A stretch of DNA of 64,000 nucleotides, taken from Thermaurantiacus tibetensis. GTDB taxonomy: Bacteria; Pseudomonadota; Alphaproteobacteria; Sphingomonadales; Sphingomonadaceae. The position numbers and the translations under genes were made by a program. The DNA lies in NCBI RefSeq assembly GCF_015354055.1, contig NZ_JACHTM010000002.1, positions 682,001 to 746,000 of the forward strand, in the 5' to 3' direction. How positions within the stretch are numbered: position 1 is the stretch's first letter; every line of letters starts with the position of its first letter. The notes under the pieces are model-generated. The model made no database searches and was not told the DNA's origin. It saw nothing but the letters and a program-made list of their open reading frames with translations. This document shows, one piece after another, positions 1-64,000 of the stretch.

Positions 1-47
1 GCGCGTTCGACCGTGGGACTCGGGCGCGAGGCGAGGTAGGGGGAGAT

Positions 48-821
48 ATGGTCCGGCTGGGCGAATCGGTGGTGGAGTGGGCAGCGACGGGCGCCGTGAC
101 CCTCGGGCTTGCCGTTCTCTTTGCGGGCACTCCCGCCGCAGCCTCATCCCGGAAGGCGCCGGACGCTGAAGGCCCCGGGTTCGGCCTTCGCGCGGAACCG
201 GCGCAGGCCTCGGCAGCCCCTTCGCTCGACTTCAGCCGCTTCAACTTCACGCTCCCCGGGGATGCCGCGCGAGCCGGCCTGCCTGGCGGCGTACCCGGCC
301 CGGAGCGGAGCTTCCGGTTCACGCCGTCCCGGTCGTCGGACCGGCGGCCGGTGACGGTCGGGGTGACGACGCGGCCGGTCGTGGCGACGACCGAGGCGGC
401 GTCGCCATCGCTCCGCAGCGTGCTTGGGGCCGGCGGCAACCCGAGCGCCGGAGCGTCGGGCTACAGCGTGGACATGAGCCTCGACTGGCAGCGCTTCTCG
501 CTTTCGGGAGGGGTCAGCCGCATCAACCCTGGCGGCGCGGGCGCACAGCGGCAGGAGCTCGACATCGGCCTCGCCTACGGCGGACGTCGCTGGCGCACCG
601 GGATCATCGCCTCGACCGAGACAGGGTCGCTCATCGGTGCGCCGCTGGCGGCCGGCCGGAGCGAGCGGCTCGGGCTCGAGGCCGCGGGCGCCGTCAGCCT
701 GTCACGGTCGCTCGCGGTGACCGGCGGGCTCCGCTACCGGACGGCCCCGCTCTCGCCTGGCCCCCTCGAGCCGAACCGCGAGGACGAGCGCGTCTACGTG
801 GGCGGCGCCCTGTCGTTCTGA
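48..821 (+). CDS. Exported outer-membrane-like hypothetical protein
   Basis: This is a 257-residue protein of unknown function. It has a Sec signal peptide: a hydrophobic stretch at about residues 13-28 ending in an Ala-rich cleavage site (TPAAASS) near residue 33. The C-terminal half (about 140-257) alternates polar and hydrophobic residues and ends in Phe (VGGALSF), as expected of a small outer-membrane beta-barrel. Residues 35-130 are low-complexity and Pro/Arg-rich. A purine-rich ribosome site lies just before the ATG. The 3' end overlaps the convergent thiE-like gene by 28 bases. The barrel assignment is inference from pattern only. Confidence 0.7.
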   Translation: MVRLGESVVEWAATGAVTLGLAVLFAGTPAAASSRKAPDAEGPGFGLRAEPAQASAAPSLDFSRFNFTLPGDAARAGLPGGVPGPERSFRFTPSRSSDRRPVTVGVTTRPVVATTEAASPSLRSVLGAGGNPSAGASGYSVDMSLDWQRFSLSGGVSRINPGGAGAQRQELDIGLAYGGRRWRTGIIASTETGSLIGAPLAAGRSERLGLEAAGAVSLSRSLAVTGGLRYRTAPLSPGPLEPNREDERVYVGGALSF

Positions 822-1378
822 CCCGGCCGGCACGGCGCCCAGCCGACGATGGCCGCGAACCCGTGCAGGCGGGAGCGAACGCCACGAGGAAGTCTGCGGA
901 AGCGCCGGAGGTTCAGGCCGCCGAGTGCGACGACCGGAGCGGGCGCGCGGCGGGCGATCCGGGCCAGGCCGAGGAGGCCGAGGGGGTGCGCGCCCGGGTG
1001 GGAGGCGGTCGCAAAGACGGGCGACACGAAGAGGAGATCGGCGCGAAGTCGCGTTGCCCGCGCGCGTTCGCGCATGTCATGGACGGCAGCGGTGAGAAGC
1101 CGGGGCCGGGGAAGCGGCAGCCGGGCGACGTGGCCGGGGAGATGGACACCGTCGGACCGGGTGCCGTGCGGCGGCTGTGCGACGAGAACGAGGTGCCCGC
1201 GGCGCCGCGCGGCCCGCCGCACTTGGGCAAGGCAGGCGAGGCGAGCGGCGGGCGAGAGCCCGTAGTGCCGGAAGACGATCCCGCTGCGGCAAGGCAGCGC
1301 CGCGATCGCAGCAGGGAGCCAGTCGCCGAGGCGCTCGTCGGTGAAGAGCCAGGTGCGGGGAAGCTGTTGCCGGAGCAT
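794..1378 (-). CDS. Thiamine phosphate synthase-like protein (ThiE family)
   Basis: This 194-residue protein resembles the short ThiE-like proteins of sphingomonads. It opens with a core strand (TWLFTDERLGDW), then has IVFRHYGL, SDGVHLP, LLFVSPVFATASHPGA and VVALGGLNLRRF, which fit the beta-alpha barrel and the phosphate-binding Gly loop of ThiE. True ThiE joins HMP-PP and thiazole phosphate to make thiamine phosphate. This copy is short and Arg-rich and may lack some active-site residues, so catalysis is uncertain. The ATG at 1378 is chosen because it leaves only 24 bases to the divergent yggS start. A longer in-frame reading would run antisense through yggS. Confidence 0.72.
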   Translation of the reverse strand: MLRQQLPRTWLFTDERLGDWLPAAIAALPCRSGIVFRHYGLSPAARLACLAQVRRAARRRGHLVLVAQPPHGTRSDGVHLPGHVARLPLPRPRLLTAAVHDMRERARATRLRADLLFVSPVFATASHPGAHPLGLLGLARIARRAPAPVVALGGLNLRRFRRLPRGVRSRLHGFAAIVGWAPCRPGQNDRAPPT

Positions 1379-1402
1379 GGCCCGAGGCCGTAGGCCGGGC
1401 GC

Positions 1403-2092
1403 GTGAAGAAGGCCATTGCCCCTCCCCCGCCGACGCTTGCAGGCGGCCCGGCAGAGCGCCTTGCGCGGCTTGCCGATGGGCTGAGAGCTGCCGCCGCGCG
1501 TGGCGGGCATCTGCCGCCCCGCGTTGTGGCAGTTGCGAAGACCTTTCCGGCGGAAGCGGTGCGACCGTTCCTCAAGGCGGGGCATCGGCTGTTCGGGGAG
1601 AACCGGGTCCAGGAGGCGCAGGCGAAATGGCCGGCGCTTAAGGAGGAATGGCCCGAGGTGGAGCTCCACCTCGTGGGCCAGCTGCAGTCGAACAAGGCCG
1701 AGGCGGCGGTCGCACTGTTCGACGCAATCCATTCGCTCGACCGGCCGTCGCTGGTGACCGCTTTGGCGCGGGCCGTCGCGCGCGCCGGGCGGACGCCGAG
1801 GCTCTTCGTCCAGGTGAACATTGGCGCGGAGCCGCAGAAGGGCGGCGTGGCGATTCCGGAGCTGCCGACGCTGCTCGCCCAGGCGCGGGATGCCGGCCTT
1901 CCGGTCCGGGGGCTGATGTGCGTTCCGCCGGCGGACAGGGAGCCTTCGCCCTACTTCGCGCTGCTTGCCAAGCTGGCGCGACGGCACGGGCTTGAGGGGC
2001 TCAGCATGGGGATGAGTGGGGACTGGGACATTGCGGCAGCGCTTGGGGCAACGCATGTCCGGGTGGGTTCGGCGCTGTTCGGCGCACGCTGA
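1403..2092 (+). CDS. yggS: YggS/ProSC-family PLP homeostasis protein
   Basis: This 229-residue cytosolic protein binds pyridoxal 5'-phosphate and buffers the free PLP pool. It adopts the alanine-racemase barrel fold but has no known enzyme activity. Visible hallmarks are the PLP lysine in VAVAKTFP (Lys46), GENRVQEAQAKWP, the strand ELHLVGQLQSNKA, FVQVNIGAEPQKGG, and the phosphate-binding end LSMGMSGDWDIA...GATHVRVGSALFG. The start is GTG. The gene is divergent from the thiE-like gene by 24 bases, so each promoter must lie partly inside the other gene. Length is normal for the family. Confidence 0.95.
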   Translation: MKKAIAPPPPTLAGGPAERLARLADGLRAAAARGGHLPPRVVAVAKTFPAEAVRPFLKAGHRLFGENRVQEAQAKWPALKEEWPEVELHLVGQLQSNKAEAAVALFDAIHSLDRPSLVTALARAVARAGRTPRLFVQVNIGAEPQKGGVAIPELPTLLAQARDAGLPVRGLMCVPPADREPSPYFALLAKLARRHGLEGLSMGMSGDWDIAAALGATHVRVGSALFGAR

Positions 2093-2098
2093 CGGCTG

Positions 2099-2118
2099 TT
2101 TACCATGTCATCGGTAAA
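2099..2118. promoter_or_regulatory. Inverted repeat TTTACC-N8-GGTAAA
   Basis: A perfect 6-base inverted repeat (arms 2099-2104 and 2113-2118, 8-base spacer) starts just after the yggS stop and 108 bases before the PEP-CTERM gene. The AT content is unusual here. It could be an operator for the downstream gene. A second GC hairpin (arms GGGGTGC 2188-2194 and GCACCCC 2200-2206) lies closer to that gene. No convincing -35/-10 pair was placed. Confidence 0.3.
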
Positions 2119-2225
2119 TCATTGCAAAGACTGGCGCACCGGACTTGAAACAGCGCAAGAGAAGCCCGAATTGTCCGTAAGACGTGAGGGGTGCACGGCG
2201 CACCCCGAATGGAAGCGGTCGGACG

Positions 2226-2705
2226 ATGGGACTGAAGGAGTTTTGCGTGCTGCTGCTCGCCGGCGGGATGGGCGCCGGCTCGGTGGTTGCGGTGCAGAAG
2301 GTCAAGGCCCCGGAACGGAGGGAGGCGCGCGCGCCCAAGGCTGCCAAGCCCGCGGCGCGCCCGGCCGCAGCGCGGCCGCGCCCGAAGCTTCCAGACTGCC
2401 CGGTGATCGTTGCCCCGCTCGGCCACGGCCTGCTCCCGGACATGCCGAACGTCACCGCTCTCGGCCGGCCGCTGCCGCCCTCGCTCCCCGGCACCGGCCA
2501 GCCGCCGCTCGTAGTGCCCGGCGACCCCGGCCCGGGAACTCTCATCGGCCCGGTCATCGCACCGCGGCCGATCCCGACGCCTCCCGTGACCGGCGCCATC
2601 CCCGAGGCGGCGACCTGGGCGATGATGGTGTCGGGCTTCGGCCTCATCGGCCTGGCACTGCGCCGCAGGTCTCCGGCGGAGACCGGGCCGGTAGCGGAGG
2701 ATTGA
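2226..2705 (+). CDS. Short PEP-CTERM sorting-signal protein
   Basis: This is a 159-residue exported protein. An N-terminal hydrophobic stretch (FCVLLLAGGMGAGSVVAV) follows MGLKE. The middle is a Pro/Ala-rich, probably disordered segment (residues 25-130). The C terminus has the PEP-CTERM signal IPEAATWAMMVSGFG followed by LALRRR, the sphingomonad form in which Ala replaces the second Pro. Proteins with this tail are processed by an exosortase and linked to exopolysaccharide or surface export. No exosortase is in this window. I chose the ATG at 2226 over the one at 2184 because the hydrophobic signal follows it directly. The mature function is unknown. Confidence 0.8.
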   Translation: MGLKEFCVLLLAGGMGAGSVVAVQKVKAPERREARAPKAAKPAARPAAARPRPKLPDCPVIVAPLGHGLLPDMPNVTALGRPLPPSLPGTGQPPLVVPGDPGPGTLIGPVIAPRPIPTPPVTGAIPEAATWAMMVSGFGLIGLALRRRSPAETGPVAED

Positions 2706-2853
2706 ACCGCAGGCGTCGCCGGGGGCAGCGTCAGCGAGCGAAGCTTCCGGCCGATGTCTCCGGACAGGGGCGCCCGTAACTCTTCTGGACAGGTTCAAGG
2801 GGCGGCGGAGGTCCGGGGCGGCGAGAGGCGGGGGAGGCAGGAGCAGGAGGCCG

Positions 2854-3462
2854 TCAGGCCGCAGCCGCCGCTTCCGTCCGCGGCAGGTAGATGCTGCGCT
2901 TCGGGAACTCGAACAGCCGCATCACCATTGGCTCGAAGAAGGCGAGCGGCGCCGTATCGTAGGCCGGGTCAAACGCGGTCTGGTCATACTTCTCGCAGAA
3001 CTCGGCGCAGGCCTCGAAATGCGGGTGGCCCCTGAACTGCTCGCGCATGTCCCGGTCAAGCCCTAGGTGGTGGAAGAAGTAATAGCCCTGGAAGATGCCG
3101 TGCTTCTCGCAGATCCAGTGGAGTTCCTCGGAGACGAACGGCTTCAGGATCGCGGCAGCGATGTCGGGGTGGTTGTAGGCGCCGAGCGTATCGCCGATGT
3201 CGTGGAGTAGCGCCATCACCACGTACTCCTCGCTCCGCCCGTCGCGGTAAGCACGGGTCGCGGTCTGCAGGCAGTGGGTTAGGCGGTCGACCGGGAAGCC
3301 GCCATGGTCATCCTGCAGCAACCGGAGGTGATCGAGCACGCGTTGCCCGCCCGCCCGGTTGAACGGGATTGCGTGCGAGGCGATGATGGCCCAGTCCTCG
3401 GCCGTGCCTTCGGTCATCGCCCGGAACCGGGCCCGCGTCTCCTGTTCCACCTCTCCCTCCAT
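2854..3462 (-). CDS. HD-domain protein (PhnZ / myo-inositol oxygenase-like)
   Basis: This 202-residue cytosolic protein carries an HD metal-binding domain. The likely ligands are visible: His in LTHCLQTATRA, the His-Asp pair in VMALLHDIGD, His in YNHPDIAAAIL, and a later His in YYFFHHLGLD. The order and spacing resemble the HD-fold diiron oxygenases PhnZ and myo-inositol oxygenase more than nucleotide phosphohydrolases, but the substrate cannot be read from sequence. The C-terminal region (YDQTAFDPAYDTAPLAFFEP) is typical of this subgroup. The gene stands alone and is divergent from nothing nearby. The ATG is preceded by a weak GAGG. Confidence 0.8.
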   Translation of the reverse strand: MEGEVEQETRARFRAMTEGTAEDWAIIASHAIPFNRAGGQRVLDHLRLLQDDHGGFPVDRLTHCLQTATRAYRDGRSEEYVVMALLHDIGDTLGAYNHPDIAAAILKPFVSEELHWICEKHGIFQGYYFFHHLGLDRDMREQFRGHPHFEACAEFCEKYDQTAFDPAYDTAPLAFFEPMVMRLFEFPKRSIYLPRTEAAAAA

Positions 3463-3592
3463 TGACCGGCCCGCCTCACGGCAACGGCCCGAGGCGCTCG
3501 CGACTAGAGGGGAAGCTGACCGGGTCGGCCGGAAAGGTCAAGTGCGCCGTGACAGCGCTGGCTCGTCCAGCGTCGGGAAACATCCCGAAGGA

Positions 3593-3625
3593 AAGGGGCC
3601 CGGAGGGAATGCCTCCGGGCCCCTT
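3593..3625 (-). terminator. Rho-independent terminator after the OmpA gene
   Basis: A perfect 14-bp stem (arms 3593-3606 and 3612-3625, sequence AAGGGGCCCGGAGG on the minus transcript) has a 5-base loop and is followed on the minus strand by TCCTTCGGG. It begins 27 bases past the OmpA-family stop codon, where a terminator for that strongly expressed gene is expected. The U tract is short, so termination strength is inferred. Confidence 0.75.
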
Positions 3626-3651
3626 CTCGACAATGCTCCGGAACGTAGCCG

Positions 3652-4824
3652 CTACATCCGGCCGCCGAAGGTGACCTCAGCGCGGCGGTTCTGCGGCTCG
3701 CGCACATTGTCTGCCGTCTGAACGAGGAGCCGCTCTTCGCCGAACGCCTGGGTCGTCATCTGGCTCTCGGGGATGCCCTTGGACGCCATGTAGGCCTTCA
3801 CCGCGTCGGCACGACGCTGGGAGAGACCCATGTTGTACGATGCGGAGCCAGAGGTATCGGTGTGGCCCGCAATGACCACCGAAGTCTGACCCGTCTGCAT
3901 GTAGGCTTCAACAGCCCGATCGAGGATGGCCGCGGCCTCGGGGGTGATGTTGTAGCGGTCCCAGTCGAAGAAGACCAGGAAGGGCCCCGGCGTCACCGCC
4001 GGCGGAGGCGGCGGAGGCGGCGGAGGCGGAGGCGGAGGCGGAGGCGGAGGCGGAGGCGGCGGAGCCTCCGGCTCGAAGAGGTTGAACGTGAGACCCGCAA
4101 GCAGGCTGTGGCTGCGGAACTTGCCCGAAAGGTCAAGCCCGTTCGTGGTCTGAAGATCGACCGAGTTGACGTTGAAGTAGCGATACTTGAGGCCAAGGTC
4201 GACCTTGTCGCTGAGGGCATAGCGGATCGCCGCGATGCCCTGCCACGCGAAGCCCGTGTCGCTGTCGTCGGCAAAGGCAGAACCAAACTTGGAGAGTTGC
4301 CAGATGTGGGCTTGGGTTCGCGCAATACCCGCACCGCCGCCGACGGAGGCGCCGAAGCGACTCCCGTCGTTGCCGCCGAAGTCCAGCAGGAAGTTCATCA
4401 TGAACGAGAGGATGCGGGCATTCCCGTCGGCGGTGTCGTAGACGCCCGCGACCGGCACGCCCGTACGGGTGCATGGGCCAACCAAGCCAGCTGTTCCGCA
4501 CCCGCCGCCCCGAATGGCGGGGATGGCGCCGTTCACTGTAACGGCATCAAGGTTCGCGTCCTTGTAGGCGACTTCGAACTCGGCACGCAGGCCGCCGAAG
4601 TCGTAGCCCATGACGCCCCCAATGTCGTAGCCCACCTCATACTTGTTGCGCAGCGCGTTCTCGGTGGTGCGCGGCGAGGCGCCTGTGGTCGTTAGGTCAA
4701 AGCTCTCGGACTGGGCGATCATGCCACCGCCCTCCAGCCCGATGTACCAGGCCTTGTCCCGCGCGTGCGCAGCCCCGGCCAGCGCCGTGGTCGCGAGCGC
4801 CACTCCGATGGCAAACCTGTTCAT
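3652..4824 (-). CDS. OmpA-family outer membrane protein with polyproline linker
   Basis: This 390-residue outer-membrane protein links the membrane to peptidoglycan. A signal peptide covers residues 1-21 (cleavage near GAAHA-RD). An eight-stranded barrel spans about 22-245, with YIGLEGG and paired aromatic/Gly strands. A linker of 21 consecutive prolines comes at about 255-275. The OmpA C-terminal domain (about 280-390) has the diaminopimelate-binding motif GHTDTSGSASYNMGLSQRRA. The start at 4824 is favoured because AAGGGG precedes it and the signal peptide follows at once; an ATG seven codons upstream lacks this. A terminator follows and a good promoter precedes, so it is probably monocistronic and abundant. 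Confidence 0.93.
   Translation of the reverse strand: MNRFAIGVALATTALAGAAHARDKAWYIGLEGGGMIAQSESFDLTTTGASPRTTENALRNKYEVGYDIGGVMGYDFGGLRAEFEVAYKDANLDAVTVNGAIPAIRGGGCGTAGLVGPCTRTGVPVAGVYDTADGNARILSFMMNFLLDFGGNDGSRFGASVGGGAGIARTQAHIWQLSKFGSAFADDSDTGFAWQGIAAIRYALSDKVDLGLKYRYFNVNSVDLQTTNGLDLSGKFRSHSLLAGLTFNLFEPEAPPPPPPPPPPPPPPPPPPPPPAVTPGPFLVFFDWDRYNITPEAAAILDRAVEAYMQTGQTSVVIAGHTDTSGSASYNMGLSQRRADAVKAYMASKGIPESQMTTQAFGEERLLVQTADNVREPQNRRAEVTFGGRM
4000..4062. repeat. GGCGGA/GGCGGC microsatellite coding for polyproline
   Basis: This 63-base tract is built from GGCGGA and GGCGGC units and encodes 21 prolines on the minus strand. Each repeat unit is a multiple of three bases, so slippage would lengthen or shorten the OmpA linker without shifting frame. 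Confidence 0.9.
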
Positions 4825-4867
4825 GCTGATCCCCTTCCGACGCACCTGTCGAGTTCAGTGCTGGGCC

Positions 4868-4896
4868 ATCTAGCCGAGCGTCATGCGCAATGGCAA
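4868..4896 (-). promoter_or_regulatory. Candidate promoter of the OmpA gene
   Basis: Read on the minus strand, TTGCCA (4896-4891) is followed after 17 bases by CTAGAT (4873-4868). This is a sigma-70-type pair located 44 bases before the OmpA ATG, giving a leader of about 37 bases with a purine-rich ribosome site. Confidence 0.45.
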
Positions 4897-4963
4897 GCGG
4901 CAACGGGAAAGGAACTGTGACGGCGGGGCAACAGGTTGAGAGCGTTCGCTGCGGGCCCTCCCG

Positions 4964-5428
4964 TCAGGTCGTCGAGAACAGGCCGAGGTCTCGCAGCCGC
5001 GCCACGATGGCCGAGACCGCTGCGCGCGCTTCCGCATCAACCACGGTCCCGCCACTCACCGCTGGCGCCGCCGGAACCGAGCTGGCCGGCACGGGCTCGA
5101 GCCGCCAACTTGTCCCGTCGAACCGCTGGGCTCGTCCCAACTCCACGTTCCAGACGGCAACACCAGCAGCCGGCGCGAAGAAGCGCCATCCGCCAGGCGT
5201 GAGGCAGGCGATGCGCCCCTCCTGTCCCTCCCAGGCGCCCTCGGCGGGTGCGCCCACGATCCAGGCGGAGCCCGCCTGGGCGGACGCGGGCGGCTGCAGG
5301 AGGCCACTCGACTCGACCGCCACGTGGAGCAGGCAGTCGAGCGCCACGATCGCCTCGTTGTGGGTGATGTCCTTCTGGCCCTGTCCCGCCACGAGAAGCG
5401 GCAGGCCGAAGCGGACACTGTTTTCCAT
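4964..5428 (-). CDS. DUF2793 protein at the tail-tip end of the GTA
   Basis: This 154-residue protein belongs to the DUF2793 family found beside tail-tip genes in alphaproteobacterial prophages and GTAs. It shows the signature LPLLVAGQGQKDITHNEAIVALD near the N terminus, then WIVGAPAEGAWEGQEGRIA and GGWRFFAPAAGVAVWN. The C-terminal 30 residues form a small helical end. The family is thought to contribute to tail fibre or receptor-facing structures, but no function is proven. The ATG at 5428 has a clear AGGAG five bases upstream and is preferred to one six codons earlier. It lies 45 bases after the tail-tip gene and ends the cluster. Confidence 0.85.
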   Translation of the reverse strand: MENSVRFGLPLLVAGQGQKDITHNEAIVALDCLLHVAVESSGLLQPPASAQAGSAWIVGAPAEGAWEGQEGRIACLTPGGWRFFAPAAGVAVWNVELGRAQRFDGTSWRLEPVPASSVPAAPAVSGGTVVDAEARAAVSAIVARLRDLGLFSTT

Positions 5429-5473
5429 GGGGCTCCTCCGCAGCATGAACCTTTGGTGGCGGCGCAGGTCCGT

Positions 5474-7639
5474 TCAGATGCGGACCGAGCGCCAGCCGGT
5501 CGAGCGCAGCGCGAGCGGGCCGTCGCCTTCGGCGACGATCTCGCAGCCGACTTCGCGAAGTCCGCGCGCCCGGATTTCGGCGACCACAGGGGCGGGTATG
5601 GCGACCGAGTCGCCTGTCGCAAGCAGGGTCAGGGGTTGAGGAAGTCCGGACCCCTCCCAGTCCAGCCGCACGCGATAGGCGCGAGCCTCCGGGGAGGCTT
5701 GCCCCGCCCAATCGAGGTTTCCGCGGTCGCGCGCGATCCAGCGCAGGCGAAGTCCGCCGCCTTCCTCCGGCGCCAGCCGGAGATGACAGGGCGCAAGCGG
5801 CGCGCTCCCAGCCCCCGTCAGCAGATGGGTCGCAAGCGTCCCGCCCGCCGGATCGCCGGCGCCCGAGGCCTCGAGAAGGAGCTCGCGGCCCGTCCACGCC
5901 GGCTCGAGCCGGAGGGCAAGCAGCGCCGCAGGCGGCAGACCGTGCCAGAAGGTCCCGACGGCATGGGCGGCGGCGCGGGTTAGCAGCCGGCCGCGCAGTA
6001 GGCCACGCAGGCGAAACCGGTCCGCCCCCTCCGACTGGACTGTCCGGTACTGGATCACCTCGTCACCGATGCGGAGGAGGTTGGCGCCGTTGAGCACGGC
6101 CAGCCGCGCGCGCGACTGCATGAGTTCGGCGCCGCTGTGGCAGGCAAGCACGACGGACAGGCTTTCGTCCCAGATCTCCGCGGGTCCCTCGGGCAGGGGC
6201 TCGAGAAGCTCGCCGTAGGGCACGCCCGCCCGCAGGGTCCCGAGCGGAAGGAAACCGTCGTCCCCGCCGAACGCCCAGCCAATCGCGGCTCCCGCCCATC
6301 CCCCTTCCGCGAGCGCACACACGTTGAGCGCAGGCCCGCCGCCCGGCGCAATCGCGCCCGGCAGTTCGGCCATCGCCAACCTTGTCGGCACCGAACGCTC
6401 CACAGGCGCGGGCAGCACCCGGCCCGGATCGGTCGCATGGCCCGCAACTTGCCCCCCCGGCACCGCCTCGCAGCGCAGCCGCACGACGCCGGGCTCGATC
6501 CGGGTCTCGACCACCCGCCAGGCCCGCCCATCGCCCTCAGGCACGATGAGGTCGTTGGGCGCGATCTCGAGCCAATCCCACGACAGCGCGATCTCGAGCC
6601 GTTCGCGCGCCGCAGCCGCGTCCGCCAGTCGCCGCTTCGCAACCGCCAGGGCATCCCCTGCATTCGCCACGACCGCCGCCGAAAGCTCGAGGGCGCGATC
6701 GGACGCTCCGGTCCCGTACCGCTGGCTTCCCAGCTGATAGTCCCGGTCGGGGTCGAGATAGGTCACGATGCAGGCGCCCGGTGCATCGGCGTTGGCCGAG
6801 GAGACCACGGCCCTGGCCTCGGCCGAGCCGGCGCCCCTCGCGCCGAGCTCGCCACGCGGCACGGTCCAGGAGCGACCGACGGTTGCGAGGCGAACGGGCG
6901 AGGCAGCCGACGACGGCCGGATGCCGAGAACCTCGCCGAGCGCGACCACGTCCTCGCGCACCGACCGGCCGAGGCCGACGTATCCCTCGAGCGGCTCCGC
7001 CGCAGCGCACGTCACGTCGGCGAGCCCCGCCTCCCGAAACTGCTCTTCCACCCACGCGGCCGGCGCCACACCCTCCGGGTCGGCGACCACCTCGAAGCTC
7101 AGTGCTGGAATGCGGTTGCCGAAGTGCGCCAGCGGAAAGTCCTCGAACACCACGTAGGCCAGGCGCCGGTAGGCCGGGCAGGCATCCATGCCCTCGGCAG
7201 CCGCGATCAGCGGGTCGACCGGCTGACCGGGCGTGCCGCGATGCACGCGCATCGTCACGTCGAACGCGAAAGCCCCGCCTGCGTCCCTGATGAGGCGCCC
7301 GTCGGCCCAGATCCGGCCGACCGCTTCGATCGGCCGCGAAGACAGGGCGACCGCGAACGACGCCGTGTAGGCCGTGCGGTCCGAGGTGCCACCCTTGGCT
7401 CGGACCGCCCGCCTGAACGGAGTCGCCCAGACCAGCACGCCCGACAGCCGGGCCCTGCCATAGGCCGCGGGCACCAGGTCGCCATAGGCCGACGTCGGCG
7501 CCCGAAACTCGGGTGGAGCCTGCCTGTGCCCGCGCCCGAACAGGGCGGAGTCGAGTGCCGCACCGGCAGAGGCTGCAACGGCGCCGGCGAGCGGCCCGCC
7601 GACGGCCGTGCCGACGGTCGAGAGAAGAACGGATCCCAT
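5474..7639 (-). CDS. GTA tail-tip / baseplate protein (gp15-like)
   Basis: This 721-residue protein is the distal tail component that contacts the cell, matching the phage J-like C-terminal part of the RcGTA megatron. It starts with a Gly/Ala-rich hydrophobic segment (residues 1-36), then a J-type domain (YGDLVPAAYGRARLSGVLVWATPF, YTASFAVALSSRPIEAVGRIWADGRLI). Later parts include FRLRGLLRGRLLTRAAAHAVGTFWHGLPPAALLAL and a fibronectin-like C-terminal region ending RSTGWRSVRI. RcGTA gp15 is nearly twice as long; the extra TIM-barrel part is missing here, while the DUF2460 protein of this cluster carries a barrel-like domain. The start abuts the peptidase stop. Confidence 0.88.
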   Translation of the reverse strand: MGSVLLSTVGTAVGGPLAGAVAASAGAALDSALFGRGHRQAPPEFRAPTSAYGDLVPAAYGRARLSGVLVWATPFRRAVRAKGGTSDRTAYTASFAVALSSRPIEAVGRIWADGRLIRDAGGAFAFDVTMRVHRGTPGQPVDPLIAAAEGMDACPAYRRLAYVVFEDFPLAHFGNRIPALSFEVVADPEGVAPAAWVEEQFREAGLADVTCAAAEPLEGYVGLGRSVREDVVALGEVLGIRPSSAASPVRLATVGRSWTVPRGELGARGAGSAEARAVVSSANADAPGACIVTYLDPDRDYQLGSQRYGTGASDRALELSAAVVANAGDALAVAKRRLADAAAARERLEIALSWDWLEIAPNDLIVPEGDGRAWRVVETRIEPGVVRLRCEAVPGGQVAGHATDPGRVLPAPVERSVPTRLAMAELPGAIAPGGGPALNVCALAEGGWAGAAIGWAFGGDDGFLPLGTLRAGVPYGELLEPLPEGPAEIWDESLSVVLACHSGAELMQSRARLAVLNGANLLRIGDEVIQYRTVQSEGADRFRLRGLLRGRLLTRAAAHAVGTFWHGLPPAALLALRLEPAWTGRELLLEASGAGDPAGGTLATHLLTGAGSAPLAPCHLRLAPEEGGGLRLRWIARDRGNLDWAGQASPEARAYRVRLDWEGSGLPQPLTLLATGDSVAIPAPVVAEIRARGLREVGCEIVAEGDGPLALRSTGWRSVRI

Positions 7640-8056
7640 CTACGCCACGCTCCAGATCGACACGATGGCCTCGTCCGGCCGCCACGGCCGCTCGACCACG
7701 CGACGCAGGCCAGCGTGCGCCTCGACGAGACCGTTTCCAGTCGCGACCACGAAGTGCACGAGCGCGGCTTGGGGCTCGGTCAGCACGATGTCGCCAGGGC
7801 GGACATCCCGCCCGTCCACCCTCAGGAGGCCGAGCTGGCCAAGCCGCCGTTCCGCCTCCTCCACCCGATTGGGCCGGAGCGGGTAGTCCTGGACCACATT
7901 GAGACGAACGCCCGCCGCCTCCAGCGCCAGGAGCACGAGGCCCACGCAGTCCACGCCTGCCGGCCCCCGGCCCTGCGGCCGGAACGGTACTCCAACAAGC
8001 GCCCGCGCGGCTGCCGCCACCCGCTCCCCTGTCGCGCCTCCCCCCTCAGCCGACAC
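7640..8056 (-). CDS. GTA NlpC/P60 cell-wall peptidase (gp14-like)
   Basis: This 138-residue cysteine peptidase of the NlpC/P60 family is carried at the tail tip and probably opens the recipient's peptidoglycan. The catalytic Cys is in AGVDCVGLVLLALE and the His is in ALVHFVVATG, with GLVEAHAGLRRVVERPW after it, as in other GTA gp14 proteins. I chose the GTG at 8056, which overlaps the DUF2163 stop by 11 bases. An in-frame ATG at 8074 is a possible alternative. Neither has a clear ribosome site, so translation is probably coupled to the gene before it. Confidence 0.85.
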   Translation of the reverse strand: MSAEGGGATGERVAAAARALVGVPFRPQGRGPAGVDCVGLVLLALEAAGVRLNVVQDYPLRPNRVEEAERRLGQLGLLRVDGRDVRPGDIVLTEPQAALVHFVVATGNGLVEAHAGLRRVVERPWRPDEAIVSIWSVA

Positions 8057-8876
8057 CGTAGCGCACCAGGGCATCGTTGCCCGGGAGGTGCGGCTCGCCG
8101 TCGAACGCCGCCGCATTGCCGAACCGCTCCCGGCAGGTCGCGAAGGTCTTGTCGCACCCCTCCCACAGCCGGAGGCGCAGTGCGTCCCCATCGGCCAAGC
8201 GGAACGGAGCCGAAACGAAGACGCGTGGCCCCTCCACCGCGGCCACCCGTCCATCGAGCCCGGCAAGAGGGCCCGTCAGCACCCGCAGCCGGCCATGCAG
8301 GAACCGCTCGGGCGAATCGAGCGCCGGTACCGGCTCGAGAACGTCGGCCCCGACGGCCACCGCGCGCACGTCGCGCGTCCGCCCCGCCATGTCCACCCCG
8401 CACACCGCGTCGCCAAGCTCGGCCCGGCATGTCGGCGAGACCGCAAGGCGGCGCGCACGCGCGAGGCGGACGAGCGGCGAGAGCAGCTCCGCGGTGAAGC
8501 TGCCGTCCCCGTCCAGCCCCAGCCGCCGCACATCGCCGATGAGTCCCCGCATCAGCATCTGCACGCCCGCCTCCGGCCGCTGCCAGTCGCAGGCAAACAG
8601 CTCGAAGGTCGCACCATTCCATCGTCCGGCGCGCAGATCCGCTTCCGTGATGCGGGCGGAGTCGAGAAAGCCCTCCACCGCCATGCTGTCGGCCTCGAAG
8701 CTCGCCGAGCAGCAAATGGCCGAAGGCGCCATGCCAGCGGCCGGCTCGAACACCAGCCCATCTACCGTGATCCGCCGGTCGTGACTGGTCAGACCAAGCG
8801 CCACGCCATCCTGCCGCATCAGCCGGCAGCACAGACAGATGGTCGCGACCCCGTCGCGAAACCAGCGGCCCGTCAC
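8046..8876 (-). CDS. GTA tail hub protein, DUF2163 family (gp13-like)
   Basis: This 276-residue protein belongs to the DUF2163/TIGR02218 family, which forms part of the hub below the tail tube in GTAs and related siphophages. Features are the N-terminal ATICLCCRLMRQDGVALGLTSHDR, CSASFEADSMAVEGFLDSARITEADLRAGRWNGA, a Cys-rich core (CRAELGDAVCGVDMAG), and C-terminal LWEGCDKTFATCRERFGNAAAFDGEPHLPGNDALV. The Cys residues near the C terminus fit the iron-sulfur-binding hub proteins of this group; that point is inference. ATGA overlap with the gene upstream shows coupling. Confidence 0.9.
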   Translation of the reverse strand: MTGRWFRDGVATICLCCRLMRQDGVALGLTSHDRRITVDGLVFEPAAGMAPSAICCSASFEADSMAVEGFLDSARITEADLRAGRWNGATFELFACDWQRPEAGVQMLMRGLIGDVRRLGLDGDGSFTAELLSPLVRLARARRLAVSPTCRAELGDAVCGVDMAGRTRDVRAVAVGADVLEPVPALDSPERFLHGRLRVLTGPLAGLDGRVAAVEGPRVFVSAPFRLADGDALRLRLWEGCDKTFATCRERFGNAAAFDGEPHLPGNDALVRYGVG

Positions 8877-11218
8877 TGCGGATCCTCGCGGATCTCGACC
8901 AGCGGAACCGACGGCACCGCTCCCGAGCGGAACCCGGTGAGCGACACGTCCAGCCGGTCGACTGCAAAGCGCACCGGCACGTCGAAGCGGAACCCGCAGC
9001 GGATCTCGGCTCCCGGCGCCGGCGGCTCGTCGAAGACCACGAAGCCTCCGGACGCCACCGTCCAGCCGGAGAGGCGTTCGGCGCCTGCAACCGACACGCG
9101 AACGCTCCCCGGCACTGGCCGGGTGATCCGCCGCACCGCCCCGTCGATGTCCGGGTCATAGTCCTTGATGAGCGGAAAACGGGTCTGGAGGCCGTCGCCC
9201 ACCCCGAGGCGCTGGTCGAACGGGGTCGGTGCTCCGCCGTCGAGCGCCGAGCTGCTGTCGAGCGGGTCCTCGAAGCGGAAGCCGATCGCCTGGCCGCGCC
9301 GCGCGCGAAAGAAGCGCAGGAGCGTCCGCAGGTCCTCCTCCGAGCGCACGCCAAGGCCAGCGTCGAAGCGCATGAGCGGCTGGTCCCACATCACGTTCCG
9401 CCGCTCGTGGCCCGAGGGCAGGATGGTCACGTCGGTCAGGAATTCCGGCCCGCTCACCGCATCGAGCCCGATCGCAAGCGGGAACCGCACGTCGTGGAAG
9501 GCCTGCATCGCTTCCTCCTCGAGCGATCCGTGGAACAGCAGCCCGTCCCGGCGGACCTGGGGCCAGGCCCACACGAACACCTCGGTAACGCCGCGGCGCT
9601 CGGCATCGGCCGCCGCCGCCATGATCCGCGGCCACTGGGCCGCCGCATCCCCGCCGCTCAGCACGAACCCGGCGAAATAGTGCATCTCGTCCACGGGGTA
9701 GCCGAGCCGGCCCGCCACCTCCGCCCAGCCGCGCCGGCGGAGGTGCTGGTCGCCCGCAACCACGAGGTCATAGTCCTCGAGCTGGAGCACGTCGAACGCG
9801 GGCCGCGCCCAGCCGGCCGGCATGTTGGCGCGGATGAGCTCGGGGGCTGCCGGGTCGAGCACCTGCGGCGAGAAGAACAGCAGGAAGCTCCGGAACTCCG
9901 GGCCGGCATCGGTGCGCGCCGCGGCGACCAGCGCCGCCGTCGAGGCCGCGAGCTTGCCGCCGAGCCAGTCGAGGAAGGCGATCTCCGCTGCCGAGCGCTC
10001 GCCGCGAATGTCATGGATGACAGGCGGCGCGCTCCCCCTTTCCGCCACGTGCGCGGCAACCGTTGCCGCGTCGTAGAAGCAGGGCCGGTGGTCGGGGCCC
10101 ACCCACCACCAGGGCTCGCCCACCTGGAACCAGGGCCGGAGGCCATTCTCGCGCGAGATGGCGATGAAGGCCCGAGCGACCCGGCCGAGCCACGCCATCG
10201 CGTCGACGTTGGTCGGCGAGAGCAGCGCCGACGGCGGGTCCCAACCGGTCAGCCCGCGCTCGCCGTTCCCCTTCCGCTGCACCCAGGCCGCCGGCGCATA
10301 GGCATCGAACAGCTCGTAGGAGAGCGAGACGATGAGGTCATATCCGTACGCTGCAAGCGCCGCCGCGAACGCCTGGTGCCAGGCGCGGGTGGGCGCGTTC
10401 ATCTCCCGCGAGGGGTCGGCCACGTAGCGCTCGCCATCGAAGACGAGGGCCGGGTAGTGGCTCATCCCCACATAGTGGGTCACCACGCCGCGGTAGCCCA
10501 GCGCCAGCCACTGGTCGACGATCCGCTCGGGCGCCTGATTGTAGCTGTCGTCGAAGCCGCTCGCGATCCGCAGCCGGTGCTCCGGCAGGAAGGCGTCGTT
10601 CACGACCAGCGCTGCGTTCCCGCCCGTCACCGTCACGTCCCTGAGCTCGACCCAGGTCTCGACGGGCGCCGGGAGCGGCCCGTCCGCGTCCGCGTGCCCC
10701 TCGGGCATCAGCGAGATGAACATGCGGTCGATGTCGTTCGGGTGGACCCGCTGCGCCTCGGCCGGCAGCAGAAACCCGGCGTCGAGCGCCGAGAAGGGCA
10801 GCCGGATCCGGGCGTTCGCCGGGCTGCCTTCCGCATAGTTCCACAGCCGCACGTACCAGGTCCGCGGCTGGCCCCCGGCATCACGCCCCTCGATGGTCAG
10901 CGTCGGGCCGTTGACGGCGTCGAGCGCCCTGAGGCCCGGGCCTGCCACCCAGTCGAACGCGAGCGTCACGCCCGCATAGTCCTTCATCGTGCGATAGGCG
11001 CACAGCGGGTGCGACCAGCGGTCCTCCGACTCCCAGATGAGCCCGGCGAGATCCCGCCGGGCGAGGAACGCGAGGTCGACGCGGATGGTCCGGGGCTCGG
11101 GGTTGGTCAGCGCCGCCATCATCGGCCGCGGGAAGTCGACGGTCCACAGCCGCGGCGCGAAGCGCCGCACCACGTCCTCCCTTACCGGGTCGGACCGTTT
11201 CGCAAGACGGAAGGGCAT
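8873..11218 (-). CDS. GTA distal tail protein: barrel-like domain fused to DUF2460
   Basis: This 781-residue protein takes the place of RcGTA gp12, which is only about 200 residues. The C-terminal 210 residues are the DUF2460 domain (FLTDVTILPSGHERRNVMWDQPLMRFDAGLG, RRGQAIGFRFEDPLD, LIKDYDPDIDG). The first 550 residues form a separate region that looks like a carbohydrate-active or TIM-barrel fold: SGFDDSYNQAPERIVDQWLALGYRGVVTHYVG, ISRENGLRPWFQVGEPWWWVG, FDVLQLEDYDLVV, GVTEVFVWAWPQV, with candidate acidic residues in GEPWWW and LEDYD. It could bind or cut a surface glycan, or sheath the tail. The start at 11218 lies 5 bases before the tape-measure stop; a longer reading would run through that gene. 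Confidence 0.85.
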   Translation of the reverse strand: MPFRLAKRSDPVREDVVRRFAPRLWTVDFPRPMMAALTNPEPRTIRVDLAFLARRDLAGLIWESEDRWSHPLCAYRTMKDYAGVTLAFDWVAGPGLRALDAVNGPTLTIEGRDAGGQPRTWYVRLWNYAEGSPANARIRLPFSALDAGFLLPAEAQRVHPNDIDRMFISLMPEGHADADGPLPAPVETWVELRDVTVTGGNAALVVNDAFLPEHRLRIASGFDDSYNQAPERIVDQWLALGYRGVVTHYVGMSHYPALVFDGERYVADPSREMNAPTRAWHQAFAAALAAYGYDLIVSLSYELFDAYAPAAWVQRKGNGERGLTGWDPPSALLSPTNVDAMAWLGRVARAFIAISRENGLRPWFQVGEPWWWVGPDHRPCFYDAATVAAHVAERGSAPPVIHDIRGERSAAEIAFLDWLGGKLAASTAALVAAARTDAGPEFRSFLLFFSPQVLDPAAPELIRANMPAGWARPAFDVLQLEDYDLVVAGDQHLRRRGWAEVAGRLGYPVDEMHYFAGFVLSGGDAAAQWPRIMAAAADAERRGVTEVFVWAWPQVRRDGLLFHGSLEEEAMQAFHDVRFPLAIGLDAVSGPEFLTDVTILPSGHERRNVMWDQPLMRFDAGLGVRSEEDLRTLLRFFRARRGQAIGFRFEDPLDSSSALDGGAPTPFDQRLGVGDGLQTRFPLIKDYDPDIDGAVRRITRPVPGSVRVSVAGAERLSGWTVASGGFVVFDEPPAPGAEIRCGFRFDVPVRFAVDRLDVSLTGFRSGAVPSVPLVEIREDPQ

Positions 11219-11222
11219 GGGC

Positions 11223-11780
11223 TCAGCGCTCCGCCTGAACGAGCGCCTGGCGTACGGCGCGCGCCACCTGCCGCCCCGTCTCGGCGAGGAACTGCGGCTG
11301 CCGCGCGCCCGCCCCGGCCGCACCCCCCTGCACCTGCACGGAGAGATTGACGACCGTCGCCGCGCGCGCGCCCGCGGCTTCGATCCGCCCACTCGCGGTC
11401 GGCACGAAGAGTTCCGGCCCCGCCTCGCCCACGAGATAGGCCCGCCCGGGGCTGACGGGTCCGCCCGTCGCCCGGCCAGGCAGGCCGGCTCCCGCAAGCC
11501 CGGCGAGCATCCCGGAAAGCCCGCCGCCGCCGAACTCGATCCTGAGCGCGGCCGCGGCGATCTCGCCGAGGGCGCGCGCCGCCACCTTCGCCAGATCCTC
11601 GAACTCCATCCGCCCGCCGCGCGCCGCGCGCGCCAGCGCCGCCTCGATTCCGCGTCCGGCAGCCTCCGCTCCCGCGCCAAGCCCGGTCTCGAGCGTCTGC
11701 CGCATCTCGAGCACGTCGCGCCGGAAGGCGTCCATGTCCGCCCTCACGGCCACCGCCATCGAGTCGAACCCGTCATCCAT
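11223..11780 (-). CDS. GTA tail tape measure protein (gp11-like)
   Basis: This 185-residue protein is a short tape measure that sets tail length and is released when DNA is delivered. Residues 1-75 are helical (AVRADMDAFRRDVLEMRQTLE, ALARAARGGRMEFEDLAKVAARALGEIAAAALRIEF). A Gly-rich hydrophobic middle follows (GGGGLSGMLAGLAGAGLPG), then the conserved block ATGGPVSPGRAYLVGEAGPELFVPTASGRI. By the phage rule of about 0.15 nm per residue, the tail would be under 30 nm. The start overlaps the upstream tail-chaperone gene by 8 bases. Confidence 0.85.
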   Translation of the reverse strand: MDDGFDSMAVAVRADMDAFRRDVLEMRQTLETGLGAGAEAAGRGIEAALARAARGGRMEFEDLAKVAARALGEIAAAALRIEFGGGGLSGMLAGLAGAGLPGRATGGPVSPGRAYLVGEAGPELFVPTASGRIEAAGARAATVVNLSVQVQGGAAGAGARQPQFLAETGRQVARAVRQALVQAER

Positions 11781-11967
11781 CGGGAAACTCCCGCATCAGC
11801 CGCTCCAGATCCGCGCGCACCGCCGCCGGGATCTGGCCGCCGAACCGACCCTCCAACGCCAGCACCAGGTCGCAGACGGTCGCCGCCCAGAACTGGTCCG
11901 GAGTCCAGCCAAGCCGCCCGGTGGCCAGCCGCGCTGCTGCCAGCGCGAACTCCGAAAACCGCGTCAT
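11773..11967 (-). CDS. GTA tail assembly chaperone (TIGR02216-like)
   Basis: This 64-residue protein is the small gene before the tape measure in GTA and prophage clusters (RcGTA g10.1 position). The family pattern is clear: AARLATGRLGWTPDQFWAATVCDLVLALEG. Proteins in this position act as tail assembly chaperones binding the tape measure. ATGA overlap links it to the preceding gene. It is only visible inside a longer out-of-phase open frame, so automatic callers may misplace the start. Confidence 0.85.
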   Translation of the reverse strand: MTRFSEFALAAARLATGRLGWTPDQFWAATVCDLVLALEGRFGGQIPAAVRADLERLMREFPDG

Positions 11968-12278
11968 GCCCCGCCGAACACGGCGGCAAGGAGCGCACGA
12001 TAGGCCGAGAGCACCCGCCGGAGCCCGGCCTCGGCGAGCGCCGCCTCGAAGGCGGCGCGCTCGCCAAAGGCGTCGCCCGTGCGGCAATGCCACAGGAGCG
12101 CCGCCGCATCGGCCAGCCGCACGTCGCCACCCGCCACCCGCTCGAGGAGGGCCGGCAGGCTCCCGAGCTCCTGCTCGGCCGCCACCAGCGCCGCGAAGCT
12201 CGGCCGCAGGCGCACCGCTCCCGAGGCGAGCGCCAGCTCCACCTCGCCCCGGAGCGGGTTCGCGGAAGCGGCGTTCAC
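11964..12278 (-). CDS. GTA tail chaperone / gp10-like protein
   Basis: This 104-residue protein matches the GTA-family gp10 that follows the major tail gene. The hallmark is NPLRGEVELALASGAVRLRPSFAALVAAEQELGSLPALLERVAGGDVRLADAAALLWHC, then a helical C terminus. In tailed phages this position encodes the first part of the tail assembly chaperone pair, which here is two overlapping genes and not a frameshift product. ATGA overlaps occur at both ends. Confidence 0.87.
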   Translation of the reverse strand: MNAASANPLRGEVELALASGAVRLRPSFAALVAAEQELGSLPALLERVAGGDVRLADAAALLWHCRTGDAFGERAAFEAALAEAGLRRVLSAYRALLAAVFGGA

Positions 12279-12682
12279 AGCGCCTCCACCGGGCCCGAGC
12301 TCTCGAGCGAAACCGTGTAGCTCCGCTCGCCGTTGAAGTCGCCGGCATAGTCGAGGCGCACCACCTGGAAGGTCCCGCGCAGCCGCTCCCCGCCTTCGAA
12401 GCTCACCTCGAACCGGTCGAGCGCGCCCGAGAGCGCCCGGCTCTTCAGCTGCAGCTCCGCCGCCGAGCCGGTGAACACCCCGGCTCCCGAGATGGAGACC
12501 GCGCGCACTCCGGCCCCGCCCAGGAGCTCGCGCCAGCCGTTCGAGCCCTTGTTGGTCACCACCACCTGCTGCGCGCTGATGCTGAGCTGGGTGGTCCTGA
12601 GCCCGGCCACGGTCCGGAACTGCTCCGGCTCGCCGCCGTCGGAAAGCTTCAGAAGAAAGGCCGCGCCACTCTCGACCGCCAT
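12275..12682 (-). CDS. GTA major tail tube protein, TP901-1 family (gp9-like)
   Basis: This 135-residue protein forms the tail tube. It has the TP901-1 major tail pattern: AFLLKLSDGGEPEQFRTVAGLRTTQLSISAQQVVVTNKGSNGWRELLGGAGVRAVSISGAGVF, with later LRGTFQVVRLDYAGDFNGERSYTVSLESSG. The ATG at 12682 is preferred to one nine codons upstream because GGGAG sits seven bases before it and MAVESGAAFLLKL aligns with family N termini. It is coupled by ATGA overlap to gp10. Confidence 0.92.
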   Translation of the reverse strand: MAVESGAAFLLKLSDGGEPEQFRTVAGLRTTQLSISAQQVVVTNKGSNGWRELLGGAGVRAVSISGAGVFTGSAAELQLKSRALSGALDRFEVSFEGGERLRGTFQVVRLDYAGDFNGERSYTVSLESSGPVEAL

Positions 12683-12686
12683 GACA

Positions 12687-13082
12687 TCACTCCCTGATCG
12701 TGCGCGCAAGGAACTCGAGGCGCCCCTCGGTCCAGCTGCGCGGGTTGCGCTTCACCAGAGACCGCAGCAGCCGCAGGGCCACGATCCTGAGGCCCTCCCC
12801 CGCCCGCGGCATCCCGAGGACCGCCGCCTCGATCTCGCCCATCAGCGCCTTGGCGCCCGCCATGCCGTCCCGGCCGATCCAGACCGAAACGGTCAGCCGG
12901 TGCTCGTGGCCGCCGCCGTCCTTCCAGGCCCAGGGCTGCATGCTGTCCGGCCCGAGGCCGATGAAGGGGGGCCGCGCGTCGGCCGGCGGCCCGTCATGCA
13001 CCGCCACTCCCGCCGCGCGCAGCGGCGGATGGGCCTCGAGGGCTGCCACCAGCAGCCGCTGGAGCCTGAGGCTCGCGTCCAT
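12687..13082 (-). CDS. GTA tail terminator, DUF3168 family (gp8-like)
   Basis: This 131-residue protein belongs to the DUF3168 family, which caps the tail tube and joins it to the head. It shows LRLQRLLVAALEAHPPLRAAGVAVHDGPPADARPPFIGLGP and HEHRLTVSVWIGRDGMAGAKALMGEIEAAVLG. The ATG at 13082 has GGAG eight bases upstream; an upstream TTG in frame is less likely. It sits between the head-closure gene and the tail tube gene as expected. Confidence 0.9.
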   Translation of the reverse strand: MDASLRLQRLLVAALEAHPPLRAAGVAVHDGPPADARPPFIGLGPDSMQPWAWKDGGGHEHRLTVSVWIGRDGMAGAKALMGEIEAAVLGMPRAGEGLRIVALRLLRSLVKRNPRSWTEGRLEFLARTIRE

Positions 13083-13109
13083 CCCGTCTCTCCGCAAGCA
13101 TGGGGGCGC

Positions 13110-13445
13110 TCAGCCCCCGAACTCCTCGGCCACCACCATCAGCCGGTCCGGCGCGGCCGGGTCGCGGTCGATCCCCGTCACCCGGAGATCGAGGTCGCGC
13201 CACCTGAGGCGCATCCCGAGCGCCACTTCCGCACTGCTGCGCAGCATGATGCGCCACCGCCGGAACGGCACCCGCGTCTCCGCCACCAGGGTGGAGAGGT
13301 TGAGCGCATCCACCGGCCGCATCTCGGCCCAGTGCTCGCCCACCGTGCGCCACTGCTCGTGCGAGCCCCCGGCGCCATCGGGCGCATGGACGGCCCGCTC
13401 CAGCCGCACCCGCTGCTTCAGCCGCCCGGCAATCTCCGCAGTCAT
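13110..13445 (-). CDS. GTA head closure protein (gp7-like, SPP1 gp16 family)
   Basis: This 111-residue head-tail stopper closes the portal channel after packaging. It has the usual layout AGRLKQRVRLERAVHAPDGAGGSHEQWRTVGEHWAEMRPV, then LVAETRVPFRRWRIMLR and LRWRDLDLRVTGIDRDPAAPDRLMVVAEE. It lies 10 bases downstream of the connector gene. Length and position match the family. Confidence 0.92.
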   Translation of the reverse strand: MTAEIAGRLKQRVRLERAVHAPDGAGGSHEQWRTVGEHWAEMRPVDALNLSTLVAETRVPFRRWRIMLRSSAEVALGMRLRWRDLDLRVTGIDRDPAAPDRLMVVAEEFGG

Positions 13446-13455
13446 CCTCCCCTCC

Positions 13456-13989
13456 TCACGAAAGCCGCAGCCGGCGCCACGGCGCCAGCATCTGGCAGAC
13501 GCTCGCGGGCAGGCCGGCCTCCGCGCTCCCGTCCCGGTGGGCGTGCAGGTGACCGACGGTCCGCAGCACCGCGAGCCGCAGGGGATCGGGAAGCCCGTTC
13601 CAGTCCTCGGCCATCCCCGCCCGGTAGCGCGCCCGCCGCAGCCGCCCGGGGCCGCGCAGCAGCCTCACCGTGCCGTCACCGGCAGGCCCCAGGGCGAGTC
13701 GCCAGTCCCCGGGCTCCACCGCCACCTCCCCACCCGTCGCATCGGTCGCGAAGAGCTCGAGGAGCGCGATGACCGGCCCGGCCGACAGCCGCACCTCGGC
13801 GCCGGCAGATGCGAACCGCTCCTCGACGGCGCGCGCCACCAGGAGCCGCCCGAGCCATGCCTCCACAAGGCCGGTTGCCGCCCGCATCAGGCCGGCAAGC
13901 ACCGCATCCTCGGCATCCGTCTCGATCCGGAGATAGGCCTTGGCCTCGCCCAGCGGCGCCACCGGCGGCGCTGCCTCCATCGTCAGCAT
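13456..13989 (-). CDS. GTA head-tail connector (gp6-like)
   Basis: This 177-residue adaptor binds below the portal. It matches the phage gp6-like/phiE125 gp8 connector family: VAPLGEAKAYLRIETDAEDAVLAGLMRAATGLVEAWLGRLLVARAVEERF, a central beta region with EPGDWRLALGPAGDG, then YRAGMAEDWNGLPDPLRLAVLRTVGHLHAHRDG. The ATG at 13989 shares one base with the upstream stop (TGATG), indicating coupling; an internal ATG nine bases on is possible. Confidence 0.9.
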   Translation of the reverse strand: MLTMEAAPPVAPLGEAKAYLRIETDAEDAVLAGLMRAATGLVEAWLGRLLVARAVEERFASAGAEVRLSAGPVIALLELFATDATGGEVAVEPGDWRLALGPAGDGTVRLLRGPGRLRRARYRAGMAEDWNGLPDPLRLAVLRTVGHLHAHRDGSAEAGLPASVCQMLAPWRRLRLS

Positions 13990-14264
13990 CAGCGGTTCTC
14001 CACCCTCACCACGATCGAGCGCTCGTCGATCGCGCCATCCGAGAAGGTCACCCGGTTGCGGACGGCATAGACCTGGCCGGGCGCGCCGCCGGTCAGCCAC
14101 ACCAGCGTCGCCGTCCCTTCGATCGCCGGGCTCTCGGCCACGAGGCCGCCGGCCACCGCCGGCTCCACCGCCCATTCGCTTGCCGCGAGCGCCACCCCGC
14201 CCTCGGTCCAGTCCGACCAGTCGAAGCGGTAGTCGAGGCGTGCATCGGGGTCCTTCAGAAACAT
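13989..14264 (-). CDS. Phage fibre-tail adaptor-like protein
   Basis: This 91-residue beta-rich protein resembles the small fibre-tail adaptor proteins of prophages: FLKDPDARLDYRFDWSDW, ESPAIEGTATLVWLTGGAPGQVYAVRNRVTFSDGAIDERSIVVRV. The pattern is that of one immunoglobulin-like or BppU-type domain. It is not part of the canonical RcGTA set and travels with the two genes before it. Its likely job is to attach the neighbouring beta-helix fibre to the particle, which is inference from position and resemblance. Confidence 0.7.
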   Translation of the reverse strand: MFLKDPDARLDYRFDWSDWTEGGVALAASEWAVEPAVAGGLVAESPAIEGTATLVWLTGGAPGQVYAVRNRVTFSDGAIDERSIVVRVENR

Positions 14265-14301
14265 CGTCCGCTCCTCCGTCCGCCAGGGGGCCGTCGCCCG
14301 C

Positions 14302-14670
14302 TCACACCGGGTCGGCGATCTCGATCGCCCAGCCGGCGATCGTCACCGTTCCCCCCGGCGCGACCGCCTGGTCGGGGCAGGTGGTCACGTAGAGGAGCCG
14401 TGAGGCTGCCGTGTCGAGGAGCGCGACATGGTTCGCCGTCCCGCCCGCCAGCACGGGCAGGCCCGACTTCGCGGCCACCGTCACCTTCCGGCCCGAGACG
14501 TCGCCAGCGCCAAGGGCGAAATCCGCCGGCGCCATCGGCGCCTCGGCCAGCCGGCCCGCCATCGCCTCGGCGAAGGTCGCGGGCTGGGCGGCCAGCGCCA
14601 CCATCCGGTCGGCGGCCGCCACCGCCTGAAGTGCAGCATCGAGAACCGTGGGAGAGACCCACTTCGCCAT
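14302..14670 (-). CDS. Hypothetical protein of the inserted fibre module
   Basis: This 122-residue protein has a helical N terminus (VSPTVLDAALQAVAAADRMVALAAQPATFAEAMAGRL) and a beta-rich C-terminal half (GRKVTVAAKSGLPVLAGGTANHVALLDTAASRLLYVTTCPDQAVAPGGTVTIAGWAIEIADPV). Similar small proteins occur beside fibre-tail adaptors in prophages. It may be a head decoration or fibre base, but I cannot assign a function. It lies between the beta-helix gene and the adaptor on the same strand with short gaps of 37-39 bases. Confidence 0.65.
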   Translation of the reverse strand: MAKWVSPTVLDAALQAVAAADRMVALAAQPATFAEAMAGRLAEAPMAPADFALGAGDVSGRKVTVAAKSGLPVLAGGTANHVALLDTAASRLLYVTTCPDQAVAPGGTVTIAGWAIEIADPV

Positions 14671-14709
14671 CGTCCGTCTCCTCTTCGCGGGGCCCCGGCA
14701 GCAGGCCCG

Positions 14710-17514
14710 TCAATCCCGCTCGGGGCGCGCGGTGCGCAGGTCGCGCGGCACCCTTGTCACCCGCATGCCACGCGTGCCGCCTCCTGACCCGGGTGCGAAA
14801 CCCAGAAACGCCGCGAGGCTTGCCAGCGCGTGGCGCGCCGACGTCGCCGCGGCTGCGAAGGCCACGCCGAGCGCCGGGGTCGTCGCCCGGTGCGCATGCC
14901 GTCCCGAACCGGTCCCGAGCGTGGCCTCCGGCGGCCCCATGGGCTCGGCCTCGATCGCGCCCGCCGTCCATGTCGCGCCGGTCCTGAGCGTGCCGGCGCG
15001 GTCGGCATCCACCTGGGCGGTCGTTGCACGGCCGAGGAGCGGGCTTCCGGCAAGCGGCCGGTAGTCGCCGTTGCCGGCGCCGCCATCGGCCACCCCGGCC
15101 GGCGCCGAAAACCGCGGCCATGCGACGTTGCCCGGCGGCACCGACGACACCGCCTCCACCGGCGACACGATGCAGCGCAGGCCGCGGTTCTCGATGGTCG
15201 CGCCGTTCAGTGAGCCGAGGACGATCCGCCAGCCGTCGACGTTCCCCTCGTTCAGGTGCCCGAAGAACACCTGCCAGCCCTGCACGAGGTGCCCGCGGTA
15301 GCCGTGGGCTCCAGGTCCTCGCGCGCTGGCCAGCGAGCCGGTGAAGAACTCGCCGTGCTTCGAGACGATCCGGTCATAGTAGTTGTTGGCGATCCGGCAC
15401 CCGGCGTAGCTGTTGTAGCGCGTCAGCGCATTCTCGAGCGTCGTCCAGCCGGGCTGGTTGTACATGTGGTTGGCGCGGTCGCCGATGAACGTGTTGTGCT
15501 CGATGATCGCGCCCCGCATGTCGAACTCGGTGGCGTTGAGCTCGCCCTGCTGGTAGGCAGGGCCATCGGCACCGCCGGACTTCTCGAACAGGTTGCCCAC
15601 CACGTTGAGGCGCACGCTCTTCAGGCGCCCGTCCGTGTCCGTGTAGGTCGGCGTCTGGAACGCCCAGGTCGCCGCGTGCACGTGCCGGAGGTCGTTGAAC
15701 CACCAGTGCACGTCCTCGCGGCAGCGTGGGCTCGCGGTTCCATGGAGCGCCGGCGCGAAGAGCGGCGTCTGGGTCGAGGCAGGCAGCGCCTTCGCGCAGC
15801 CGATGACGACCGGCGAGGCGAAGCTCTGGCGGGCCACGCACGAGCGCGCCACCATCGTTGCGCAGCTCAGCTGGGTGAACCCGGCCGAGACCAGGTCCAT
15901 GGTCATCGCGGTCGCCCAGTTCGGCATGTCGCTTCCGGTCGTCGGGTTCACCCCGAAGGTCGAAAGCGGCGTTGCCGGGTTGTCGTCGCGGATGAGCGTG
16001 CCTGCGTCGAACCAGTGGTAGCGGCCGGCAGCGGTCGGAAATCCGACGTTCCGCATCCGGAACTCGAGGTTGCGCGTGCGCAGCCGCGCATGCCCGCCGT
16101 AGTTGTGGGTGCCAGACGTCGCCCCGCGGATCACTGCACCGGCGGCACCCTGCCAGGTGATCCAGGTCTCGTTCGAGGTCCCCGAAACGGCGGTGGCCGT
16201 GCTCCAGTCGTGGGTCCCGGCCACGAAGAAGATCTCGGCGCCGTCCATGGCATTGGCGCTTGCGGCAACCCCGTTCGCGGCCGGAAGCGTGCGGGAGAGC
16301 CAGCGCACGACCGAGCCGGCCACTGCCTGGTTCGCGCAGCGGTCGGCCACGGGAAGCGCGAGCGCGCTGGCCCGCGCCTCCTCCGGCGTGTTGCCCAGCC
16401 CGGCAAACCGCTCGGCCTCGTTGCGGCTCGTCACGTTGCTCGTCCGCGTGCCGGCGGGGTCCACCACCACGCACACGTAGCGGTAGTAGGTCGAGGGCGC
16501 GTGCCCCAGCGGGTTGGTGCCGCCGCCGGGGTTGGCCTGCGTCGTGTAGCCGTAGCGGGTGCCCGTCCGGTCATAGGCGAGGAGGAGCGGCCGCTCCGCT
16601 TCGGCATTTGCACCTGCACTCGGGGCAGACGCGCCCGGATGCAGCGCGGAAGGCGCCGCAGTCGCCGGGTCGAGGGCGCCCGAGGAATGGCGCACCGGCC
16701 CGAACCAGGGGAAAAGCGTCCAGTGAAGCGCGATCAGTCCGTCGCCGAGGTAGGTGCCGGGCTCGCCCTCCACCTCCAGGCTCACCTGCCCGGTCCACAG
16801 GCGGACGGAGTCGCCGTAGCGGGTGGAGGTGCCGATCGCGAGCCACGTTGGCACGCTCCGCCGGGTCCCGTCGGTCGCGATGATCCTGACCGCCGCCAGC
16901 CCCGCCTTGCCTTCGGGCAGGCCATGCGCGGCAACCAGGTCCACCTGCACGGCGTTGGCTGGCGCGGCCGGCGTGCCGCGGATGGCCTCGTAGGGCACGG
17001 TTGCCCAGCGCGCCGAGGGCAGCTCGAGCGGCGTCGTCGAGCCGTTGGTCGCCGCCACCACCTGGTCGCTTGCTGCCCCGGTCCGCCAGCCGGCGCGAAA
17101 GCGCACCGAGACCGTCTCGCCCGGCGCAACCGGCTTGTGCAGCATCAGGCGGATTTGGCGGATGCCTCCGCCGAGATCCTGCTCGCCAAGCGGCCGGTTG
17201 TTGGGCTTGAACGCCTCGCCCGAGAAGCCCGAGGGCACGGGCGTGCCGGGGAAGTCGGGGTAGGGGGCGTAGCGCAGCGAATGGGCCACCACCTCGCGCG
17301 TGCGCACGCCCGGCACTGCCGCGCCGCCGGGGCCGCGCCCATGGCCAGGGCCCGAGACGGTCGCCACCACGCGGGCCGTTGCTTCGGTCTGGTCCACCGC
17401 GTTGGGGCCGGGGAAGAGCGCGAAGTCGGCCTCGAGCGAAGGCGCGCCCACCGCGCAGTTCACGGCAAGTGTCCAGCCGTCGGCTTCCACGGCGCAGGCG
17501 GTGACAAGTCCCAT
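14710..17514 (-). CDS. Large beta-helix protein inserted between capsid and connector (candidate head spike)
   Basis: This 934-residue protein has no counterpart in the canonical GTA order. Residues 1-270 are beta-rich (HKPVAPGETVSVRFRAGWRTG, TWLAIGTSTRYGDSVRLWTGQ). An Ala/Ser-rich linker follows (near 285-305). About 390-830 look like a right-handed parallel beta-helix: VRLNVVGNLFEKSGG, RGAIIEHNTFIGDRANHMYN, GCRIANNYYDRIVSKHGEFF, ending GDYRPLAGSPLLGRATTAQVD, the closing motif of many beta-helix proteins. The last 60 residues are Ala-rich and basic. There is no signal peptide, fitting particle assembly in the cytosol. AGGA lies seven bases before the ATG. A glycan-binding head fibre or spike is the leading guess; a glycan-cleaving enzyme is possible. 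Confidence 0.75.
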   Translation of the reverse strand: MGLVTACAVEADGWTLAVNCAVGAPSLEADFALFPGPNAVDQTEATARVVATVSGPGHGRGPGGAAVPGVRTREVVAHSLRYAPYPDFPGTPVPSGFSGEAFKPNNRPLGEQDLGGGIRQIRLMLHKPVAPGETVSVRFRAGWRTGAASDQVVAATNGSTTPLELPSARWATVPYEAIRGTPAAPANAVQVDLVAAHGLPEGKAGLAAVRIIATDGTRRSVPTWLAIGTSTRYGDSVRLWTGQVSLEVEGEPGTYLGDGLIALHWTLFPWFGPVRHSSGALDPATAAPSALHPGASAPSAGANAEAERPLLLAYDRTGTRYGYTTQANPGGGTNPLGHAPSTYYRYVCVVVDPAGTRTSNVTSRNEAERFAGLGNTPEEARASALALPVADRCANQAVAGSVVRWLSRTLPAANGVAASANAMDGAEIFFVAGTHDWSTATAVSGTSNETWITWQGAAGAVIRGATSGTHNYGGHARLRTRNLEFRMRNVGFPTAAGRYHWFDAGTLIRDDNPATPLSTFGVNPTTGSDMPNWATAMTMDLVSAGFTQLSCATMVARSCVARQSFASPVVIGCAKALPASTQTPLFAPALHGTASPRCREDVHWWFNDLRHVHAATWAFQTPTYTDTDGRLKSVRLNVVGNLFEKSGGADGPAYQQGELNATEFDMRGAIIEHNTFIGDRANHMYNQPGWTTLENALTRYNSYAGCRIANNYYDRIVSKHGEFFTGSLASARGPGAHGYRGHLVQGWQVFFGHLNEGNVDGWRIVLGSLNGATIENRGLRCIVSPVEAVSSVPPGNVAWPRFSAPAGVADGGAGNGDYRPLAGSPLLGRATTAQVDADRAGTLRTGATWTAGAIEAEPMGPPEATLGTGSGRHAHRATTPALGVAFAAAATSARHALASLAAFLGFAPGSGGGTRGMRVTRVPRDLRTARPERD

Positions 17515-17549
17515 GAAGCGATCCTGGGCGAAGGGGTTCGAAACGAAGG

Positions 17550-17574
17550 GGGGCCGCCGCGCCGCGGCGGCCCC
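17550..17574 (-). terminator. Hairpin after the capsid gene (probable terminator or attenuator)
   Basis: An 11-bp perfect GC stem (arms 17550-17560 and 17564-17574, 3-base loop) lies 13 bases beyond the capsid stop. On the minus transcript it is followed by CCTTCGTTTCG, a weak U-rich tail. It would reduce read-through into the beta-helix gene and raise capsid dosage. Some GTAs are known to need an antiterminator to pass internal terminators; whether this hairpin acts that way is untested. Confidence 0.55.
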
Positions 17575-17586
17575 GGGGCCGAAGCA

Positions 17587-18744
17587 TCAGCTGGCCGAGA
17601 AGCGCATCAGCTTGATCGCCTCGCTGTTGACGAGCGCCCCGCCCACGCGCCGGGTCGCGTAGAAGTGCACGAACGGCTTGTTCGAGAAGGGGTCGCGCAG
17701 CACGGTCGTCTCCGCCCGCTCGGCGATCGTGTAGGCCGTCCGGAACTGGCCGAAGGCAATCGAGAGCGAGTTGGCGGCGATGTCGGGCATCGCATCCGCC
17801 TCGATCACCGGGTAGCCGAGGAGGGTGGCCGGCTGGTCGGCGGCCAGCGCCGGCTGCCAGATGAACTGGCCGGTCGAGTCCTTGAACTTGCGAATGACGG
17901 AGAGGGTGTTCGCGTTCATCACCCACACCGCCCCCTGCCGGTAGGGCGCGCGCAGCGCATGGACGAGGTCGATCAGCCGGTCCGAGGGGTTGGCGGCCGG
18001 GAAGGCGCCAGCTGCACCCGAGGGCACCACCTGCACCGTCCCGAACGGCCGCGTCGCGTCGGGGGTCGTCGCGACCGGGTAGGTCAGGAAGCCGCGCGGC
18101 TGGTCGGTGCCCGTCCCCGTCACGAACGCCGTCCCCTCGGCCCGGGCGAAGTCGAGCGCGATCTCGTTCGCAAGCCAGGCCTCCACGTCGAACATCGCGT
18201 CATCGAGGATCGCCTGGGTCGCCGCCGGGTTGGCGTAGAGCTCGCCCATCGGGATGGCCACTTCCTGGAAGGTCGGCGTGTTGGTCTCGGGCCGGCCGGC
18301 CGACTCGCTCACCCAGCCGCTCGCAAAGCCTCCGGTCGTGATGAGCCGGCGGTAGCTCGCGCTGCCCACCTTCACCACGTTCGCCACCGAGCGGATCGGC
18401 GAGATGGACCGGAGCGTCGATTCGATCATCTGGTCGATCTCGCGCGGCACCGCCACGCCGCCGTCGCCCGGCACATTGCCCTGGAAGCGCTTCACCTCGA
18501 AGCCGCCGTCGAGGCCCTTCCGGAGATAGCCGTCGGCAAAGGCCGCCCGCTCGGGGTCGGCGCGCGTGCCACCCAGCGCAGGCCGGGCGCGCTCCACCAG
18601 CTGGCGGCTCAGCGCCGCCAGTTCCGACTTCACCGCCGCCACCGTCTCCTTCATCGTCGCGATCTCGGCCGGGTCGATCTCGCTTGCCACGAACGCCGGC
18701 GCCGCCGGCGCCGCGAGGGCGTCGGCCTTGGTCTCGTAGGTCAT
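17587..18744 (-). CDS. GTA major capsid protein, HK97 fold (gp5-like)
   Basis: This 385-residue protein forms the head shell. Residues 1-70 are a helical delta/scaffold segment (EIATMKETVAAVKSELAALSRQLVERA), which the prohead protease would remove. The HK97 core follows: GGVAVPREIDQMIESTLRSISPIRSVANVVKVGSASYRRLI, GWVSESAGRPETNTPTFQEVAIPMGELYANPAATQAILDDA, NEIALDFARAEGTAFVTGTGTDQPRGFL, WVMNANTLSVIRKFKDSTGQFIWQP, GYPVIEADAMPDIAANSLSIAFGQFRTAYTIAER. Spacing to the protease is 66 bases, with GGAG eight bases before the ATG, and a hairpin follows the stop. Confidence 0.96.
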   Translation of the reverse strand: MTYETKADALAAPAAPAFVASEIDPAEIATMKETVAAVKSELAALSRQLVERARPALGGTRADPERAAFADGYLRKGLDGGFEVKRFQGNVPGDGGVAVPREIDQMIESTLRSISPIRSVANVVKVGSASYRRLITTGGFASGWVSESAGRPETNTPTFQEVAIPMGELYANPAATQAILDDAMFDVEAWLANEIALDFARAEGTAFVTGTGTDQPRGFLTYPVATTPDATRPFGTVQVVPSGAAGAFPAANPSDRLIDLVHALRAPYRQGAVWVMNANTLSVIRKFKDSTGQFIWQPALAADQPATLLGYPVIEADAMPDIAANSLSIAFGQFRTAYTIAERAETTVLRDPFSNKPFVHFYATRRVGGALVNSEAIKLMRFSAS

Positions 18745-18810
18745 CGTCTGCTCTCCACGCTTGCAGTCAGGAACAGGGGGACCGGGCCACCGGCCAATCC
18801 CTCAAGGCGG

Positions 18811-19224
18811 TCACGCGTCGGCCACGATCGCCGTCACGCGCGCGCGCTCGTGCATCGGCAGGGTCACCACCGAACATTCGAGAAGCTCGAGCTTCAGAAG
18901 CTCCCGGCCGCCGCCGGGAACGGGGCGCGCCGTCTTCACCCGGTAGCCGAACGAGAGGCCGTCGACCGCCCGCGCCCGCATGAGCGCCAGCGCGTCGCGC
19001 CCGTCGCGGCAGTCGGCACTGACCAGCGCCTCCATCCGCAGGCCATGCGCATCCTCGACGAGCGAGACCACCCGGCCGATCGGCCGCTCCACGTCGTGCT
19101 GCCAGAGCAGCGGCACGTCGGCGCGGTTGCCGGCAAAGGCGCCGCGGCGCACCACGTCGCCCGAGCGGTCCGGGGTGTCGAAGCGGCTCACGTAGCCGCG
19201 CACCCTGACGCTTGCGCCGCTCAT
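18811..19224 (-). CDS. GTA prohead protease, HK97 family (gp4-like)
   Basis: This 137-residue serine protease cleaves the capsid N terminus during head maturation. It has VRVRGYVSRFDTPDRSGDVVRRGAF, PLLWQHDVERPIGRVVSLVEDAHGLRMEALV (with the catalytic His in QHD), DGLSFGYRVKTARPV (Ser in GLSFGY) and LELLECSVVTLPMHERARV. The start at 19224 overlaps the portal stop by four bases (ATGA). An in-frame reading to 19827 would run inside the portal gene and is rejected. Confidence 0.94.
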   Translation of the reverse strand: MSGASVRVRGYVSRFDTPDRSGDVVRRGAFAGNRADVPLLWQHDVERPIGRVVSLVEDAHGLRMEALVSADCRDGRDALALMRARAVDGLSFGYRVKTARPVPGGGRELLKLELLECSVVTLPMHERARVTAIVADA

Positions 19225-20378
19225 GCCGCGTCTCCCGCAACCGCCGCGTCCGCGCCGCCCGGCGCCTCGCCCGTCCGCCCGCGCCGGCCCCAGCCAAGGA
19301 GCTCGCGCTTCTCGTCCACGCTCAGGAAGTCGGCGGCCGCCACGTGCCGCCACAGCGCTTCGCGGTCGGCCCAGAGCGCCGGAATGGCGTCGAGGTCCGG
19401 CTCGATCCTGAGGCCCGGCCACCAGCGCGAAAGCTGGCGCGAGAAGCCGTCGGTGATCCGGCCGAGAAGCGGCAGCACCGTCAGCCGCCACAGCGCCACA
19501 TTGGCCTGGGCATAGTTGGCGTAGGTCGCATCGCCCGGAAGTCCGAGGAGCATCGGCGGCACGCCGAAGGCGAGCGCCACCTCGCGCGCGGCCGCCTCCC
19601 GTGCCCGGCCGAAGTCGAGCTCGGCCGGGGTCAGCGCGATCGGCTGCCACCTGAGCCCGCCCTCGAGCAGCATCGGCCGCCCGGCGTTGACCGCGCCCTG
19701 GAAGGCCCCCTCCACTTCCTCGCGCAGCCGCTCGAACTGCTCGGCGGAAAGCGGGGTGCCGTCCTTCGTCTCGTGGACGAGCGCGCCCGAGGGCCTCGCC
19801 GCGTTGGCGATGAGCGAGCGGTTCCACCGCGCCGCGGCATTGAGGAGCGCAACCGCATCCGCCGCGGCACCGAGGCAGCCAAGGCCGAGATGGTCGTCGA
19901 GCGGGTTCACCATCCGCAGGTGGAGGAGCGGCGGGCGCTCCCCATCCCAGTCGGCCGGAAAGCGCTGCGCCCGCCCGCCCGCCTTGTGGAGATAGGCGCG
20001 GGGCCAGCCGTCCGCGTCGAGCTCGATCTGCACCCGCTCGGGCCGCAGGGGCCAGGCTTCGGCGGGCCGCCCGGCGGCATCGAGCCCGAACACCACGTAG
20101 GCGTTGCCATGGAGCAGCAGGTGGGTCGCGATCGTCTCGCGCAGCATGCCCGAGAGCAGCGCGAGGGCGGGGTGGTCCGCGCCTGCCACCACGAGGGGCG
20201 CGTGGCCGGCGGCCTCGGCCACCAGCCGCACCGCCCGCTGGGCGATGGCGTTGCGGCCATAGGCTTCCTCCACCCGGGCCTCGTAGCTCGCCGGAAGCTC
20301 GGTCGCGCCCGCCCGCAGGCCGGCGGCCGCCGGCCGCGGGAAGGCCATGTCCTTGCGCTGGAAGACCGGCCAGCGCAT
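19221..20378 (-). CDS. GTA portal protein, HK97 family (gp3-like)
   Basis: This 385-residue protein forms the dodecameric DNA entry ring at one head vertex. Hallmarks are SYEARVEEAYGRNAIAQRAVRLVAEAA, LLHGNAYVVFGLDAAGRPAEAWPLRPERVQIELD, RMVNPLDDHLGLGCLGAAADAVALLNAAARWNRSLIANAARPSGAL, FGVPPMLLGLPGDATYANYAQANVALWRLTVLPLLGRI. The start at 20378 shares one base with the preceding stop (TGATG). Length and motif order are normal. Confidence 0.95.
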   Translation of the reverse strand: MRWPVFQRKDMAFPRPAAAGLRAGATELPASYEARVEEAYGRNAIAQRAVRLVAEAAGHAPLVVAGADHPALALLSGMLRETIATHLLLHGNAYVVFGLDAAGRPAEAWPLRPERVQIELDADGWPRAYLHKAGGRAQRFPADWDGERPPLLHLRMVNPLDDHLGLGCLGAAADAVALLNAAARWNRSLIANAARPSGALVHETKDGTPLSAEQFERLREEVEGAFQGAVNAGRPMLLEGGLRWQPIALTPAELDFGRAREAAAREVALAFGVPPMLLGLPGDATYANYAQANVALWRLTVLPLLGRITDGFSRQLSRWWPGLRIEPDLDAIPALWADREALWRHVAAADFLSVDEKRELLGWGRRGRTGEAPGGADAAVAGDAA

Positions 20379-20572
20379 CAGCGGCGCTCCGTCGGCGGCG
20401 CCGGCGTCGGGCCCACCGCGATCAGTCCGCCGCCGACGATGAACGAGATCGCCTGGGCAAGGTGCATCGCCTTCATCGGGTCGCTGCCCACCGCCACCGC
20501 GATCATCGCCAGGCCTACCCAGGTCGAGCCTTCGCGGGCCCGCATCGCCAGCCACGTCAGCAGTCTGTCCAT
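20378..20572 (-). CDS. Small holin-like membrane protein within the GTA cluster
   Basis: This 64-residue protein has a basic N terminus (MDRLLTWLAMRAREG), two hydrophobic segments (STWVGLAMIAVAVG and AQAISFIVGGGLIAVGP) joined by a short loop, and a charged tail (PPTERR). Size and layout are like two-segment phage holins, whose STWxGL opening is common. In RcGTA the lysis genes lie elsewhere, so a holin-like gene between terminase and portal is uncommon. GAGG lies about eight bases before the ATG. It could instead be a head-assembly membrane anchor. No endolysin is adjacent. Confidence 0.65.
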   Translation of the reverse strand: MDRLLTWLAMRAREGSTWVGLAMIAVAVGSDPMKAMHLAQAISFIVGGGLIAVGPTPAPPTERR

Positions 20573-20649
20573 GTCATGGTCCTCTTCGTCTGGCGCCCGC
20601 CGGCGCCGGGAGGTCGGGCCGCGCGCGCTGTCGCTGCCGCGGGCGGCGC

Positions 20650-21972
20650 TCAGATGCTGCGCAGCGTCGGCGCCGGCGGGCGCGGCGCCAGCATGAGTTC
20701 GGTCAGTGCCCAGACCAGCGCGTCGGCCCGGTCGGGCGAGCTTCCCGGGCCCCGGTAGGCTCCGCCCTGGATGAGGCCGCACAGCTGGTCCTCGAGTTCG
20801 GGGAAGGGCCGCGCATGGGCGACGAGGCCGCGCGCGTAGAGCGTGGCCACCGGCTCGGCGCGGGCCACCTTGCCGATGCTGGCCCTGACCGGCTTCAGCG
20901 GCAGCCGCGGGTGGCCATGGGCTTCGAGCACCGACTCGATCATCCGCCCGCCCTGGTTCACCTCGACGACGATGCAGTCCGCGCCATGCTCGGCGTGGGC
21001 GCGCACCACGGCGCTTGCCCAGGCGTCGGGCGAGGCATCGGGCAGGCTCGCGTCCGTGAGCACATAGGCCTTGCCGGCCGAATCCCGTCCCGCCACCACG
21101 ATCCCGCAGGTCCCCGGCCCGGCCGGCGGGTCCACGCCCACCACCACGCGGTCGAGCGGCCCCTCGGGCGCCATCCGGCAGCGTTCGAGGCCATCCCGGC
21201 TCCACAGCGCGCCCTCGATCCGCTCGAGGATCTCGCCCGAGAGCTCCTGCCGGCCGAGCGCGGTGCCGCCGTAGCCTGCCTCCATGTCGGCGAGGAACGA
21301 GGCCGGCAGGTTCAGCCGGTTGTCGAAGGTGGACCCGCGGGTCATGACCACGCCGTCCATCTTCGTCAGCGCGCGCAGGAAGGCGGTCGGCCGCGGCGTC
21401 GTCGTCACCACCACCTGCGGCCGCGCGCCGAGCCGCAGGCACATCCGCAGGTTGTCCCAGGCCGGCCGCGGCCGGTTCCAGGCGGCGATCTCGTCGCACC
21501 AGGCGGCATGGAACTGCGGGCCCCTCAGCGCATCGGGCTCGCCAGCCGAGAAGAGGGTCGCCACTGCCCCGCTCGGCCAGTGGAGCTCGCGCTTCGAGCG
21601 CAGGAAGAGCGGCCGGTTCTCCGGGGGCGCGGTCGCAAGGATGCCCGATTCGCCGCGCACCATCACCGTCTCGGCGTCATGAAGCGTGGCGCCAACGAGG
21701 GCGATCCGGCAGCCCGGGGTCATGAGCGCGGTCCGGTTCACCCACTCGGCGCCTGCGCGGGTCTTGCCGAAGCCGCGCCCTGCGAGGATGAGCCAGATCG
21801 CCCAGTCGCCTTCGGGGGCCAGCTGCGCGGGCCGCGCCCGGAACCGCCAGTCGTTCAGGAGACGCCACTGGTCCTTAAGCGGCACGCCGGCGAGACAGGC
21901 CGCGCGCGCCTCGGGCGGGAGGAGCGCCAGCCGCTCGATGAGCGAGAGCGACGGCGCCGGCAGCTCGGTCAT
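20650..21972 (-). CDS. GTA terminase large subunit (gp2-like)
   Basis: This 440-residue DNA packaging motor has an ATPase half with Walker A-like AGRGFGKTRAG near residue 65, CRIALVGATLHDAETVMV, Walker B/catalytic WCDEIAAW near 160 and coupling motif VVVTTTPRPT. The nuclease half has VVVGVDPPAGPGTCGIVVAGRD, DCIVVEVNQGGRM and SPDRADALVWALTELML, whose Asp and Glu residues fit the RNase H-like metal site. The ATG at 21972 is used; a GTG nine codons upstream (21999) sits next to GGGGAGG and is an alternative. A promoter-like region lies about 200 bases upstream. Confidence 0.95.
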   Translation of the reverse strand: MTELPAPSLSLIERLALLPPEARAACLAGVPLKDQWRLLNDWRFRARPAQLAPEGDWAIWLILAGRGFGKTRAGAEWVNRTALMTPGCRIALVGATLHDAETVMVRGESGILATAPPENRPLFLRSKRELHWPSGAVATLFSAGEPDALRGPQFHAAWCDEIAAWNRPRPAWDNLRMCLRLGARPQVVVTTTPRPTAFLRALTKMDGVVMTRGSTFDNRLNLPASFLADMEAGYGGTALGRQELSGEILERIEGALWSRDGLERCRMAPEGPLDRVVVGVDPPAGPGTCGIVVAGRDSAGKAYVLTDASLPDASPDAWASAVVRAHAEHGADCIVVEVNQGGRMIESVLEAHGHPRLPLKPVRASIGKVARAEPVATLYARGLVAHARPFPELEDQLCGLIQGGAYRGPGSSPDRADALVWALTELMLAPRPPAPTLRSI

Positions 21973-22060
21973 CTTCACCGACAGTCCTTCGCGGGTCACC
22001 TCCCCGGTCGCGCCCTGCCCTGATACCGGCGTGGCCGGCTGCCAGGGGGCGGAAAGGCGG

Positions 22061-22093
22061 GCCGCCGCCGGGGCGCGGGGCCCCGGCGGCGGC
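22061..22093. other. Perfect 14-bp GC hairpin before the terminase gene
   Basis: Arms GCCGCCGCCGGGGC (22061-22074) and its exact complement (22080-22093) flank a 5-base loop. It lies in the 200-base untranslated gap between the DUF6456 gene and the terminase, downstream of the candidate promoter. No U tract follows on the minus transcript, so it is better seen as an RNA structure, pause or attenuator element than a simple terminator. Confidence 0.5.
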
Positions 22094-22166
22094 CGGAGGT
22101 GGCCCGGCAGCGCGAGGGTCGCGCGGCGGGCCGTCGGGGAGGGGAGGCGCTCCAGACCCAGTTCCG

Positions 22167-22207
22167 GAGCGTGACCACTCCCCTATACCAGAGCGTGACG
22201 CTTGTCA
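22167..22207 (-). promoter_or_regulatory. Candidate promoter with direct-repeat operators before the terminase
   Basis: On the minus strand TTGACA (22207-22202) is followed after 15 bases by TATAGG (22187-22182). The spacer is short for sigma-70, so strength is uncertain. Two copies of GTCACGCTC occur in the same orientation, 24 bases apart (22199-22191 in the spacer, 22175-22167 just downstream of the -10). That is the geometry of a regulator binding site overlapping a promoter. It lies in an AT-rich patch of an otherwise very GC-rich window and overlaps the stop codon of the DUF6456 gene. Confidence 0.45.
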
Positions 22208-22702
22208 AGCAGAAAAAGAACCACTATGGTTTTCATAGTGCCGGGCCAGCCGCTCCAGTGCCATGCCCAGCACCAGCTTGCCCGAACGCACCGGCCAGCC
22301 CAGGCCCTTCTCGGCCGGCTCGAGGCCCTCGCCCGCGCACACCACCCGCCAGAGGATGTCGGCAAGCCCCGGCCCCACCGCCTCCATGGCGGCATGGAAG
22401 CGGGCGCGGGCGGCAAGGCTGCCGAGGATCTGCGCGTCCGCGCCGCGGGGCGCTGCGCTGTCCGCAGGTGCGGCGAGATCCCAGCGCATGGTCACGCGCG
22501 CATCCAGCCGGGCCAGATGATGGTCGCGCCGCAGCCGCTCGCCCGCGGCCAGCTGGCGGTCGTCGATGAACTTCCGCCGGTGCAGCCAGGAGAGCGGCGA
22601 TTCGTCCAGGTTGACCGCGACCAGCTGGCGGTCGATCGCGTCGGCAGGTGCCAGCCGCCTGCGCCCGATTGTCCGATTCGGATAGGCTTTCGCATCGATC
22701 AC
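22205..22702 (-). CDS. DUF6456 protein in the GTA gp1 (small terminase) position
   Basis: This 165-residue protein is a full DUF6456 domain: VAVNLDESPLSWLHRRKFIDDRQLAAGERLRRDHHLARLDARVTMRWD, then FHAAMEAVGPGLADILWRVVCAGEGLEPAEKGLGWPVRSGKLVLGMALERLARHY. It occupies the first slot of the GTA cluster, where a small terminase is expected, but DUF6456 proteins are also found as regulators, so the role is unresolved. The GTG start has AGGAG six bases upstream. The last codons form a short AT-rich hairpin (arms CACTATG 22222-22228 and CATAGTG 22234-22240) followed on the transcript by TTCTTTTTCT, a possible weak terminator inside the coding end. Confidence 0.85.
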   Translation of the reverse strand: MIDAKAYPNRTIGRRRLAPADAIDRQLVAVNLDESPLSWLHRRKFIDDRQLAAGERLRRDHHLARLDARVTMRWDLAAPADSAAPRGADAQILGSLAARARFHAAMEAVGPGLADILWRVVCAGEGLEPAEKGLGWPVRSGKLVLGMALERLARHYENHSGSFSA

Positions 22703-22734
22703 GGCAGTCTCCTCTCGACAGTGCCGCGCGGTCT

Positions 22735-22747
22735 TGCCATATTGGCA
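22735..22747. promoter_or_regulatory. Palindrome TGCCATATTGGCA in the divergent GTA/XRE intergenic region
   Basis: A perfect palindrome (arms TGCCA and TGGCA, TAT centre) lies between the DUF6456 gene (start 22702, minus) and the XRE gene (start 22834, plus), in an AT-rich patch. XRE-family dimers bind such short palindromes between divergent genes. On the plus strand TTGCCA here could also serve as a -35 for the XRE gene, with a weak -10 17 bases on. Operator function is inferred. Confidence 0.4.
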
Positions 22748-22833
22748 TTTGTGTAGGACATGGGGTTTCCAGAGCCAGAGGCAGCGAAGGCGCCGGAGAC
22801 GGCCGGGAAGACCTTGGGGGAGGAACAGGGATC

Positions 22834-23397
22834 ATGACGTCACGCCTGCGCGAGCTCCGCAAGGCGCGCGGACTGACGCTCGCCGAACTCGCCGCACGCT
22901 GCGATCCGCCCACGACCGCCGTCACCATCGGCCGCCTCGAGACCGGCATGCGCCGCCTCACCCTCCCCTGGATGGAGCGCATCGCAAAAGCCCTCGACGT
23001 CGCGCCGGCCGATCTCCTGCCGGAGCGCTCGGCCACCAGCCTGCCCGTCGCCGCCGTCCTCGGCCGCGACGGCGCACAAGCCCCATCCGCCCCGCTCATG
23101 GCCCCGGTCCCGGTCCCCGTCGCCGGCGCCATCGCCCTCCTCGTCCAGGCCTCGGCCGGAGACTATCGTGCGGGCGACACGCTCTGGCTCGAGCAGCTGC
23201 CGCCCGAGCGCTTCGCCGAGGCCGTCAACACCGATGTCCTTGTCCCCCGCCCGGTCGGCCGCTTCGCCTTCGGCCGCCTCGCCGCCGTCGAGGCCGGCCG
23301 CCTGCAGATCCTCCCGCCCGCGCCCGGCAGCCGCCAGGTCGTCGTGGCCGATCCGCCCTGGATCGGCCGCGCCGCCATGCTCATCCGCCGCCTCTAG
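22834..23397 (+). CDS. XRE-family transcriptional regulator divergent from the GTA
   Basis: This 187-residue protein has an N-terminal Cro/CI helix-turn-helix (residues 4-62: LRELRKARGLTLAELAARC...VTIGRLETGMRRLTLPWMERIAKALDVAPADLL). Its C-terminal region (85-187) resembles the beta fold of LexA/CI proteins (GDYRAGDTLWLEQL, GRFAFGRLAAVEAGRLQILPPAPGSRQVVVADPPW), but I do not see the Ser-Lys dyad of self-cleaving repressors. The ATG at 22834 has AGGA nine bases before it. It is 131 bases from the divergent first GTA gene. It may regulate that gene, itself, or unrelated targets. Confidence 0.88.
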   Translation: MTSRLRELRKARGLTLAELAARCDPPTTAVTIGRLETGMRRLTLPWMERIAKALDVAPADLLPERSATSLPVAAVLGRDGAQAPSAPLMAPVPVPVAGAIALLVQASAGDYRAGDTLWLEQLPPERFAEAVNTDVLVPRPVGRFAFGRLAAVEAGRLQILPPAPGSRQVVVADPPWIGRAAMLIRRL

Positions 23398-23404
23398 TCC
23401 GGCC

Positions 23405-23959
23405 TCACAGCCGCGGCAGCGTCACCCCGCGCTGGCCCTGGTACTTGCCCGCCCGGTCGGCATAGCTCGTCTCGCACACGCCCTCGCCCTTCAGGAACAG
23501 GAACTGGCACGCCCCCTCGTTCGCGTAGATCTTCGCCGGAAGCGGCGTGGTGTTCGAGAACTCGAGCGTCACGTGCCCCTCCCACTCCGGCTCGAGCGGC
23601 GTCACGTTCACGATGATCCCGCACCTGGCATAGGTGCTCTTGCCGAGGCAGATGACCAGCACGTCGCGCGGGATCCGGAAATATTCCACCGTCCGCGCCA
23701 GCACGAAGGAATTGGGCGGGATCACGCACACCGCCTGCTTGCGGTCCACGAAGCTCGCCGCCGAGAAGGCCTTCGGGTCGACGAGCGCATTGTCCACGTT
23801 GGTGAAGATCTTGAACTCGTCGGCCACCCGCGCGTCGTAGCCGTAGGACGACAGCCCGAACGAGACGCACCCCTCGCGCCGCTGCGCCTCGACGAAGGGC
23901 TCGATCATGCCGTTCGTCAGCGCCTGCTCGCGGATCCACCAGTCCGGCATTACCCCCAT
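23405..23959 (-). CDS. dcd: dCTP deaminase
   Basis: This 184-residue cytosolic enzyme converts dCTP to dUTP for dTTP synthesis. It has the dUTPase-like fold: [131 protein letters not shown]. The catalytic Glu is in [10 protein letters not shown], with the adjacent Arg in SSYGYDAR. Length is normal. It converges with the XRE gene, 7 bases from its stop, and lies 22 bases downstream of the UPF0262 start. Confidence 0.97.
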
Positions 23960-23981
23960 GCCCGCCTCCTCCCTGGCTCCG

Positions 23982-24461
23982 TCACTGGCGGATGTGCAGC
24001 ACGCAGATCAGCGTGAACAGCCGCCGCGCGGTATCGAAGTCCATCTCCACCTTCCCCTCCAGCCGCTCGAGCAGCAGCTGGGCGGCTGCGTTGTGGATGC
24101 CGCGCCGGGCCATGTCGATCGTCTCGATGGCGCTCGGGCTCGCGTTCCTGATCGCCTTGTAATAGCTGTCGCAGATCGCGAAATACTCGCGCACCGTCCG
24201 CCGGAAGGGGGCAAGCCCCAGCTGGATCGCGCCCAGCGGCACCTTCGCCTCGTCGGAGATCTCCATCACCAGCCGCCCCTCCTCCACCCGGAGGAACAGC
24301 CGGTAGGGGCCATCGTGGGCAATCCCGAGCGGCCGGAAGCTGTTGCCCTCGAGCAGGTCGAAGATCGCCACGCGCCGCTCCTGCTCGACATCGGCGTTCC
24401 GCCACAGGACGGTCCTCTCGTCGAGCTCGATGGCGATGATCCGATGGCTGTCCAGCAACAC
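23982..24461 (-). CDS. UPF0262 family protein
   Basis: This 159-residue protein is of unknown function and restricted to Alphaproteobacteria. Family blocks are [105 protein letters not shown]-like, and the C-terminal [26 protein letters not shown]. The start codon is GTG. It sits just upstream of dcd on the same strand, an association seen in related genomes. No catalytic motif is recognisable. Confidence 0.93.
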
Positions 24462-24549
24462 CCGGCGCTTCCGTGACCGGGCCCCTGCCTAGGAAATCCG
24501 GCGCAACGGTGGCAAGCACCCGCCACCCCGCCCCGCTTCGCCTCCCGCC

Positions 24550-25329
24550 TCAGAAGGCCGGCTCGCTCCCCGGCGGCGCGTGGATCCCGCACTCGGTCTT
24601 GTCCCAGCCGCGCCAGCGCCCGGCGCGCGGGTCCTCGCCCGGCGCCACCCGGGTCGTGCACGGCATGCAGCCGATCGAGGGATAGCCCTCGGCCACCAGC
24701 GGGTGCGGCGGCAGCTTCCGCTCGGCCGCCCGCGCCGCGATGGCTGCTGCCGGCCAGTCGGCCAGCGGGTTCAGCTTGAGGCGCACGCCATCCGCCTCCA
24801 CCTTGGGCAGGTTCGCCCGAGTCTCGGCCTGGTAGCGCTTCCGGCCCGAAATCCAGCAGTTAAAGCCCTGAAGCGCGCGGGCCAGCGGCCGCACCTTGCG
24901 CACGTCGCAGCAGCCGTCGGGGTCGTAGCTCCAGCGCAGCGCCCTGGGGTCGAGCCGCGCCAGCTCGTCCGCCTCAGGGGCAATCCAGCGCACGTCGGAG
25001 AGGCCGAGGTGCGCGGAAAGCGCCCGCGCATAGGCGAGCGTCTCCGGGAACAGCCGGCCCGTGTCCACAAACAGCACGGGGGCCGCCCGGTCCACCTGCG
25101 CCACCATGTCGAGAAGAACCGCGGACTCCGCCCCGAACGAGGAGACGACGCACACCCGCCCCCAGGCCGGGTCCGAGAAGGCCGCCGCGACAAGCGCCTC
25201 GGCCGGGGCATCGGCATAGCGCGCGGCAAGCAGGCCGGCGTCCGCAGGGCCGAACCGGCCCGGCGCTCCGTCCGCTCGCTGCGCCGCCCCCGGCCCGTCC
25301 GCAGAGGCCTCAGCCAGCCGCGCCGTCAT
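24550..25329 (-). CDS. cysH: Assimilatory adenylyl-sulfate (APS) reductase
   Basis: This 259-residue enzyme reduces activated sulfate to sulfite with thioredoxin. The nucleotide loop is SSFGAES (residues 64-70). Cys140-Cys141 (DGCCDVRKVRP) and Cys221/Cys224 (GCMPC) bind a 4Fe-4S cluster, the mark of APS-using enzymes over PAPS-using ones. The catalytic Cys247 is in TECGIH near the C terminus. It overlaps the DUF934 gene by 20 bases and ends the siroheme/sulfite reductase operon. All key residues are present. Confidence 0.95.
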   Translation of the reverse strand: MTARLAEASADGPGAAQRADGAPGRFGPADAGLLAARYADAPAEALVAAAFSDPAWGRVCVVSSFGAESAVLLDMVAQVDRAAPVLFVDTGRLFPETLAYARALSAHLGLSDVRWIAPEADELARLDPRALRWSYDPDGCCDVRKVRPLARALQGFNCWISGRKRYQAETRANLPKVEADGVRLKLNPLADWPAAAIAARAAERKLPPHPLVAEGYPSIGCMPCTTRVAPGEDPRAGRWRGWDKTECGIHAPPGSEPAF

Positions 25330-25864
25330 GCCCCGTGCCGTTCCTCCCCGCCGGCCCCCGCCCGGATCCCGTGCCGTGCCGCAGCGCGAAGGCCGGCACG
25401 CTGCCGTCGGCCCCGCCCTGGTAGAAGGCGGGAAAGCGCGCCAGCGCCACGGCAGCGGCCGCAGGGTCGATCGGCCGCTCGGGCGCCACCGACGAGAAGC
25501 CCGCCCGCTTCAGGAACAGGAGCTGGTCGAGCGTCACGTCGCCCACCGCCCGCACGTCGCCGGCAAAGCCACTCTCCCGGAGGATCCTGGCCGAGGAATA
25601 GCCCCGCCCGTCGCGGAACCGCGGAAAGGCCACGCCGATCACCGCGAGGTTGCCAAGGCCGCCATGCGCGCGCACGTCCTCCCCGGGCGCGATCACGAGC
25701 TCGGGCGCCCCCGCCCGCGCCCGCGGGTCCAGCGCAAGGATGCCCCCGTCCAGCAGCCGGGGCCCGGCCTCCGCCACTGCGGCCGCCACCGCCGCCGTTT
25801 CCGCCACGGCCGCCTCAGCCACCGCCTTAGCCACCGCCGCCTCGGCCACCGCAGCCTCACCCAT
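25310..25864 (-). CDS. DUF934 protein of the sulfite reductase operon
   Basis: This 184-residue protein has the DUF934 core LAVIGVAFPRFRDGRGYSSARILRESGFAGDVRAVGDVTLDQLLFLKRAGFSSVAPERPIDP. The family always lies between cysI and cysH in such operons and may help electron delivery to sulfite reductase, but its role is unproven. The first 40 residues are an Ala/Glu/Val repeat (units like VAEAA) not typical of the family. The ATG at 25864 overlaps the cysI end by 8 bases. A more internal start that omits the repeat cannot be excluded. Confidence 0.88.
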   Translation of the reverse strand: MGEAAVAEAAVAKAVAEAAVAETAAVAAAVAEAGPRLLDGGILALDPRARAGAPELVIAPGEDVRAHGGLGNLAVIGVAFPRFRDGRGYSSARILRESGFAGDVRAVGDVTLDQLLFLKRAGFSSVAPERPIDPAAAAVALARFPAFYQGGADGSVPAFALRHGTGSGRGPAGRNGTGHDGAAG

Positions 25865-27488
25865 AGACCGCCTCCTTGAACGGCTGCGCGCCAATCCGCC
25901 GGAAGGTGTCGAGGAAGCGCTCGCCCGACCGCCGCTCGCGCAGGTAGACCTCCGTCACCTTCGCCACCGCGTCGACCACCCCGTCGGCCGTGAACCCCGG
26001 CCCCAGGATCTGCGCGATGCTCGCATCCTCCGCGCCCGAGCCGCCGAGCAGCAGCTGGTAGTTCTCCGTCCCCTTCCGGTCGACACCCAAAATCCCGATG
26101 TGCCCGGCGTGGTGGTGGCCGCAGGCGTTGATGCAGCCAGAGACCTTGATCTTCAGCTCGCCGAGCTCCGCCTCGCGCGGCCGCAGCCGGTCCGCCACCG
26201 CCATCGCCACGGGGATCGAGCGCGCGTTGGCCAGCGTGCAATAGTCGAGCCCCGGGCAGGCGATGACGTCGCTCGCAAGGCCAAGGTTGGCCGCGGCAAG
26301 CCCCACCGCCGCCAGGCCTTCGTAGACCGCCCTCAAGTCGGCGGCCCGCACGTGCGGCAGCACCAGGTTCTGCGCGTGCGTCACCCTGACCTCGTCGAAG
26401 CTGAAGCGCTCGGCAAGATCGGCCACTGCCTCCATCTGCTCCGCGCTCGCATCCCCCGGGATTCCGCCGGCGGGCTTCAGGCTCACGTTGACGATCCGGT
26501 AACCCGGCACCCGGTGCGGCTCCACCTGCCGCGCAAGCCAGGCCGCAAAGGCCGGGTCGCCACCATCCTCGACCGCGTCGGCAAGCCCGGTCTCGAACGG
26601 CGGGTCGGCAAAGAAGGCGGCGATGCGCTCCACCTCGGCCTCCGGCGCGTCGATCCCGAGCGTCCGCAGGTGCGCATGCTCCGCCTCAACCGCCCGCGCG
26701 AATTCCTCCGCCCCGAGGTCGTGGACCAGGATCTTGATCCGCGCCTTGTAGATGTTGTCCCGCCTTCCGAAGCGGTTGTAGACCCGAAGGATGGCCTCCA
26801 TGTAGGAGAGGAACGCGCCGGCCGGCAGAAAGTCGCGGATCAAGGGGGCAACGAAGGGGGTGCGCCCCATCCCCCCGCCGACGAACACGCGGAAGCCGAG
26901 CGCCCCGTCGGGCCCGCGCACCAGCTGCAGGCCGATGTCGTGAAAGCGGATCGCCGCCCGGTCCGCAGCGCTCCCGGTCAGCGCGATCTTGAACTTGCGC
27001 GGCAGGTAGCTGAACTCGGGGTGGAGCGTCGACCACTGCCGCAGAAGCTCCGCCCAGGGCCTCGGGTCCGCCACCTCGTCCGCCGCCGCCCCGGCATACT
27101 GGTCGGCCGAGATGTTCCTGATGCAGTTGCCGCTCGTCTGCATGGCGTGCATCTCGACCGACGCGAGGTCGGCGAGCAGGTCGGGCGCCTCCTCGAGCCT
27201 GATCCAGTTGTACTGGATGTTCTGCCGGGTGGTGAAATGGCCGTAGCCGCGGTCGTAGCGGCGGGCCACATGGGCCAGCATCCGCAGCTGCCGCGACGAG
27301 AGCGTGCCGTAGGGAATGGCCACCCGCAGCATGTAGGCATGCAGCTGGAGGTAGAGCCCGTTCTTGAGCCGGAGCGGCTTGAAATGGTCTTCGTCGAGCG
27401 CGCCCGAGAGCCGCCGGGCCACCTGGTCGCGGAACTCGGCAACCCGCGCGTCCACGAGCGCCCGGTCGATCGCATCGTAGCGGTACAT
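25857..27488 (-). CDS. cysI: Sulfite reductase, siroheme 4Fe-4S hemoprotein subunit
   Basis: This 543-residue enzyme reduces sulfite to sulfide for cysteine synthesis. It has two ferredoxin-like halves (RVAIPYGTLSSRQLRMLAHVARRYDRGYGHFTTRQNIQYNWIRLE near residues 55-100). The siroheme/4Fe-4S ligands are in ACPGLDYCTLA near residue 420 and KVSGCINACGHHHAG near 462. It belongs to the nitrite/sulfite reductase family, and its place between cobA and cysH indicates sulfite as substrate. The start at 27488 shares one base with the DUF2849 stop. A reading to 27839 would pass through that gene and is not used. Confidence 0.95.
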   Translation of the reverse strand: MYRYDAIDRALVDARVAEFRDQVARRLSGALDEDHFKPLRLKNGLYLQLHAYMLRVAIPYGTLSSRQLRMLAHVARRYDRGYGHFTTRQNIQYNWIRLEEAPDLLADLASVEMHAMQTSGNCIRNISADQYAGAAADEVADPRPWAELLRQWSTLHPEFSYLPRKFKIALTGSAADRAAIRFHDIGLQLVRGPDGALGFRVFVGGGMGRTPFVAPLIRDFLPAGAFLSYMEAILRVYNRFGRRDNIYKARIKILVHDLGAEEFARAVEAEHAHLRTLGIDAPEAEVERIAAFFADPPFETGLADAVEDGGDPAFAAWLARQVEPHRVPGYRIVNVSLKPAGGIPGDASAEQMEAVADLAERFSFDEVRVTHAQNLVLPHVRAADLRAVYEGLAAVGLAAANLGLASDVIACPGLDYCTLANARSIPVAMAVADRLRPREAELGELKIKVSGCINACGHHHAGHIGILGVDRKGTENYQLLLGGSGAEDASIAQILGPGFTADGVVDAVAKVTEVYLRERRSGERFLDTFRRIGAQPFKEAVYG

Positions 27489-27772
27489 CAGCGCCAGTCC
27501 CTGCCCGGCCGGCCGAGGTCGGGCCGGACCGTCGGCCCGAAGGCGCGGATCCGCTCGCGGATGTGCCGCGGCCGCGGCCGCCCGTCCGGCCCCGGCTCGG
27601 CCTCCACGAGCGCAAGGTCGTTCACCTTCTCGGCCACCGCCTCGCGCGCGAGCAGCGCCTCGCCCTCGGCCGGCTCGAGACCCACCGCGTCCGCCACGTC
27701 CGGGCTCCAGCGGTCGCCCGCCCACCAGACGACCTCGCCGGTCCGCGAGACGTTGCCGGTCAGGAGCCTCAC
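27488..27772 (-). CDS. DUF2849 protein of the sulfite reductase operon
   Basis: This 94-residue protein starts with GTG and shows RLLTGNVSRTGEVVWWAGDRWSPDVADAVGLEPAEGEALLAREAVAEKVNDLALVEAE, the DUF2849 pattern. The family sits between the siroheme methyltransferase and sulfite reductase in Alphaproteobacteria, suggesting a part in siroheme delivery or enzyme assembly; this is inference. GTGA overlap with cobA and TGATG overlap with cysI show coupled translation. Confidence 0.88.
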   Translation of the reverse strand: MRLLTGNVSRTGEVVWWAGDRWSPDVADAVGLEPAEGEALLAREAVAEKVNDLALVEAEPGPDGRPRPRHIRERIRAFGPTVRPDLGRPGRDWR

Positions 27773-28584
27773 GCCGCCTGCTCCATCGCGCCGGCGGCCA
27801 GCACCCCGTCCCTCCTTCCGGCGGCAACCAGCGCTGCAAGCCCGGTCAGGTCCTCGGCGTTGGCAAGCCCCGCCACCCGCCCCACCACGAGAAGCGCCGG
27901 GCTTGCCACCCGCGCCCGCACCACGGCGTCGCCAAGGTCGGCAAGCAGCGTCCTGAGCGCCCGCCCGCCATCCAGCGTCCCCCGCTCGAGGATGGCAACC
28001 GGCATGTCGGGCGACACGCCGTCCGCCATCAGCTTCTCGGCGATCGCACCTGCCGTCGTCACTCCCATGTAGACGACGAGCGTCCGCCCCGGCCCGGCAA
28101 GCCCCCGCCAGTCCTGCTCCTTGAGGCCCTGGCAGGTGCCGGCCACGAAGCTCACCGCCGAGGCAAGGTCCCGGTGGGTCAGCGGCAGGTGGGCGTCCGC
28201 CGCGCAGCCCAGCGCAGCCGACACCCCCGGCACCACCTCGACCGCCACGCCCGCCGCGCGGCACGCCGCCACTTCCTCGCCGCCGCGCCCGAAGACGAAG
28301 GGGTCGCCCCCCTTGAGGCGCACCACCACCCGGCCCGCCTTCGCCTCGGCGACCAGAAGCGCGTTGATCTCCTCCTGCGGCAGCGTGTGGCGGTCGCGGC
28401 GCTTGGCAACCGACACGCGCCGCGCGTGCGCCGGCGCAAGCTCCAGCACGCGTCCGTCGACGAGCCCGTCGTGCACCACCACGTCGGCCGCCTCGAGTGC
28501 ACGGACCGCGCGCAGGGTCAGAAGGTCGGGTGCGCCAGGCCCGGCGCCCACCAGGATCACGCGTCCGTCCGCAGTCTCGGCCAT
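27769..28584 (-). CDS. cobA: Uroporphyrinogen-III C-methyltransferase
   Basis: This 271-residue enzyme adds two methyl groups from S-adenosylmethionine to uroporphyrinogen III, giving precorrin-2 for siroheme. Visible motifs are VILVGAGPGAPDLLTLRAVRALEAADVVVHDGLV, GRVVVRLKGGDPFVFGRGGEE, VPGVSAALGCAADAHLPLTHRD and GRTLVVYMGV. The dehydrogenase/ferrochelatase part of CysG is absent, so another gene must supply it. As first gene of the operon with cysI and cysH, its role is siroheme supply for sulfite reduction. Confidence 0.94.
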   Translation of the reverse strand: MAETADGRVILVGAGPGAPDLLTLRAVRALEAADVVVHDGLVDGRVLELAPAHARRVSVAKRRDRHTLPQEEINALLVAEAKAGRVVVRLKGGDPFVFGRGGEEVAACRAAGVAVEVVPGVSAALGCAADAHLPLTHRDLASAVSFVAGTCQGLKEQDWRGLAGPGRTLVVYMGVTTAGAIAEKLMADGVSPDMPVAILERGTLDGGRALRTLLADLGDAVVRARVASPALLVVGRVAGLANAEDLTGLAALVAAGRRDGVLAAGAMEQAA

Positions 28585-28670
28585 GGCGCCCGACTGGCCC
28601 GAAGCGCCCGCGGCCGCCAGCCACGCCTCCTTGCCCCCCGCAAAGCCGGTCTTCTGCTCCGCCCGCGCTT

Positions 28671-28699
28671 TTGCCGAATCCCGGGGAACGGACTAGGGT
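28671..28699 (+). promoter_or_regulatory. Candidate promoter of mrcA, giving a leaderless message
   Basis: TTGCCG (28671-28676) and TAGGGT (28694-28699) are spaced by 17 bases. The mrcA ATG is at 28706, seven bases after the -10, so transcription should begin at or next to the ATG. No ribosome-binding site precedes that ATG, consistent with a leaderless transcript. Confidence 0.45.
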
Positions 28700-28705
28700 G
28701 CGGCC

Positions 28706-31171
28706 ATGCACGCGCCCGATCGGCCCGCCCGCTCCGCCCGCGGCCGCTGGCTCCGCCGGCTCGCGGTGGCCGCCGCGGCGCTCCTCGTGGTGGGCGCCGT
28801 CGCCGCCGGCCTCCTCTGGGCCACCCTCTTCCGCAACCTGCCCGATGCCGCGCGGCTCGCCGCCTACCAGCCGCCGCTTCCCACCCAGATCCGCAGCAGC
28901 ACCGGCGAGCCCCTCTTTGCCTTCGCCCGCGAGCGCCGCATCTTCCTCCCCTACGAGGAGATCCCCCAGGTCGTCGTCCACGCCTTCCTCTCGGCGGAAG
29001 ACAAGACCTTCTTCTCCCACGGCGGCCTCGACTTCCCCGGCATCGCGACGGCCATCGTCACCAACATCCGCGGCCTCTTCTCAGGCCAGTCGCGCCCGGT
29101 CGGCGCCTCCACCATCACCCAGCAGGTCGCCAAGAACCTGCTTCTTTCGAACGAGGTCACCCTCACCCGCAAGCTGCGCGAGGCGGTGCTCGCCCGCCGC
29201 ATCGAGGAGATCCTGACGAAGGAGCAGATCCTCGAGCTCTACCTCAACGAGATCTTCCTCGGCCGGAACGCCTATGGAGTCGAGGCCGCGGCCCGCACCT
29301 GGTTCGGCAAGCCGGCCGCCGAGCTCGCCGCGCACGAGGCCGCCTTCCTCGCCAGCCTCCCCAAGGCCCCCTCCGCCTTCGATCCCCGCCGCAACTACGC
29401 CCGCGCGCTCGAGCGCCGCAACTGGGTGCTGGGCGAGATGGCGGCGAACGGCTGGCTCCCGCGCCAGGATCTCGCCCGCCTTCGGGCCCTTCCCATCCAG
29501 GTTGCCGCCGAGCCGCGCGCCACCGCCAACGTCGCGCCCTACGGCCGCGACTTCATGGAGGAGGTCCGCCGCCAGCTCATCGCCCGCTTCGGCGAGACGG
29601 CCGCGGACGGCCCCAACAGCCTCTACGCCGGAGGCCTCTGGGTCCGCACCACCATCGACCCCGCAATCCAGAAGGCGGCCGAGAAGGCGCTGCGTGACGG
29701 CCTCGTCCGCTACGATCGGCTGCGCGGCTGGCGCGGGCCTGCCGCCACCATCGACCTCGGCGACGGCTGGCCCGCACGCCTGCGCGCGCTCGACCTTCCC
29801 GTCGGCTACGAGAGCTGGCGCGCCGCCGTCATCCTCGCCCGCACCGGCGGCGGCTTCCGCCTCGGCTTCGAGGACGGCTCGACGGGCACCATGTTCGCCG
29901 GAGACGCCATGATGTCCCGCGGCGGCGTCCCCGCCCACCAGCAGCTGAAGCCCGGTGACGTCGTCCCCGTTGCGCCCACCGGCGCCGGCAGCTGGGGCTT
30001 GCGGCAGATCCCGCTCGTCTCCGGCGCCCTCGTCGTCCAGGAGGCCCACAGCGGCCGCGTCCTCGCCATGGTCGGCGGGTTCGATTCGCGCGGCGCCAGC
30101 TTCAACCGCGCCACCCAGGCGCTGCGCCAGCCCGGCTCCGCCTTCAAGCCCTTCGTCTACGCCGCCGGCCTCGAGGCCGGCATGACGCCGGCAAGCCTCG
30201 TCTCGGATGGCACCTTCTGCGTCTACCAGTCGGCGCGGCTGGGGCGGAAATGCTTCCGGAACTTCGGCGGCGGCTCGGCGGGCCTCCAGACCATGCGCTG
30301 GGGCCTCGAGCAGTCGCGGAACCTCATGACGGTGCGCATCGCCGCCCAGACCGGCATGGACAGGGTGGTCAAGCTCGCCAGGGACCTCGGCATCGGCGAC
30401 TACCAGCCGGTCCTCGCGATCGCGCTCGGCGCCGGCGAGACGACGCCCATGAAGCTCGTCAACGCCTATTCCATGCTGGTGAACGGGGGGAAGGAGATCG
30501 AGCCCGTCGTCTTCGACCTCGTCCAGGACCGCAACGGCCGCCCCATCTTCCAGGCCGACACCCGCCGCTGCCCCGGCTGCCGCGCGCCCTGGAAGGGCCA
30601 GGCCATGCCGCAGCCGGTCGACACCCGCCGCCAGGTCCTCGACCCGCGCACCGCCTACCAGGTCGTCCACATGCTCGAAGGCGTGGTCGAGCGCGGCACC
30701 GCCACCCGCCTCAACAACCTCGGCGTGCCCTTGATGGGCAAGACCGGTACCACGACGGGTCCGAAGGACGTCTGGTTCGTCGGCGGCACGTCCGACATCG
30801 TCGCCGGGCTCTACATGGGCTTCGACCGGCCGCAGAACCTCGGCGGCTGGGTCCAGGGCGGCAATGTCGCCGTCCCCATCTGGCGCGACTGGTACACCGC
30901 GACCTACGCCGAGGACCCGCCCGAGCCCTCGCCCTTCCTCGCGCCTGCCGGAATCCGCATGGTCCGCATCGACCGCCGCTCGGGCCGGCGCGTCTTCGGC
31001 GTGTGGCCGTCCGATGCGCCCAAGGCCGCGGTCATCTGGGAGGCCTTCAAGCCCGAGACCGAGCCGCGCCGCATCGTCGGCCCGCCGCCGCCGCCCCCGC
31101 TTGCCGCCGGCGCCGGCCGCGCCATCCGCACCGACCGCGACTTCCTCGCCGAGCATGGGGGCATCTACTGA
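28706..31171 (+). CDS. mrcA: Penicillin-binding protein 1A (transglycosylase/transpeptidase)
   Basis: This 821-residue bifunctional enzyme polymerises and cross-links peptidoglycan. A single membrane anchor spans about 17-37 (LAVAAAALLVVGAVAAGLLWATLF). The GT51 domain (65-240) has SAEDKTFFSHGG (catalytic Glu near 97), GASTITQQVAKNLLLSNE, RRIEEILTKEQILELYLNEIFLGRNAYGVEAAA. The transpeptidase domain has SAFK near 476, SRN near 535 and KTGT near 679. The tail is Pro-rich. Length is typical of alphaproteobacterial PBP1a. It is divergent from cobA by 121 bases. Confidence 0.96.
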   Translation: MHAPDRPARSARGRWLRRLAVAAAALLVVGAVAAGLLWATLFRNLPDAARLAAYQPPLPTQIRSSTGEPLFAFARERRIFLPYEEIPQVVVHAFLSAEDKTFFSHGGLDFPGIATAIVTNIRGLFSGQSRPVGASTITQQVAKNLLLSNEVTLTRKLREAVLARRIEEILTKEQILELYLNEIFLGRNAYGVEAAARTWFGKPAAELAAHEAAFLASLPKAPSAFDPRRNYARALERRNWVLGEMAANGWLPRQDLARLRALPIQVAAEPRATANVAPYGRDFMEEVRRQLIARFGETAADGPNSLYAGGLWVRTTIDPAIQKAAEKALRDGLVRYDRLRGWRGPAATIDLGDGWPARLRALDLPVGYESWRAAVILARTGGGFRLGFEDGSTGTMFAGDAMMSRGGVPAHQQLKPGDVVPVAPTGAGSWGLRQIPLVSGALVVQEAHSGRVLAMVGGFDSRGASFNRATQALRQPGSAFKPFVYAAGLEAGMTPASLVSDGTFCVYQSARLGRKCFRNFGGGSAGLQTMRWGLEQSRNLMTVRIAAQTGMDRVVKLARDLGIGDYQPVLAIALGAGETTPMKLVNAYSMLVNGGKEIEPVVFDLVQDRNGRPIFQADTRRCPGCRAPWKGQAMPQPVDTRRQVLDPRTAYQVVHMLEGVVERGTATRLNNLGVPLMGKTGTTTGPKDVWFVGGTSDIVAGLYMGFDRPQNLGGWVQGGNVAVPIWRDWYTATYAEDPPEPSPFLAPAGIRMVRIDRRSGRRVFGVWPSDAPKAAVIWEAFKPETEPRRIVGPPPPPPLAAGAGRAIRTDRDFLAEHGGIY

Positions 31172-31195
31172 ACCGCCGTCAACCGCCCGCAGCGC

Positions 31196-31224
31196 TTGGC
31201 AGCTCCCGCCCCGCTGGCTAGACG
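31196..31224 (+). promoter_or_regulatory. Candidate promoter of the pssD operon
   Basis: TTGGCA (31196-31201) and TAGACG (31219-31224) are spaced by 17 bases. The predicted start of transcription, about 31231, coincides with the ATG (31232) of a 17-codon reading frame that ends inside the pssD start codon. Confidence 0.45.
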
Positions 31225-31231
31225 CAGCCGC

Positions 31232-31285
31232 ATGCTCCGCCCGGCCCCGCTCCGCCCGGCGCGCCTGCGGCCGACGCGCCCATGA
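31232..31285 (+). CDS. Possible 17-residue leader peptide coupled to pssD
   Basis: ATG at 31232 opens a 17-codon frame coding MLRPAPLRPARLRPTRP, and its TGA overlaps the pssD ATG (ATGA at 31282). The position directly after a -35/-10 pair suggests leaderless translation, with ribosomes handed to pssD. The peptide is only Arg, Pro, Leu, Ala and Thr with four Leu-Arg-Pro units, so ribosome pausing could matter. In GC-rich DNA such frames arise by chance; the overlap and promoter geometry are the only support. Confidence 0.3.
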   Translation: MLRPAPLRPARLRPTRP

Positions 31286-31764
31286 GCGGCAGCCCCCGCG
31301 TCCTCGCCGTCGCCTCCGCCGGCGGCCACTGGATCCAGCTGCTCCGGCTCGCCCCCGCCTGGGACGGCTGCGAAGTCGCCTACGCCACCACCTCGGCAGA
31401 CTTCCGGGACCATGTCGCCCGTCTCGCCGCATCCCGCGGCCAGCCCGCACCCGGCTACCACGTCCTCACCGATGCCAACCGCTGGCAGAAGCTCCGCCTC
31501 CTGCGCCAGGCCGTCGAGGTTCTCCTCCTCCTCCTCCGCCTCCGGCCCGACGTCATCGTCACGACCGGCGCCTCGGTCGGCTACTTCGCCATCCGCTTCG
31601 GCCGCCTCCTCGGCGCGCGCACCCTGTGGCTCGACAGCATCGCCAACGCGAAGGAGCTCTCCCTCTCCGGCGCCCGCGCCGGCCCCATCGCCCACCTGTG
31701 GCTCACCCAGTGGCCCGAGCTCGCCCGGCCCGGCGGCCCCCGCTACGAGGGCCAGGTCCTGTGA
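31282..31764 (+). CDS. PssD/Alg14-like glycosyltransferase subunit
   Basis: This 160-residue protein is the membrane-anchoring partner of a two-part GT-B glycosyltransferase that builds exopolysaccharide or lipid-linked sugar. Alg14 features are VLAVASAGGHWIQLLRLAPAW at the N terminus, the hydrophobic VEVLLLLLRLRPDVIVTTGASVGYFAIRFGRLLGARTLWLDSIANAKELSLSG, and WLTQWPELA near the end. The catalytic nucleotide-sugar part is the next gene, which starts within its stop (GTGA). In rhizobia the PssD/PssE pair adds glucuronic acid; the sugar here is unknown. Confidence 0.88.
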   Translation: MSGSPRVLAVASAGGHWIQLLRLAPAWDGCEVAYATTSADFRDHVARLAASRGQPAPGYHVLTDANRWQKLRLLRQAVEVLLLLLRLRPDVIVTTGASVGYFAIRFGRLLGARTLWLDSIANAKELSLSGARAGPIAHLWLTQWPELARPGGPRYEGQVL

Positions 31765-32249
31765 TCTTCCTCACCGTCGGCACCCAGGAGCCCTTCGACC
31801 GGCTGGTCCGCGCCGTCGACCAGTGGGCGGCCACGGCCACCATGCCGGTCTTCGGCCAGCTCGGCGCGCTCACGCCCGCGAGCTACCGCCCGGCCCACAT
31901 GGAATGGGCCGAGTTCCTCCCCGCCCGCCTCTACGAGGAGAAGGTCGCCGCCTGCCGGCTCATGGTGGCGCACGCCGGCATGGGCTCGATCATCTCCGCC
32001 CTCACCGCCATGAAGCCCCTCCTCATGCTGCCGCGCCGCGCCAGCCTCGGCGAGCACCGGAACGAGCACCAGCTCGCCACCGCCGAGAAGTTCGCCGGCC
32101 GGCCGGGCCTCCACGTGGCAGCCGACGAGCGGGAGCTTCCCGCCCTCCTCGACCGCCTCCTCGCCGCGCCAGAGGCGCCCGAGGCCGCGCTTTCGGCCAC
32201 CGCCAGCCCCGAGCTCATCGCCGCCGTCCGCCGCTTCATCCTCGGCTGA
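31761..32249 (+). CDS. PssE/Alg13-like glycosyltransferase subunit
   Basis: This 162-residue protein is the UDP-sugar-binding half of the PssD/PssE pair. It opens with IFLTVGTQEPFDRLVRAVDQWA, then has AACRLMVAHAGMGSIISALTAMKPLLMLPRRASLGEHRNEHQLATAEKF, the GT-B C-terminal nucleotide-sugar motif. The start is GTG overlapping the pssD stop by 4 bases, so the subunits are co-translated. It should act at the inner face of the cytoplasmic membrane in surface polysaccharide assembly. Confidence 0.9.
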   Translation: MIFLTVGTQEPFDRLVRAVDQWAATATMPVFGQLGALTPASYRPAHMEWAEFLPARLYEEKVAACRLMVAHAGMGSIISALTAMKPLLMLPRRASLGEHRNEHQLATAEKFAGRPGLHVAADERELPALLDRLLAAPEAPEAALSATASPELIAAVRRFILG

Positions 32250-32302
32250 CGCCCCGCGCCACACCGTCCGGTCGCGTCTGCCGGCTGCGGCAGAGGCGCC
32301 CG

Positions 32303-33844
32303 TTGCACATCGCGCGCGCCCGCGCCACCCGCACACCCGTGCTCCTCCTCCCCGTCCTCGGCGACCAGCTCACCCCCACCCTTGCCAGCCTCCGCGGCGC
32401 CGACCGCGCCTCCTCGGTCATCCTCCTGGCCGAGGTCATGGAGGAAGCCTCCTACGTCCCCCACCACCGGCAGAAGCTCGCCCTCGTCTTCGCGGCCATG
32501 CGCCACTTTGCCGAGGCGCTCCGCGCCGACGGCTGGCATGTCGCCTACCACCGCCTCGACGACCCCGACGCACCGCCCGGCCTCGATTCCGCCATCCGCG
32601 CCGCCGCCGCCCGCCACGGCGCCACCGCCATCCGCATGACGGAAGCCGGCGAGCACCGCGTCCGCGCCCTCCAGCGCGCCATCCCCGGCGCCACCATCTG
32701 CGAGGACGACCGCTTCCTCGTCTCGCTCCCCGCCTTCGCCGCCTGGCGCGCGGGCCGCCGCCGGCTGCGCCTCGAGGACTTCTACCGCTGGCAGCGCCGC
32801 GAAACCGGAGTCCTCATGGCCGGCGATGAACCCGTCGGCGGCCGGTGGAACTTCGATTCCGAGAACCGCAGGCCGCTGCCGAGGGGCCTCGTCCCGCCCC
32901 CGCCCCCGCGCTTCCCGCCCGATGCCATCACGGCGCAGGTGCTCGCCATGGTCGCAGCCCGCTTTCCGTCGAACTTCGGCACGCTTGACCGCTTCGCCTG
33001 GCCCGTCACCCGCAGCGACGCCCTCGCCGCCCTCGCCGACTTCGTCACTCACCGCCTGCCCCTTTTCGGAGACTACCAGGACGCGCTCGCCCATGGGCAG
33101 GAGACGCTCTTCCACTCGCTCCTCTCGCCTGCCCTCAACCTCGGCCTCCTCACCCCGCGCGAGCTCGTCGACTCGGCGCTCGCCGCCCACGCCGCCGGCC
33201 ACGCGCCCTTGAACGCCGTCGAGGGCTTCGTCCGCCAGATCCTCGGCTGGCGCGAATATGTGCGGTGCATCTACCTCGCCGAAGGGCCGGATTACGTCCG
33301 CCGCAACGCCCTTGCCGCCACCCGCCCGCTTCCGGCCATCTACTGGCAGGGCGCAAGCGGCATGGCCTGCTTCGACTCGGCCTTCGCCCAGACGCGCGAC
33401 CTGGCTTACGCCCACCACATCCAGCGCCTCATGGTGCTCGGCAACTTCGCCCTGCTCGCGGGCGTCGACCCCTTCCACGTCCACGAATGGTTCCTCGTCG
33501 TCTATGCCGATGCCTACGAATGGGTCGAGGCGCCCAACGTCATCGGCATGAGCCAGTGGGCCGATGGCGGCCTCCTTGGCTCCAAGCCCTACGCGGCGTC
33601 GGGCGCCTACATCCGCCGCATGGGCGACCACTGCCGCCACTGCCGCTTCGACGTGACGGCGAAGACCGGTGAGGGGGCCTGCCCCTTCAACCGCCTCTAC
33701 TGGGACTTCATCGCCCGGAACGAACGCCATTTCGCGTCGAACCAGCGCATGTGGCGCACGCTCGATGCCTGGCGCCGCTTCCCGCCTGCCCGCCAGCAGG
33801 CCATCCGCGACGACGCCGCCGCCTTCCTCGCCACCCTCTCCTGA
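32303..33844 (+). CDS. Iron-sulfur bacterial (6-4) photolyase / cryptochrome
   Basis: This 513-residue flavoprotein belongs to the FeS-BCP (PhrB) group that repairs UV-induced (6-4) photoproducts. It starts LPVLGDQLTPTLASLRGAD, the short N-terminal motif of this group. The FAD domain has GFVRQILGWREYVRCIYL, AYAHHIQRLMVLGNFALLAG, HEWFLVVYADAYEWVEAPNVIGMSQWADGG. Four Cys likely bind the 4Fe-4S cluster: one in GMACFDSAF near 355, and three in DHCRHCRFDVTAKTGEGACPF near 446-463. The TTG at 32303 has AGAGG six bases upstream; a GTG at 32339 is an alternative. Confidence 0.93.
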   Translation: MHIARARATRTPVLLLPVLGDQLTPTLASLRGADRASSVILLAEVMEEASYVPHHRQKLALVFAAMRHFAEALRADGWHVAYHRLDDPDAPPGLDSAIRAAAARHGATAIRMTEAGEHRVRALQRAIPGATICEDDRFLVSLPAFAAWRAGRRRLRLEDFYRWQRRETGVLMAGDEPVGGRWNFDSENRRPLPRGLVPPPPPRFPPDAITAQVLAMVAARFPSNFGTLDRFAWPVTRSDALAALADFVTHRLPLFGDYQDALAHGQETLFHSLLSPALNLGLLTPRELVDSALAAHAAGHAPLNAVEGFVRQILGWREYVRCIYLAEGPDYVRRNALAATRPLPAIYWQGASGMACFDSAFAQTRDLAYAHHIQRLMVLGNFALLAGVDPFHVHEWFLVVYADAYEWVEAPNVIGMSQWADGGLLGSKPYAASGAYIRRMGDHCRHCRFDVTAKTGEGACPFNRLYWDFIARNERHFASNQRMWRTLDAWRRFPPARQQAIRDDAAAFLATLS

Positions 33845-33948
33845 CGGCGCCGCCCGCGGCAGCAGGCCGCATCGGGGGGCCGCCCCGACGCCGTCCGGCA
33901 ACGGCCCGCGGCTACCGCCCCACGCAGTGTCTGTCAGGGGGCCGTCAC

Positions 33949-34686
33949 ATGAAGCTCGCGCCCGCTGCCGCTCTCGCCACCTTCCTCGCCGCGCCCGCAG
34001 CCGCGCTTCCCTTTGCCTTTGCGTCTGCCACTGGCAGCACCACGGTCGCCCACGGGGCGACCGCCGCCGGCCTCACCCTCCTCAGCTTCGCGCCCGTCGA
34101 GATCCTCGACTTCGGTCTCGCCGACGGCGCCGGCGGCAGCGCGGCCTCCGCCGGCGGAGTCTTCGCCGCCGGTGGCTTTGCCGGGCTCGCCGAGTGCGCG
34201 GCGCTCGCCCAGCCGGCCTACGGCGTCCACGCCGCCACCGCCGGCCTCGAGGCCGCCCCCCTCCTGCGCTTCGTGAACGAGGGCGCGGCAGACGCCCCCC
34301 TCGCCTTCCGCCTTGCCGGCAGCATCGACCTCTCGGTCCAGACCGCGGGGCGGCTGGCCTTCGCCAACGCCTTCGGCACCTGGACCTTCCGCTTCGCTGG
34401 AACCGGAGTCTCCGGCACGCTTCCGGCAAGCTTCGGCGACTCCGCCGACCTCTCCGGCGGCTTCTTCACCGGCCCCTTCGGCGCCGATTCACTCTCGCGC
34501 GCCGCCAGCCTCGAGCTCGCCCTGGTCCTCTCCCCCGGGGCCGTGCTCGAGATCGCCCGGGCAAGCTTCGCCGCGAGCTTCGCCTACGCCTTCGTCCCCG
34601 AGCCCGCCACCTGGGCCATGTTCGTCGCCGGCTTCGGCATCGTCGGCGTCGCGCTCAGCCGCCAGCGCCGGCCGCTTTCGGCCTAG
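33949..34686 (+). CDS. PEP-CTERM sorting-domain protein
   Basis: This 245-residue exported protein has a signal peptide (MKLAPAAALATFLAAPAAALP) and a beta-rich Ala/Gly/Phe core without Cys pairs apart from one Cys. Its C-terminal sorting signal is VPEPATWAMFVAGFGIVGVALSRQRR. It would be cut and handed on by an exosortase during export of surface matrix. The mature domain matches no family I recognise. It lies 104 bases after the photolyase and 62 bases before the acyl-CoA synthetase, probably with its own promoter, which I could not place. Confidence 0.85.
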   Translation: MKLAPAAALATFLAAPAAALPFAFASATGSTTVAHGATAAGLTLLSFAPVEILDFGLADGAGGSAASAGGVFAAGGFAGLAECAALAQPAYGVHAATAGLEAAPLLRFVNEGAADAPLAFRLAGSIDLSVQTAGRLAFANAFGTWTFRFAGTGVSGTLPASFGDSADLSGGFFTGPFGADSLSRAASLELALVLSPGAVLEIARASFAASFAYAFVPEPATWAMFVAGFGIVGVALSRQRRPLSA

Positions 34687-34748
34687 CGCAACCGCGAGCG
34701 GCATGGCGCGCCCGCCTGCGGCACAAGGCGCTCCCGGGAGGTTCAGCC

Positions 34749-36287
34749 ATGGAATTCGCCCGTCTCGCCGACATGACGGCCCACTGGGCCGCCGCCACGC
34801 CCGACCGCACCGCCATCCTCTACGAGGGCACCGCCGAGACCTGGGCGGGCCTTCACGCCCGCGTCCTTGCCGCCGCCGGTGCGCTCCGCAAGGCGGGCGT
34901 GAAGCCCGGCGACCGGGTCGGCCACATGGGGCTCAACCACCCGGCCTACGTCGTCCTCATGTGCGCCTGCTTCCGGCTGGGTGCCATCATGACTCCCATC
35001 AACTGGCGGCTCGTCGCCGGCGAGGTCGCCTATGTCCTCGACGACGCCGGCATCGGCCTCCTGCTCGCCGACCGCGCCTTCGGCCCCGTCATCGCCGGCG
35101 CCGGCGCGCACGGCCTCACCATCGTCTGGACCGACGAGTTCGACGCCTTCCTCGCCAGCGCCACCCCCGAGGACGCCCTCGCCGACACCGGCCCCGAAAC
35201 CGTCGCCCTCCAGCTCTACACGTCGGGCACCACCGGCTTTCCCAAGGGCGCCCTCCTCACCAACCGCAGCCTGCTTGGCACCATCGCCAAGGGCGCGCTC
35301 ACCGGCGAATCCTGGTCGCTCTGGCGCGACGATGACGTGGCGCTCGTCGCCATGCCGCTCTTCCACATCGGCGGCACCGGCTGGGCGCTCCACGCGCTCC
35401 ACGCGGGCGCCACCATGGTCATCCTCCCCCGCCCCGAGATCCCGGCCATGGTCGAAGCCATCGCCACCCACCGGGTCACGCGCATGTTCGCAGTGCCCGC
35501 CGTCCTCAACATGATCCTCAATGACCCGTCCGCCCAGGGCGCCGACTTCGCTTGCGTCCGCGCCCTCCTCTACGGCGCCTCGCCCATCCCCCTGGACGTC
35601 CTCTCCCGCTCGATCGCCCGCTTCCCCAACGCCCAGTTCGTCCAGTGCTATGGTGCCACCGAAACCTCCGGCACCGTCGTCTACCTCCCGCCCGAGGACC
35701 ACAGCGTCGAGGGCAACGCCCGCATGAAGGGCTGCGGCAAGCCCTTCCCCGGCAACGAGATCCGGATCGTCGATTCCGACATGCGCGAGCTCCCCCGCGG
35801 CACCATCGGCGAAATCGCCATCCGCTCCGTCTCGGTCATGGCCGGCTATCACAACAGGCCGGAGGCAACCGCGAAGGCCATCCGCGACGGCTGGTATCTC
35901 TCCGGAGACGCCGGCTACATGGACGAAGACGGCTATCTCTACATCCAGGACCGGGTGAAGGACATGATCGTCTCGGGTGCGGAGAACATCTACCCCGCCG
36001 AGGTCGAGAACGCGCTCCACACCCACCCGGCAGTGAAGGACGCCGCCGTCATCGGCGTGCCCGATCCGAAGTGGGGCGAGGCGGTCAAGGCCATCGTCGT
36101 CCTGAAGGAAGGGGCGCAAGCCACCGCAGACGAGCTCATCGCCCACTGCCGTCCCCTCATTGCCGGCTACAAGATCCCGAAGTCGGTCGATTTCGTCGCC
36201 GAGCTGCCGCGCAACCCCTCGGGCAAGATCCTCAAGAAGGAGCTCCGCAAGCCCTACTGGGAGGGCATGGACCGCCAGGTCGCCTGA
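34749..36287 (+). CDS. Fatty acyl-CoA synthetase (AMP-forming)
   Basis: This 512-residue enzyme of the ANL superfamily activates a carboxylic acid to its CoA thioester. Motifs are LYTSGTTGFPKGALLTN near 156, MPLFHIGGTGW, QCYGATETSGTVVYLPPED near 301, DGWYLSGDAGYMDEDGYLYIQDRVKDMIVSGAENIYPAEVEN, and the catalytic Lys in NPSGKILKKELRKPYW. GGAGG lies seven bases before the ATG. Substrate chain length is not readable; medium- or long-chain fatty acids are likely. A second, different synthetase occurs at 47017-48549. Confidence 0.93.
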   Translation: MEFARLADMTAHWAAATPDRTAILYEGTAETWAGLHARVLAAAGALRKAGVKPGDRVGHMGLNHPAYVVLMCACFRLGAIMTPINWRLVAGEVAYVLDDAGIGLLLADRAFGPVIAGAGAHGLTIVWTDEFDAFLASATPEDALADTGPETVALQLYTSGTTGFPKGALLTNRSLLGTIAKGALTGESWSLWRDDDVALVAMPLFHIGGTGWALHALHAGATMVILPRPEIPAMVEAIATHRVTRMFAVPAVLNMILNDPSAQGADFACVRALLYGASPIPLDVLSRSIARFPNAQFVQCYGATETSGTVVYLPPEDHSVEGNARMKGCGKPFPGNEIRIVDSDMRELPRGTIGEIAIRSVSVMAGYHNRPEATAKAIRDGWYLSGDAGYMDEDGYLYIQDRVKDMIVSGAENIYPAEVENALHTHPAVKDAAVIGVPDPKWGEAVKAIVVLKEGAQATADELIAHCRPLIAGYKIPKSVDFVAELPRNPSGKILKKELRKPYWEGMDRQVA

Positions 36288-36328
36288 CCGTCGCCGTCCC
36301 CGCGTCCCGCGCCCGCCCCTCGCGCGCC

Positions 36329-36357
36329 TTGACAGAAGCGCGCGAGCGGCCGTCAAC
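36329..36357 (+). promoter_or_regulatory. Candidate promoter of the type II secretion operon
   Basis: A consensus TTGACA (36329-36334) is followed after 17 bases by GTCAAC (36352-36357), a weak -10. The prepilin peptidase ATG is at 36364, so the message may again be leaderless. There is no ribosome-binding site before that ATG. Confidence 0.35.
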
Positions 36358-36363
36358 ACGGCC

Positions 36364-37326
36364 ATGCCCGGCCCCTGGCCCCTGGCCTCCCTCCTCCCGC
36401 CCGGAAGCCCGTGGCTCGCGGGCCTCGGCGGCCTCCTCGGCCTCGCGGTCGGCAGCTTCCTCGCCACCCTCGTCGTCCGCGCAGCCCAAGGCCTGCCGCT
36501 CACCGGCCGCTCCCGCTGCGACTCCTGCCGCGCGCCCCTCCCCGCCGCCGCGCTCCTGCCCCTCCTCGCCTTCGCCGCCCAGCGCGGGCGCTGCCGCCAC
36601 TGCGGCACCGCCATCGATCCCGTCCACCCCGCGCTCGAGGCCGCCGCCGCCCTCGTCGGCGCGCTGGCCCTCGGCCTCCTCGGCCCCGGCCCCGGCCTTG
36701 CCGGCGCGCTCTTCGGCTGGCTCCTCCTTGCCGCGGCCGCGCTCGATCTGCGCCACCACTGGCTGCCCGACTGGCTCACCCTGCCGCTGCTCGCCCTCGG
36801 CCTCGGCCTGTCGCTCGCCCGCGATCCGTCCGGCTTCCCCGCCCAGGCCGCCGCCGCCGGCGGCTTCCTCCTCCTCTTCTGGCTCGTCCGCGAAGCCCAC
36901 TTCCGGCTCCGCGGCTGCGAGGGGCTCGGGCTTGGCGACGTCAAGCTCGCCGCCGCCCTTGGCGCCTGGGTAAACCCCGTCCTTCTTCCGCCGTTGCTGC
37001 TGCTGGCGGCCCTTGCCGGCCTCCTCTGGGCCGCGTTCGTTCGGGCGCGGGCCGGGGCAGGCGCGGAAGGCACGGCAGTGGGAGCAGGGCAGGGCGCAGG
37101 GCAGACGGCCGGGCCAGGCGCGGGAGGCGCAGGGGCAGGCGCGGGAGGCGCAGGGGCAGGCGCCGGGCAGGCGGCCGGGCAGGGCGGGCGGGGCGCCGGG
37201 CAGGGGCCCGGGGAAGGCCTTGCCAGCCCGCCGCAAGCCGGCTGGCCGGAGGTGCCCCTCGGCGCCTTCCTCGCCGCCGCCGCCTGGCCGCTCTGGCTCG
37301 CCGCCGCGCTCGCCGACGCAAGCTGA
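36364..37326 (+). CDS. gspO: Prepilin peptidase / N-methyltransferase with Gly-Ala-Gln insert
   Basis: This 320-residue polytopic inner-membrane aspartyl protease cleaves and methylates the pseudopilins GspG, I, J and K. The zinc-binding CxxC pairs are Cys52/Cys55 (RCDSC) and Cys77/Cys80 (RCRHC). The catalytic Asp residues are in ALDLRHHWLPDW near 128 and GLGLGDVKLA near 193. Between the last two hydrophobic segments is a 60-residue Gly/Ala/Gln insert (about 225-290), partly a 21-bp tandem repeat and unusual for the family. It leads the operon, unlike the usual separate location. Confidence 0.92.
   Translation: MPGPWPLASLLPPGSPWLAGLGGLLGLAVGSFLATLVVRAAQGLPLTGRSRCDSCRAPLPAAALLPLLAFAAQRGRCRHCGTAIDPVHPALEAAAALVGALALGLLGPGPGLAGALFGWLLLAAAALDLRHHWLPDWLTLPLLALGLGLSLARDPSGFPAQAAAAGGFLLLFWLVREAHFRLRGCEGLGLGDVKLAAALGAWVNPVLLPPLLLLAALAGLLWAAFVRARAGAGAEGTAVGAGQGAGQTAGPGAGGAGAGAGGAGAGAGQAAGQGGRGAGQGPGEGLASPPQAGWPEVPLGAFLAAAAWPLWLAAALADAS
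37115..37156 (+). repeat. Tandem 21-bp repeat inside gspO
   Basis: Two exact copies of a 21-bp unit (37115-37135 and 37136-37156, starting CAGGCGCGGGAGGCG) encode a Gly/Ala repeat. Related shorter GC-rich repeats flank them from 37080 to 37210. The unit is divisible by three, so copy changes keep frame. Confidence 0.9.
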
Positions 37327-37333
37327 GGAGCCC

Positions 37334-37495
37334 ATGCCCGCCCGCGCCCCCTCGTCCCCCTCGGCTCCTTCGGCTCCCGCCCCGCCCGCGCGCCATGGCC
37401 TCCGCCGCAACCGAACTGTAAGACTTCTGCCGCAAGGCGGCCGCGGCGCCGGGCCGGCACCCGCCCCGCCCGCCGTGAAGGGAGACCGCGCATGA
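37334..37495 (+). CDS. Possible 53-residue Pro/Ala-rich protein before gspC
   Basis: An ATG at 37334, preceded by GAGGAG, opens a 53-codon frame whose TGA overlaps the gspC ATG (ATGA at 37492). It fills the only sizeable gap of the secretion operon. The product (MPARAPSSPSAPSAPAPPA, then a basic RHGLRRNRTVRLL segment) has no recognisable domain, signal or membrane helix. It may be a translational coupler for gspC or a chance frame; gspC has its own GGGAG ribosome site, which weakens the coupling case. Confidence 0.3.
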   Translation: MPARAPSSPSAPSAPAPPARHGLRRNRTVRLLPQGGRGAGPAPAPPAVKGDRA

Positions 37496-38088
37496 CTGCC
37501 CGCTCCGCCGCGCTCCGCCTGCCGCTCCCGCCGCTCGCCCTCCTCGTCCTCGCCCTCCTCCTCGCGCTCACCGTCCTCCTCGGCGTGCGCGCGGCCGCCG
37601 CGCTTCGCCAGCCAGTGCCGCCGCTCCCCCGTGCCGCGCCGCCCCCTGATCCCGCCATCCTCGCCCGATTCGATCCCTTCTCCCGCACCCCGCCCGCGCC
37701 CGCGGCCGAGGAGCTCCCCGTCACCGCCCTCCCCCTCGTGCTGAAGGGCGTCCGCCTCGACCCCATCTCCGGCCGCGGCGTCGCCATCCTCGCCGGGCCC
37801 GACGGCCGCCAGGAGATCCGCGAGCCCGGCGAGACCGTGCTCGACGGCGTCGCGCTCACCGCCGTCCACGGCGACCACGTCATCCTCGACCGCGCCGGCA
37901 CGCCCGAGACCCTCTGGCTCGACCAGGCCTCCGGCCCGTTCCCGGCCGTCTTCTCGTCCCCCCCGCCCCCGCCCCCGCCCCCGGCCGCCATGCCGTCACC
38001 CGGCCCGGCCACGCCCGCCGCGCCCGCGCCCGCCATGCCAGACGAACCCGCGCTCGAGCCCGCGCCCGCCCCCGGAGACGCCGATTGA
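37492..38088 (+). CDS. gspC: Type II secretion protein GspC
   Basis: This 198-residue inner-membrane protein links the inner-membrane platform to the GspD secretin. It has one N-terminal membrane helix (LALLVLALLLALTVLLGVRAAAAL, about 17-40), a Pro-rich spacer, and the periplasmic HR domain (LPLVLKGVRLDPISGRGVAILAGPDGRQEIREPGETVLDGVALTAVHGDHVILDRAGTPETLWL). It ends in a Pro-rich tail with no PDZ domain. GGGAG lies seven bases before the ATG. The next gene starts within its stop. Confidence 0.9.
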   Translation: MTARSAALRLPLPPLALLVLALLLALTVLLGVRAAAALRQPVPPLPRAAPPPDPAILARFDPFSRTPPAPAAEELPVTALPLVLKGVRLDPISGRGVAILAGPDGRQEIREPGETVLDGVALTAVHGDHVILDRAGTPETLWLDQASGPFPAVFSSPPPPPPPPAAMPSPGPATPAAPAPAMPDEPALEPAPAPGDAD

Positions 38089-40333
38089 TCCTTCCCCACC
38101 GCCCCCGGCCCCGCCGCGCACCTCGGCACCTCGCTGCCGCCACCGCCGCCTGCCTCGCGCTCGCGCCCGCCCCGCTCGCCGCCCAGCAGCCGCCGCGCCA
38201 GCCCGGCCCGCCCGCGCCGCCCGCCGCCCCGGCGCCAGCGTCGGAGCCCACCCTCAACCTGCGCGACGTCGACATCCGCACCTTCATCGCCGATGTCGCC
38301 CGCGTCACCGGCGCGAGCTTCGTCATCGACCCGCGCGTCTCCGGCAGCGTCTCCGTCATCTCCGACCGGCCCCTCTCGCGCGCCGCCTACTTCGAGCTCT
38401 TCCTCGCCACGCTGCGCGCCAACGGGTTCGTCGCCGTCCCCACGGGCGCCGGCCAGTATCGCGTCCAGCCCGCCGAAGCCGGGGCCGGCTCGGTCCGGGG
38501 CGGCGACCGCTTCGTCACCGCCGTCATCCCCTTGGCCAACATCGACTCGAACTCGGCGGTCGAATCGCTCCGCCCCGTCCTCAGCCGCAATGGCACGGTC
38601 GCCGCCAACCGCGCCGGCAACGCCATCATCGTCACCGACTTCGCCGACGTCGTCGCCCGCGCCCGCGCCACCCTGCGCGAGATCGACCGCGACCGCTCGG
38701 GCACCCGCCTCGTCGCCCTGAAGCACGCCGGCCCGCGCGAAGTCGCCCAGGCGCTCGAGCAGCTCCTCCGCCGCAGCCGCGGCGCCGACAACATGGGCCC
38801 GACGGCCACCGTCGTCGCGATCGACGCCGCCAACGCCATCGCCATCCGCGGAGACGCCGCCATCGTCGCCCAGATGGTCGCGCTCGCCACCGAGCTCGAC
38901 CGCCGCGCCGCCGAGGGCGCCGAGACCCGCGTCATCTTCCTCGAGCACGCCGACGCCGCCTCGATCCTCCCCGTCCTCCAGTCCCTCGTCGGCCAGACGC
39001 CCACGCCCAACCCCACCGCCTCCACCGCCCCCCTCTCCGCGCTCGCCGGCACTCCCTTCGGCGCCGCCCCGCGCGATGCCGGCGGCGCCCCCGCGCCCGT
39101 CCCGCAGGTCCAGGCCCTGCCCGCCGCCGGCGCCGACCTCGGCGTCGCCGCCGGCCCCCGCCCGCGCCAGGCCATCATCGCCCGCTACGACGGCGCCAAC
39201 GCCCTCGTCATCTCCGCCCGCGCCGACGTCCAGCGCGAGCTCGGCGAGGTCGTCCGCCAGCTCGACCAGGTCCGCGCCCAGGTCCAGGTCGAGGCCATCA
39301 TCGTCGAGATCTCCGACTCGCTCGCCCGCCAGCTCGGAGTCCAGTGGCTGGCCAAGCCCGCCGACGCCGCCACCCCCTTCCTTGCCGCCAACTTCACCAA
39401 CGCCGGGCCCGACATCCTGGCGCTCGCCGGCGCAGTCGCGGTCGAGCGCGGCGCCATCGCCAACCCCACGCTCGCCAACGCCCTCGTCCAGAACGCCATC
39501 CGCGCCGCCGCCGCCTCCCCCGTCGCCGGCGGCGCCGGCGTCTTCAGCTGGAACGTCGGCAACGCCGTCTTCGGCACCATCGTGAGCGCCGCCCGCAACG
39601 ACGCGGCCTCCAACATCCTCGCCACGCCCTCGGTCGTGGCGCTCGACAACCAGCCGGCCCGGCTCCTCGTCGGCCAGGAAATCCCCATCACCACCGGCGA
39701 GGCGCTCGGCCAGAACCTCGACAACAGCTTCCGCACCGTCCAGCGCCAGGACGTCGGCGTCCAGCTCGTGGTCCGCCCGCAGATCAACGCCGGCGGCACC
39801 ATCCGCCTCGAGATCCGCCAGACCGTCTCCTCCATCGCCTCGACCGTCGCCGAGCGCGACTTCGTCCTCAACAAGCGCGAGGTCGAGACCGTCGTCACGG
39901 TCGCCGACGGCGAGATCCTCGCGCTCGGCGGCCTCCTGTCCGACCAGGAGCGCCGCTCGCTCCAGAAGGTCCCCGGCCTCGGCGACATCCCCGGGCTTGG
40001 CGAACTCTTCCGCTCGCGCAGCAGCAGCCGCGAGAAGACCAACCTCATGGTCTTCCTCCGCCCCACCATCGTCCGCGGCCGCGAGCAGGCCGCCGCCGTC
40101 ACCGCCAACCGCTGGAACTACCTGCGCGAGATGCAGGAGGCCACGACCGGCTTCTCCAGCCTCGACGCGCTCGCCTTCGACTATCTCCGCACGCTGCCGC
40201 CCTACCGGCCCCGCCCCTTCCCCGGCCCCGAATACCAGGGCCAGCCCCCCTTCCCCCGGCCGGCGGACCCACCTGCCGCTCCGCCCGCGCCCGATCCCGC
40301 CCTCCTCTCGCCCAAGAACGGCACCCGGCCCGG

Positions 40334-40337
<4 letters not shown>
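38085..40337 (+). CDS. gspD: Type II secretion secretin GspD
   Basis: This 750-residue outer-membrane secretin forms the exit channel. The start is TTG within the gspC stop (TTGA), with GGAG seven bases upstream. A signal peptide ends near residue 35 (APAPLAAQQ). The N0 domain begins LNLRDVDIRTFIADVARVTGASFVIDPRVSGSVSVIS, followed by N1-N3 (VIPLANIDSNSAVESLRPVLS, VVAIDAANAIAIRGDAAIVAQMVALATELDRR). The secretin core has VQVEAIIVEISDSLARQLGVQW, NILATPSVVALDNQPARLLVGQEIPI, and VPGLGDIPGLGELFRS. A Pro-rich C-terminal tail may recruit a pilotin. Confidence 0.95.
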
Positions 40338-41848
<1,511 letters not shown>

Positions 41849-41855
41849 GGGCCCC

Positions 41856-42950
41856 ATGAACGCCCCTGCCACCCTTCCCCGCCTCGCCCGCCCCGGCGCT
41901 GGCGCCCGCCTCTCGGCCGCAGACCGCGCCGCCCTCGTGCGCGAGCTCGCCACGCTGGTTGCCGTCATGCCGGTCTCGGATGCCGTCGACACGCTCGCCC
42001 GCCAGCCGGCGAAGCCCCGCACCCAGGCCGTCCTCGCCGAGGTCAACCGGCAGGTGAAGGCCGGCCACAGCCTCGCCCACGCCCTCCCCCCTGCCGCCTT
42101 CCCGCCCGACATCCGGGCAACCGTCGCCGCCGGCGAGGCCTCCGGCCGCCTTCCCCTCCTCCTCCAGCGCCTCGCCGACACGCTCGAGGCCGAGCTCGCG
42201 CTCCGCTCGAAGCTCCTTGCCGCGCTTGCCTACCCCGCGCTCCTCGTCCTCGTCGCCGTCTCGGTCATCGTCGGCATGCTCGTCTTCGTCGTCCCCGGAA
42301 TCGCCGAACAATATGCCGAGGCCGGCGCCGAGCTCCCCCTCGTCACCCGCCTCATCCTCGGCGCCTCCGCGCTGCTGCGCAGCTGGGGCTGGGTGCTCGG
42401 CCTCCTCATCCTCGCCGGCCTGCTTGCCGTCCTGGTCGCCCGCCGCCGCGAAGGCGGCCGCGCCCGGCTCGACAGGGCCCTCATCGCCACCCCCGTCATT
42501 GGCGGCTTCGTCGCCGCCTCTGAGGGCGTGCGCTTCGCCCGCCTGCTCGGCGTCATGCTCGCCGCCGGCCTCCCGGTCGCCGAGGCGCTCCAGCTCGTCG
42601 CGCCCGCCATGCGCACCCGCCCCTGGCAGAAGGGCACCCAGGCGATTGCCGCCCGCGTCCGCGCCGGTGCAGGCTTCGCCCCCTCGCTCGCCCTCCTCCC
42701 CCGCGCGCCGGCCCTCCTCCTCTCCCTCGCCCGTTCCGGCGAGGCCTCCGGCCGCCTCGCCCCCCTCCTCGACAGCGCCGCCCAGGCGATCGACCGCCAG
42801 CTCTCCGACCGGAGCCGGGTCCTCCTCTCGCTCCTCGAGCCCCTCATCATCGTCGTCCTCGGCGGCGTCGTCGGGCTCATCATCCTCGCCGTCCTCCTTC
42901 CCATCCTCCGCCTGAACGCCCTTGCGAGCCAGGCCATCGGAGCCTCCTGA
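41856..42950 (+). CDS. gspF: Type II secretion platform protein GspF
   Basis: This 364-residue polytopic inner-membrane protein is the platform with which GspE interacts. Two homologous GspF domains are visible (RELATLVAVMPVSDAVDTLA...VAAGEASGRLPLLLQRLADTLE and EGVRFARLLGVMLAAGLPVAEALQL...LARSGEASGRLAPLLDSAA). Membrane helices lie at about 123-147, 170-195 and 335-355. Length is slightly short of the usual 400 because the cytosolic N terminus is trimmed. It lies seven bases after gspE and shares one base with gspG (TGATG). Confidence 0.94.
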   Translation: MNAPATLPRLARPGAGARLSAADRAALVRELATLVAVMPVSDAVDTLARQPAKPRTQAVLAEVNRQVKAGHSLAHALPPAAFPPDIRATVAAGEASGRLPLLLQRLADTLEAELALRSKLLAALAYPALLVLVAVSVIVGMLVFVVPGIAEQYAEAGAELPLVTRLILGASALLRSWGWVLGLLILAGLLAVLVARRREGGRARLDRALIATPVIGGFVAASEGVRFARLLGVMLAAGLPVAEALQLVAPAMRTRPWQKGTQAIAARVRAGAGFAPSLALLPRAPALLLSLARSGEASGRLAPLLDSAAQAIDRQLSDRSRVLLSLLEPLIIVVLGGVVGLIILAVLLPILRLNALASQAIGAS

Positions 42951-43384
42951 TGCCCCCCCACCCCCGCCCGCACCGCCCCCGCCCCGCCGCCCGCCGCCGC
43001 GAGCGCGGCTTTACCCTCGTCGAGCTCCTCGTCGTGCTCGCCATCATCGGCCTCCTTGCCACCGTCGTCGTGGTGAACGTGCTCCCGGCGCAGAACACCG
43101 CGCGCATCCAGAAGGCGAAGGCCGACATCGCGCTCATCGAGCAGGGCCTCGAGCTCTACCGGCTCGAGACCGGCCGCTACCCCGACGCCGCCGAGGGCCT
43201 CGCCATCCTGACGAAGCCCACCGCCGTCGGCGCGCCCTTAAAGCGCCTCCCCGAGGATCCCTGGGGCCGGCCCTACAACTATGCCCAGCCCGGCCGCGAC
43301 GGCCGCCCGTTCGACGTCTGGACCTTCGGCGCCGACGGCCAGGAGGGCGGAGACGGCGATGCCGCCGACATCGGCAACTGGTAG
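42950..43384 (+). CDS. gspG: Major pseudopilin GspG
   Basis: This 144-residue protein is the main subunit of the secretion pseudopilus. The prepilin leader is unusually long and Arg/Pro-rich (19 residues), ending RERG-FTLVELLVVLAIIGLLATVVVVNVL, with Glu5 of the mature helix present. The globular part has AKADIALIEQGLELYRLETGRYPDAAEGLAILTKP and LPEDPWGRPYNYAQPGRDGRPFDVWTFGADGQEGGDGDAADIGNW, the calcium-binding C-terminal loop of GspG. Confidence 0.96.
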   Translation: MPPHPRPHRPRPAARRRERGFTLVELLVVLAIIGLLATVVVVNVLPAQNTARIQKAKADIALIEQGLELYRLETGRYPDAAEGLAILTKPTAVGAPLKRLPEDPWGRPYNYAQPGRDGRPFDVWTFGADGQEGGDGDAADIGNW

Positions 43385-43790
43385 CCCGCAGGCTCCCACC
43401 GGCCCGCGCCCCGGCCCCCGCCGCGCCGGCACCGCGGGCTTCACCCTCGTCGAGGTGCTCGTGGCGCTGTCGCTCGTGGCGGTTGCCGGCCTCGCCCTCG
43501 TCGAGTTCCAGGGCATCCAGCTCCGCAGCGCCTCCGCGCTCACCGCCACCACGCTCGCCCGCATCGAGGCCGACAACCAGGCCATCCGCCTCCTCCTTGC
43601 CCCCGCCGCCCCGGCCGGCCCCACCGCCAGCCCGTCGGTCAACGGCGGCATCCCCTTCCGGGTCGAGACGGTGCCCGGCCCCTCGCCGTCGCCCGAGGCC
43701 TTCCCCGGCCTCGTCACCCTCGACATCCGCGTGAGCCCGGCCGAGGGCGGCCCGGTGCTCGCCCGCCGCGAGGTCATCCGCCCGCGATGA
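43359..43790 (+). CDS. gspI: Minor pseudopilin GspI
   Basis: This 143-residue minor pseudopilin has a leader ending GTAG-FTLVEVLVALSLVAVAGLALVEFQGIQLRSASALTATTLARIEADNQAIRLLL, typical of GspI. The C-terminal half is beta-rich (GIPFRVETVPGP, LVTLDIRVSPAEGGPVLARREVIRP). The ATG at 43359 has GGAG six bases upstream and overlaps gspG by 26 bases. There is no gspH between G and I; H may be lost or encoded elsewhere. With J and K it forms the pseudopilus tip. Confidence 0.88.
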   Translation: MPPTSATGSPQAPTGPRPGPRRAGTAGFTLVEVLVALSLVAVAGLALVEFQGIQLRSASALTATTLARIEADNQAIRLLLAPAAPAGPTASPSVNGGIPFRVETVPGPSPSPEAFPGLVTLDIRVSPAEGGPVLARREVIRPR

Positions 43791-44389
43791 CTCGCGCCAC
43801 CCGCCTGCCGTCGCCCGCGCCCCCCCGGCCCCCCGCCGGCACGCGCGGCTTCACCCTCGTCGAGGTGCTCGTCGCCTTCCTCCTCCTCGCCGTGGTGGCC
43901 ACCGTCGTCACCCTCGTCTCCGGCTCCGCCGTCCAGGCCTTCGCCCGCACCGAGACGGCAACCGCCGCCCTCCAGCAGCTCGAGCGCACCCGCGCGCTCC
44001 TTGCCTCCGATCTCGGCCAGGCCGCGCCCCGCCTCAGCCTCGGCCAGTCCGGAGACCGGCTCCAGGCCTTCACCCTCACCCCTTCCGGCTTCGTCCTCGT
44101 CCGCGGCGGCGTCACCGGCGTGCCCGCGCGGGTCCAGAAGATCGCCTGGGGCCATGACGGCCGGAACCTGCTCCGCCAGTCCTGGCCCGCGGTCGACGGC
44201 AGCGCGCCCTCCACGCCTGACGTGATGCTCGCCGCAATCCGCGAGGTCCGCGTCCGGGTCGATGCCGGCCAGGGCTTCGCCGACCGCTGGGAGCCGCGCG
44301 AACCCCAGGCCCTGCCCCGCGCCGTCGAGCTCACCCTCGTGCCCGAAGGCCGGCCGCCGGTCGTCCTCCTCTTCCTCGTCGCCGCATGA
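43787..44389 (+). CDS. gspJ: Minor pseudopilin GspJ
   Basis: This 200-residue minor pseudopilin has a leader ending TRG-FTLVEVLVAFLLLAVVATVVTLVSGSAVQAFARTETATAALQQLERTRALLASDLGQAAPR, a GspJ hallmark, and a beta-rich C-terminal domain (FVLVRGGVTGVPARVQKIAWGHDGRNLLRQSWPAVDG, AVELTLVPEGRPPVVLLFLVAA). ATGA overlaps occur with gspI and gspK. It would join I and K in the tip complex. Confidence 0.93.
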   Translation: MTRATRLPSPAPPRPPAGTRGFTLVEVLVAFLLLAVVATVVTLVSGSAVQAFARTETATAALQQLERTRALLASDLGQAAPRLSLGQSGDRLQAFTLTPSGFVLVRGGVTGVPARVQKIAWGHDGRNLLRQSWPAVDGSAPSTPDVMLAAIREVRVRVDAGQGFADRWEPREPQALPRAVELTLVPEGRPPVVLLFLVAA

Positions 44390-45369
44390 GCCACCGCCCG
44401 GCCCCGCCTTCCCTCCTTCCGGCCCGCCCCCCGGCGCTCCCGGCCGCGCCTGCCCCCGCGCGCGAGCGCGGCGCGGCCCTCATGGCCGTCCTCGTCATGC
44501 TGGCGCTCCTCTCAGGGCTCGCCGCCGTCGGCCTCGCCCGCCTGCGCGCCGCCACCGCCACCGCCGACGAGGCCGCCACCCTCGCCGACGCCCAGTTCGC
44601 CGCCACCTCGGCCACCGCGCTTGCCCAGGCGCTCCTCGCCCGCCTGCGCGCCACCGCCGGGCGGGATTCGGCCGCCATCGCCCGCCCCATCCGCCTCGCG
44701 CTCGACGGCCGCGCGGTCACGCTCCGCTTCGCCGACGCCGCCGCCTGCTTCAACCTCAACACCCTTGCCGCCTCGAGCGTCGCCGACGGCGCGGCGAAGT
44801 CGCTTGCCACCCTCCTCGCCAGCGCCGGCCTCGCACCCGCCGAGGCCGCCCGCCTCGCCGAGGCCAGCCGCGCCGCGCTCGGCGGCCGCGGCCTCCTCCT
44901 CGTCGACCCGGCCGAATGGCAGGCGCTCGTCGGCGCACCCGCCCCCGTGTTCGCCCGCCTCGCCCGCCACCTCTGCACCCTCCCCACCATGGAGGCCGCC
45001 CCCTTCAACGTGAACGCGCTGACCGAAGCCGACCTGCCGCTCCTCGAAGCCCTCGGCCTCCCCCGCGAGCGGGCGATGCGCGCGCTCGCCGCCCGCCCCG
45101 AGGGCGGCTTCCGCTCCATGTCCGACTTCTGGGGCCAGCAAGGGGAGACGAACGATCCCGCCGACCAGACCGCCCGCCTCGCCGGCACCACCAGCCGCTG
45201 GTACCGGCTCGTCGTGACGGTCGAGACTCCCGCCTGGCGCGTCGAGCGCCGCCTCCTCCTCGATGCCGCCGCGACTCCCGCCCGGGTCGCGCGCGCCGAG
45301 TGGAGTCCCCCCGTCCGCCGCGCGCCCGGCCCCGAAGGCGCAGCGGCCCAGCCGGAGCCCGGCGCATGA
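44386..45369 (+). CDS. gspK: Minor pseudopilin GspK
   Basis: This 327-residue protein caps the pseudopilus. The leader ends RERG-AALMAVLVMLALLSGLAAVGLARLRAATATADEAATLADAQFAATSATALAQALLARL; like other GspK proteins it lacks Glu5. The large domain has FADAAACFNLNTLA, LPTMEAAPFNVNALTEADLPLLEALGL and RPEGGFRSMSDFW, followed by SRWYRLVVTVETPAWRVERRLLLDAA. Coupled by ATGA at both ends. Confidence 0.93.
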   Translation: MSHRPAPPSLLPARPPALPAAPAPARERGAALMAVLVMLALLSGLAAVGLARLRAATATADEAATLADAQFAATSATALAQALLARLRATAGRDSAAIARPIRLALDGRAVTLRFADAAACFNLNTLAASSVADGAAKSLATLLASAGLAPAEAARLAEASRAALGGRGLLLVDPAEWQALVGAPAPVFARLARHLCTLPTMEAAPFNVNALTEADLPLLEALGLPRERAMRALAARPEGGFRSMSDFWGQQGETNDPADQTARLAGTTSRWYRLVVTVETPAWRVERRLLLDAAATPARVARAEWSPPVRRAPGPEGAAAQPEPGA

Positions 45370-46652
45370 GCCTCCTCCTCCTCGGCCCCGAAGGCCCCAC
45401 CCCCCTCGAGGCGGGGGACACGCCGCCCGTCGGCGTCCTTGCCCACGGCGTCGTCGCCCACCGCGTCCGCCTCGCTGCCACCGGCGCCCGCGCCCGGGCT
45501 GCGGAGGCCGAGGCGCTCGCCGCGGAACTCGCCGCCACCCCGCCCGAGGCCACCCACGTCGCGCTCGGCCCGGTCGCCCCCGACGGCGAGGCCTGGCTCG
45601 CCATCGCCGACCCGGAGGCGGTCGAGGCCGCCCTTGCCGCCGCGCCCGCGCCGCCCGCCCGGCTCGTCCCGGCCGCCCTCCTCCTCCCCCCGCCGCCCCC
45701 CGGCGGCACGTCGGCCGCCCGCCTCGGCGACCGCGTGCTGCTCCGCACCGAGACGCTCGCCGCCACCCTCCCCGCCGCAGCCGCCGAGGCCCTCCTTCCA
45801 GACGCCGCCGGCGCGCCGCCGCTTGCCGGCCTCCCGCTCGACGATGCCGGGCTCGATCTCCTCCAGGGCCGCTTCGCGCCGCGCCGGCCCTTCTGGCAGG
45901 CTCCCGGCTTCCGTCCCGCGGCCGCCCTCCTCGCCGGCCTCGCCCTCCTCCTCGCCCTCGTGCCACCGGTGGCCGAGCGGCTGCGCGCAGCAGCCGCCGC
46001 CCGTCTCGCCGACGAAGCCACCGTCGCCATCGCCGCCCGGGTTGCCGGTCAGCCGTTCGACTCGGCAGAGGCCGCGGCCGCGGCCGTCGCCCGCCTGCGG
46101 ACCGAACGCGGCGTCCCCGAGCTTGCCCCGCGGCTCGCGCACCTCATGGCGGCGCTCGAGCCGGAGCCGGGCGTCCGTCTCGCCCGCCTTGCCTTCACTG
46201 CCACGGACGGCCTTGCCGCAACGCTCGCCGGCGAGGCCGCGCCCATCAACGCAGTCGCCGCCCGCCTCGCAGAAGGCCCCTTCGCCTTCGTCCAGCAGGG
46301 AGACGTGATGCGGCTCGGCGCCCCGCGCCCGCCCGCGCCGGAAGGCACGCCACCCGCGTTTGCCCGCCTCGCCGAGGTCCGCCGCGACGCCGAGGGGCTC
46401 GCCGCCGTCCGCCCCCGCCCGCCCGGCCCCGCCGGCCCGGCGCTCGCCCGCCTCCTCGCCGAGACCGGCGTGGCAGACCCCACGGTCGAGCCGCGGGCCG
46501 ACGGCACCGCCACCGCCCGCCTGCCGGCGATCCGCGCAGGCCTCCTCCTCCCCCTTCTCGCCCGGGCCGAGGCCGAGGGCCTCGCGCTCGTCCGGGTCGA
46601 GGTCCGCCGCAACGCCGATTCCACCCTCGCCGCCGATCTCGAGGTCCGCTGA
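45366..46652 (+). CDS. gspL: GspL-GspM fusion protein of the type II secretion system
   Basis: This 428-residue protein appears to join GspL and GspM. Residues 1-180 are the cytoplasmic actin-like GspL domain (VAHGVVAHRVRLAATGARARAAEAEALAAELA, THVALGPVAPDGEAWLAIAD) that binds GspE. A membrane helix is at about 184-200 (AALLAGLALLLALVPPV). A periplasmic ferredoxin-like domain (285-315: GVRLARLAFTATDGLAATLAGEAAPINAVAARLAEG) completes GspL. After a short hinge, residues 335-428 look like the periplasmic GspM domain (GPALARLLAETGVADPTVEPRADGTATARLPAIRAGLLLPLLARAEAEGLALVRVEVRRNADSTLAADLEVR) without its own membrane helix. No separate gspM follows. Confidence 0.85.
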   Translation: MSLLLLGPEGPTPLEAGDTPPVGVLAHGVVAHRVRLAATGARARAAEAEALAAELAATPPEATHVALGPVAPDGEAWLAIADPEAVEAALAAAPAPPARLVPAALLLPPPPPGGTSAARLGDRVLLRTETLAATLPAAAAEALLPDAAGAPPLAGLPLDDAGLDLLQGRFAPRRPFWQAPGFRPAAALLAGLALLLALVPPVAERLRAAAAARLADEATVAIAARVAGQPFDSAEAAAAAVARLRTERGVPELAPRLAHLMAALEPEPGVRLARLAFTATDGLAATLAGEAAPINAVAARLAEGPFAFVQQGDVMRLGAPRPPAPEGTPPAFARLAEVRRDAEGLAAVRPRPPGPAGPALARLLAETGVADPTVEPRADGTATARLPAIRAGLLLPLLARAEAEGLALVRVEVRRNADSTLAADLEVR

Positions 46653-47020
46653 TGCTCGCGCTTGCCGCCCTCCTTGCCGCCACGGCCGATCTCGCCGAGC
46701 TTCCGCCGCAGCCCTTCCCCCCCGGCTCGGGCTGCGCCATCGTGCTGTGGACGCGGGGCGAGCCGCCGCGGCGCATCGCCATGCTGGCCGAGGCCCGGCA
46801 GACGCTCCGCCTCGTGCTTGACGGCCGCGAGACCGAGCTCCCGCGCCTTCCCGAGCCCGGCGCCTACGGCAGCGCCGCCGTCCGCGTCACCCTCGACATC
46901 AGCCTCGAGCCCGCGCCCGGCCTGCCGGCGGCCAACGTCGCCTCCGGCGTGCTCCGCCTCGAGCGCCCGGGTGCCGACGAGCTCGCCATCGCGGTCGCCG
47001 GCCTCAGGGCCTGCCGCTAG
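46652..47020 (+). CDS. Exported hypothetical protein in the gspN position
   Basis: This 122-residue protein ends the secretion operon and shares one base with the gspL stop. It has a short hydrophobic N terminus (MLALAALLAATADLAEL) that may be a signal peptide, then a beta-rich core (GCAIVLWTRGEPPRRIAMLAEARQTLRLVLDGRETELPRL, AAVRVTLDISLEPAPGLPAANVASGVLRLERPGADELAIAVAGLRACR) with one Cys at each end that could pair. It is far shorter than GspN. It could be a secretion accessory or pilotin-like factor; I do not recognise the family. Its 3' end overlaps the convergent ligase by 4 bases. Confidence 0.7.
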   Translation: MLALAALLAATADLAELPPQPFPPGSGCAIVLWTRGEPPRRIAMLAEARQTLRLVLDGRETELPRLPEPGAYGSAAVRVTLDISLEPAPGLPAANVASGVLRLERPGADELAIAVAGLRACR

Positions 47021-48549
47021 CCGGTCCCGCGCGCGAGCATCTCCCGGAGCTCCCGCTTCAGCACCTTGCCGATCGCGCTCCGCGGCAGCGCCTCCACCAG
47101 CCGCACGGCAGAGAGCCGCTGCACCTTGCCAAGCCGCGCGTTGGCAAAGGCGCGAATCGCCTCGGCATCCGCTTCCGCCCCGGCGCGCGGCACCACGAAG
47201 CCCACCGGCGTCTCGCCCCATTCGGCCGAGGGCGCGCCCACCACCGCCGCCTCCTCCACGTCCGGGTGGGCAGCGAGCGCCGCCTCGAGGTCGGCGGGGT
47301 AGACGTTGAACCCGCCCGAGATGATCATGTCCTTGCTGCGCCCCACGATCTCGAGGAAACCGTCGGCGTCGAACCGGCCGAGGTCGCCGGTCCGGATGAA
47401 GATCCGCCCGTCCGGGTGGCGCCACTGGGTCGCAGCCGTCGCCTCGGGCCGGTTGGCATAGCCCAGCATGGTCGCCGGCGAGTGGCCGACGATCTCGCCC
47501 ACCTCGCCCACCGGCACCGGCGCCCCGTCCTCGCCAATGAGCAGGATCTCGTGGCCCGGAATGGGGTGGCCCACGGTGTGGAGCTTGTCCGGGTGGTCGT
47601 GCGCCACCAGCACGGTGCCGCCGCCGCCCTCGGTCATGCCGTAATATTCGATGAGCCCGCCCGGAAAGCGGTCGAGCACCTCGCGCTTCAGCGCCGCATC
47701 GAACGGCGCCGAGGTCGCGAACTTGGTCTTCAGCGCCGAGAGGTCGAACCGGTCGAAGTCCGGGTGGGCGAGCAGCCGCCGGTACTGCACCGGCACCAGC
47801 ATGGTGTGGGTGGCCCGCGTCCGCTCGGCAAGCTTGAGCCATTCGCCTGCGTCGAACTTCGGCATCAGCACGAGGTGCCCGCCCCAGGCGAGCGTCGGCA
47901 GCGCCGCAACCAGCGTCGTGTTCGAGTAGAGCGGCGTCGAGAGCAGCGTCACCGCGCTCGCGTCATAGCCCGCCGCCCGCCCGCCCACCAGGTGCGCGAA
48001 GCGCATGGCGTGGCTGTGGACGATCCCCTTCGGCACCCCGGTCGTGCCGGAGGAGTAGATGATGTTGAACGGCAGCGCCTGCCACGCGGCCGCATCGAGC
48101 TCCGGCACGGGCGCCTCGGCCGGCGCATCGCCAAGGAAGCCGTCGAGCGCGTCCAGGGCCACCTGCCGCACCGCCACCTCCGCGCCCGCCAGCATCCCGG
48201 CGCCTGCGGCATCGCGGAACAGCAGCCGCGCGCCCGAGTCCGCCACCATGGCCTGAAGCTGCTCCGCGGTCGCCGAGGTCGGCAGCGGCGCCACCGCCAC
48301 GCCGCGCATGAGCGCCCCCAGCCACAGCGCCACGTGCGCATGGCTGCTCCCGGCAAGCGTCGCCACTGCGTCGCCCGGCATGAGCCCCTCGCGCGCGAGC
48401 GCGGAGGCCACCCGCGCCGCGTGCGCTGCAAGCCGCCCCCAGCTCCAGGTTGCCTCGCCCACCGTCAGCGCCGGCGCCTCGGCCCGGTCGCGGCCGTGCG
48501 CTGCCACCAGCGCCCCCATCGGCACGAAGGGCAGGTCGCGCGCGCTCAT
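47017..48549 (-). CDS. AMP-dependent acyl-CoA synthetase of a catabolic operon
   Basis: This 510-residue ANL ligase has NIIYSSGTTGVPKGIVHSHAMR near 175, STPLYSNTTLVAALPTLAWGGHLVLMPKFDAGEW, IEYYGMTEGGGGTVLVAHD, GRIFIRTGDLGRFDADGFLEIVGRSKDMIISGGFNVYPADLE, and the terminal catalytic Lys in PRSAIGKVLKRELREML. It differs clearly from the ligase at 34749. It is the last of four overlapping genes (thiolase, crotonase, hydrolase, ligase), which points to activation and breakdown of a branched, cyclic or aromatic acid; the substrate is unknown. Confidence 0.92.
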   Translation of the reverse strand: MSARDLPFVPMGALVAAHGRDRAEAPALTVGEATWSWGRLAAHAARVASALAREGLMPGDAVATLAGSSHAHVALWLGALMRGVAVAPLPTSATAEQLQAMVADSGARLLFRDAAGAGMLAGAEVAVRQVALDALDGFLGDAPAEAPVPELDAAAWQALPFNIIYSSGTTGVPKGIVHSHAMRFAHLVGGRAAGYDASAVTLLSTPLYSNTTLVAALPTLAWGGHLVLMPKFDAGEWLKLAERTRATHTMLVPVQYRRLLAHPDFDRFDLSALKTKFATSAPFDAALKREVLDRFPGGLIEYYGMTEGGGGTVLVAHDHPDKLHTVGHPIPGHEILLIGEDGAPVPVGEVGEIVGHSPATMLGYANRPEATAATQWRHPDGRIFIRTGDLGRFDADGFLEIVGRSKDMIISGGFNVYPADLEAALAAHPDVEEAAVVGAPSAEWGETPVGFVVPRAGAEADAEAIRAFANARLGKVQRLSAVRLVEALPRSAIGKVLKRELREMLARGTG

Positions 48550-49535
48550 GCGAGCAGCGCCCGCAGCGCCGCGACGAGCGCCAGCGGCTGGTCCGCCATC
48601 ACATGGTGGTGCGCCTCCGGGATCGGAACGAAGCGCGTGCCCGCGGGCGCGAGCGCCCGCACGCCTGCCACCACGCCTGCCCCCACGAGCAGCGACTGCT
48701 CGCCCCACACATAGTCGAGCGGCGCCCTCGCGCCGGCGAGCCACCGGTTGGCGTCGCCAAAGGCGAAATGCTCCCAGAGGAAGGGGTCGAACTTCCAGGT
48801 CCAGCCGCCCTCCACGGCCTTGAGCGAGGTCCGGGCGATGAAGTCGGCGATGTAGAGGTTGGGCGAAGGCTGCACCGGCGCCCAGCGGAAGCGCGCAAGC
48901 GCAGACGCAAGGTCCGGGTAGACCCGGTGCGGCCGCGCCGGCCCGCGCGGCGGCCGCCGGTCCCCCAGCAGCCCGAACGGCGTGTCGATGATGATCGCGC
49001 GCGCCACCCGGTCGGCATGGTGCGCGGCGAGCGCTGCGGCCGGCACCCCGCCGAAACTGTGCCCGGCCACCGCGAACCGCTCGCCAAGCCCCGCCGCCTC
49101 GGCCGCCGCGAGCGCCTCGGCCAGGAACAGCCCGGTCGTGTAGCGCGCCCGGTGGTCCGAGTTCCCCATGCCCGACCAGGAGAGCGCCGCCACCCGCAGG
49201 CCCCCCGCCGCGAGGAGCGGCGCGGTGAAGCGCCACCAGTCGGCGTTCGCGCCGTTGCCGTGGAGCAGGAGGAGCCCGGGCCGGCCCTCCTCGCCCCAGG
49301 CCAGCCACTCCACCTCCGCCCCCTCCACCATCACCCGCGCGCGCACGTGGGGGGCGGCCACCGCCGCTTCGAACCAGGCCGGCGCCGGCGGCTTCGCGCC
49401 GCCGAGCCCGGCCAGCGGCGCGTTCAGCGCCGGGTCGCCGGCTGCCGGCCGGAACGGCTCGTCGGTCGCGCTGAGGTCCGGTGCGTCCGCTCTCCCCCCT
49501 TCCTCCGCCACGCCCGAGGCGCGCGCCTCAGGCAT
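48546..49535 (-). CDS. Alpha/beta hydrolase
   Basis: This 329-residue hydrolase has the strand and oxyanion region LLLLHGNGANADWWRFTAPLLA, the nucleophile elbow GHSFGGVPA (Ser near 160), and a C-terminal His in IPEAHHHVMADQPL; the acid is probably Asp in APLDYVWGEQSLL. The first 60 residues are a variable Ala/Pro extension. It overlaps the crotonase by 8 bases and the ligase by 4. It may release the acid that the ligase then activates, or act on a thioester; this is inferred from neighbours. Confidence 0.9.
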   Translation of the reverse strand: MPEARASGVAEEGGRADAPDLSATDEPFRPAAGDPALNAPLAGLGGAKPPAPAWFEAAVAAPHVRARVMVEGAEVEWLAWGEEGRPGLLLLHGNGANADWWRFTAPLLAAGGLRVAALSWSGMGNSDHRARYTTGLFLAEALAAAEAAGLGERFAVAGHSFGGVPAAALAAHHADRVARAIIIDTPFGLLGDRRPPRGPARPHRVYPDLASALARFRWAPVQPSPNLYIADFIARTSLKAVEGGWTWKFDPFLWEHFAFGDANRWLAGARAPLDYVWGEQSLLVGAGVVAGVRALAPAGTRFVPIPEAHHHVMADQPLALVAALRALLA

Positions 49536-50445
49536 AGGGCCGCTCCTCCCACCAGGGGAAGAAGTCCGGCATGTCGGCCGAGACCCGGTCGGGGAACAGC
49601 GGCGGCCGCTTCTCGAGGAAGCTCATCACCCCCTCCCGGGCATCCGCCTGCCGCCCGCGAGCCCAGATGGCGCGGCTGTCCACCCGGTGCGCCTCCATCG
49701 GGTGGTCGGCGCCCAGCATCCGCCACAGCATCGCCCGGGTCAGCGCAACCGAGACGGGGGCGGCATTGTCGGCGATCTCGCGTGCCAGCGCCCGCGCTGC
49801 CGGCAGAAGCGCGTCCGGCGCATGGACCGAGCGCACGAGGCCACCGGCGCGCGCTTCCTCCGCACCGAAGATCCGGCCTGTCGCGCACCACTCCATCGCC
49901 TGCGAGATGCCGACGATCCGCGGCAGGAACCAGCTCGAACAGGCCTCGGGCACGATCCCGCGCCGGGCGAAGACGAAGCCGAACCGCGCGTCGGCAGACG
50001 CAAGCCGGATGTCCATGGGGAGCTGCATCGTCACCCCCACGCCGACGGCCGGCCCGTTCACCGCTGCGATCACCGGCTTCAGGCTCTCGAAGATCCGCAA
50101 GGTCACCCGCCCGCCGCCGTCGCGCACCGCCTCGTGGGCATAGTCGGTCGTGCCATCGGGCCTGACCGGGCCCGCCGCCCCCGCCCGCGTCGAGAGCGCA
50201 TCGTCGCGCGCGGCATAGTCGAAGGTCCTGGCCCCTGCCGAAAGGTCGGCCCCGGCGCAGAAGGCCCGCCCGGCCCCCGTCACGATCACGCACCGCACGT
50301 CGTCCCGCGCATCCGTCTCGTCGAAGGCGGCGATCATCTCGTGCATCATGCGGCCCGTGAAGGCGTTGAGCTTCTCCGGGCGGTTGAGCGTCAGCGTCGC
50401 GATGCCGTCGTCCACCTCGAGGCGGATCTCCTCGAACGCGCCCAC
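49528..50445 (-). CDS. Enoyl-CoA hydratase/isomerase (crotonase) family protein
   Basis: This 305-residue protein has the crotonase oxyanion motifs GAGRAFCAGADLSAG near 57-71 and NGPAVGVGVTMQLPMDIRLASADARFGFVFARRGIVPEACSSWFLPRIVG. The second active-site region carries Glu in PEACSS. The C-terminal trimerisation segment has SFLEKRPPLFPDRV. Length exceeds the usual 260 because of an insert after residue 75 and a longer tail. The start is GTG, one base after the thiolase stop. A hydratase step in beta-oxidation is likely. Confidence 0.93.
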   Translation of the reverse strand: MGAFEEIRLEVDDGIATLTLNRPEKLNAFTGRMMHEMIAAFDETDARDDVRCVIVTGAGRAFCAGADLSAGARTFDYAARDDALSTRAGAAGPVRPDGTTDYAHEAVRDGGGRVTLRIFESLKPVIAAVNGPAVGVGVTMQLPMDIRLASADARFGFVFARRGIVPEACSSWFLPRIVGISQAMEWCATGRIFGAEEARAGGLVRSVHAPDALLPAARALAREIADNAAPVSVALTRAMLWRMLGADHPMEAHRVDSRAIWARGRQADAREGVMSFLEKRPPLFPDRVSADMPDFFPWWEERPYA

Positions 50446-50446
50446 C

Positions 50447-51613
50447 TCAGAGCGCCTCGACGATCGTCACGTTGGCAAGCCCGCCGCCCTCGCACATGGT
50501 CTGCAGGCCCCAGCGCTTGCCCCGCGCCCGGAGCGCGTGGACGAGCGTTGCCATGAGCTTGGTGCCGGAGGCACCGAGCGGGTGGCCGAGCGCGATCGCC
50601 CCCCCGTTCACGTTGAGCTTCGCAGGATCAGCGCCGGTCTCCTTCAGCCACGCCATGGGCACGCTCGCGAAGGCCTCGTTCACTTCGAAGAGGTCGATGT
50701 CGTCGATCGTCATGCCCGCCTTCGCGAGCGCCCGCTTCGTCGCATTGATCGGCGCCTCCAGCATGATGACCGGGTCCTCGCCGATCACCGTCATCTGGTG
50801 CACCCTGGCAATCGGCTCGAGCCCCAGCTTCTTCAGGCCCGCCGCGTTCGCCACGATGACGCCGCTCGCCCCGTCGCAGATCTGCGACGAGGTCGCAGCC
50901 GTCAGCCGCCCGTCTTCGGAGAGGAGCTTGACCGCCTTCGTCGCCTCGAGCGTCGCGTCGAAGCGGATCCCCTCGTCCACCCGATGCTCCACCGGGTTCC
51001 CCTCGGCGTCCACGCCCTCGACGGCCACGATCTCGGCGTCGAACGCGCGCGACCGCGCGGCGGCCGCCGCCTTCTGCTGCGAGCCGAAGCCGAACGCGTC
51101 GAGCGCGTCCTTCGAAAGATCATATTTCCGGGCGATCATCTCGGCACCGGTGAACTGGCTGAACTGGATCCCGGGGTAGCGCCGCTCCATCGCCGGGCTC
51201 TTGTAGCTGCCTGCGCCGGCGTCGCGCGCCAGCTTGAAGGGAAGCCCCATGGGCACCCGCGTCATGCTCTCGACCCCGGCGGCAATCACCACGTCCATCG
51301 CGCCTGCCATCACGGTCGCCGCGGCAAAGTGCAGCGCCTGCTGCGAGCTCCCGCACTGCCGGTCGACCGTCGTTCCCGGCACGCTCTCCGGCAGCTTCGA
51401 GGCGAGCACGGCGTTCCTGGCCACGTTGGTCGACTGCTGGCCGAACTGGCCCACACAGCCCATCACCACGTCCTCGAAGATCGCCGGGTCAAGCTCGCCG
51501 ACGAGATCGTCAAGCACCTGCGCGGCAAGGTCCGCCGGGTGCCATTCGCGGAGCCTGCCGCCCTTGCGGCCGCCCGCCGTCCGCCGCGCCTTCACGATAT
51601 AGGCCTCGCCCAT
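50447..51613 (-). CDS. Acetyl-CoA C-acyltransferase (thiolase)
   Basis: This 388-residue enzyme performs the last step of beta-oxidation. The acyl-enzyme Cys is in TTVDRQCGSSQQALHFAA near 87, the conserved NEAFASVPMAWL, the His in NGGAIALGHPLGASGTKL, and the second Cys in TMCEGGGLANVTIVEAL. The ATG at 51613 has GGAGG five bases upstream and is preferred to a GTG two codons earlier. It is the first gene of the four-gene operon, divergent from nadE by 128 bases. Confidence 0.95.
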   Translation of the reverse strand: MGEAYIVKARRTAGGRKGGRLREWHPADLAAQVLDDLVGELDPAIFEDVVMGCVGQFGQQSTNVARNAVLASKLPESVPGTTVDRQCGSSQQALHFAAATVMAGAMDVVIAAGVESMTRVPMGLPFKLARDAGAGSYKSPAMERRYPGIQFSQFTGAEMIARKYDLSKDALDAFGFGSQQKAAAAARSRAFDAEIVAVEGVDAEGNPVEHRVDEGIRFDATLEATKAVKLLSEDGRLTAATSSQICDGASGVIVANAAGLKKLGLEPIARVHQMTVIGEDPVIMLEAPINATKRALAKAGMTIDDIDLFEVNEAFASVPMAWLKETGADPAKLNVNGGAIALGHPLGASGTKLMATLVHALRARGKRWGLQTMCEGGGLANVTIVEAL

Positions 51614-51741
51614 CGCCACCTCCGTCGCTTCGTCCCCTGGGTCGCGGCTCCTCCATGCGCCGCCCGCCGCCTCCCCTCAATCCCCCCGCTTTTGCCAAGG
51701 GCCGGCTTTCCCCGCCGCCGCCCATGGCCTAGGCAGCCGCC

Positions 51742-53382
51742 ATGGCCCGCCTCCGCATCGCCGCCTTCCAGATGAACCCGGTCATGGGCGACCTCACCGG
51801 CAATGCCGATGCCATCCTCGCCGCCCGCGCCCAGGCCGGAGACTGCGACCTCCTCGTCACGCCCGAGCTCTCCCTCGTCGGCTACCCGCCCGAAGACCTC
51901 GTCATGAAGCCCGCCCTCGTCGAGGCCGCCGAAGCCGAGCTCCAGCGCCTCGCCGCCGCCACGGCCAGCGCCGGCCCGGGCCTCCTCGTCGGCACGCCCC
52001 ACCGCACCCCCCAGGGCCTCCACAACGGCTACGCCCTCCTCGAGGCAGGCCGCGTCGTCGCCGTCTCCACCAAGCACGATCTCCCCAACTACGGCGTCTT
52101 CGACGAAAAGCGCGTGTTCGAGCCCGGCCGCCTGCCCGATCCGGTCCCCTTCCGCGGCGTGAAGCTCGGGCTGCCCATCTGCGAGGACATGTGGACCGCG
52201 CCCGTCGCCCGGCATCTTGCCCGCATGGGCGCCGAGCTCCTCATCGTCCCCAACGGCAGCCCCTACGAGATCGGCAAGGAGGAGCGGCGCCTCGCGCTCG
52301 CCCGCGCCCGCGTGCGCGAGACCGGCCTTGCCCTCCTCTACGTCAACCGCACCGGCGGCCAGGACGAGCTGGTCTTCGACGGCGGCAGCTTCGCCTTGAA
52401 CCCCGATGGCACGGTCATGGCCCGCATGGCCGACTGGGAGGAGGGCCTCGCCCGCCTCGACTGGTCCCGCGAGGAAGGCTTCGCGCCCGCCCCCATCCAT
52501 CTCCCCGACCGCGGCCCCGAGGAAATCTACCACGCCATGCTGGTCGGCTTGCGGGACTATGTCACGCGCAACCGCTTCCCCGGAGTCGTCCTCGGCCTCT
52601 CCGGCGGAATCGACAGCGCGCTCTCGGCGGCCATCGCGGTCGATGCGCTGGGCCCCGCGCGTGTCTGGTGCGTCATGCTCCCCTCGCGCTTCACCAGCCG
52701 CGAGAGCGTGGAAGACGCCGCCGCCTGCGCCCGCCTGCTGGGCGTCCGGCTCGACACCATCGGCATCGAGCCAGGCGTCGCCGCGCTCGGCGCGATGCTC
52801 GCCCCGCACTTCGCCGGCCACCCGCCCGACCTCGCGGAAGAGAACATCCAGTCGCGCCTCAGGATGGTGACGCTGATGGCGCTTTCCAACCGCTTCGGCC
52901 ACATGCTGGTCACCACCGGCAACAAGTCCGAGCTGTCGGTCGGCTACGCCACCCTCTACGGCGACATGGCCGGCGGCTATTCCGTCCTCAAGGACGCCTA
53001 CAAGACGACGGTGTTCCAGCTCGCCCGCTGGCGCAACGCGCACCGCCCCCGCCTCGGCCAGGGCCCGGATGGGCCGGTCATGCCCGAGCGGGTCATCGTG
53101 AAGCCGCCCACCGCCGAGCTCCGCGCGAACCAGCGCGACGAGGATTCGCTCCCCCCCTATGACGTGCTCGATCCCATCCTCGAGGGTCTGGTCGAGGAGG
53201 AGCTCTCGGCCGCCGAGGTCGCCGCCCGCGGCTTCGACCCCGAAACCGTCGCGCGGGTCGAGCGGCTCCTCTATGTTGCCGAGTACAAGCGCCGCCAGGC
53301 GCCTCCGGGCGTGAAGATCGGCCCCCGGAACTTCGGGCGGGACCGGCGCTACCCCATCACCAACGCCTTCCGCACCGGCTAG
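51742..53382 (+). CDS. nadE: Glutamine-dependent NAD+ synthase
   Basis: This 546-residue two-domain enzyme makes NAD from deamido-NAD, ATP and glutamine. The N-terminal glutaminase has the nitrilase triad Glu in VTPELSLVGYP near 43, Lys in VSTKHDLPNYGVFDEKR near 110 and Cys in LPICEDMW near 147. The synthetase domain has the PP-loop LGLSGGIDSALSAAIAVDALG near 287, LVTTGNKSELSVGYATLYGDMAGGYSVLKDAYKT and KPPTAELRANQRDEDSLPPYDVLD. Domain order and length are normal for the glutaminase-fused class. Confidence 0.97.
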   Translation: MARLRIAAFQMNPVMGDLTGNADAILAARAQAGDCDLLVTPELSLVGYPPEDLVMKPALVEAAEAELQRLAAATASAGPGLLVGTPHRTPQGLHNGYALLEAGRVVAVSTKHDLPNYGVFDEKRVFEPGRLPDPVPFRGVKLGLPICEDMWTAPVARHLARMGAELLIVPNGSPYEIGKEERRLALARARVRETGLALLYVNRTGGQDELVFDGGSFALNPDGTVMARMADWEEGLARLDWSREEGFAPAPIHLPDRGPEEIYHAMLVGLRDYVTRNRFPGVVLGLSGGIDSALSAAIAVDALGPARVWCVMLPSRFTSRESVEDAAACARLLGVRLDTIGIEPGVAALGAMLAPHFAGHPPDLAEENIQSRLRMVTLMALSNRFGHMLVTTGNKSELSVGYATLYGDMAGGYSVLKDAYKTTVFQLARWRNAHRPRLGQGPDGPVMPERVIVKPPTAELRANQRDEDSLPPYDVLDPILEGLVEEELSAAEVAARGFDPETVARVERLLYVAEYKRRQAPPGVKIGPRNFGRDRRYPITNAFRTG

Positions 53383-53433
53383 CCCCCGGGGCCAGCTCCA
53401 CGCCGCCCCCGCCGGCCCGGCGCCTGTCCGGAC

Positions 53434-53488
53434 GCCCCCGTCGCGCCGCCCGCCGCCCCCCGGCCCCCGTCGCGCCGCCCGCCGCCCC
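53434..53488. repeat. 26-bp direct repeat between nadE and the glutamate dehydrogenase gene
   Basis: Two identical 26-bp copies (53434-53459 and 53463-53488, starting GCCCCCGTCGCGCC) lie in the 144-base gap between these convergent genes. The rest of the gap is CCG-rich low-complexity DNA. I see no standard terminator with a U tract, so this stretch may separate the transcripts by structure alone. Confidence 0.8.
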
Positions 53489-53526
53489 GCCGGCCCGCCG
53501 CCCCGCCGCCGCGGTCCGGCCGGGGC

Positions 53527-56500
53527 TCAGTCGCCCGCCAGCACCGCCCGGGCCACGTTGGCGAGGTGCGCCACCATCGCCACGCTCGGCGGCGCGGCGC
53601 GCGCGCTCGCGATCATCCGCCCGAGTTCCTCGGCGGCCGGCCGGTGCGCGGCGAGCCACGCCTCCACCCGGGCCTCCGGGTCGCCTCCGGCCGGAATGAT
53701 CCGCCGCATGAGGTCGAACCGCATGGTCTCGAAGCTCCTGACCACACCGGCCAGCAGCAGCCGCTCCCAGGCATCCTGCGAGACGATCGCGGCCGAGGCG
53801 CCGCGCGCCCAGTCGAGCCCCAGCGCCTCGCCGAGCCGCGTGTAGGCGGTTGCCACCCTGGTCTCGTCGAGCCCGAGGTCGGTCGCCAGCGCCGCGATGC
53901 CGACTGCGCCGGTCAGCGCATGGAGCGTCGCGATCCGCGCCATGATCCGCGGCGGCGTGCCGAGCGCCGCCAGCCGCGCCTTCACCGCCTCCACCTGTGC
54001 GCGCGGCTCGGGGCGGAGCAGCCGGTCGAGCTTCGCCTCGATCCGCCCGAGCGGCGCCTCCAGCCGCTGGACCAGCGCGCTCGGCCGTTCGGCCCCGGTC
54101 CTGACGGCGAGGTCCGCCACCAGCGCGCGCAGCCCCAGCGCCATCTCGCCATAGAGCGCGAGCCTGACCGGCTCGGCGAGCTTCGCCGCGCCGATCTGGT
54201 CCCAGAGCGAATCGAGCGCGAAGAGGTGCCGCGCTGCGACATGGGCTGCGGCCACCCGCGCCGGCTCGACGCCAAGCTCGGCGGCAAGCCCGTGGGCCAG
54301 CGTCAGCCCGCCGCGGTCGACGAGCAGGCTCGCAAGCCGGGTGGCGATGATCTCGCGGCGCAGGGGGTGGCTGCGGATGGCGTCGGCGAAGCGCTCGCGC
54401 ATCGGCGCGGGGAAGGCGGCGAAGAGGTCCGCCTCGACGAGCGGATCGTCCACCACCGGCGCGGCCACCAGCGCCTCCTTCAGGTCCATCTTGGCGTAGG
54501 AGAGCAGCACCGCGAGCTCGGGCCGCGTCAGCCCCCGGCCGGTGCGGCGCCGCTCCTCCACCTCGCGCGCATCGGGGAGATGCTCGAGCGCCGGGTCGAG
54601 CCGGCCGCGCGCCTCGAGTGCTGCCATCAGCCGCAGGTGGGCGGGCAGCGCGCCCGCCGCTCCGGCCTCGGCGATCGAGAGCGCCAGCGTCTGCGCGGCG
54701 TTGTGCGCGAGCACGAGGTGCGCCACCTCGTCCGTCATCGCGTGGAGCAGCCGGTCGCGCGCCTCCCGGTCCAGCCGGCCGGCATCCATCTCCCGCTTCA
54801 GCGCGATCTTGATGTTCACCTCGTTGTCCGAGGTGTCGACTCCGGCCGAATTGTCGATGAAGTCGGTGTTGATCCGCCCGCCCCGGCTGGCGAAGGCGAT
54901 CCGCCCGCGCTGCGTCACTCCAAGGTTGGCTCCCTCGCCCACCACCTTCGCGCGGAGCGCCTCCGCGTCCACCCGGTGGGCGTCGTTCGCCCGGTCGCCC
55001 ACCTCGGCGTTGCTCTCGGCGGCGGCCTTGACGAAGGTGCCGATCCCCCCGAACCAGAGGAGGTCGACCGGCGCCTTCAGGATCGCCGCGATGAGCTCGG
55101 AGGGCGCGAGGGGGCCGGGCTCGATCCCGAGCGCGGCAGCCGCTTCCTTCGAGACCGGAATGGCCTTCTGCGTGCGCGGGAAAACGCCCCCGCCCTTCGA
55201 GAGCTTCGCTGCGTCATAATCCGCCCAGGAGGACCGCGGCAGCCGGAACAGCCGGCGCCGCTCCGCGAAGGCGACGGCCGGGTCGGGGTCGGGGTCGAGG
55301 AAGATGTGGCGGTGGTCGAAGGCCGCCACCAGCTTCAGCGCCTTCGAGAGCAGCATCCCGTTGCCGAACACGTCGCCCGACATGTCGCCCACGCCGGCCA
55401 CCGTCACGGGGTCCTTCTGGACGTCGATGCCCATCTCGGCGAAGTGCCTTGTCACCGAGACCCAGGCGCCGCGGGCGGTGATCCCCATGGCCTTGTGGTC
55501 GTAGCCGGCCGAGCCGCCGCTCGCGAAGGCGTCCATGAGCCAGAAGCCCGCGTCCTCGGCGATCGCGTTGGCAGTGTCGGAGAAGGTCGCGGTGCCCTTG
55601 TCGGCCGCCACCACGAGGTAGGGATCGTCGCCGTCGTGGCGCACCACGTGCGCGGGCGGCACCACCCGGCCTTCCGCGTCGAGGTTGTCGGTCACCGAAA
55701 GGAGCGCGCGGATGAAGACGCGGTAGGCTTCCTCGCCCTCGGCCAGCCAGGCCTCGCGGTTCGCAGGGTCGGGCAGCTGCTTCGGGTAGAAACCGCCCTT
55801 GGCCCCGGTCGGCACGATGACGGCGTTCTTGACCACCTGCGCCTTGACGAGCCCGAGAACCTCGGTGCGGAAGTCGTCGCGCCGGTCCGACCAGCGCAAG
55901 CCCCCGCGGGCGATCCGGCCGCCGCGCAGGTGGATGCCCTCGACCCTCGGCGAATAGACCCAGATCTCCCGCCACGGCCGCGGCTTCGGCAGCCAGGGCA
56001 TCCGTGCGCTGTCCAGCTTGAACGCCAGCGCCTCCGGCCCGCCCGGCAGGAAGGCGTTGGTGCGCAGCATCGCGGCCACGAGATCGCGGAAGAGCGAGAG
56101 GATGCGGTCGTCGTCGATCGCGCTCACGCCTGCCAGCAGCTCGCCGAACCGGGCGTCGGCCGCCGCCTCGGCCTCGGGGTCGGCCCCGGGTCCGAAGCGG
56201 GCGCGGAAGCGGTCGACGAGCGCGCGCGTGAGCCCCGCGTTGCGCTTCAGGACGTCGACGACGGTCGAGATGCCGTAGGAGACCCCGGTCTGCCGGAGAT
56301 AGCGGAACCAGGCGCGGAACCAGTTGGCCTCCTCGGCCGAAAGCCCGACGGCCGGGATGAGGGCGTTGAAGGGGTCGTTCTCCTGGAGCCCCGTCAGCAC
56401 GGCGTCGAGCGCCGGCTCGAGCCGTTCGGCGAAGGCGGGGAAGTCCTCGCCGCGCGGCGCACCCTCCAGCCTGAAGTCGTGGATCCAGCCGATCGCGCCG

Positions 56501-58260
56501 CCGGCAAGGTCGAACGGCACTTCCTCGATCACGCGGAAGCCGAAGTTCTCGAGCATCGGCACCGCGTCCGAGAGCGGGATGACCTCTCCCAGCCGGTAGA
56601 TCTTGAGCCGCAGCGTGGTCGGGCCGTCGCCGTCGCGGACATAGAGTTTCACGTCGCGGTCGGCAGGCGTCGAGAGGTCGGCAAGCCGCAGGATGTCCTC
56701 GGCGGCCTCGGCGGGCGAGAACTCGGCGCGGTAGCCGGCCGAGAAGGCCCGGCCGTGGGTGATGGCAAGCCGCGCGGCGCGCATCGGCCCCGCGCGTTCG
56801 GCGAGCGCGGTCTCGACGGCCGCGTCCCAGCCGCGCGTCAGCTGCTCGAGGGCGGCGTTGAGCGCAGCCTCGTCGGCAGCCCGGACCGCGTCGTGGAGCA
56901 CATAGTGCACCCGCGCGAGTCCCTCGCTCCGGAGCTCGACGTCATAGCGGGAGAGCGTGCCGCCGCTTGCCTCGGCGAGCAGCCGTCCCACCCGCGTCCG
57001 GAGCTCGGCGGAGTAGGTGTCGCGGGGGATGTAGACCAGCGCCGAGAGCGCGCGGGCGGCGGAGTCGAGGTTCAGGAACAGCCGCGGCCGCGGCCGGTCG
57101 ATGAGCGAGAGCAGGCCCTCGGCCATCTCCTGGAGCCGCTCGGCGTCGATCTGGAACAGCTCGTCCCTCGGGAAGGTCTCGATGACGTGGGCGAGCGCCT
57201 TGCCCGCATGGCCGCGCGGGTCGTAGCCCAGCCGCTCCATCACATGGGCCACCTTGCGGCGCACGAGCGGCACGCGGCGCGGGCTCTCGTTGAGCGCGGC
57301 AGAGGTGAAGAGCCCGAGGAACAGGGCCGCGCCCGCCACCCGACCCTCGCCGTCGAAGTGCCTTACCGTCACCATGTCCATGGGCACGGAGCGGTGCACG
57401 GTCGAGACCAGGCGCGACTTCGAGACGATGAGCCCGTTCGCCGCGTCGCCTGCGGGCGGCTCCGGCGGCGGGAAGCGGTCGGGCGCGCGGAGGATCCCCT
57501 TCGGCCCGGCGTCGTCCAGCACGCCGAGGAAGGTGAAGTTGTCCGCCGCCAGCCACTCGAGGAAGGCGATGGTCTCGGCAAGCACGTGCGGCGCCACCGG
57601 CGGCGGCCGGTCGTTCAGGCGCCGCGCGGCAAGCCGCAGCCGCTCCAGCATCGGCTGCCAGTCCGAGACCGCGAGGCGGACGTCGGCATAGACGCGCTCG
57701 AGCTCGGCCTGGAGCGCCGCGCGCTTCCTGGCCGGCGCCCGCTCCACGTCCATCGCCACCACCGATTCGCGCGGGTCGCCGGGCTCGCCCAGGGCCACCA
57801 TCCGGCCGCGCGCGTCGCGCCGGACGGCGAGTACCGGGTGGATGAGGCAGTGGATCTCGAGCCCCGCGCGGGTGATGGCCCCGGTCGCCGAGTCGACGAG
57901 AAAGGGCATGTCGTCGGTCACCAGCACCACCGGCATCCGCCGCAGGCCCGCCTCGGCGTCGGCCACTCCCACGCTCACCCGGTGCTGCCCGGGCTGGCGC
58001 ACCCGAGCCGTCTCCCAGGCGAGCTCGAGCAGCCGGTCGCGCTGGCCGGGCGCGAGCGCCTCGAGCTCGCAGCGCGGGCCGGCGCGCTCGAGCGCGGCGA
58101 GGAACGCCGCCCTGACCCCGTCGGCCGCGCCCTCCGGGTCGCCTGCCGCCGCCGCCGCCGCAGCCTCCCCGGCTGCAGCCTCCGCGGCGCCTGCCGCGTC
58201 CGCTTGCCGGGGGTCGCGGCGTGCGGAGCCGTCTTCGCTGCCGGGTGCCGTGCTCGCCAT
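53527..58260 (-). CDS. gdhB: NAD-specific glutamate dehydrogenase, large (180-kDa) class
   Basis: This 1577-residue enzyme deaminates glutamate to 2-oxoglutarate. The N-terminal 700 residues are the regulatory/ACT-rich region of the L-180 class ([47 protein letters not shown]). The catalytic core (about 760-1130) has [46 protein letters not shown], with the catalytic Lys, and [34 protein letters not shown] for NAD. The remaining C-terminal region is helical. Length fits the class. AGGAG is nine bases before the ATG. Confidence 0.96.
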   Translation of the reverse strand: [1577 protein letters not shown]

Positions 58261-58355
58261 CTCCGGGCTCTCCTGATTCCGGCTCGGCCGGTCCGGGCTC
58301 TCCCGCCGCCCTGTCTCCGCCCCGTTCCGGCCCTGCGGCCAGAGGGGGCACAGGC

Positions 58356-58384
58356 GCCTTAGGCCAGCCGGCGGGCGGGTTCAA
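58356..58384 (-). promoter_or_regulatory. Candidate promoter of the glutamate dehydrogenase gene
   Basis: On the minus strand TTGAAC (58384-58379) is followed after 17 bases by TAAGGC (58361-58356). This predicts a 5' leader of about 90 bases before the ATG at 58260. The 271-base gap between the two genes otherwise holds CCC/GCGCC low-complexity sequence (58440-58500) and nothing recognisable. Confidence 0.45.
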
Positions 58385-58531
58385 CGCGCCCGCGTCCCTC
58401 CCCGCTCGCGCCTTCTCCTGCGCTCCTCCCCTGGTCCTGCCCCCGGCCCTCCGCGCCCCCGCACCCCCGCACCCCCGCGCCCCCGCGCCCCCTGCCCGCC
58501 GCTTCCCGCGCCGGCCCGCCGGCGCGGCGGC

Positions 58532-59326
58532 TCAGTGGGTGCCGCGCAGCCACTCCATCGCCGCGGCCAGCTCGCGCTGGAGGTCGGCGGTCTCCTCCGC
58601 GGAGAGGAGCGTGCGCCACGAGGCCACCACCACCGCGAGGTGCCCGGCCGGGGCCTCGCGCGGGGGTGGCGCGAAGGGCAGCGCGATCGCCCGGAGCAGG
58701 ATGCCGCGGCGGCTGTCCGCGCCGCCGCTGCGCGGGCCGGCGGCGGTGGTGTCGATCTCGACCACCACGGGGGCGCCTTCGGCGACCGCGCGGGCGACCA
58801 TGGCGGCGAGCCGTGCGGCGACCGTTGCGGCTGGCGCGGTGTCGGGGGCGACGGGGCCGGGTTCGACGAGGCCGAGCTCGCCGAGGCGCGTGCCGATGCG
58901 GAGGATCCGGGGGTGGGGGCAGTCGGGGGCGAGCGGGTGGGGCGGCAGGGCGAAGAGGGCGGCGCTTTCGGCGAAGAGCGGAGTCTCGAAGGCGTGGATG
59001 GCGGCGGCGGGCGGGAGGCTGCCGGCCGGGCGGAGCTGCTCCCACACGGCTTCCGCCCGCCGAACCAGCCGGCGCTCGAGCCCGAGGACCGGCATTGCAA
59101 CGGGCGGCAGGGCGAGCGCCCCTGGGTCGGCGGGCGAGGAGTCGGCGTGCGGTCCGTGGCGCTGGCCGCGCGGCCAGGGGCCAGCCTCGCGGCCCGCGCC
59201 TGCGCCCGGCCCTGCCCGCTCCGGCCCTGCCCGCTCCGGCCCAGCCCGCTCCGGCCCTGCCCGCCTGCGCGCTACCGGCCCTGGCACCACCCGCTCTCGC
59301 TCCCGCTCCTGCTCCGTCTGGTCCAT
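58532..59326 (-). CDS. Hypothetical protein with N-terminal 5-residue repeats
   Basis: This 264-residue protein is unassigned. The N-terminal 75 residues are charged and repetitive (ERAGP units encoded by a 15-bp repeat at 59206-59265). The folded part begins about MPVLGLERRLVRRAEAVWEQLRPAGSLPPAAAI and continues with HPRILRIGTRLGELG, VARAVAEGAPVVVEIDTTAAGPR, GILLRAIALPFAPPPREAPAGHLAVVVASWRTLLSAEE. This weakly recalls alphaproteobacterial PAS-like sensor domains with a conserved LLP...VVVASWR end. The upstream ATG (59326) is used because it has AGAGG before it; a start at 59095 giving 187 residues is equally possible. Confidence 0.6.
   Translation of the reverse strand: MDQTEQERERERVVPGPVARRRAGPERAGPERAGPERAGPGAGAGREAGPWPRGQRHGPHADSSPADPGALALPPVAMPVLGLERRLVRRAEAVWEQLRPAGSLPPAAAIHAFETPLFAESAALFALPPHPLAPDCPHPRILRIGTRLGELGLVEPGPVAPDTAPAATVAARLAAMVARAVAEGAPVVVEIDTTAAGPRSGGADSRRGILLRAIALPFAPPPREAPAGHLAVVVASWRTLLSAEETADLQRELAAAMEWLRGTH
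59206..59265. repeat. Four tandem copies of a 15-bp repeat
   Basis: The unit CCGGCCCTGCCCGCT occurs at 59206-59220 and 59221-59235 exactly, and with one change each at 59236-59250 and 59251-59265. On the minus strand it encodes repeated ERAGP in the N-terminal part of the hypothetical protein, or is untranslated if that gene starts at 59095. Confidence 0.9.
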
Positions 59327-59446
59327 GGCCGGACCGCCTCTCCGCCTCGCCTGCCGCGACCTGGCCGCAGCGCCCGTTGCGCGAGGCGCCGTGGTCCAGA
59401 ACCGCTTCACGGCAGCGGCCGGCGGAAGTTGCGGGGGCCGGCCCGC

Positions 59447-59504
59447 TTGTGGCGCAGGAAGGGCGCCGCTAAGGCGGGCCATGGGCGCGCCAGCGCCCCG
59501 GTGA
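59447..59504 (+). promoter_or_regulatory. Candidate promoter and 7-codon leader before the sulfurtransferase
   Basis: TTGTGG (59447-59452) and TAAGGC (59470-59475) are 17 bases apart. The predicted transcript starts near an ATG at 59481 that opens a seven-codon frame (MGAPAPR, stop 59502-59504) ending 20 bases before the sulfurtransferase start. The short frame may be chance. Confidence 0.3.
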
Positions 59505-59524
59505 AGCGCAGAAGCGGGCAGGGC

Positions 59525-60367
59525 ATGGATCATCTCGTCAGCGCCGAATGGCTCCGGCAGGAGCTCCACGCGAGCGACCTCCGGGTGGTGGACGCAACCG
59601 TCTTCCTCCCCGAGCACGGCCGCTCCGCGCGCGCCGAGTACGAGGCCGGCCACATCCCCGGCGCCGTCTTCCTCGACCTCGACGAGGTGGCCGATCTTTC
59701 GAGCCCCTACCCGCACATGCTGCCGCCGCCGGAGAAGTTCGCCAGCCGCGCCCAGGCGCTCGGCCTTGGCGACGGCAGCCGCATCGTGGTCTACGACAAC
59801 TCCCCGCTCCGCTCGGCGGCGCGGGCCTGGTGGATGTTCCGCGTCTTCGGCGCCCATGCGGTCGCCGTGCTCGACGGCGGGCTCGAGGCGTGGAAGGCCG
59901 CCGGCGGCGCGCTCGAGAGCGGCCGGCCGGTCGTCCGCCACCGCCACTTCACCGCCTGGGAAGACCGCAGCGGCGTCCGTGATCTTGCCGCCATGCGCGA
60001 GCTCCTCAAGACCGGCGCCGCCCAGATCGCCGATGCCCGCTCGCCCGGCCGCTTCGCCGGCACCGAGCCCGAGCCGCGCCCGGGCCTGCGCCCTGGCCAC
60101 ATGCCCGGCGCGCGCAACCTCCACTACGCAACCCTGTTCCGCGAGGACGGCCGCTACAGGGACCGCGAGGGCCTCGCCGCCGCCTTCGCCGCCGCCGGCA
60201 TCGATCCGCTGAAGCCCCTGGTTGCCACCTGCGGCTCCGGCGTCACTGCCGCCACCATCGTGTTCGCTGCCACGCTCCTCGGCGCGCCCGCGCCCGCCCT
60301 CTACGACGGCAGCTGGGCCGAATGGGGCAGCCAGCCCGACACGCCGGTCGTCACCGGTGCCGACTGA
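59525..60367 (+). CDS. sseA: 3-Mercaptopyruvate sulfurtransferase
   Basis: This 280-residue cytosolic enzyme has two rhodanese domains and moves sulfur from mercaptopyruvate to thiols or cyanide. The inactive N-terminal domain has LRVVDATVFLPEHGRSARAEYEAGHIPGAVFLDLDEVADLSSPYPHMLP. The catalytic C-terminal domain has QIADARSPGRFAGTEPEPRPGLRPGHMPGARNLHY and the active-site loop ATCGSGVTA with Cys near 236, the six-residue form typical of mercaptopyruvate enzymes over thiosulfate ones. The next gene starts inside its 3' end. Confidence 0.95.
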   Translation: MDHLVSAEWLRQELHASDLRVVDATVFLPEHGRSARAEYEAGHIPGAVFLDLDEVADLSSPYPHMLPPPEKFASRAQALGLGDGSRIVVYDNSPLRSAARAWWMFRVFGAHAVAVLDGGLEAWKAAGGALESGRPVVRHRHFTAWEDRSGVRDLAAMRELLKTGAAQIADARSPGRFAGTEPEPRPGLRPGHMPGARNLHYATLFREDGRYRDREGLAAAFAAAGIDPLKPLVATCGSGVTAATIVFAATLLGAPAPALYDGSWAEWGSQPDTPVVTGAD

Positions 60368-61559
60368 CGGGCACGACCCGCACCGCCCGCCTTCGCCCGA
60401 AACCGCGCTCGCGGCCGCCGGCCGCCGCCCGGAGTGGACGCACGGCATCGTCAGCCCGCCGGTCTACCGCGCCTCCACCGTCGTCTACGCCTCGGTTGCC
60501 GAGATGGAGGCCGCCGCCCGCGCGCCGGATACGCGCCTCTACTACGGCCGCCGCGGCACCCCCACCCACTGGGCGCTCGCCGAGGCGCTGACCGCGCTCG
60601 AGCCGGGCGCGGCCGGCACCCTCCTCTTCCCCTCGGGCGTCGCGGCGCTCGCCACTGCCATCCTCGCCGTCTGCCGGCCCGGCAGCCACGTCCTCATTCC
60701 CGACAGCGCCTACGAGCCCACCGCCAGCTTCGTCCTCGGCTTCGCCCGGGACCATGGCATCGCCGCCGACGTCTACGATCCGCTCCTCGACGCCGCGGGC
60801 ATCGCCCGCCTGTTCCGCCCCGGGACCGCCCTCCTCCTCCTCGAGAGCCCGGGCTCCATGACGTTCGAGGTCCAGGACGTCCCCGGCCTTGCCGCTGCCG
60901 CCCGCTCGGCCGGCGTCACCACCCTCCTCGACAACAGCTGGGCCGCCTCCTGGGTGTTCAAGGGCATCGCCGCCGGCTGCGACATGGTCATGCAGTCCTT
61001 GACCAAATATGTCGGCGGCCATTCCGACCTCCTCATGGGCGCGGTCTCGGCCACCCCCGCGCTGCTGCCGCAGCTCCGCCGCACCGCCCATGCGCTCGGC
61101 CAGTGCGTCTCGGCCGACGATGCCGCGCTTGCGCTGCGCGGCTACCGCACGCTCGGCGTCCGCCTCGCGCGCCACGCCGCCTCGGCGCTTGCGGTCGCCC
61201 GCTGGCTCGCCGAGCAGCCGCTCGTCACCCGCGTCCTCCACCCGGCGCTTCCCTCCTGCCCCGGCCACGCGCGCTTCCGGCGCGACTTCACCGGAAGCTC
61301 CGGCGTCTTCGCCTTCGAACTCGCGGTCGACGGCCCCGACATCGCCGCCCGCTTCTGCGACCCCATGCACCACTTCCGCCTCGGCTACTCCTGGGGCGGC
61401 TTCGAATCGCTCATCGTCCCGGCCCGCCCGCACCGGCGCCTCGCCCCGCCGCCCGCCGGGGCCCGCTTCCGTGTCTCGATCGGTCTCGAAGACCCGGCCG
61501 ACCTCATCGCCGACCTCGCCGCCGCGCTCGACCGCGTCAGTCCGCCCGCCTCGGCCTGA
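60357..61559 (+). CDS. metC: Cystathionine beta-lyase
   Basis: This 400-residue PLP enzyme cleaves cystathionine to homocysteine, pyruvate and ammonia in methionine synthesis. Motifs are VSPPVYRASTVVYAS, RLYYGRRGTPTHWALAEALTALEPGA, FPSGVAALATAILAV, LLDNSWAASWVFKGIAAGCDMVMQSLTKYVGGHSDLLMGAV with the PLP Lys near 216, and SWGGFESLIVP. The YGRRGTPT pattern marks the lyase over the synthase. The GTG at 60357 overlaps the sulfurtransferase by 11 bases. The 3' end overlaps scpA by 23 bases. Confidence 0.92.
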   Translation: MPTDGHDPHRPPSPETALAAAGRRPEWTHGIVSPPVYRASTVVYASVAEMEAAARAPDTRLYYGRRGTPTHWALAEALTALEPGAAGTLLFPSGVAALATAILAVCRPGSHVLIPDSAYEPTASFVLGFARDHGIAADVYDPLLDAAGIARLFRPGTALLLLESPGSMTFEVQDVPGLAAAARSAGVTTLLDNSWAASWVFKGIAAGCDMVMQSLTKYVGGHSDLLMGAVSATPALLPQLRRTAHALGQCVSADDAALALRGYRTLGVRLARHAASALAVARWLAEQPLVTRVLHPALPSCPGHARFRRDFTGSSGVFAFELAVDGPDIAARFCDPMHHFRLGYSWGGFESLIVPARPHRRLAPPPAGARFRVSIGLEDPADLIADLAAALDRVSPPASA

Positions 61560-62394
61560 CGAAGAGCGGCGCGAAGGCCCCTGCCTGCGCAAGCTCCGCC
61601 CGGCCCTGCCGCACCAGCTCGAGCGCAGCGGCAAGCCCGGCCGCCAGCGCCCCGCGCCGCGCCGCGCCGTCGAGGCCTTCGGGCAGAAACTCGGCCAGCA
61701 CCGTCCAGTCCAGCCGCTCCCCGAGCAGGCGCTCGACCCGCGCGAGCGCCTCCTCCAGCGTCATGAGCTCGGGCCGCGCCGGCGGCGCCCAGCTGCCCCG
61801 CTCGCGCCGCCCGGCGATCGCGCCATAGGCGGCCAGGAGCTCGTAGAGGCTCGCCTCCACCCGCGCCTTCGTCACCCGGCGAAGCCCCTCGGGCGCGCCG
61901 CGCGCAAAGACGTCGCGGCCAAGGAGATCGCGGGCAAGGAGCTTGGCGGCCGCCTCGCGCATCGCCCCGAGCCGGGCAAGGCGCCAGCGCAGCCGCTCCG
62001 CCATCGCCTCGGCATCGGCCTCCTCGGGCGCCGGCTTCGGCAGGAGGAGCGCCGACTTGAGGTAGGCGAGCCACGCCGCCATCACCAGATAGTCGGCGGC
62101 AAGCTCGATCCGGAGCGCCCGGGCGCGGGCGATGAAGGCGAGATACTGGTCGACGAGCGGCAGGATCGGGATTGCGGCAAGGTCCACCCGGTTCGCCCGG
62201 GCGAGCGCGAGAAGGAGGTCGAGCGGCCCCTCCCACTGCGCGAGCGAGACGTGGAGCACCTCGTCGGCCGCCGCCGCGCCACCCCCTCCGGACGCGCCGC
62301 CGTCCCCCGCACCGTCCCCTCCGGAAGCCGCCGGCCCCGCCGGGTCGGCCCCGCGCTGCTGCGCCCCCACGCCCGCGCCCGCCGCCCCGCTCAC
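61537..62394 (-). CDS. scpA: Segregation and condensation protein A
   Basis: This 285-residue kleisin bridges the SMC heads in chromosome condensation. After a 55-residue Gly/Ala/Pro-rich N-terminal extension, the ScpA core begins LHVSLAQWEGPLDLLLALARANRVDLAAIPILPLVDQYLAFIARARALRIELAADYLVMAAWLAYLKSALLLP. The C-terminal winged-helix part has WTVLAEFLPEGLDGAARRGALAAGLAAALELVRQGRAELAQAGAFAPLFVR. The start is GTG at 62394 within the nagZ stop (GTGA). A start nearer the core would remove the extension. Normally paired with scpB, which is not seen downstream here. Confidence 0.9.
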   Translation of the reverse strand: MSGAAGAGVGAQQRGADPAGPAASGGDGAGDGGASGGGGAAAADEVLHVSLAQWEGPLDLLLALARANRVDLAAIPILPLVDQYLAFIARARALRIELAADYLVMAAWLAYLKSALLLPKPAPEEADAEAMAERLRWRLARLGAMREAAAKLLARDLLGRDVFARGAPEGLRRVTKARVEASLYELLAAYGAIAGRRERGSWAPPARPELMTLEEALARVERLLGERLDWTVLAEFLPEGLDGAARRGALAAGLAAALELVRQGRAELAQAGAFAPLFVRPRRAD

Positions 62395-63488
62395 GCGCGC
62401 GCGTCCGCGCCCGGAACCCCGGCAGCGGCCAGCAGCGCGTCGCGCCGGGCAAGAAGCGCGGACACCGTCGGCGCGACCCCGTCCGCCTCCCTCCCCGGCT
62501 CGCCCGCCCCGGCCTCGGCCCCGCGCCACGGCCGCTCCGCCCAGGCCATCGCACGGGCAAGGCGGGCGCGGGCGGCCTCGCCCATCTCCGGCACGGCTGC
62601 GGCCACCTCCTCCATCTCGGCCAGTACGCCCGAGCAGTGCAGCGCCACGTCGCAGCCGGCCGCCAGCACCCCCGCCGCGCGGCCACCCATGGTCTCTCCG
62701 CCCGGCTGGCTGGCGAGCGCCGCCATGCCGAGATCGTCCGACATCAGGAGTCCGTCAAAACCGATCCGCCCGCGGATCACCTCGCCCACCACCGTCGGCG
62801 AGAGCGAGGCGCAGAGCTCCCCGTCCCAGGCGGCGTAGACGACATGCGCGGTCATCGCCATCGGCGCATCCGCCAGCCGCACGAAGGGGGCGAGGTCGGC
62901 CTCGAGCGCCTCCGCGCTCGCCGTCACCACGGGCAGCGCGAGGTGCGAGTCGGCCGTCGCCCGGCCATGGCCCGGCACGTGCTTCACCACGCCCACCACG
63001 CCGCCGGCCTGGAGCCCGTCGAGCACCGCACGGCCGAGCGCCGCCACCTGGAGCGGCTCGCGGCCCAGCGCCCGGTCGCCGATCACCGGGTCGGCGCCGG
63101 GCACCGGCACGTCGAGCACCGGCAGGCAGTCGACCGTGATGCCGAGCGCGAGGAGCGTCCGGGCGATCGCCTCGGCATTGGCGCGCGCGGCCGCCATGGC
63201 GGTCGCCGGCGCCCGGTCCCAGGCCTCGGCGAAGCGCGCGGCGGCCGGGAAGGCCGGCCACGGCGGGGAGGGCAGGCGGGCCACCCGCCCGCCCTCCTGG
63301 TCGATGAGGATGGGCAGGCGCGCATCGCCATGGAGGGCGCGGAGCGAATCGGTCAGCGCCCGCACCTCCTCGGGCGTGCCGATGTTGCGGCGAAAGAGGA
63401 TGTAGCCGGCCGGCCGGCAGGCCTTGAGGAAGGCGCGCTCGTCGGCCGTCAGCACCGGTCCGGAAAGCCCGAAGATCGCCGGGATCAC
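62391..63488 (-). CDS. nagZ: Beta-N-acetylhexosaminidase (NagZ)
   Basis: This 365-residue GH3 enzyme removes GlcNAc from recycled cell-wall muropeptides in the cytosol. It shows PAGYILFRRNIGTPEEVRALTDSLRAL, LPILIDQEGGRVARL, VDCLPVLDVPVPGADPVIGDRALG, the NagZ loop VVKHVPGHGRATADSHLALP with catalytic Asp/His near 168-178, and GFDGLLMSDDLGMAAL with the nucleophile Asp. The GTG at 63488 has GGAG eight bases upstream. An ATG at 63713 would add a low-complexity Gly/Ala/Arg tail and is rejected. Confidence 0.93.
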   Translation of the reverse strand: MIPAIFGLSGPVLTADERAFLKACRPAGYILFRRNIGTPEEVRALTDSLRALHGDARLPILIDQEGGRVARLPSPPWPAFPAAARFAEAWDRAPATAMAAARANAEAIARTLLALGITVDCLPVLDVPVPGADPVIGDRALGREPLQVAALGRAVLDGLQAGGVVGVVKHVPGHGRATADSHLALPVVTASAEALEADLAPFVRLADAPMAMTAHVVYAAWDGELCASLSPTVVGEVIRGRIGFDGLLMSDDLGMAALASQPGGETMGGRAAGVLAAGCDVALHCSGVLAEMEEVAAAVPEMGEAARARLARAMAWAERPWRGAEAGAGEPGREADGVAPTVSALLARRDALLAAAGVPGADARA

Positions 63489-63799
63489 CGGCTGCGCTCC
63501 CGGCCCGCCTGCCCCGGCGCCCTGCCGCCCTGCCGCCTGCCGCCGCCGCGCACCTGCCCGCCTTCCACCCTCACCCCTTCCACCGTTCCGCCACACCCGT
63601 TCCGCCACACCCGGTCCGCCCGCCGCGCCCCCGCCCGCCGTGCCCCCGCCCGCCGTGCCCCCGTCCGGCGCGCCCGCCGCCCGCCCCGGTCTTGCATCCG
63701 CGCGCGGTTCCATTATGAAAGCGCGCTCGATTCCGCCAGCCGGGCACCCGGCCGGCGCAGGGCGTCCCGCCCGAAGGTTCAGGTTCTCGAAGGTGCCCG
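63489..63799. other. Low-complexity intergenic region between nagZ and rpmF
   Basis: This 311-base stretch between divergent genes has no supported gene. It holds a tandem 14-bp repeat (CCGTTCCGCCACAC at 63583-63596 and 63597-63610) and a tandem 15-bp repeat (GCCCCCGCCCGCCGT at 63627-63641 and 63642-63656, with a partial third). Frames through it give only Gly/Arg/Ala strings. The right-hand part carries the candidate rpmF promoter and an AT-rich patch at 63708-63720. Confidence 0.8.
63692..63719 (+). promoter_or_regulatory. Candidate promoter of rpmF
   Basis: TTGCAT (63692-63697) and TATGAA (63714-63719) are spaced by 16 bases in the most AT-rich part of the gap. This predicts an 80-base leader before the L32 start, which has AAGG upstream. 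Confidence 0.35.
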
Positions 63800-63982
63800 A
63801 TGGCCGTTCCCAAGCGCAAGACCTCGCCCTCGCGGCGCAACATGCGGCGCAGCCACCACGCGCTGAAGCCGGTGCTCGCGGTCGAATGCTCCAACTGCGG
63901 CGAGCTCAAGCTGCCGCACCACGTCTGCCCGGCCTGCGGCTTCTACGACGGCCGCGAGGTCCTCGCCCAGCCCGAGGCCTGA
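63800..63982 (+). CDS. rpmF: 50S ribosomal protein L32
   Basis: This 60-residue protein of the large ribosomal subunit has the standard N terminus [20 protein letters not shown] and a complete zinc-ribbon set of four Cys (CSNC and CPAC). Length and composition are typical of alphaproteobacterial L32. In related genomes plsX/fabH often follow; the window ends 18 bases after the stop, so this cannot be checked. Confidence 0.98.
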
Positions 63983-64000
63983 CGGCCGCCGCCGTGCGCG

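Follow-up and report, generated by a model that had tools for sequence, protein, structure and literature searches.

Three genes situated between the major capsid gene and the connector gene of a GTA-type cluster in Thermaurantiacus tibetensis probably form a receptor-binding fibre cassette of a Sphingomonadales GTA, mounted on the neck and standing in place of the head spikes of RcGTA. They encode a variable fibre/spike protein of 934 residues (P934), a small conserved protein that is a candidate adaptor-fibre linker (P122), and a fibre-tail adaptor of the gp77 type (P91). The neck location is suggested by the homology of P91 and the predicted fold of P122. Such a cassette within the cluster bears on how GTAs choose their recipients and on why hosts keep GTAs.

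Gene layout of the cluster

The window, i.e., the whole stretch of 64,000 nucleotides that we analyzed, carries on its minus strand a head-tail cluster (positions 4964..21999) that runs from the terminase gene to a DUF2793 gene and whose open reading frames (ORFs) and protein families match the gene set of relatives. As originally predicted, three uninterrupted ORFs on this strand, namely those for P934 (14710..17514), P122 (14302..14670), and P91 (13989..14264), are bordered upstream by the gene of an HK97-type major capsid protein (17587..18744; PF05065, E 1e-88; TIGR01554) and on the other side by gp6, the head-tail connector or neck adaptor (13456..13989; TIGR02215, phrog_442), both also on the minus strand. 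The gaps are operon-like (capsid-P934, 72 bp; P934-P122, 39 bp; P122-P91, 37 bp), and the start of gp6 overlaps the stop of P91 (CGC TGA TG), an overlap present in 77 of 86 clusters. GC content (0.71-0.74) and GC3 (0.89-0.90) of the three genes resemble those of the adjoining GTA genes. We found the order P934-P122-P91 again in genomes G003, G004, G042, and G159; in G368, the capsid gene, a P934 homologue, and P122 recur, with no P91 detected beside that P122. The cassette is present in named isolates too, among them Polymorphobacter glacialis, Glacieibacterium frigidum, and Sandarakinorhabdus cyanobacteriorum. Given the intact ORFs, the operon-like spacing, and the recurrence in other genomes, this arrangement is not due to chance.

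The cluster displays the RcGTA-type gene set and order, including the HK97 capsid and the Rcc01695-type (DUF2460) and Rcc01698-type proteins. The HTH, dcd, cysH, and DUF6456 genes around the cluster are syntenic in G003 and G004, a within-genus comparison that is consistent with a fixed chromosomal place and vertical inheritance at that level. The cluster differs from that of RcGTA in its capsid-gp6 slot genes and in encoding an N-terminal tail-sheath-like fusion protein. If it were an ordinary prophage, the module would be a normal tail fibre without any special link to gene transfer, and the occurrence of P122 homologues in phages and in larger phage-like contigs would fit. However, the GTA-type gene set, the host-gene flanks shared with G003 and G004, the DUF6456 gene directly upstream of the cluster, and the fact that no integrase was noticed among the ORFs read render this explanation very unlikely.

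P91 and P122 resemble neck proteins

The original prediction had described P91 as fibre-tail adaptor-like, and profile searches bore this out: P91 matched PF23148 ("podophage GP4 fiber-tail adaptor gp77") at E 8.3e-30 and PDB entry 8jou_D at E 6e-7. The PF23148 match scored 103.6 bits, where the curated threshold is 27, and covered profile positions 1-84 of 84. In GP4, gp77 is a fibre-holding ring around the neck adaptor. In phages, a gp77-type adaptor adjoins pectin-lyase-like and tail-fibre genes, and tail-fibre genes follow a P122 homologue.

The model of P122 (AF2, pLDDT 96.2) has a predicted fold like that of neck whiskers, and its best fold matches were neck-complex proteins of phages Sf14 (neck chain) and Bas63 (connector chain), i.e., 9c39_K (Z 10.0 over 106 residues) and 9mt4_L (Z 9.9), in a search in which unrelated entries reached Z 6. 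Methyltransferase entries among the matches (Z about 6) were taken as background. A small-terminase identity was rejected, the matches to Pfam Phage_Nu1 (E 0.17) and to a PDB terminase small subunit (E 0.28) being at chance level. In a class-wide sample, P122 was found in only 2 of 385 genomes, and the module therefore looks confined to Sphingomonadales and near relatives.

Folds like that of P122 are seen also in tail-fibre, minor-tail, and baseplate proteins, and the tail-sheath-like fusion protein of the cluster could carry fibres; both points would suit an arrangement in which P91 and P122 hold P934 further down the particle, either on the baseplate or alongside the tail tube. We consider this arrangement unlikely, because the P91 gene overlaps gp6 and the cassette genes lie among head and neck genes, not among tail-tip genes.

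P934 is a divergent protein with hints of a beta-helix

The P934 family comprises 27 members in capsid-gp6 slots, at 24-60% identity. Alignment blocks of these members revealed that the N-terminal ~400 residues (16315..17514, minus strand) are somewhat better conserved; this region is recognizable in head-spike-linked relatives too. The original prediction had named a rate of conservation shared with every GTA gene as counting against its own reading. This was not what we observed, as identity to G003 is uneven: 58% for P934 versus 83-87% for capsid, portal, and terminase, with gp6 (54%) and gp14 (56%) diverging as fast as P934.

Searches of Pfam, PHROGs, NCBIfam, PDB sequences, and phage records yielded no profile or sequence match for P934, nor did a scan of genome contigs with the P934 sequence alone, and alignment of the family with the BcepMigl pectin-lyase-like protein by hhalign detected no relation. 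Structure prediction from four sequences gave a mean pLDDT of 42, and the fold-search matches of this model, antibody-like noise, were discarded. Pointers to a beta-helix, which we treat as hints, came from a weak NosD match in 1 of the 27 members (E 0.016), from a C-terminal choice-of-anchor Q domain in a distant relative (E 0.0009, below the cut-off), and from three rung-like N-x-F/Y motifs identified by eye (GNLFEK, HNTFIG, NNYYDR).

The ending GDYRPLAGSPLLG...GAIEAE is common among secreted beta-helix proteins, in keeping with P934 being a secreted host enzyme placed in the cluster by chance. Against this stand several observations, which together make it extremely improbable. The N-terminus, starting MGLVTACAVEADGW, displays upon inspection by eye no hydrophobic signal-like segment, in agreement with the predicted lack of a signal peptide; all full-length homologues checked lie in the capsid-gp6 slot; and distant homologues occur beside spike base genes or carry phage-fibre-like N-termini, as does a P934-family protein in G310 (weakly T7-fibre-like).

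The large protein of the slot is swapped while the small ones are kept

Relatives in Sphingomonadales show two states of the capsid-gp6 slot: in one it is all but empty, and in the other a large protein that varies is accompanied by conserved P122 and P91. Among cluster pairs with 50-90% capsid identity, P122 and P91 are recognizable in at least 99%, whereas the large protein is recognizable in only 10-50%. Alternative large proteins include SASA carbohydrate esterases, lectin-domain proteins, and tail-fibre-like proteins. What looked like a fusion within a single ORF in L085 was not retained, since P122 there lies in another frame. Because the small proteins are conserved and the large one is swapped, with esterase and lectin-domain alternatives, a receptor-binding or glycan-active role of the module, as first proposed, is supported.

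P934 carries the motif R-x-L-R-[VI]-x-x-[DE]-x-R at residues 918-930 (14725..14763, minus strand), a candidate docking tail. When 38 proteins were tested with a profile of the P934 family, six slot proteins that are linked to P122/P91 but unrelated to P934 proved to have this motif close to their C-terminal end (p ≤ 0.004 each), and it was not found in several other P122/P91-linked large proteins. In alignments, spike-base-linked relatives lack the C-terminal extension of P934.

A tree of 48 GTA-type clusters, rooted at the midpoint, places the module across deep lineages, and it is missing mainly from one large clade, in which P91-only remnants occur. On account of this deep spread and these remnants, loss fits better than gain; the module is probably ancestral, with losses elsewhere, and the earlier description of it as "inserted" is probably wrong.

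A head-spike base as a possible alternative anchor

In three genomes, the slot instead holds the RcGTA head-spike base protein and a fibre. P122 and the spike base rarely co-occur and are nearly mutually exclusive: both were found in 1 of 398 genomes, compared with 7.4 expected in a count that ignores kinship. In the present genome, none of 6 candidates scored matched the spike base (NF048002) at E ≤ 0.001. Elsewhere, P934-family proteins do occur beside the gene of a spike base, and there they start with a Gly/hydrophobic N-terminus (MGRLGFGFG, MATIGLGLSLTL); such a base-docking peptide is not found in P934.

P934 might accordingly be a spike on the head vertices, seated on the capsid surface like the RcGTA head fibres and binding the recipient capsule: its gene adjoins the capsid gene, in other genomes the gene of a spike base precedes that of a related body, and in G305 a relative and a spike base share the slot. 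However, with the spike base undetected here, with no Gly/hydrophobic N-terminal peptide in P934, and with P91 and the whisker-like P122 as the companions of P934 instead, we regard a head-vertex position as distinctly unlikely. Thus, of the "receptor-binding or glycan-cleaving head module" in the original prediction, the in-cluster, variable, and receptor-binding or glycan-active character holds, and a position on the "head" is less likely, because P91, whose gene overlaps gp6, and the neck-whisker-like P122 point to the neck.

Discussion

In the neck-mounted cassette that we favor, P91 would form or join a collar around the connector, P122 would link this collar to the fibre, and P934 would be the variable outer part, docked via its Arg-rich C-terminal tail. 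The long body of P934 would bind, and perhaps cleave, a glycan and thereby select recipient cells, taking over the role of the capsid-vertex head spikes used by RcGTA. The neck location, the connection through P122 and the C-terminal tail, the glycan target, and the effect on recipient range are all inferred.

More tentatively, and with somewhat less than even confidence, we suggest that one slot behind the capsid gene takes either of two cassettes, and that related fibre bodies have moved between their anchors. The neck-anchored cassette would consist of P122 and a gp77-type adaptor, with the fibre plugged in by its C-terminal tail; the capsid-anchored one would consist of a spike base into which the fibre fits through a Gly/hydrophobic peptide at its N-terminus. 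If so, the domesticated particle would keep retargeting to changing recipients. The cassette also suggests that related fibre bodies have switched between anchors at the neck and at the capsid vertex.

Among the closest known systems is the gp77/fibre I complex of the Ralstonia podophage GP4 (PF23148, PDB 8jou). P91 is a clear homologue of its gp77 and has a fibre gene adjacent, and a second chain of the complex (8jou_a) bears a weak likeness to P122 (Z 6.0). Unlike in GP4, P91 belongs here to a GTA of siphophage-like type whose large variable protein is a single one. The Shigella phage Sf14 and Bas63 are myophages, and the neck whiskers of the former and the connector of the latter are alike to P122 in predicted fold (Z about 10), with no sequence similarity found between P122 and either protein. 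Sf14 whiskers are joined to the neck by an adapter (PMC11821841); a large fibre on top, as proposed here, does not figure in the passages concerned.

The RcGTA head spike (base Rcc01079, fibre Rcc01080; NF048002) likely shares a role in recipient binding, and related fibre bodies sit with the base in relatives, even in the capsid-gp6 slot. In contrast, the window has neither a base gene nor a base-binding N-terminus, and has P122 and P91 within the cluster. Receptor-binding genes of RcGTA are scattered over the chromosome, whereas here a complete, swappable recognition cassette appears to lie inside the cluster; recipient range and kin-directed gene transfer are therefore testable by removing one block. 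The RcGTA tailspike TspA (Rcc02623) is a GTA-borne, detachable spike that acts on polysaccharide, and it is reported to be confined to Rhodobacterales, with no homologue in other alphaproteobacteria (PMC13420450). Its activity is of the kind suspected for P934; the gene of TspA, however, lies outside its cluster (PMC13420450), and that of P934 lies within.

A module between the capsid and connector genes

In the 2.75-Mb host genome, open reading frames and family matches delineate a GTA (gene transfer agent)-type head-tail cluster on the minus strand, which runs from the terminase gene (20650-21999) to a DUF2793 gene (4964-5446) and also encodes portal, protease, HK97 capsid, connector, stopper, tail terminator, and tail tube, as well as an Rcc01698-type protein and a fusion of tail-sheath-like and DUF2460 parts. 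Precisely where the original prediction had placed them, three genes, encoding P934 (14710-17514), P122 (14302-14670), and P91 (13989-14264), lie in the slot between the capsid gene (17587-18744) and the connector gene gp6 (13456-13989). Their spacing is operon-like, their base composition is that of the neighboring genes, and the stop codon of P91 shares bases with the start of gp6 (TGATG), as it does in 77 of the 86 clusters inspected. In the fusion protein, the DUF2460 (Rcc01695-type) distal tail protein (8873-11680) is joined to the N-terminal domain of a non-contractile tail sheath and to a TIM barrel (PF23844, PF23845); relatives also carry this fusion.

The cluster is flanked in two relatives (G003 and G004) by the same host genes, i.e., an HTH regulator, dcd, and cysH, plus a DUF6456 gene, which fits the expectation for a vertically kept element. 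Directly upstream of the terminase (22205-23397), the DUF6456 gene lies together with a divergent HTH gene; the two are syntenic in the genus and possibly a GTA activator/regulator pair. DUF6456 belongs to the GTA activator GafA/GafZ; a Caulobacter study that names GafZ does not mention DUF6456.

The large protein is swapped while P122 and P91 persist

Capsid neighborhoods of relatives were fetched, and 48 GTA-type clusters were compared. The slot was nearly empty (a gap of 47-352 bp) in 26 clusters, carried P122 and P91 in 16, P91 without P122 in three, and other content in two; one further cluster could not be assigned. The comparison of orthologous clusters proposed with the original prediction revealed a module present in some and absent from others, with a divergent large protein. 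In the 54 clusters that have every component, P122 and P91 were recognizable in ≥99% of pairs at any capsid distance. The large protein was recognizable in all pairs whose capsids are >90% identical, in 42-50% of those at 58-90% identity, and in 10% of those at 50-58%. Among the alternative large proteins are carbohydrate esterases (SASA), carriers of Laminin-G/ConA lectin domains, and tail-fiber family matches. The same gene order recurs in many IMG/VR contigs, most of them GTA-like and 14-18 kb long, and named module carriers are Sphingomonadaceae, other Sphingomonadales, or near Alphaproteobacteria.

The module had been described as inserted. In a midpoint-rooted cluster tree, it occurs in deep lineages, and its absence is concentrated in a single large clade, which also has P91-only slots (e.g., loci L017, 3616-3960, and L024, 6192-6464), apparently remnants left by fiber loss; loss is therefore the simpler reading. 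The alphaproteobacterial GTA literature, as far as searched (excluding Viswanathan 2017, an earlier paper on the Sphingomonadales element), yielded no description of the slot.

P91 and P122 point to the neck

P91 is a gp77-type fiber-tail adaptor (profile PF23148, E 8e-30; PDB 8jou_D, E 6e-7). In the GP4 structure, a gp77-type protein reportedly rings the head-tail adaptor and holds the fibers; in Burkholderia phage BcepMigl, the gp77-type gene is flanked by a pectin-lyase-like gene and tail-fiber genes. Elsewhere in the host genome, outside the window, a 262-residue open frame gives another gp77-type match, though a weak one (G000:C16:11440-11688, E 2.4e-7).

No sequence match was found for P122. 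Its model, predicted from an alignment of 17 homologues (pLDDT 96.2), best matched the Sf14 neck chain 9c39_K (Z 10.0) and the Bas63 connector chain 9mt4_L (Z 9.9) by Foldseek and a second aligner, followed by the phage 7-7-1 tail fiber 9rkv_A (Z 8.3) and, more weakly, 8jou_a, a chain of the GP4 fiber I/adaptor complex (Z 6.0). The neck whiskers of Sf14 consist of two proteins, and an adapter protein attaches them (PMC11821841). Minor tail and collar-fiber proteins are among the predicted viral proteins that have the P122 fold, and in Roseobacter phage CRP-6 a P122 homologue precedes two tail-fiber genes. Five contigs of 43-54 kb (L119, L128, L144, L151, and L154) carry P122 homologues with no P91 detected, so P122 also belongs to larger phage-like elements.

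Near-exclusion with the head-spike base

In three genomes, the slot holds a gene for an RcGTA-type head-spike base (NF048002) plus a fiber and neither P122 nor P91: L019, 6087-8470 (genome G059); L015, 6094-7915 (G054); and L177, 9151-11819 (G305). Fibers behind the spike base often start with a Gly/hydrophobic peptide (MATIGLGLSLTL, MGRLGFGFG, or MRFGFGYG), and in RcGTA a comparable peptide docks in the base pentamer (PMC7296036). In contrast to the RcGTA head spike, P934 lacks such an N-terminal peptide, and no spike base partner for it was detected in its own genome. Of 398 genomes of the order, 37 have P122 and 80 have the spike base; only one has both, versus 7.4 expected under independence (p 0.002, ignoring phylogeny). 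For close relatives with 47 classed GTA-type clusters, near-full-length matches place the spike base in seven genomes, and counting partial matches raises this to nine, all lacking P91 (p 0.03 to 0.007, uncorrected).

Our best reading is that the module would form a fiber cassette mounted at the neck of the GTA and taking the place of head spikes, where it would bind receptors, perhaps cleave glycan, and may affect recipients. The original prediction of a receptor-binding or glycan-cleaving head module is supported as to an in-cluster receptor-binding cassette, favored by the swapping and the esterase and lectin alternatives; P91 homology and the predicted P122 fold favor the neck over the head.

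P934 family and divergence

Such slots contain at least 27 P934 family proteins (860-994 residues), in which conservation is slightly higher over the first 400 residues than in the middle part. The P934 proteins of the window and G003 share 58% identity, compared with 83-87% for capsid, portal, and terminase; other fast genes are gp14 (56%) and gp13 (62%). The neck adaptor gp6 (13456-13989) diverges as fast as P934 (54% to G003 versus 85% for capsid), and perhaps co-evolves with P91. A beta-helix is a candidate fold for P934; the sole structure model, from four sequences, failed.

P934 has a C-terminal extension that base-linked relatives lack. A motif profile built from the P934 family alone, scored against shuffled tails in 38 proteins, matched six unrelated slot proteins, ending 3-14 residues from the C-terminus (p ≤0.004 each), and missed others of the 38; we infer that it may be a docking tail. 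More distant P934 relatives occupy other positions in other genomes; several immediately follow a gene of the NF048002 family (G052, G239, and G282), and one, in G310, has a weakly T7-fiber-like N-terminus. In L182 (9845-12688) and L179 (8173-10641), P934-like bodies sit on other, phage-fiber-like N-termini, with a weak T7 tail-fiber match in L182.

Follow-up and report, generated by a model that had tools for sequence, protein, structure and literature searches.

The window, by which we mean the whole 64,000-nt stretch analysed, comes from Thermaurantiacus tibetensis (assembly GCF_015354055.1, contig NZ_JACHTM010000002.1, positions 682,001–746,000 of the forward strand; genome G000 in our set). 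Within it a gene for a PBP1A-family penicillin-binding protein is followed on the same strand by two glycosyltransferase genes (Table 1). The gap between them contains a –35/–10 pair with 17-bp spacing and a 17-codon frame, MLRPAPLRPARLRPTRP, whose stop overlaps the start of the first glycosyltransferase gene as ATGA (31282–31285), both of which an earlier note on this sequence had described correctly. Seven nucleotides separate the –10 element from the ATG at 31232, and an in-frame TTG at 31196 would lengthen the leader frame to 29 codons. The second glycosyltransferase gene begins with a GTG that overlaps the stop of the first. The names pssD and pssE, given in the earlier note, hold only as a statement of relationship: the second protein lies above the cut-off of PF04101, but both score below the curated equivalog cut-offs of the corresponding NCBIfam models (NF041549 and NF041548), the first being related to the PssD/Cps14F family of NF041549 yet short of its threshold, and we therefore label them pssD-like and pssE-like (pssD and pssE for short below). 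No clear Shine-Dalgarno sequence was seen by eye in the 25 nt upstream of pssD. Downstream of pssE lie genes for a deoxyribodipyrimidine photolyase-related protein (PF04244; 32330–33841) and then for a protein with a PEP-CTERM motif (33946–34683).

Table 1. Features of the PBP1A-pssD-pssE locus (window coordinates)
Feature	Position	Strand	Basis or remark
Candidate PBP1A promoter, TTGCCG-N17-TAGGGT	28671–28705	+	6 nt before ATG, leaderless type; genome site G000:C11:710671
PBP1A-family penicillin-binding protein gene, upstream neighbour	28706–31171	+	Pfam PF00912, PF00905, PF17092; TIGR02074 above cut-off
PBP1A-pssD gap, 110 nt	31172–31281	+	
–35 element TTGGCA	31196–31201	+	
17-nt spacer between –35 and –10	31202–31218	+	
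–10 element TAGACG (GCTAGA context)	31219–31224	+	Composition of the –10 at 58 genome sites
Predicted transcription start	31231–31232	+	Spacing, and peak at 6–8 nt before ATG in the genome
17-codon frame MLRPAPLRPARLRPTRP	31232–31285	+	Stop TGA 31283–31285 overlaps pssD ATG 31282–31284 as ATGA; probably not a selected gene
Direct repeat of 12-mer GCTCCGCCCGGC, 15-bp-spaced	31234–31260 (copies 31234–31245, 31249–31260)	+	Encodes the first two Leu-Arg-Pro units
pssD-like glycosyltransferase gene, Alg14-like half, 160 aa	31282–31764	+	NF041549 61.2 bits (cut-off 110); PF08660 25.2 (cut-off 27)
pssE-like glycosyltransferase gene, GT28 C-terminal half	31761–32249	+	PF04101 37.7 bits (cut-off 22); NF041548 75.4 bits (cut-off 120)

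To place the locus among its relatives, pssD homologues were collected from five genomes of the genus (L001–L005), from samples of 199 and 397 family genomes, which overlap (L006–L031 and L074–L077 respectively), and from a collection of named genomes, 23 of whose 34 loci were used. Left out were L029–L031 (33–35% identity) and ten further match places of the 199-genome sample, and in the named collection L039, where the match begins at the end of the locus, together with the more distant L049, L050, L053–L057 and L059–L061. Removal of three duplicates (L032, L033 and L034) from the resulting 55 loci left 52 for comparison of upstream regions; L007 and L051, apparently from a single genome, were both retained, which brings the number of genomes represented to 51.

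The –35 and –10 elements have the TTGNNN/TANNNN form with a 17-nt spacer of alphaproteobacterial sigma-70 (sigma-A) promoters, and it is probable from their sequence and recurrence that pssD-pssE has a real promoter of its own of the ordinary sigma-70 type. Within 150 nt upstream of pssD, TTGGCA-N17-TA was found in four of the 52 loci (the window, L006, L062 and L074), while 400 rounds of shuffling gave 0.07 on average and never more than one; in this count the pattern itself was taken from the window and three of the four matches had been noticed by eye beforehand. A looser pattern (TTG[AG]C, spacer of 16–18, TA) occurred in seven of the 52 loci against 1.2 expected, a number reached in none of 400 rounds. 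Of the three other TTGGCA loci, two come from genomes of a different genus in the family and one from a Sandarakinorhabdus MAG; by eye, each lacks an ATG where transcription is predicted to start, and their upstream DNA shares TTGGCACC (all three loci) and TAACGG (two loci), with little else alike. A sigma-54 promoter was considered and rejected, GG-N10-GC not being seen by eye at the TTGGCA sites.

The same elements might instead be a chance resemblance, with pssD transcribed from PBP1A or from further upstream and the leader forming just part of a spacer. The –10 matches the E. coli consensus at only three of six positions, and the sigma-70 scan lists nothing at this site. Matches of such grade number two on the forward strand of the window (the pssD site included) and one on the reverse, while 20 shuffled windows yielded about 0.7 per strand. 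TTGGCA-N17-TA is also missing from 48 of the 52 loci, and the gap cannot be aligned with that of the syntenic relative described below. Against this reading, which we regard as improbable, the pattern recurs before pssD in excess of shuffles and the –10 agrees with the pattern seen across this genome.

That pattern bears also on the claim of the earlier note that transcription starts at the leader ATG, which is plausible given the recurrence of the promoter before pssD and the abundance of similar sites, the start itself being predicted from spacing. In 464 kb, TTG-N20-TA-N4-N(d)-ATG was matched 7, 3 and 3 times at d = 6, 7 and 8, compared to 16 matches across 18 other distances between 0 and 20. 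Over the whole T. tibetensis genome, d = 6–8 gave 58 matches against 6 for a reversed-pattern control, and leaderless starts thus appear to be common here. At 51 of the 58 sites the frame is 100 aa or longer (or runs off the locus), and codon-position GC marks 50 of these as coding-like; three shorter frames match Pfam GatC, GapR and DUF1674, so that 53 sites appear gene-like, on a criterion that judges the frame and not whether its ATG is the true start. The window site has d = 7; of the 22 others at that distance, 19 begin frames that are coding-like and 100 aa or longer, and a further one is the GatC site.

Five of the 58 sites have no convincing gene: the window leader, L130, L144, L152 and L153. 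This number is close to the six matches of the reversed control, indicating that ATGs which do not begin genes occur at about the level expected by chance. L153 was examined as a possible second case of a short cistron coupled to a gene (21 codons, with a TGATG overlap with a 311-aa ORF) and was rejected, as an in-frame ATG lies upstream of the ORF start behind the Shine-Dalgarno-like GGGAGGGAG. This second ATG stands 20 nt past the leaderless one and its frame encodes an Asparaginase_2 protein, with which the leaderless ATG is out of frame; L153 is an example of an accidental ATG at a predicted start. The leaderless geometry therefore makes the start site in the window credible, yet does not make a gene of the 17-codon frame.

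Turning to the frame itself, the peptide consists of three Leu-Arg-Pro units and one Thr-Arg-Pro unit, and not of four Leu-Arg-Pro units as first described. When the 110-nt gap was shuffled with dinucleotides preserved and the pssD start kept fixed, 8.7% of 5000 shuffles contained a frame of 17 or more codons that started with ATG and stopped at the overlapping TGA, rising to 20.2% with the same overlap once GTG and TTG starts were also allowed. The composition is less usual. The two strands of the window contain 1075 stop-free 17-codon frames that begin with ATG, the leader included; only two of them have at least 13 Arg, Pro or Leu residues, and nine, again counting the leader, have a tripeptide repeated three times. 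The exact 12-mer repeat GCTCCGCCCGGC was reached in 44 of 3000 shuffles, and when the window was divided into 1162 overlapping segments of 110 nt, 27 had a repeat as long or longer. The repetition of the peptide resides in the DNA. GC content by codon position (ATG left out) is 0.94/0.81/0.94 in the leader compared to 0.74/0.52/0.92 in five nearby genes; the low second-position GC typical of genes is missing from the leader, as far as 16 codons can tell. A dispersed repeat element in the gap was considered and rejected: each of the five genomes of the genus has between 7 and 19 matches to the gap DNA at an E-value of 0.1 or below (the gap's own copy included), and those beyond its own copy are short and spread over many places.

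The earlier note took the repeated units as a sign that codon- or Pro-dependent pausing on the leader tunes translation of pssD and pssE, a form of attenuation. Such units are unusual in a random frame, and two further points lean the same way, namely the rarity of the last codon, CCA (1% of 130 Pro codons in five nearby genes), and its position directly 5' of the leader stop. The remaining codons are common ones, however, including those for arginine (CGC and CGG, 54% and 31% of 213), and the peptide contains no Pro-Pro. No intrinsic terminator-like site was found at the locus, in a scan that covers intrinsic terminators and that Rho-dependent or translational control would escape. The fold of the leader region is within the range of shuffles (z +0.30; 110 of 200 shuffles fold as well), and no Rfam family reached its gathering score, the one sub-threshold match lying on the other strand. 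A sugar transferase has, moreover, no evident tie to the supply of Arg or Pro, and the frame is absent from the syntenic relative. Attenuation is thus unsupported, and we consider it very improbable.

Conservation of the frame, whose breakage in close relatives the earlier note had named as grounds for refutation, does not favour a leader peptide either. Ten genomes besides that of the window match pssD at E up to 1e-45. With a DNA query across the PBP1A-pssD junction, G004 alone gave a single match spanning both genes; G002 has the two parts on one contig with about 770 nt between them, and in seven genomes (G001, G003, G104, G165, G213, G250 and G283) the PBP1A-side match and pssD are on different contigs, the place in G314 not being listed. 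G004 is thus the one syntenic relative found, with 79% identity in pssD, and it is the nearest genome among those available, at 82% completeness. Its PBP1A-pssD gap is 79 nt long and its pssD begins ATGG; both the leader frame and the stop-start overlap are absent, no out-of-frame ORF ends near the pssD start, and an ATG in frame with pssD, 63 nt before its start, is a possible longer start rather than a leader. The two gaps do not align better than shuffled sequence (384 of 500 shuffles score at least as high). At this identity and completeness, and with gaps that do not align, the comparison says little on short-term conservation of the frame.

Across the 52 loci, a stop codon overlaps the pssD start in the register of the window in 23, and several loci have a short ATG frame at the overlap (6, 9, 13, 31, 32 and 34 codons), so such frames are not rare. 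Among the frames listed for these loci, none outside the window that ends on the pssD start bears Leu-Arg-Pro, and the short overlap peptides are by eye mutually unlike, except for the L007/L051 pair and an AFA ending in common with L074. In G002 a polysaccharide deacetylase gene (Polysacc_deac_1, PF01522; L033 2249–3004) lies between PBP1A and pssD, its stop overlapping pssD by ATGA in the same register and its tail reading ...AVRPAARPA. In L004, L007 and L077, pssD directly follows or overlaps what we take to be an acyl-CoA dehydrogenase gene. The upstream partner of pssD therefore differs between relatives.

The arrangement in G002 raises the possibility that the 17-codon frame is the worn tail of a deacetylase gene that once stood between PBP1A and pssD and ended in the same ATGA. 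Besides the shared register and the Arg/Pro-bearing tail, a long frame upstream of 1501 with the same ATGA overlap in L076 is consistent with this origin, as is the lack of any match to the G002 deacetylase in the window's genome. The same search also gave no match in G001 and G003. G004, the closest relative (82% complete), however, shows neither a deacetylase match nor the frame, so the loss would seem to be older than the lineage of the window. Similarity between the DNA of the leader and the G002 tail is within the range of shuffles, 92 of 500 of which reach it. The case is suggestive in register and not significant in sequence, and we consider such an origin doubtful. Equally doubtful is a combined history, in which a deacetylase that delivered ribosomes to pssD through the ATGA was lost and a leaderless short cistron at the promoter took over delivery, whatever its peptide.

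Use of the frame as a short cistron, with or without such a past, is a more serious alternative, although still an unlikely one. 70S ribosomes would read the 17 codons of an mRNA beginning with AUG and start again at the pssD AUG, the sequence of the peptide being irrelevant. The frequency of leaderless geometry in the genome, with most such sites gene-like, and the position of the window site at the 7-nt distance favour this reading, as do the ATGA overlap and the want of a clear Shine-Dalgarno sequence before pssD, which means that delivery of ribosomes by the leader would make sense and leaves room for coupling. In E. coli, by the published account, some translation was seen for most of the 5'-terminal uORFs tested, and mutating them affected some downstream genes (Beck et al. 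2016, PMC4965119). The same account includes a contrary case in rhaB: its uORF of 8 aa, which likewise has an ATGA overlap, reached 2.2% of the translation of the downstream gene, and mutation of its start changed nothing downstream (PMC4965119). The frame is, moreover, not found in G004 or the other loci examined, and no second short cistron with a stop-start overlap is left among the 58 sites after inspection.

On balance we think it likely that pssD-pssE has an ordinary promoter of its own, that the leader AUG and its 17 codons are an unselected by-product, and that neither sensing nor attenuation is involved; a worn gene tail or a translated short cistron could each hold together with such a promoter, and their chances overlap with its own. 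A sigma-70-type promoter in the gap behind PBP1A would drive both genes, with transcription most likely from 31231–31232 and the 5' end of the mRNA at the AUG or one base before it. The AUG and 17 codons would then simply reflect a 5' region that is short, GC-rich and carries a local near-duplication at 15-bp spacing, and any ribosomes using the AUG would produce a peptide without meaning, their passage to pssD over the ATGA overlap being passive at most. What the sequences show directly is the anatomy of the site, the recurring promoter pattern before pssD, the excess of leaderless geometry in the genome and the lack of the frame in the other loci examined; where transcription starts, whether the frame is translated and that it has no effect are inferred. 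Several observations count against the view that the frame is probably an accident: 53 of 58 sites of the same geometry look like gene starts, so that an ATG in this position is usually a true start; pssD lacks a clear Shine-Dalgarno sequence; the Arg/Pro/Leu bias and the repeated tripeptide are rare among ATG-started frames; and few shuffles reach the 12-mer repeat.

The locus cautions against taking Arg/Pro-rich frames in GC-rich DNA for leader peptides, and shows that the promoter half of such a finding can stand while the peptide half fails. If the AUG is used, it would offer a clean natural test of a leaderless mini-ORF supplying a gene that lacks a Shine-Dalgarno sequence.

Literature searches on leader-peptide attenuation of exopolysaccharide glycosyltransferases and on leaderless genes in Sphingomonadaceae gave, judged by titles, nothing that bears on this locus. 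An alphaproteobacterial parallel is trpL of Sinorhizobium meliloti, a leaderless mini-ORF before a gene, for which translation of the 14-aa peTrpL, part of the tryptophan attenuator, is reported (PMC10117765); the window leader differs in that no terminator was found, no related amino acid is evident and the frame was not found in relatives. Termination-reinitiation has been described at ATGA overlaps of the same stop-start form, in work that treats overlapping gene pairs rather than a 17-codon uORF (PMC6728339). The E. coli uAUG/uORF mRNAs, as described, have an AUG at or near the 5' end that opens a short uORF, out of frame with the main gene that follows (PMC4965119). The window locus likewise has such a uORF, of 17 codons, before the main start, with the 5' end predicted; the E. 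coli main genes have Shine-Dalgarno sequences and their translation was measured, whereas pssD has no clear one and its transcript start is a prediction. The promoter has its parallel in Zymomonas mobilis, whose sigma-A promoters, mapped by RNA sequencing, are reported to have the form TTGNNN-17-TANNNN, most often with a 6-nt discriminator, and where 119 of 2,675 pairs of transcription start site and gene are leaderless, with a leader of 5 nt or less (PMC7566282); the putative pssD promoter, recognised by sequence, fits that form.
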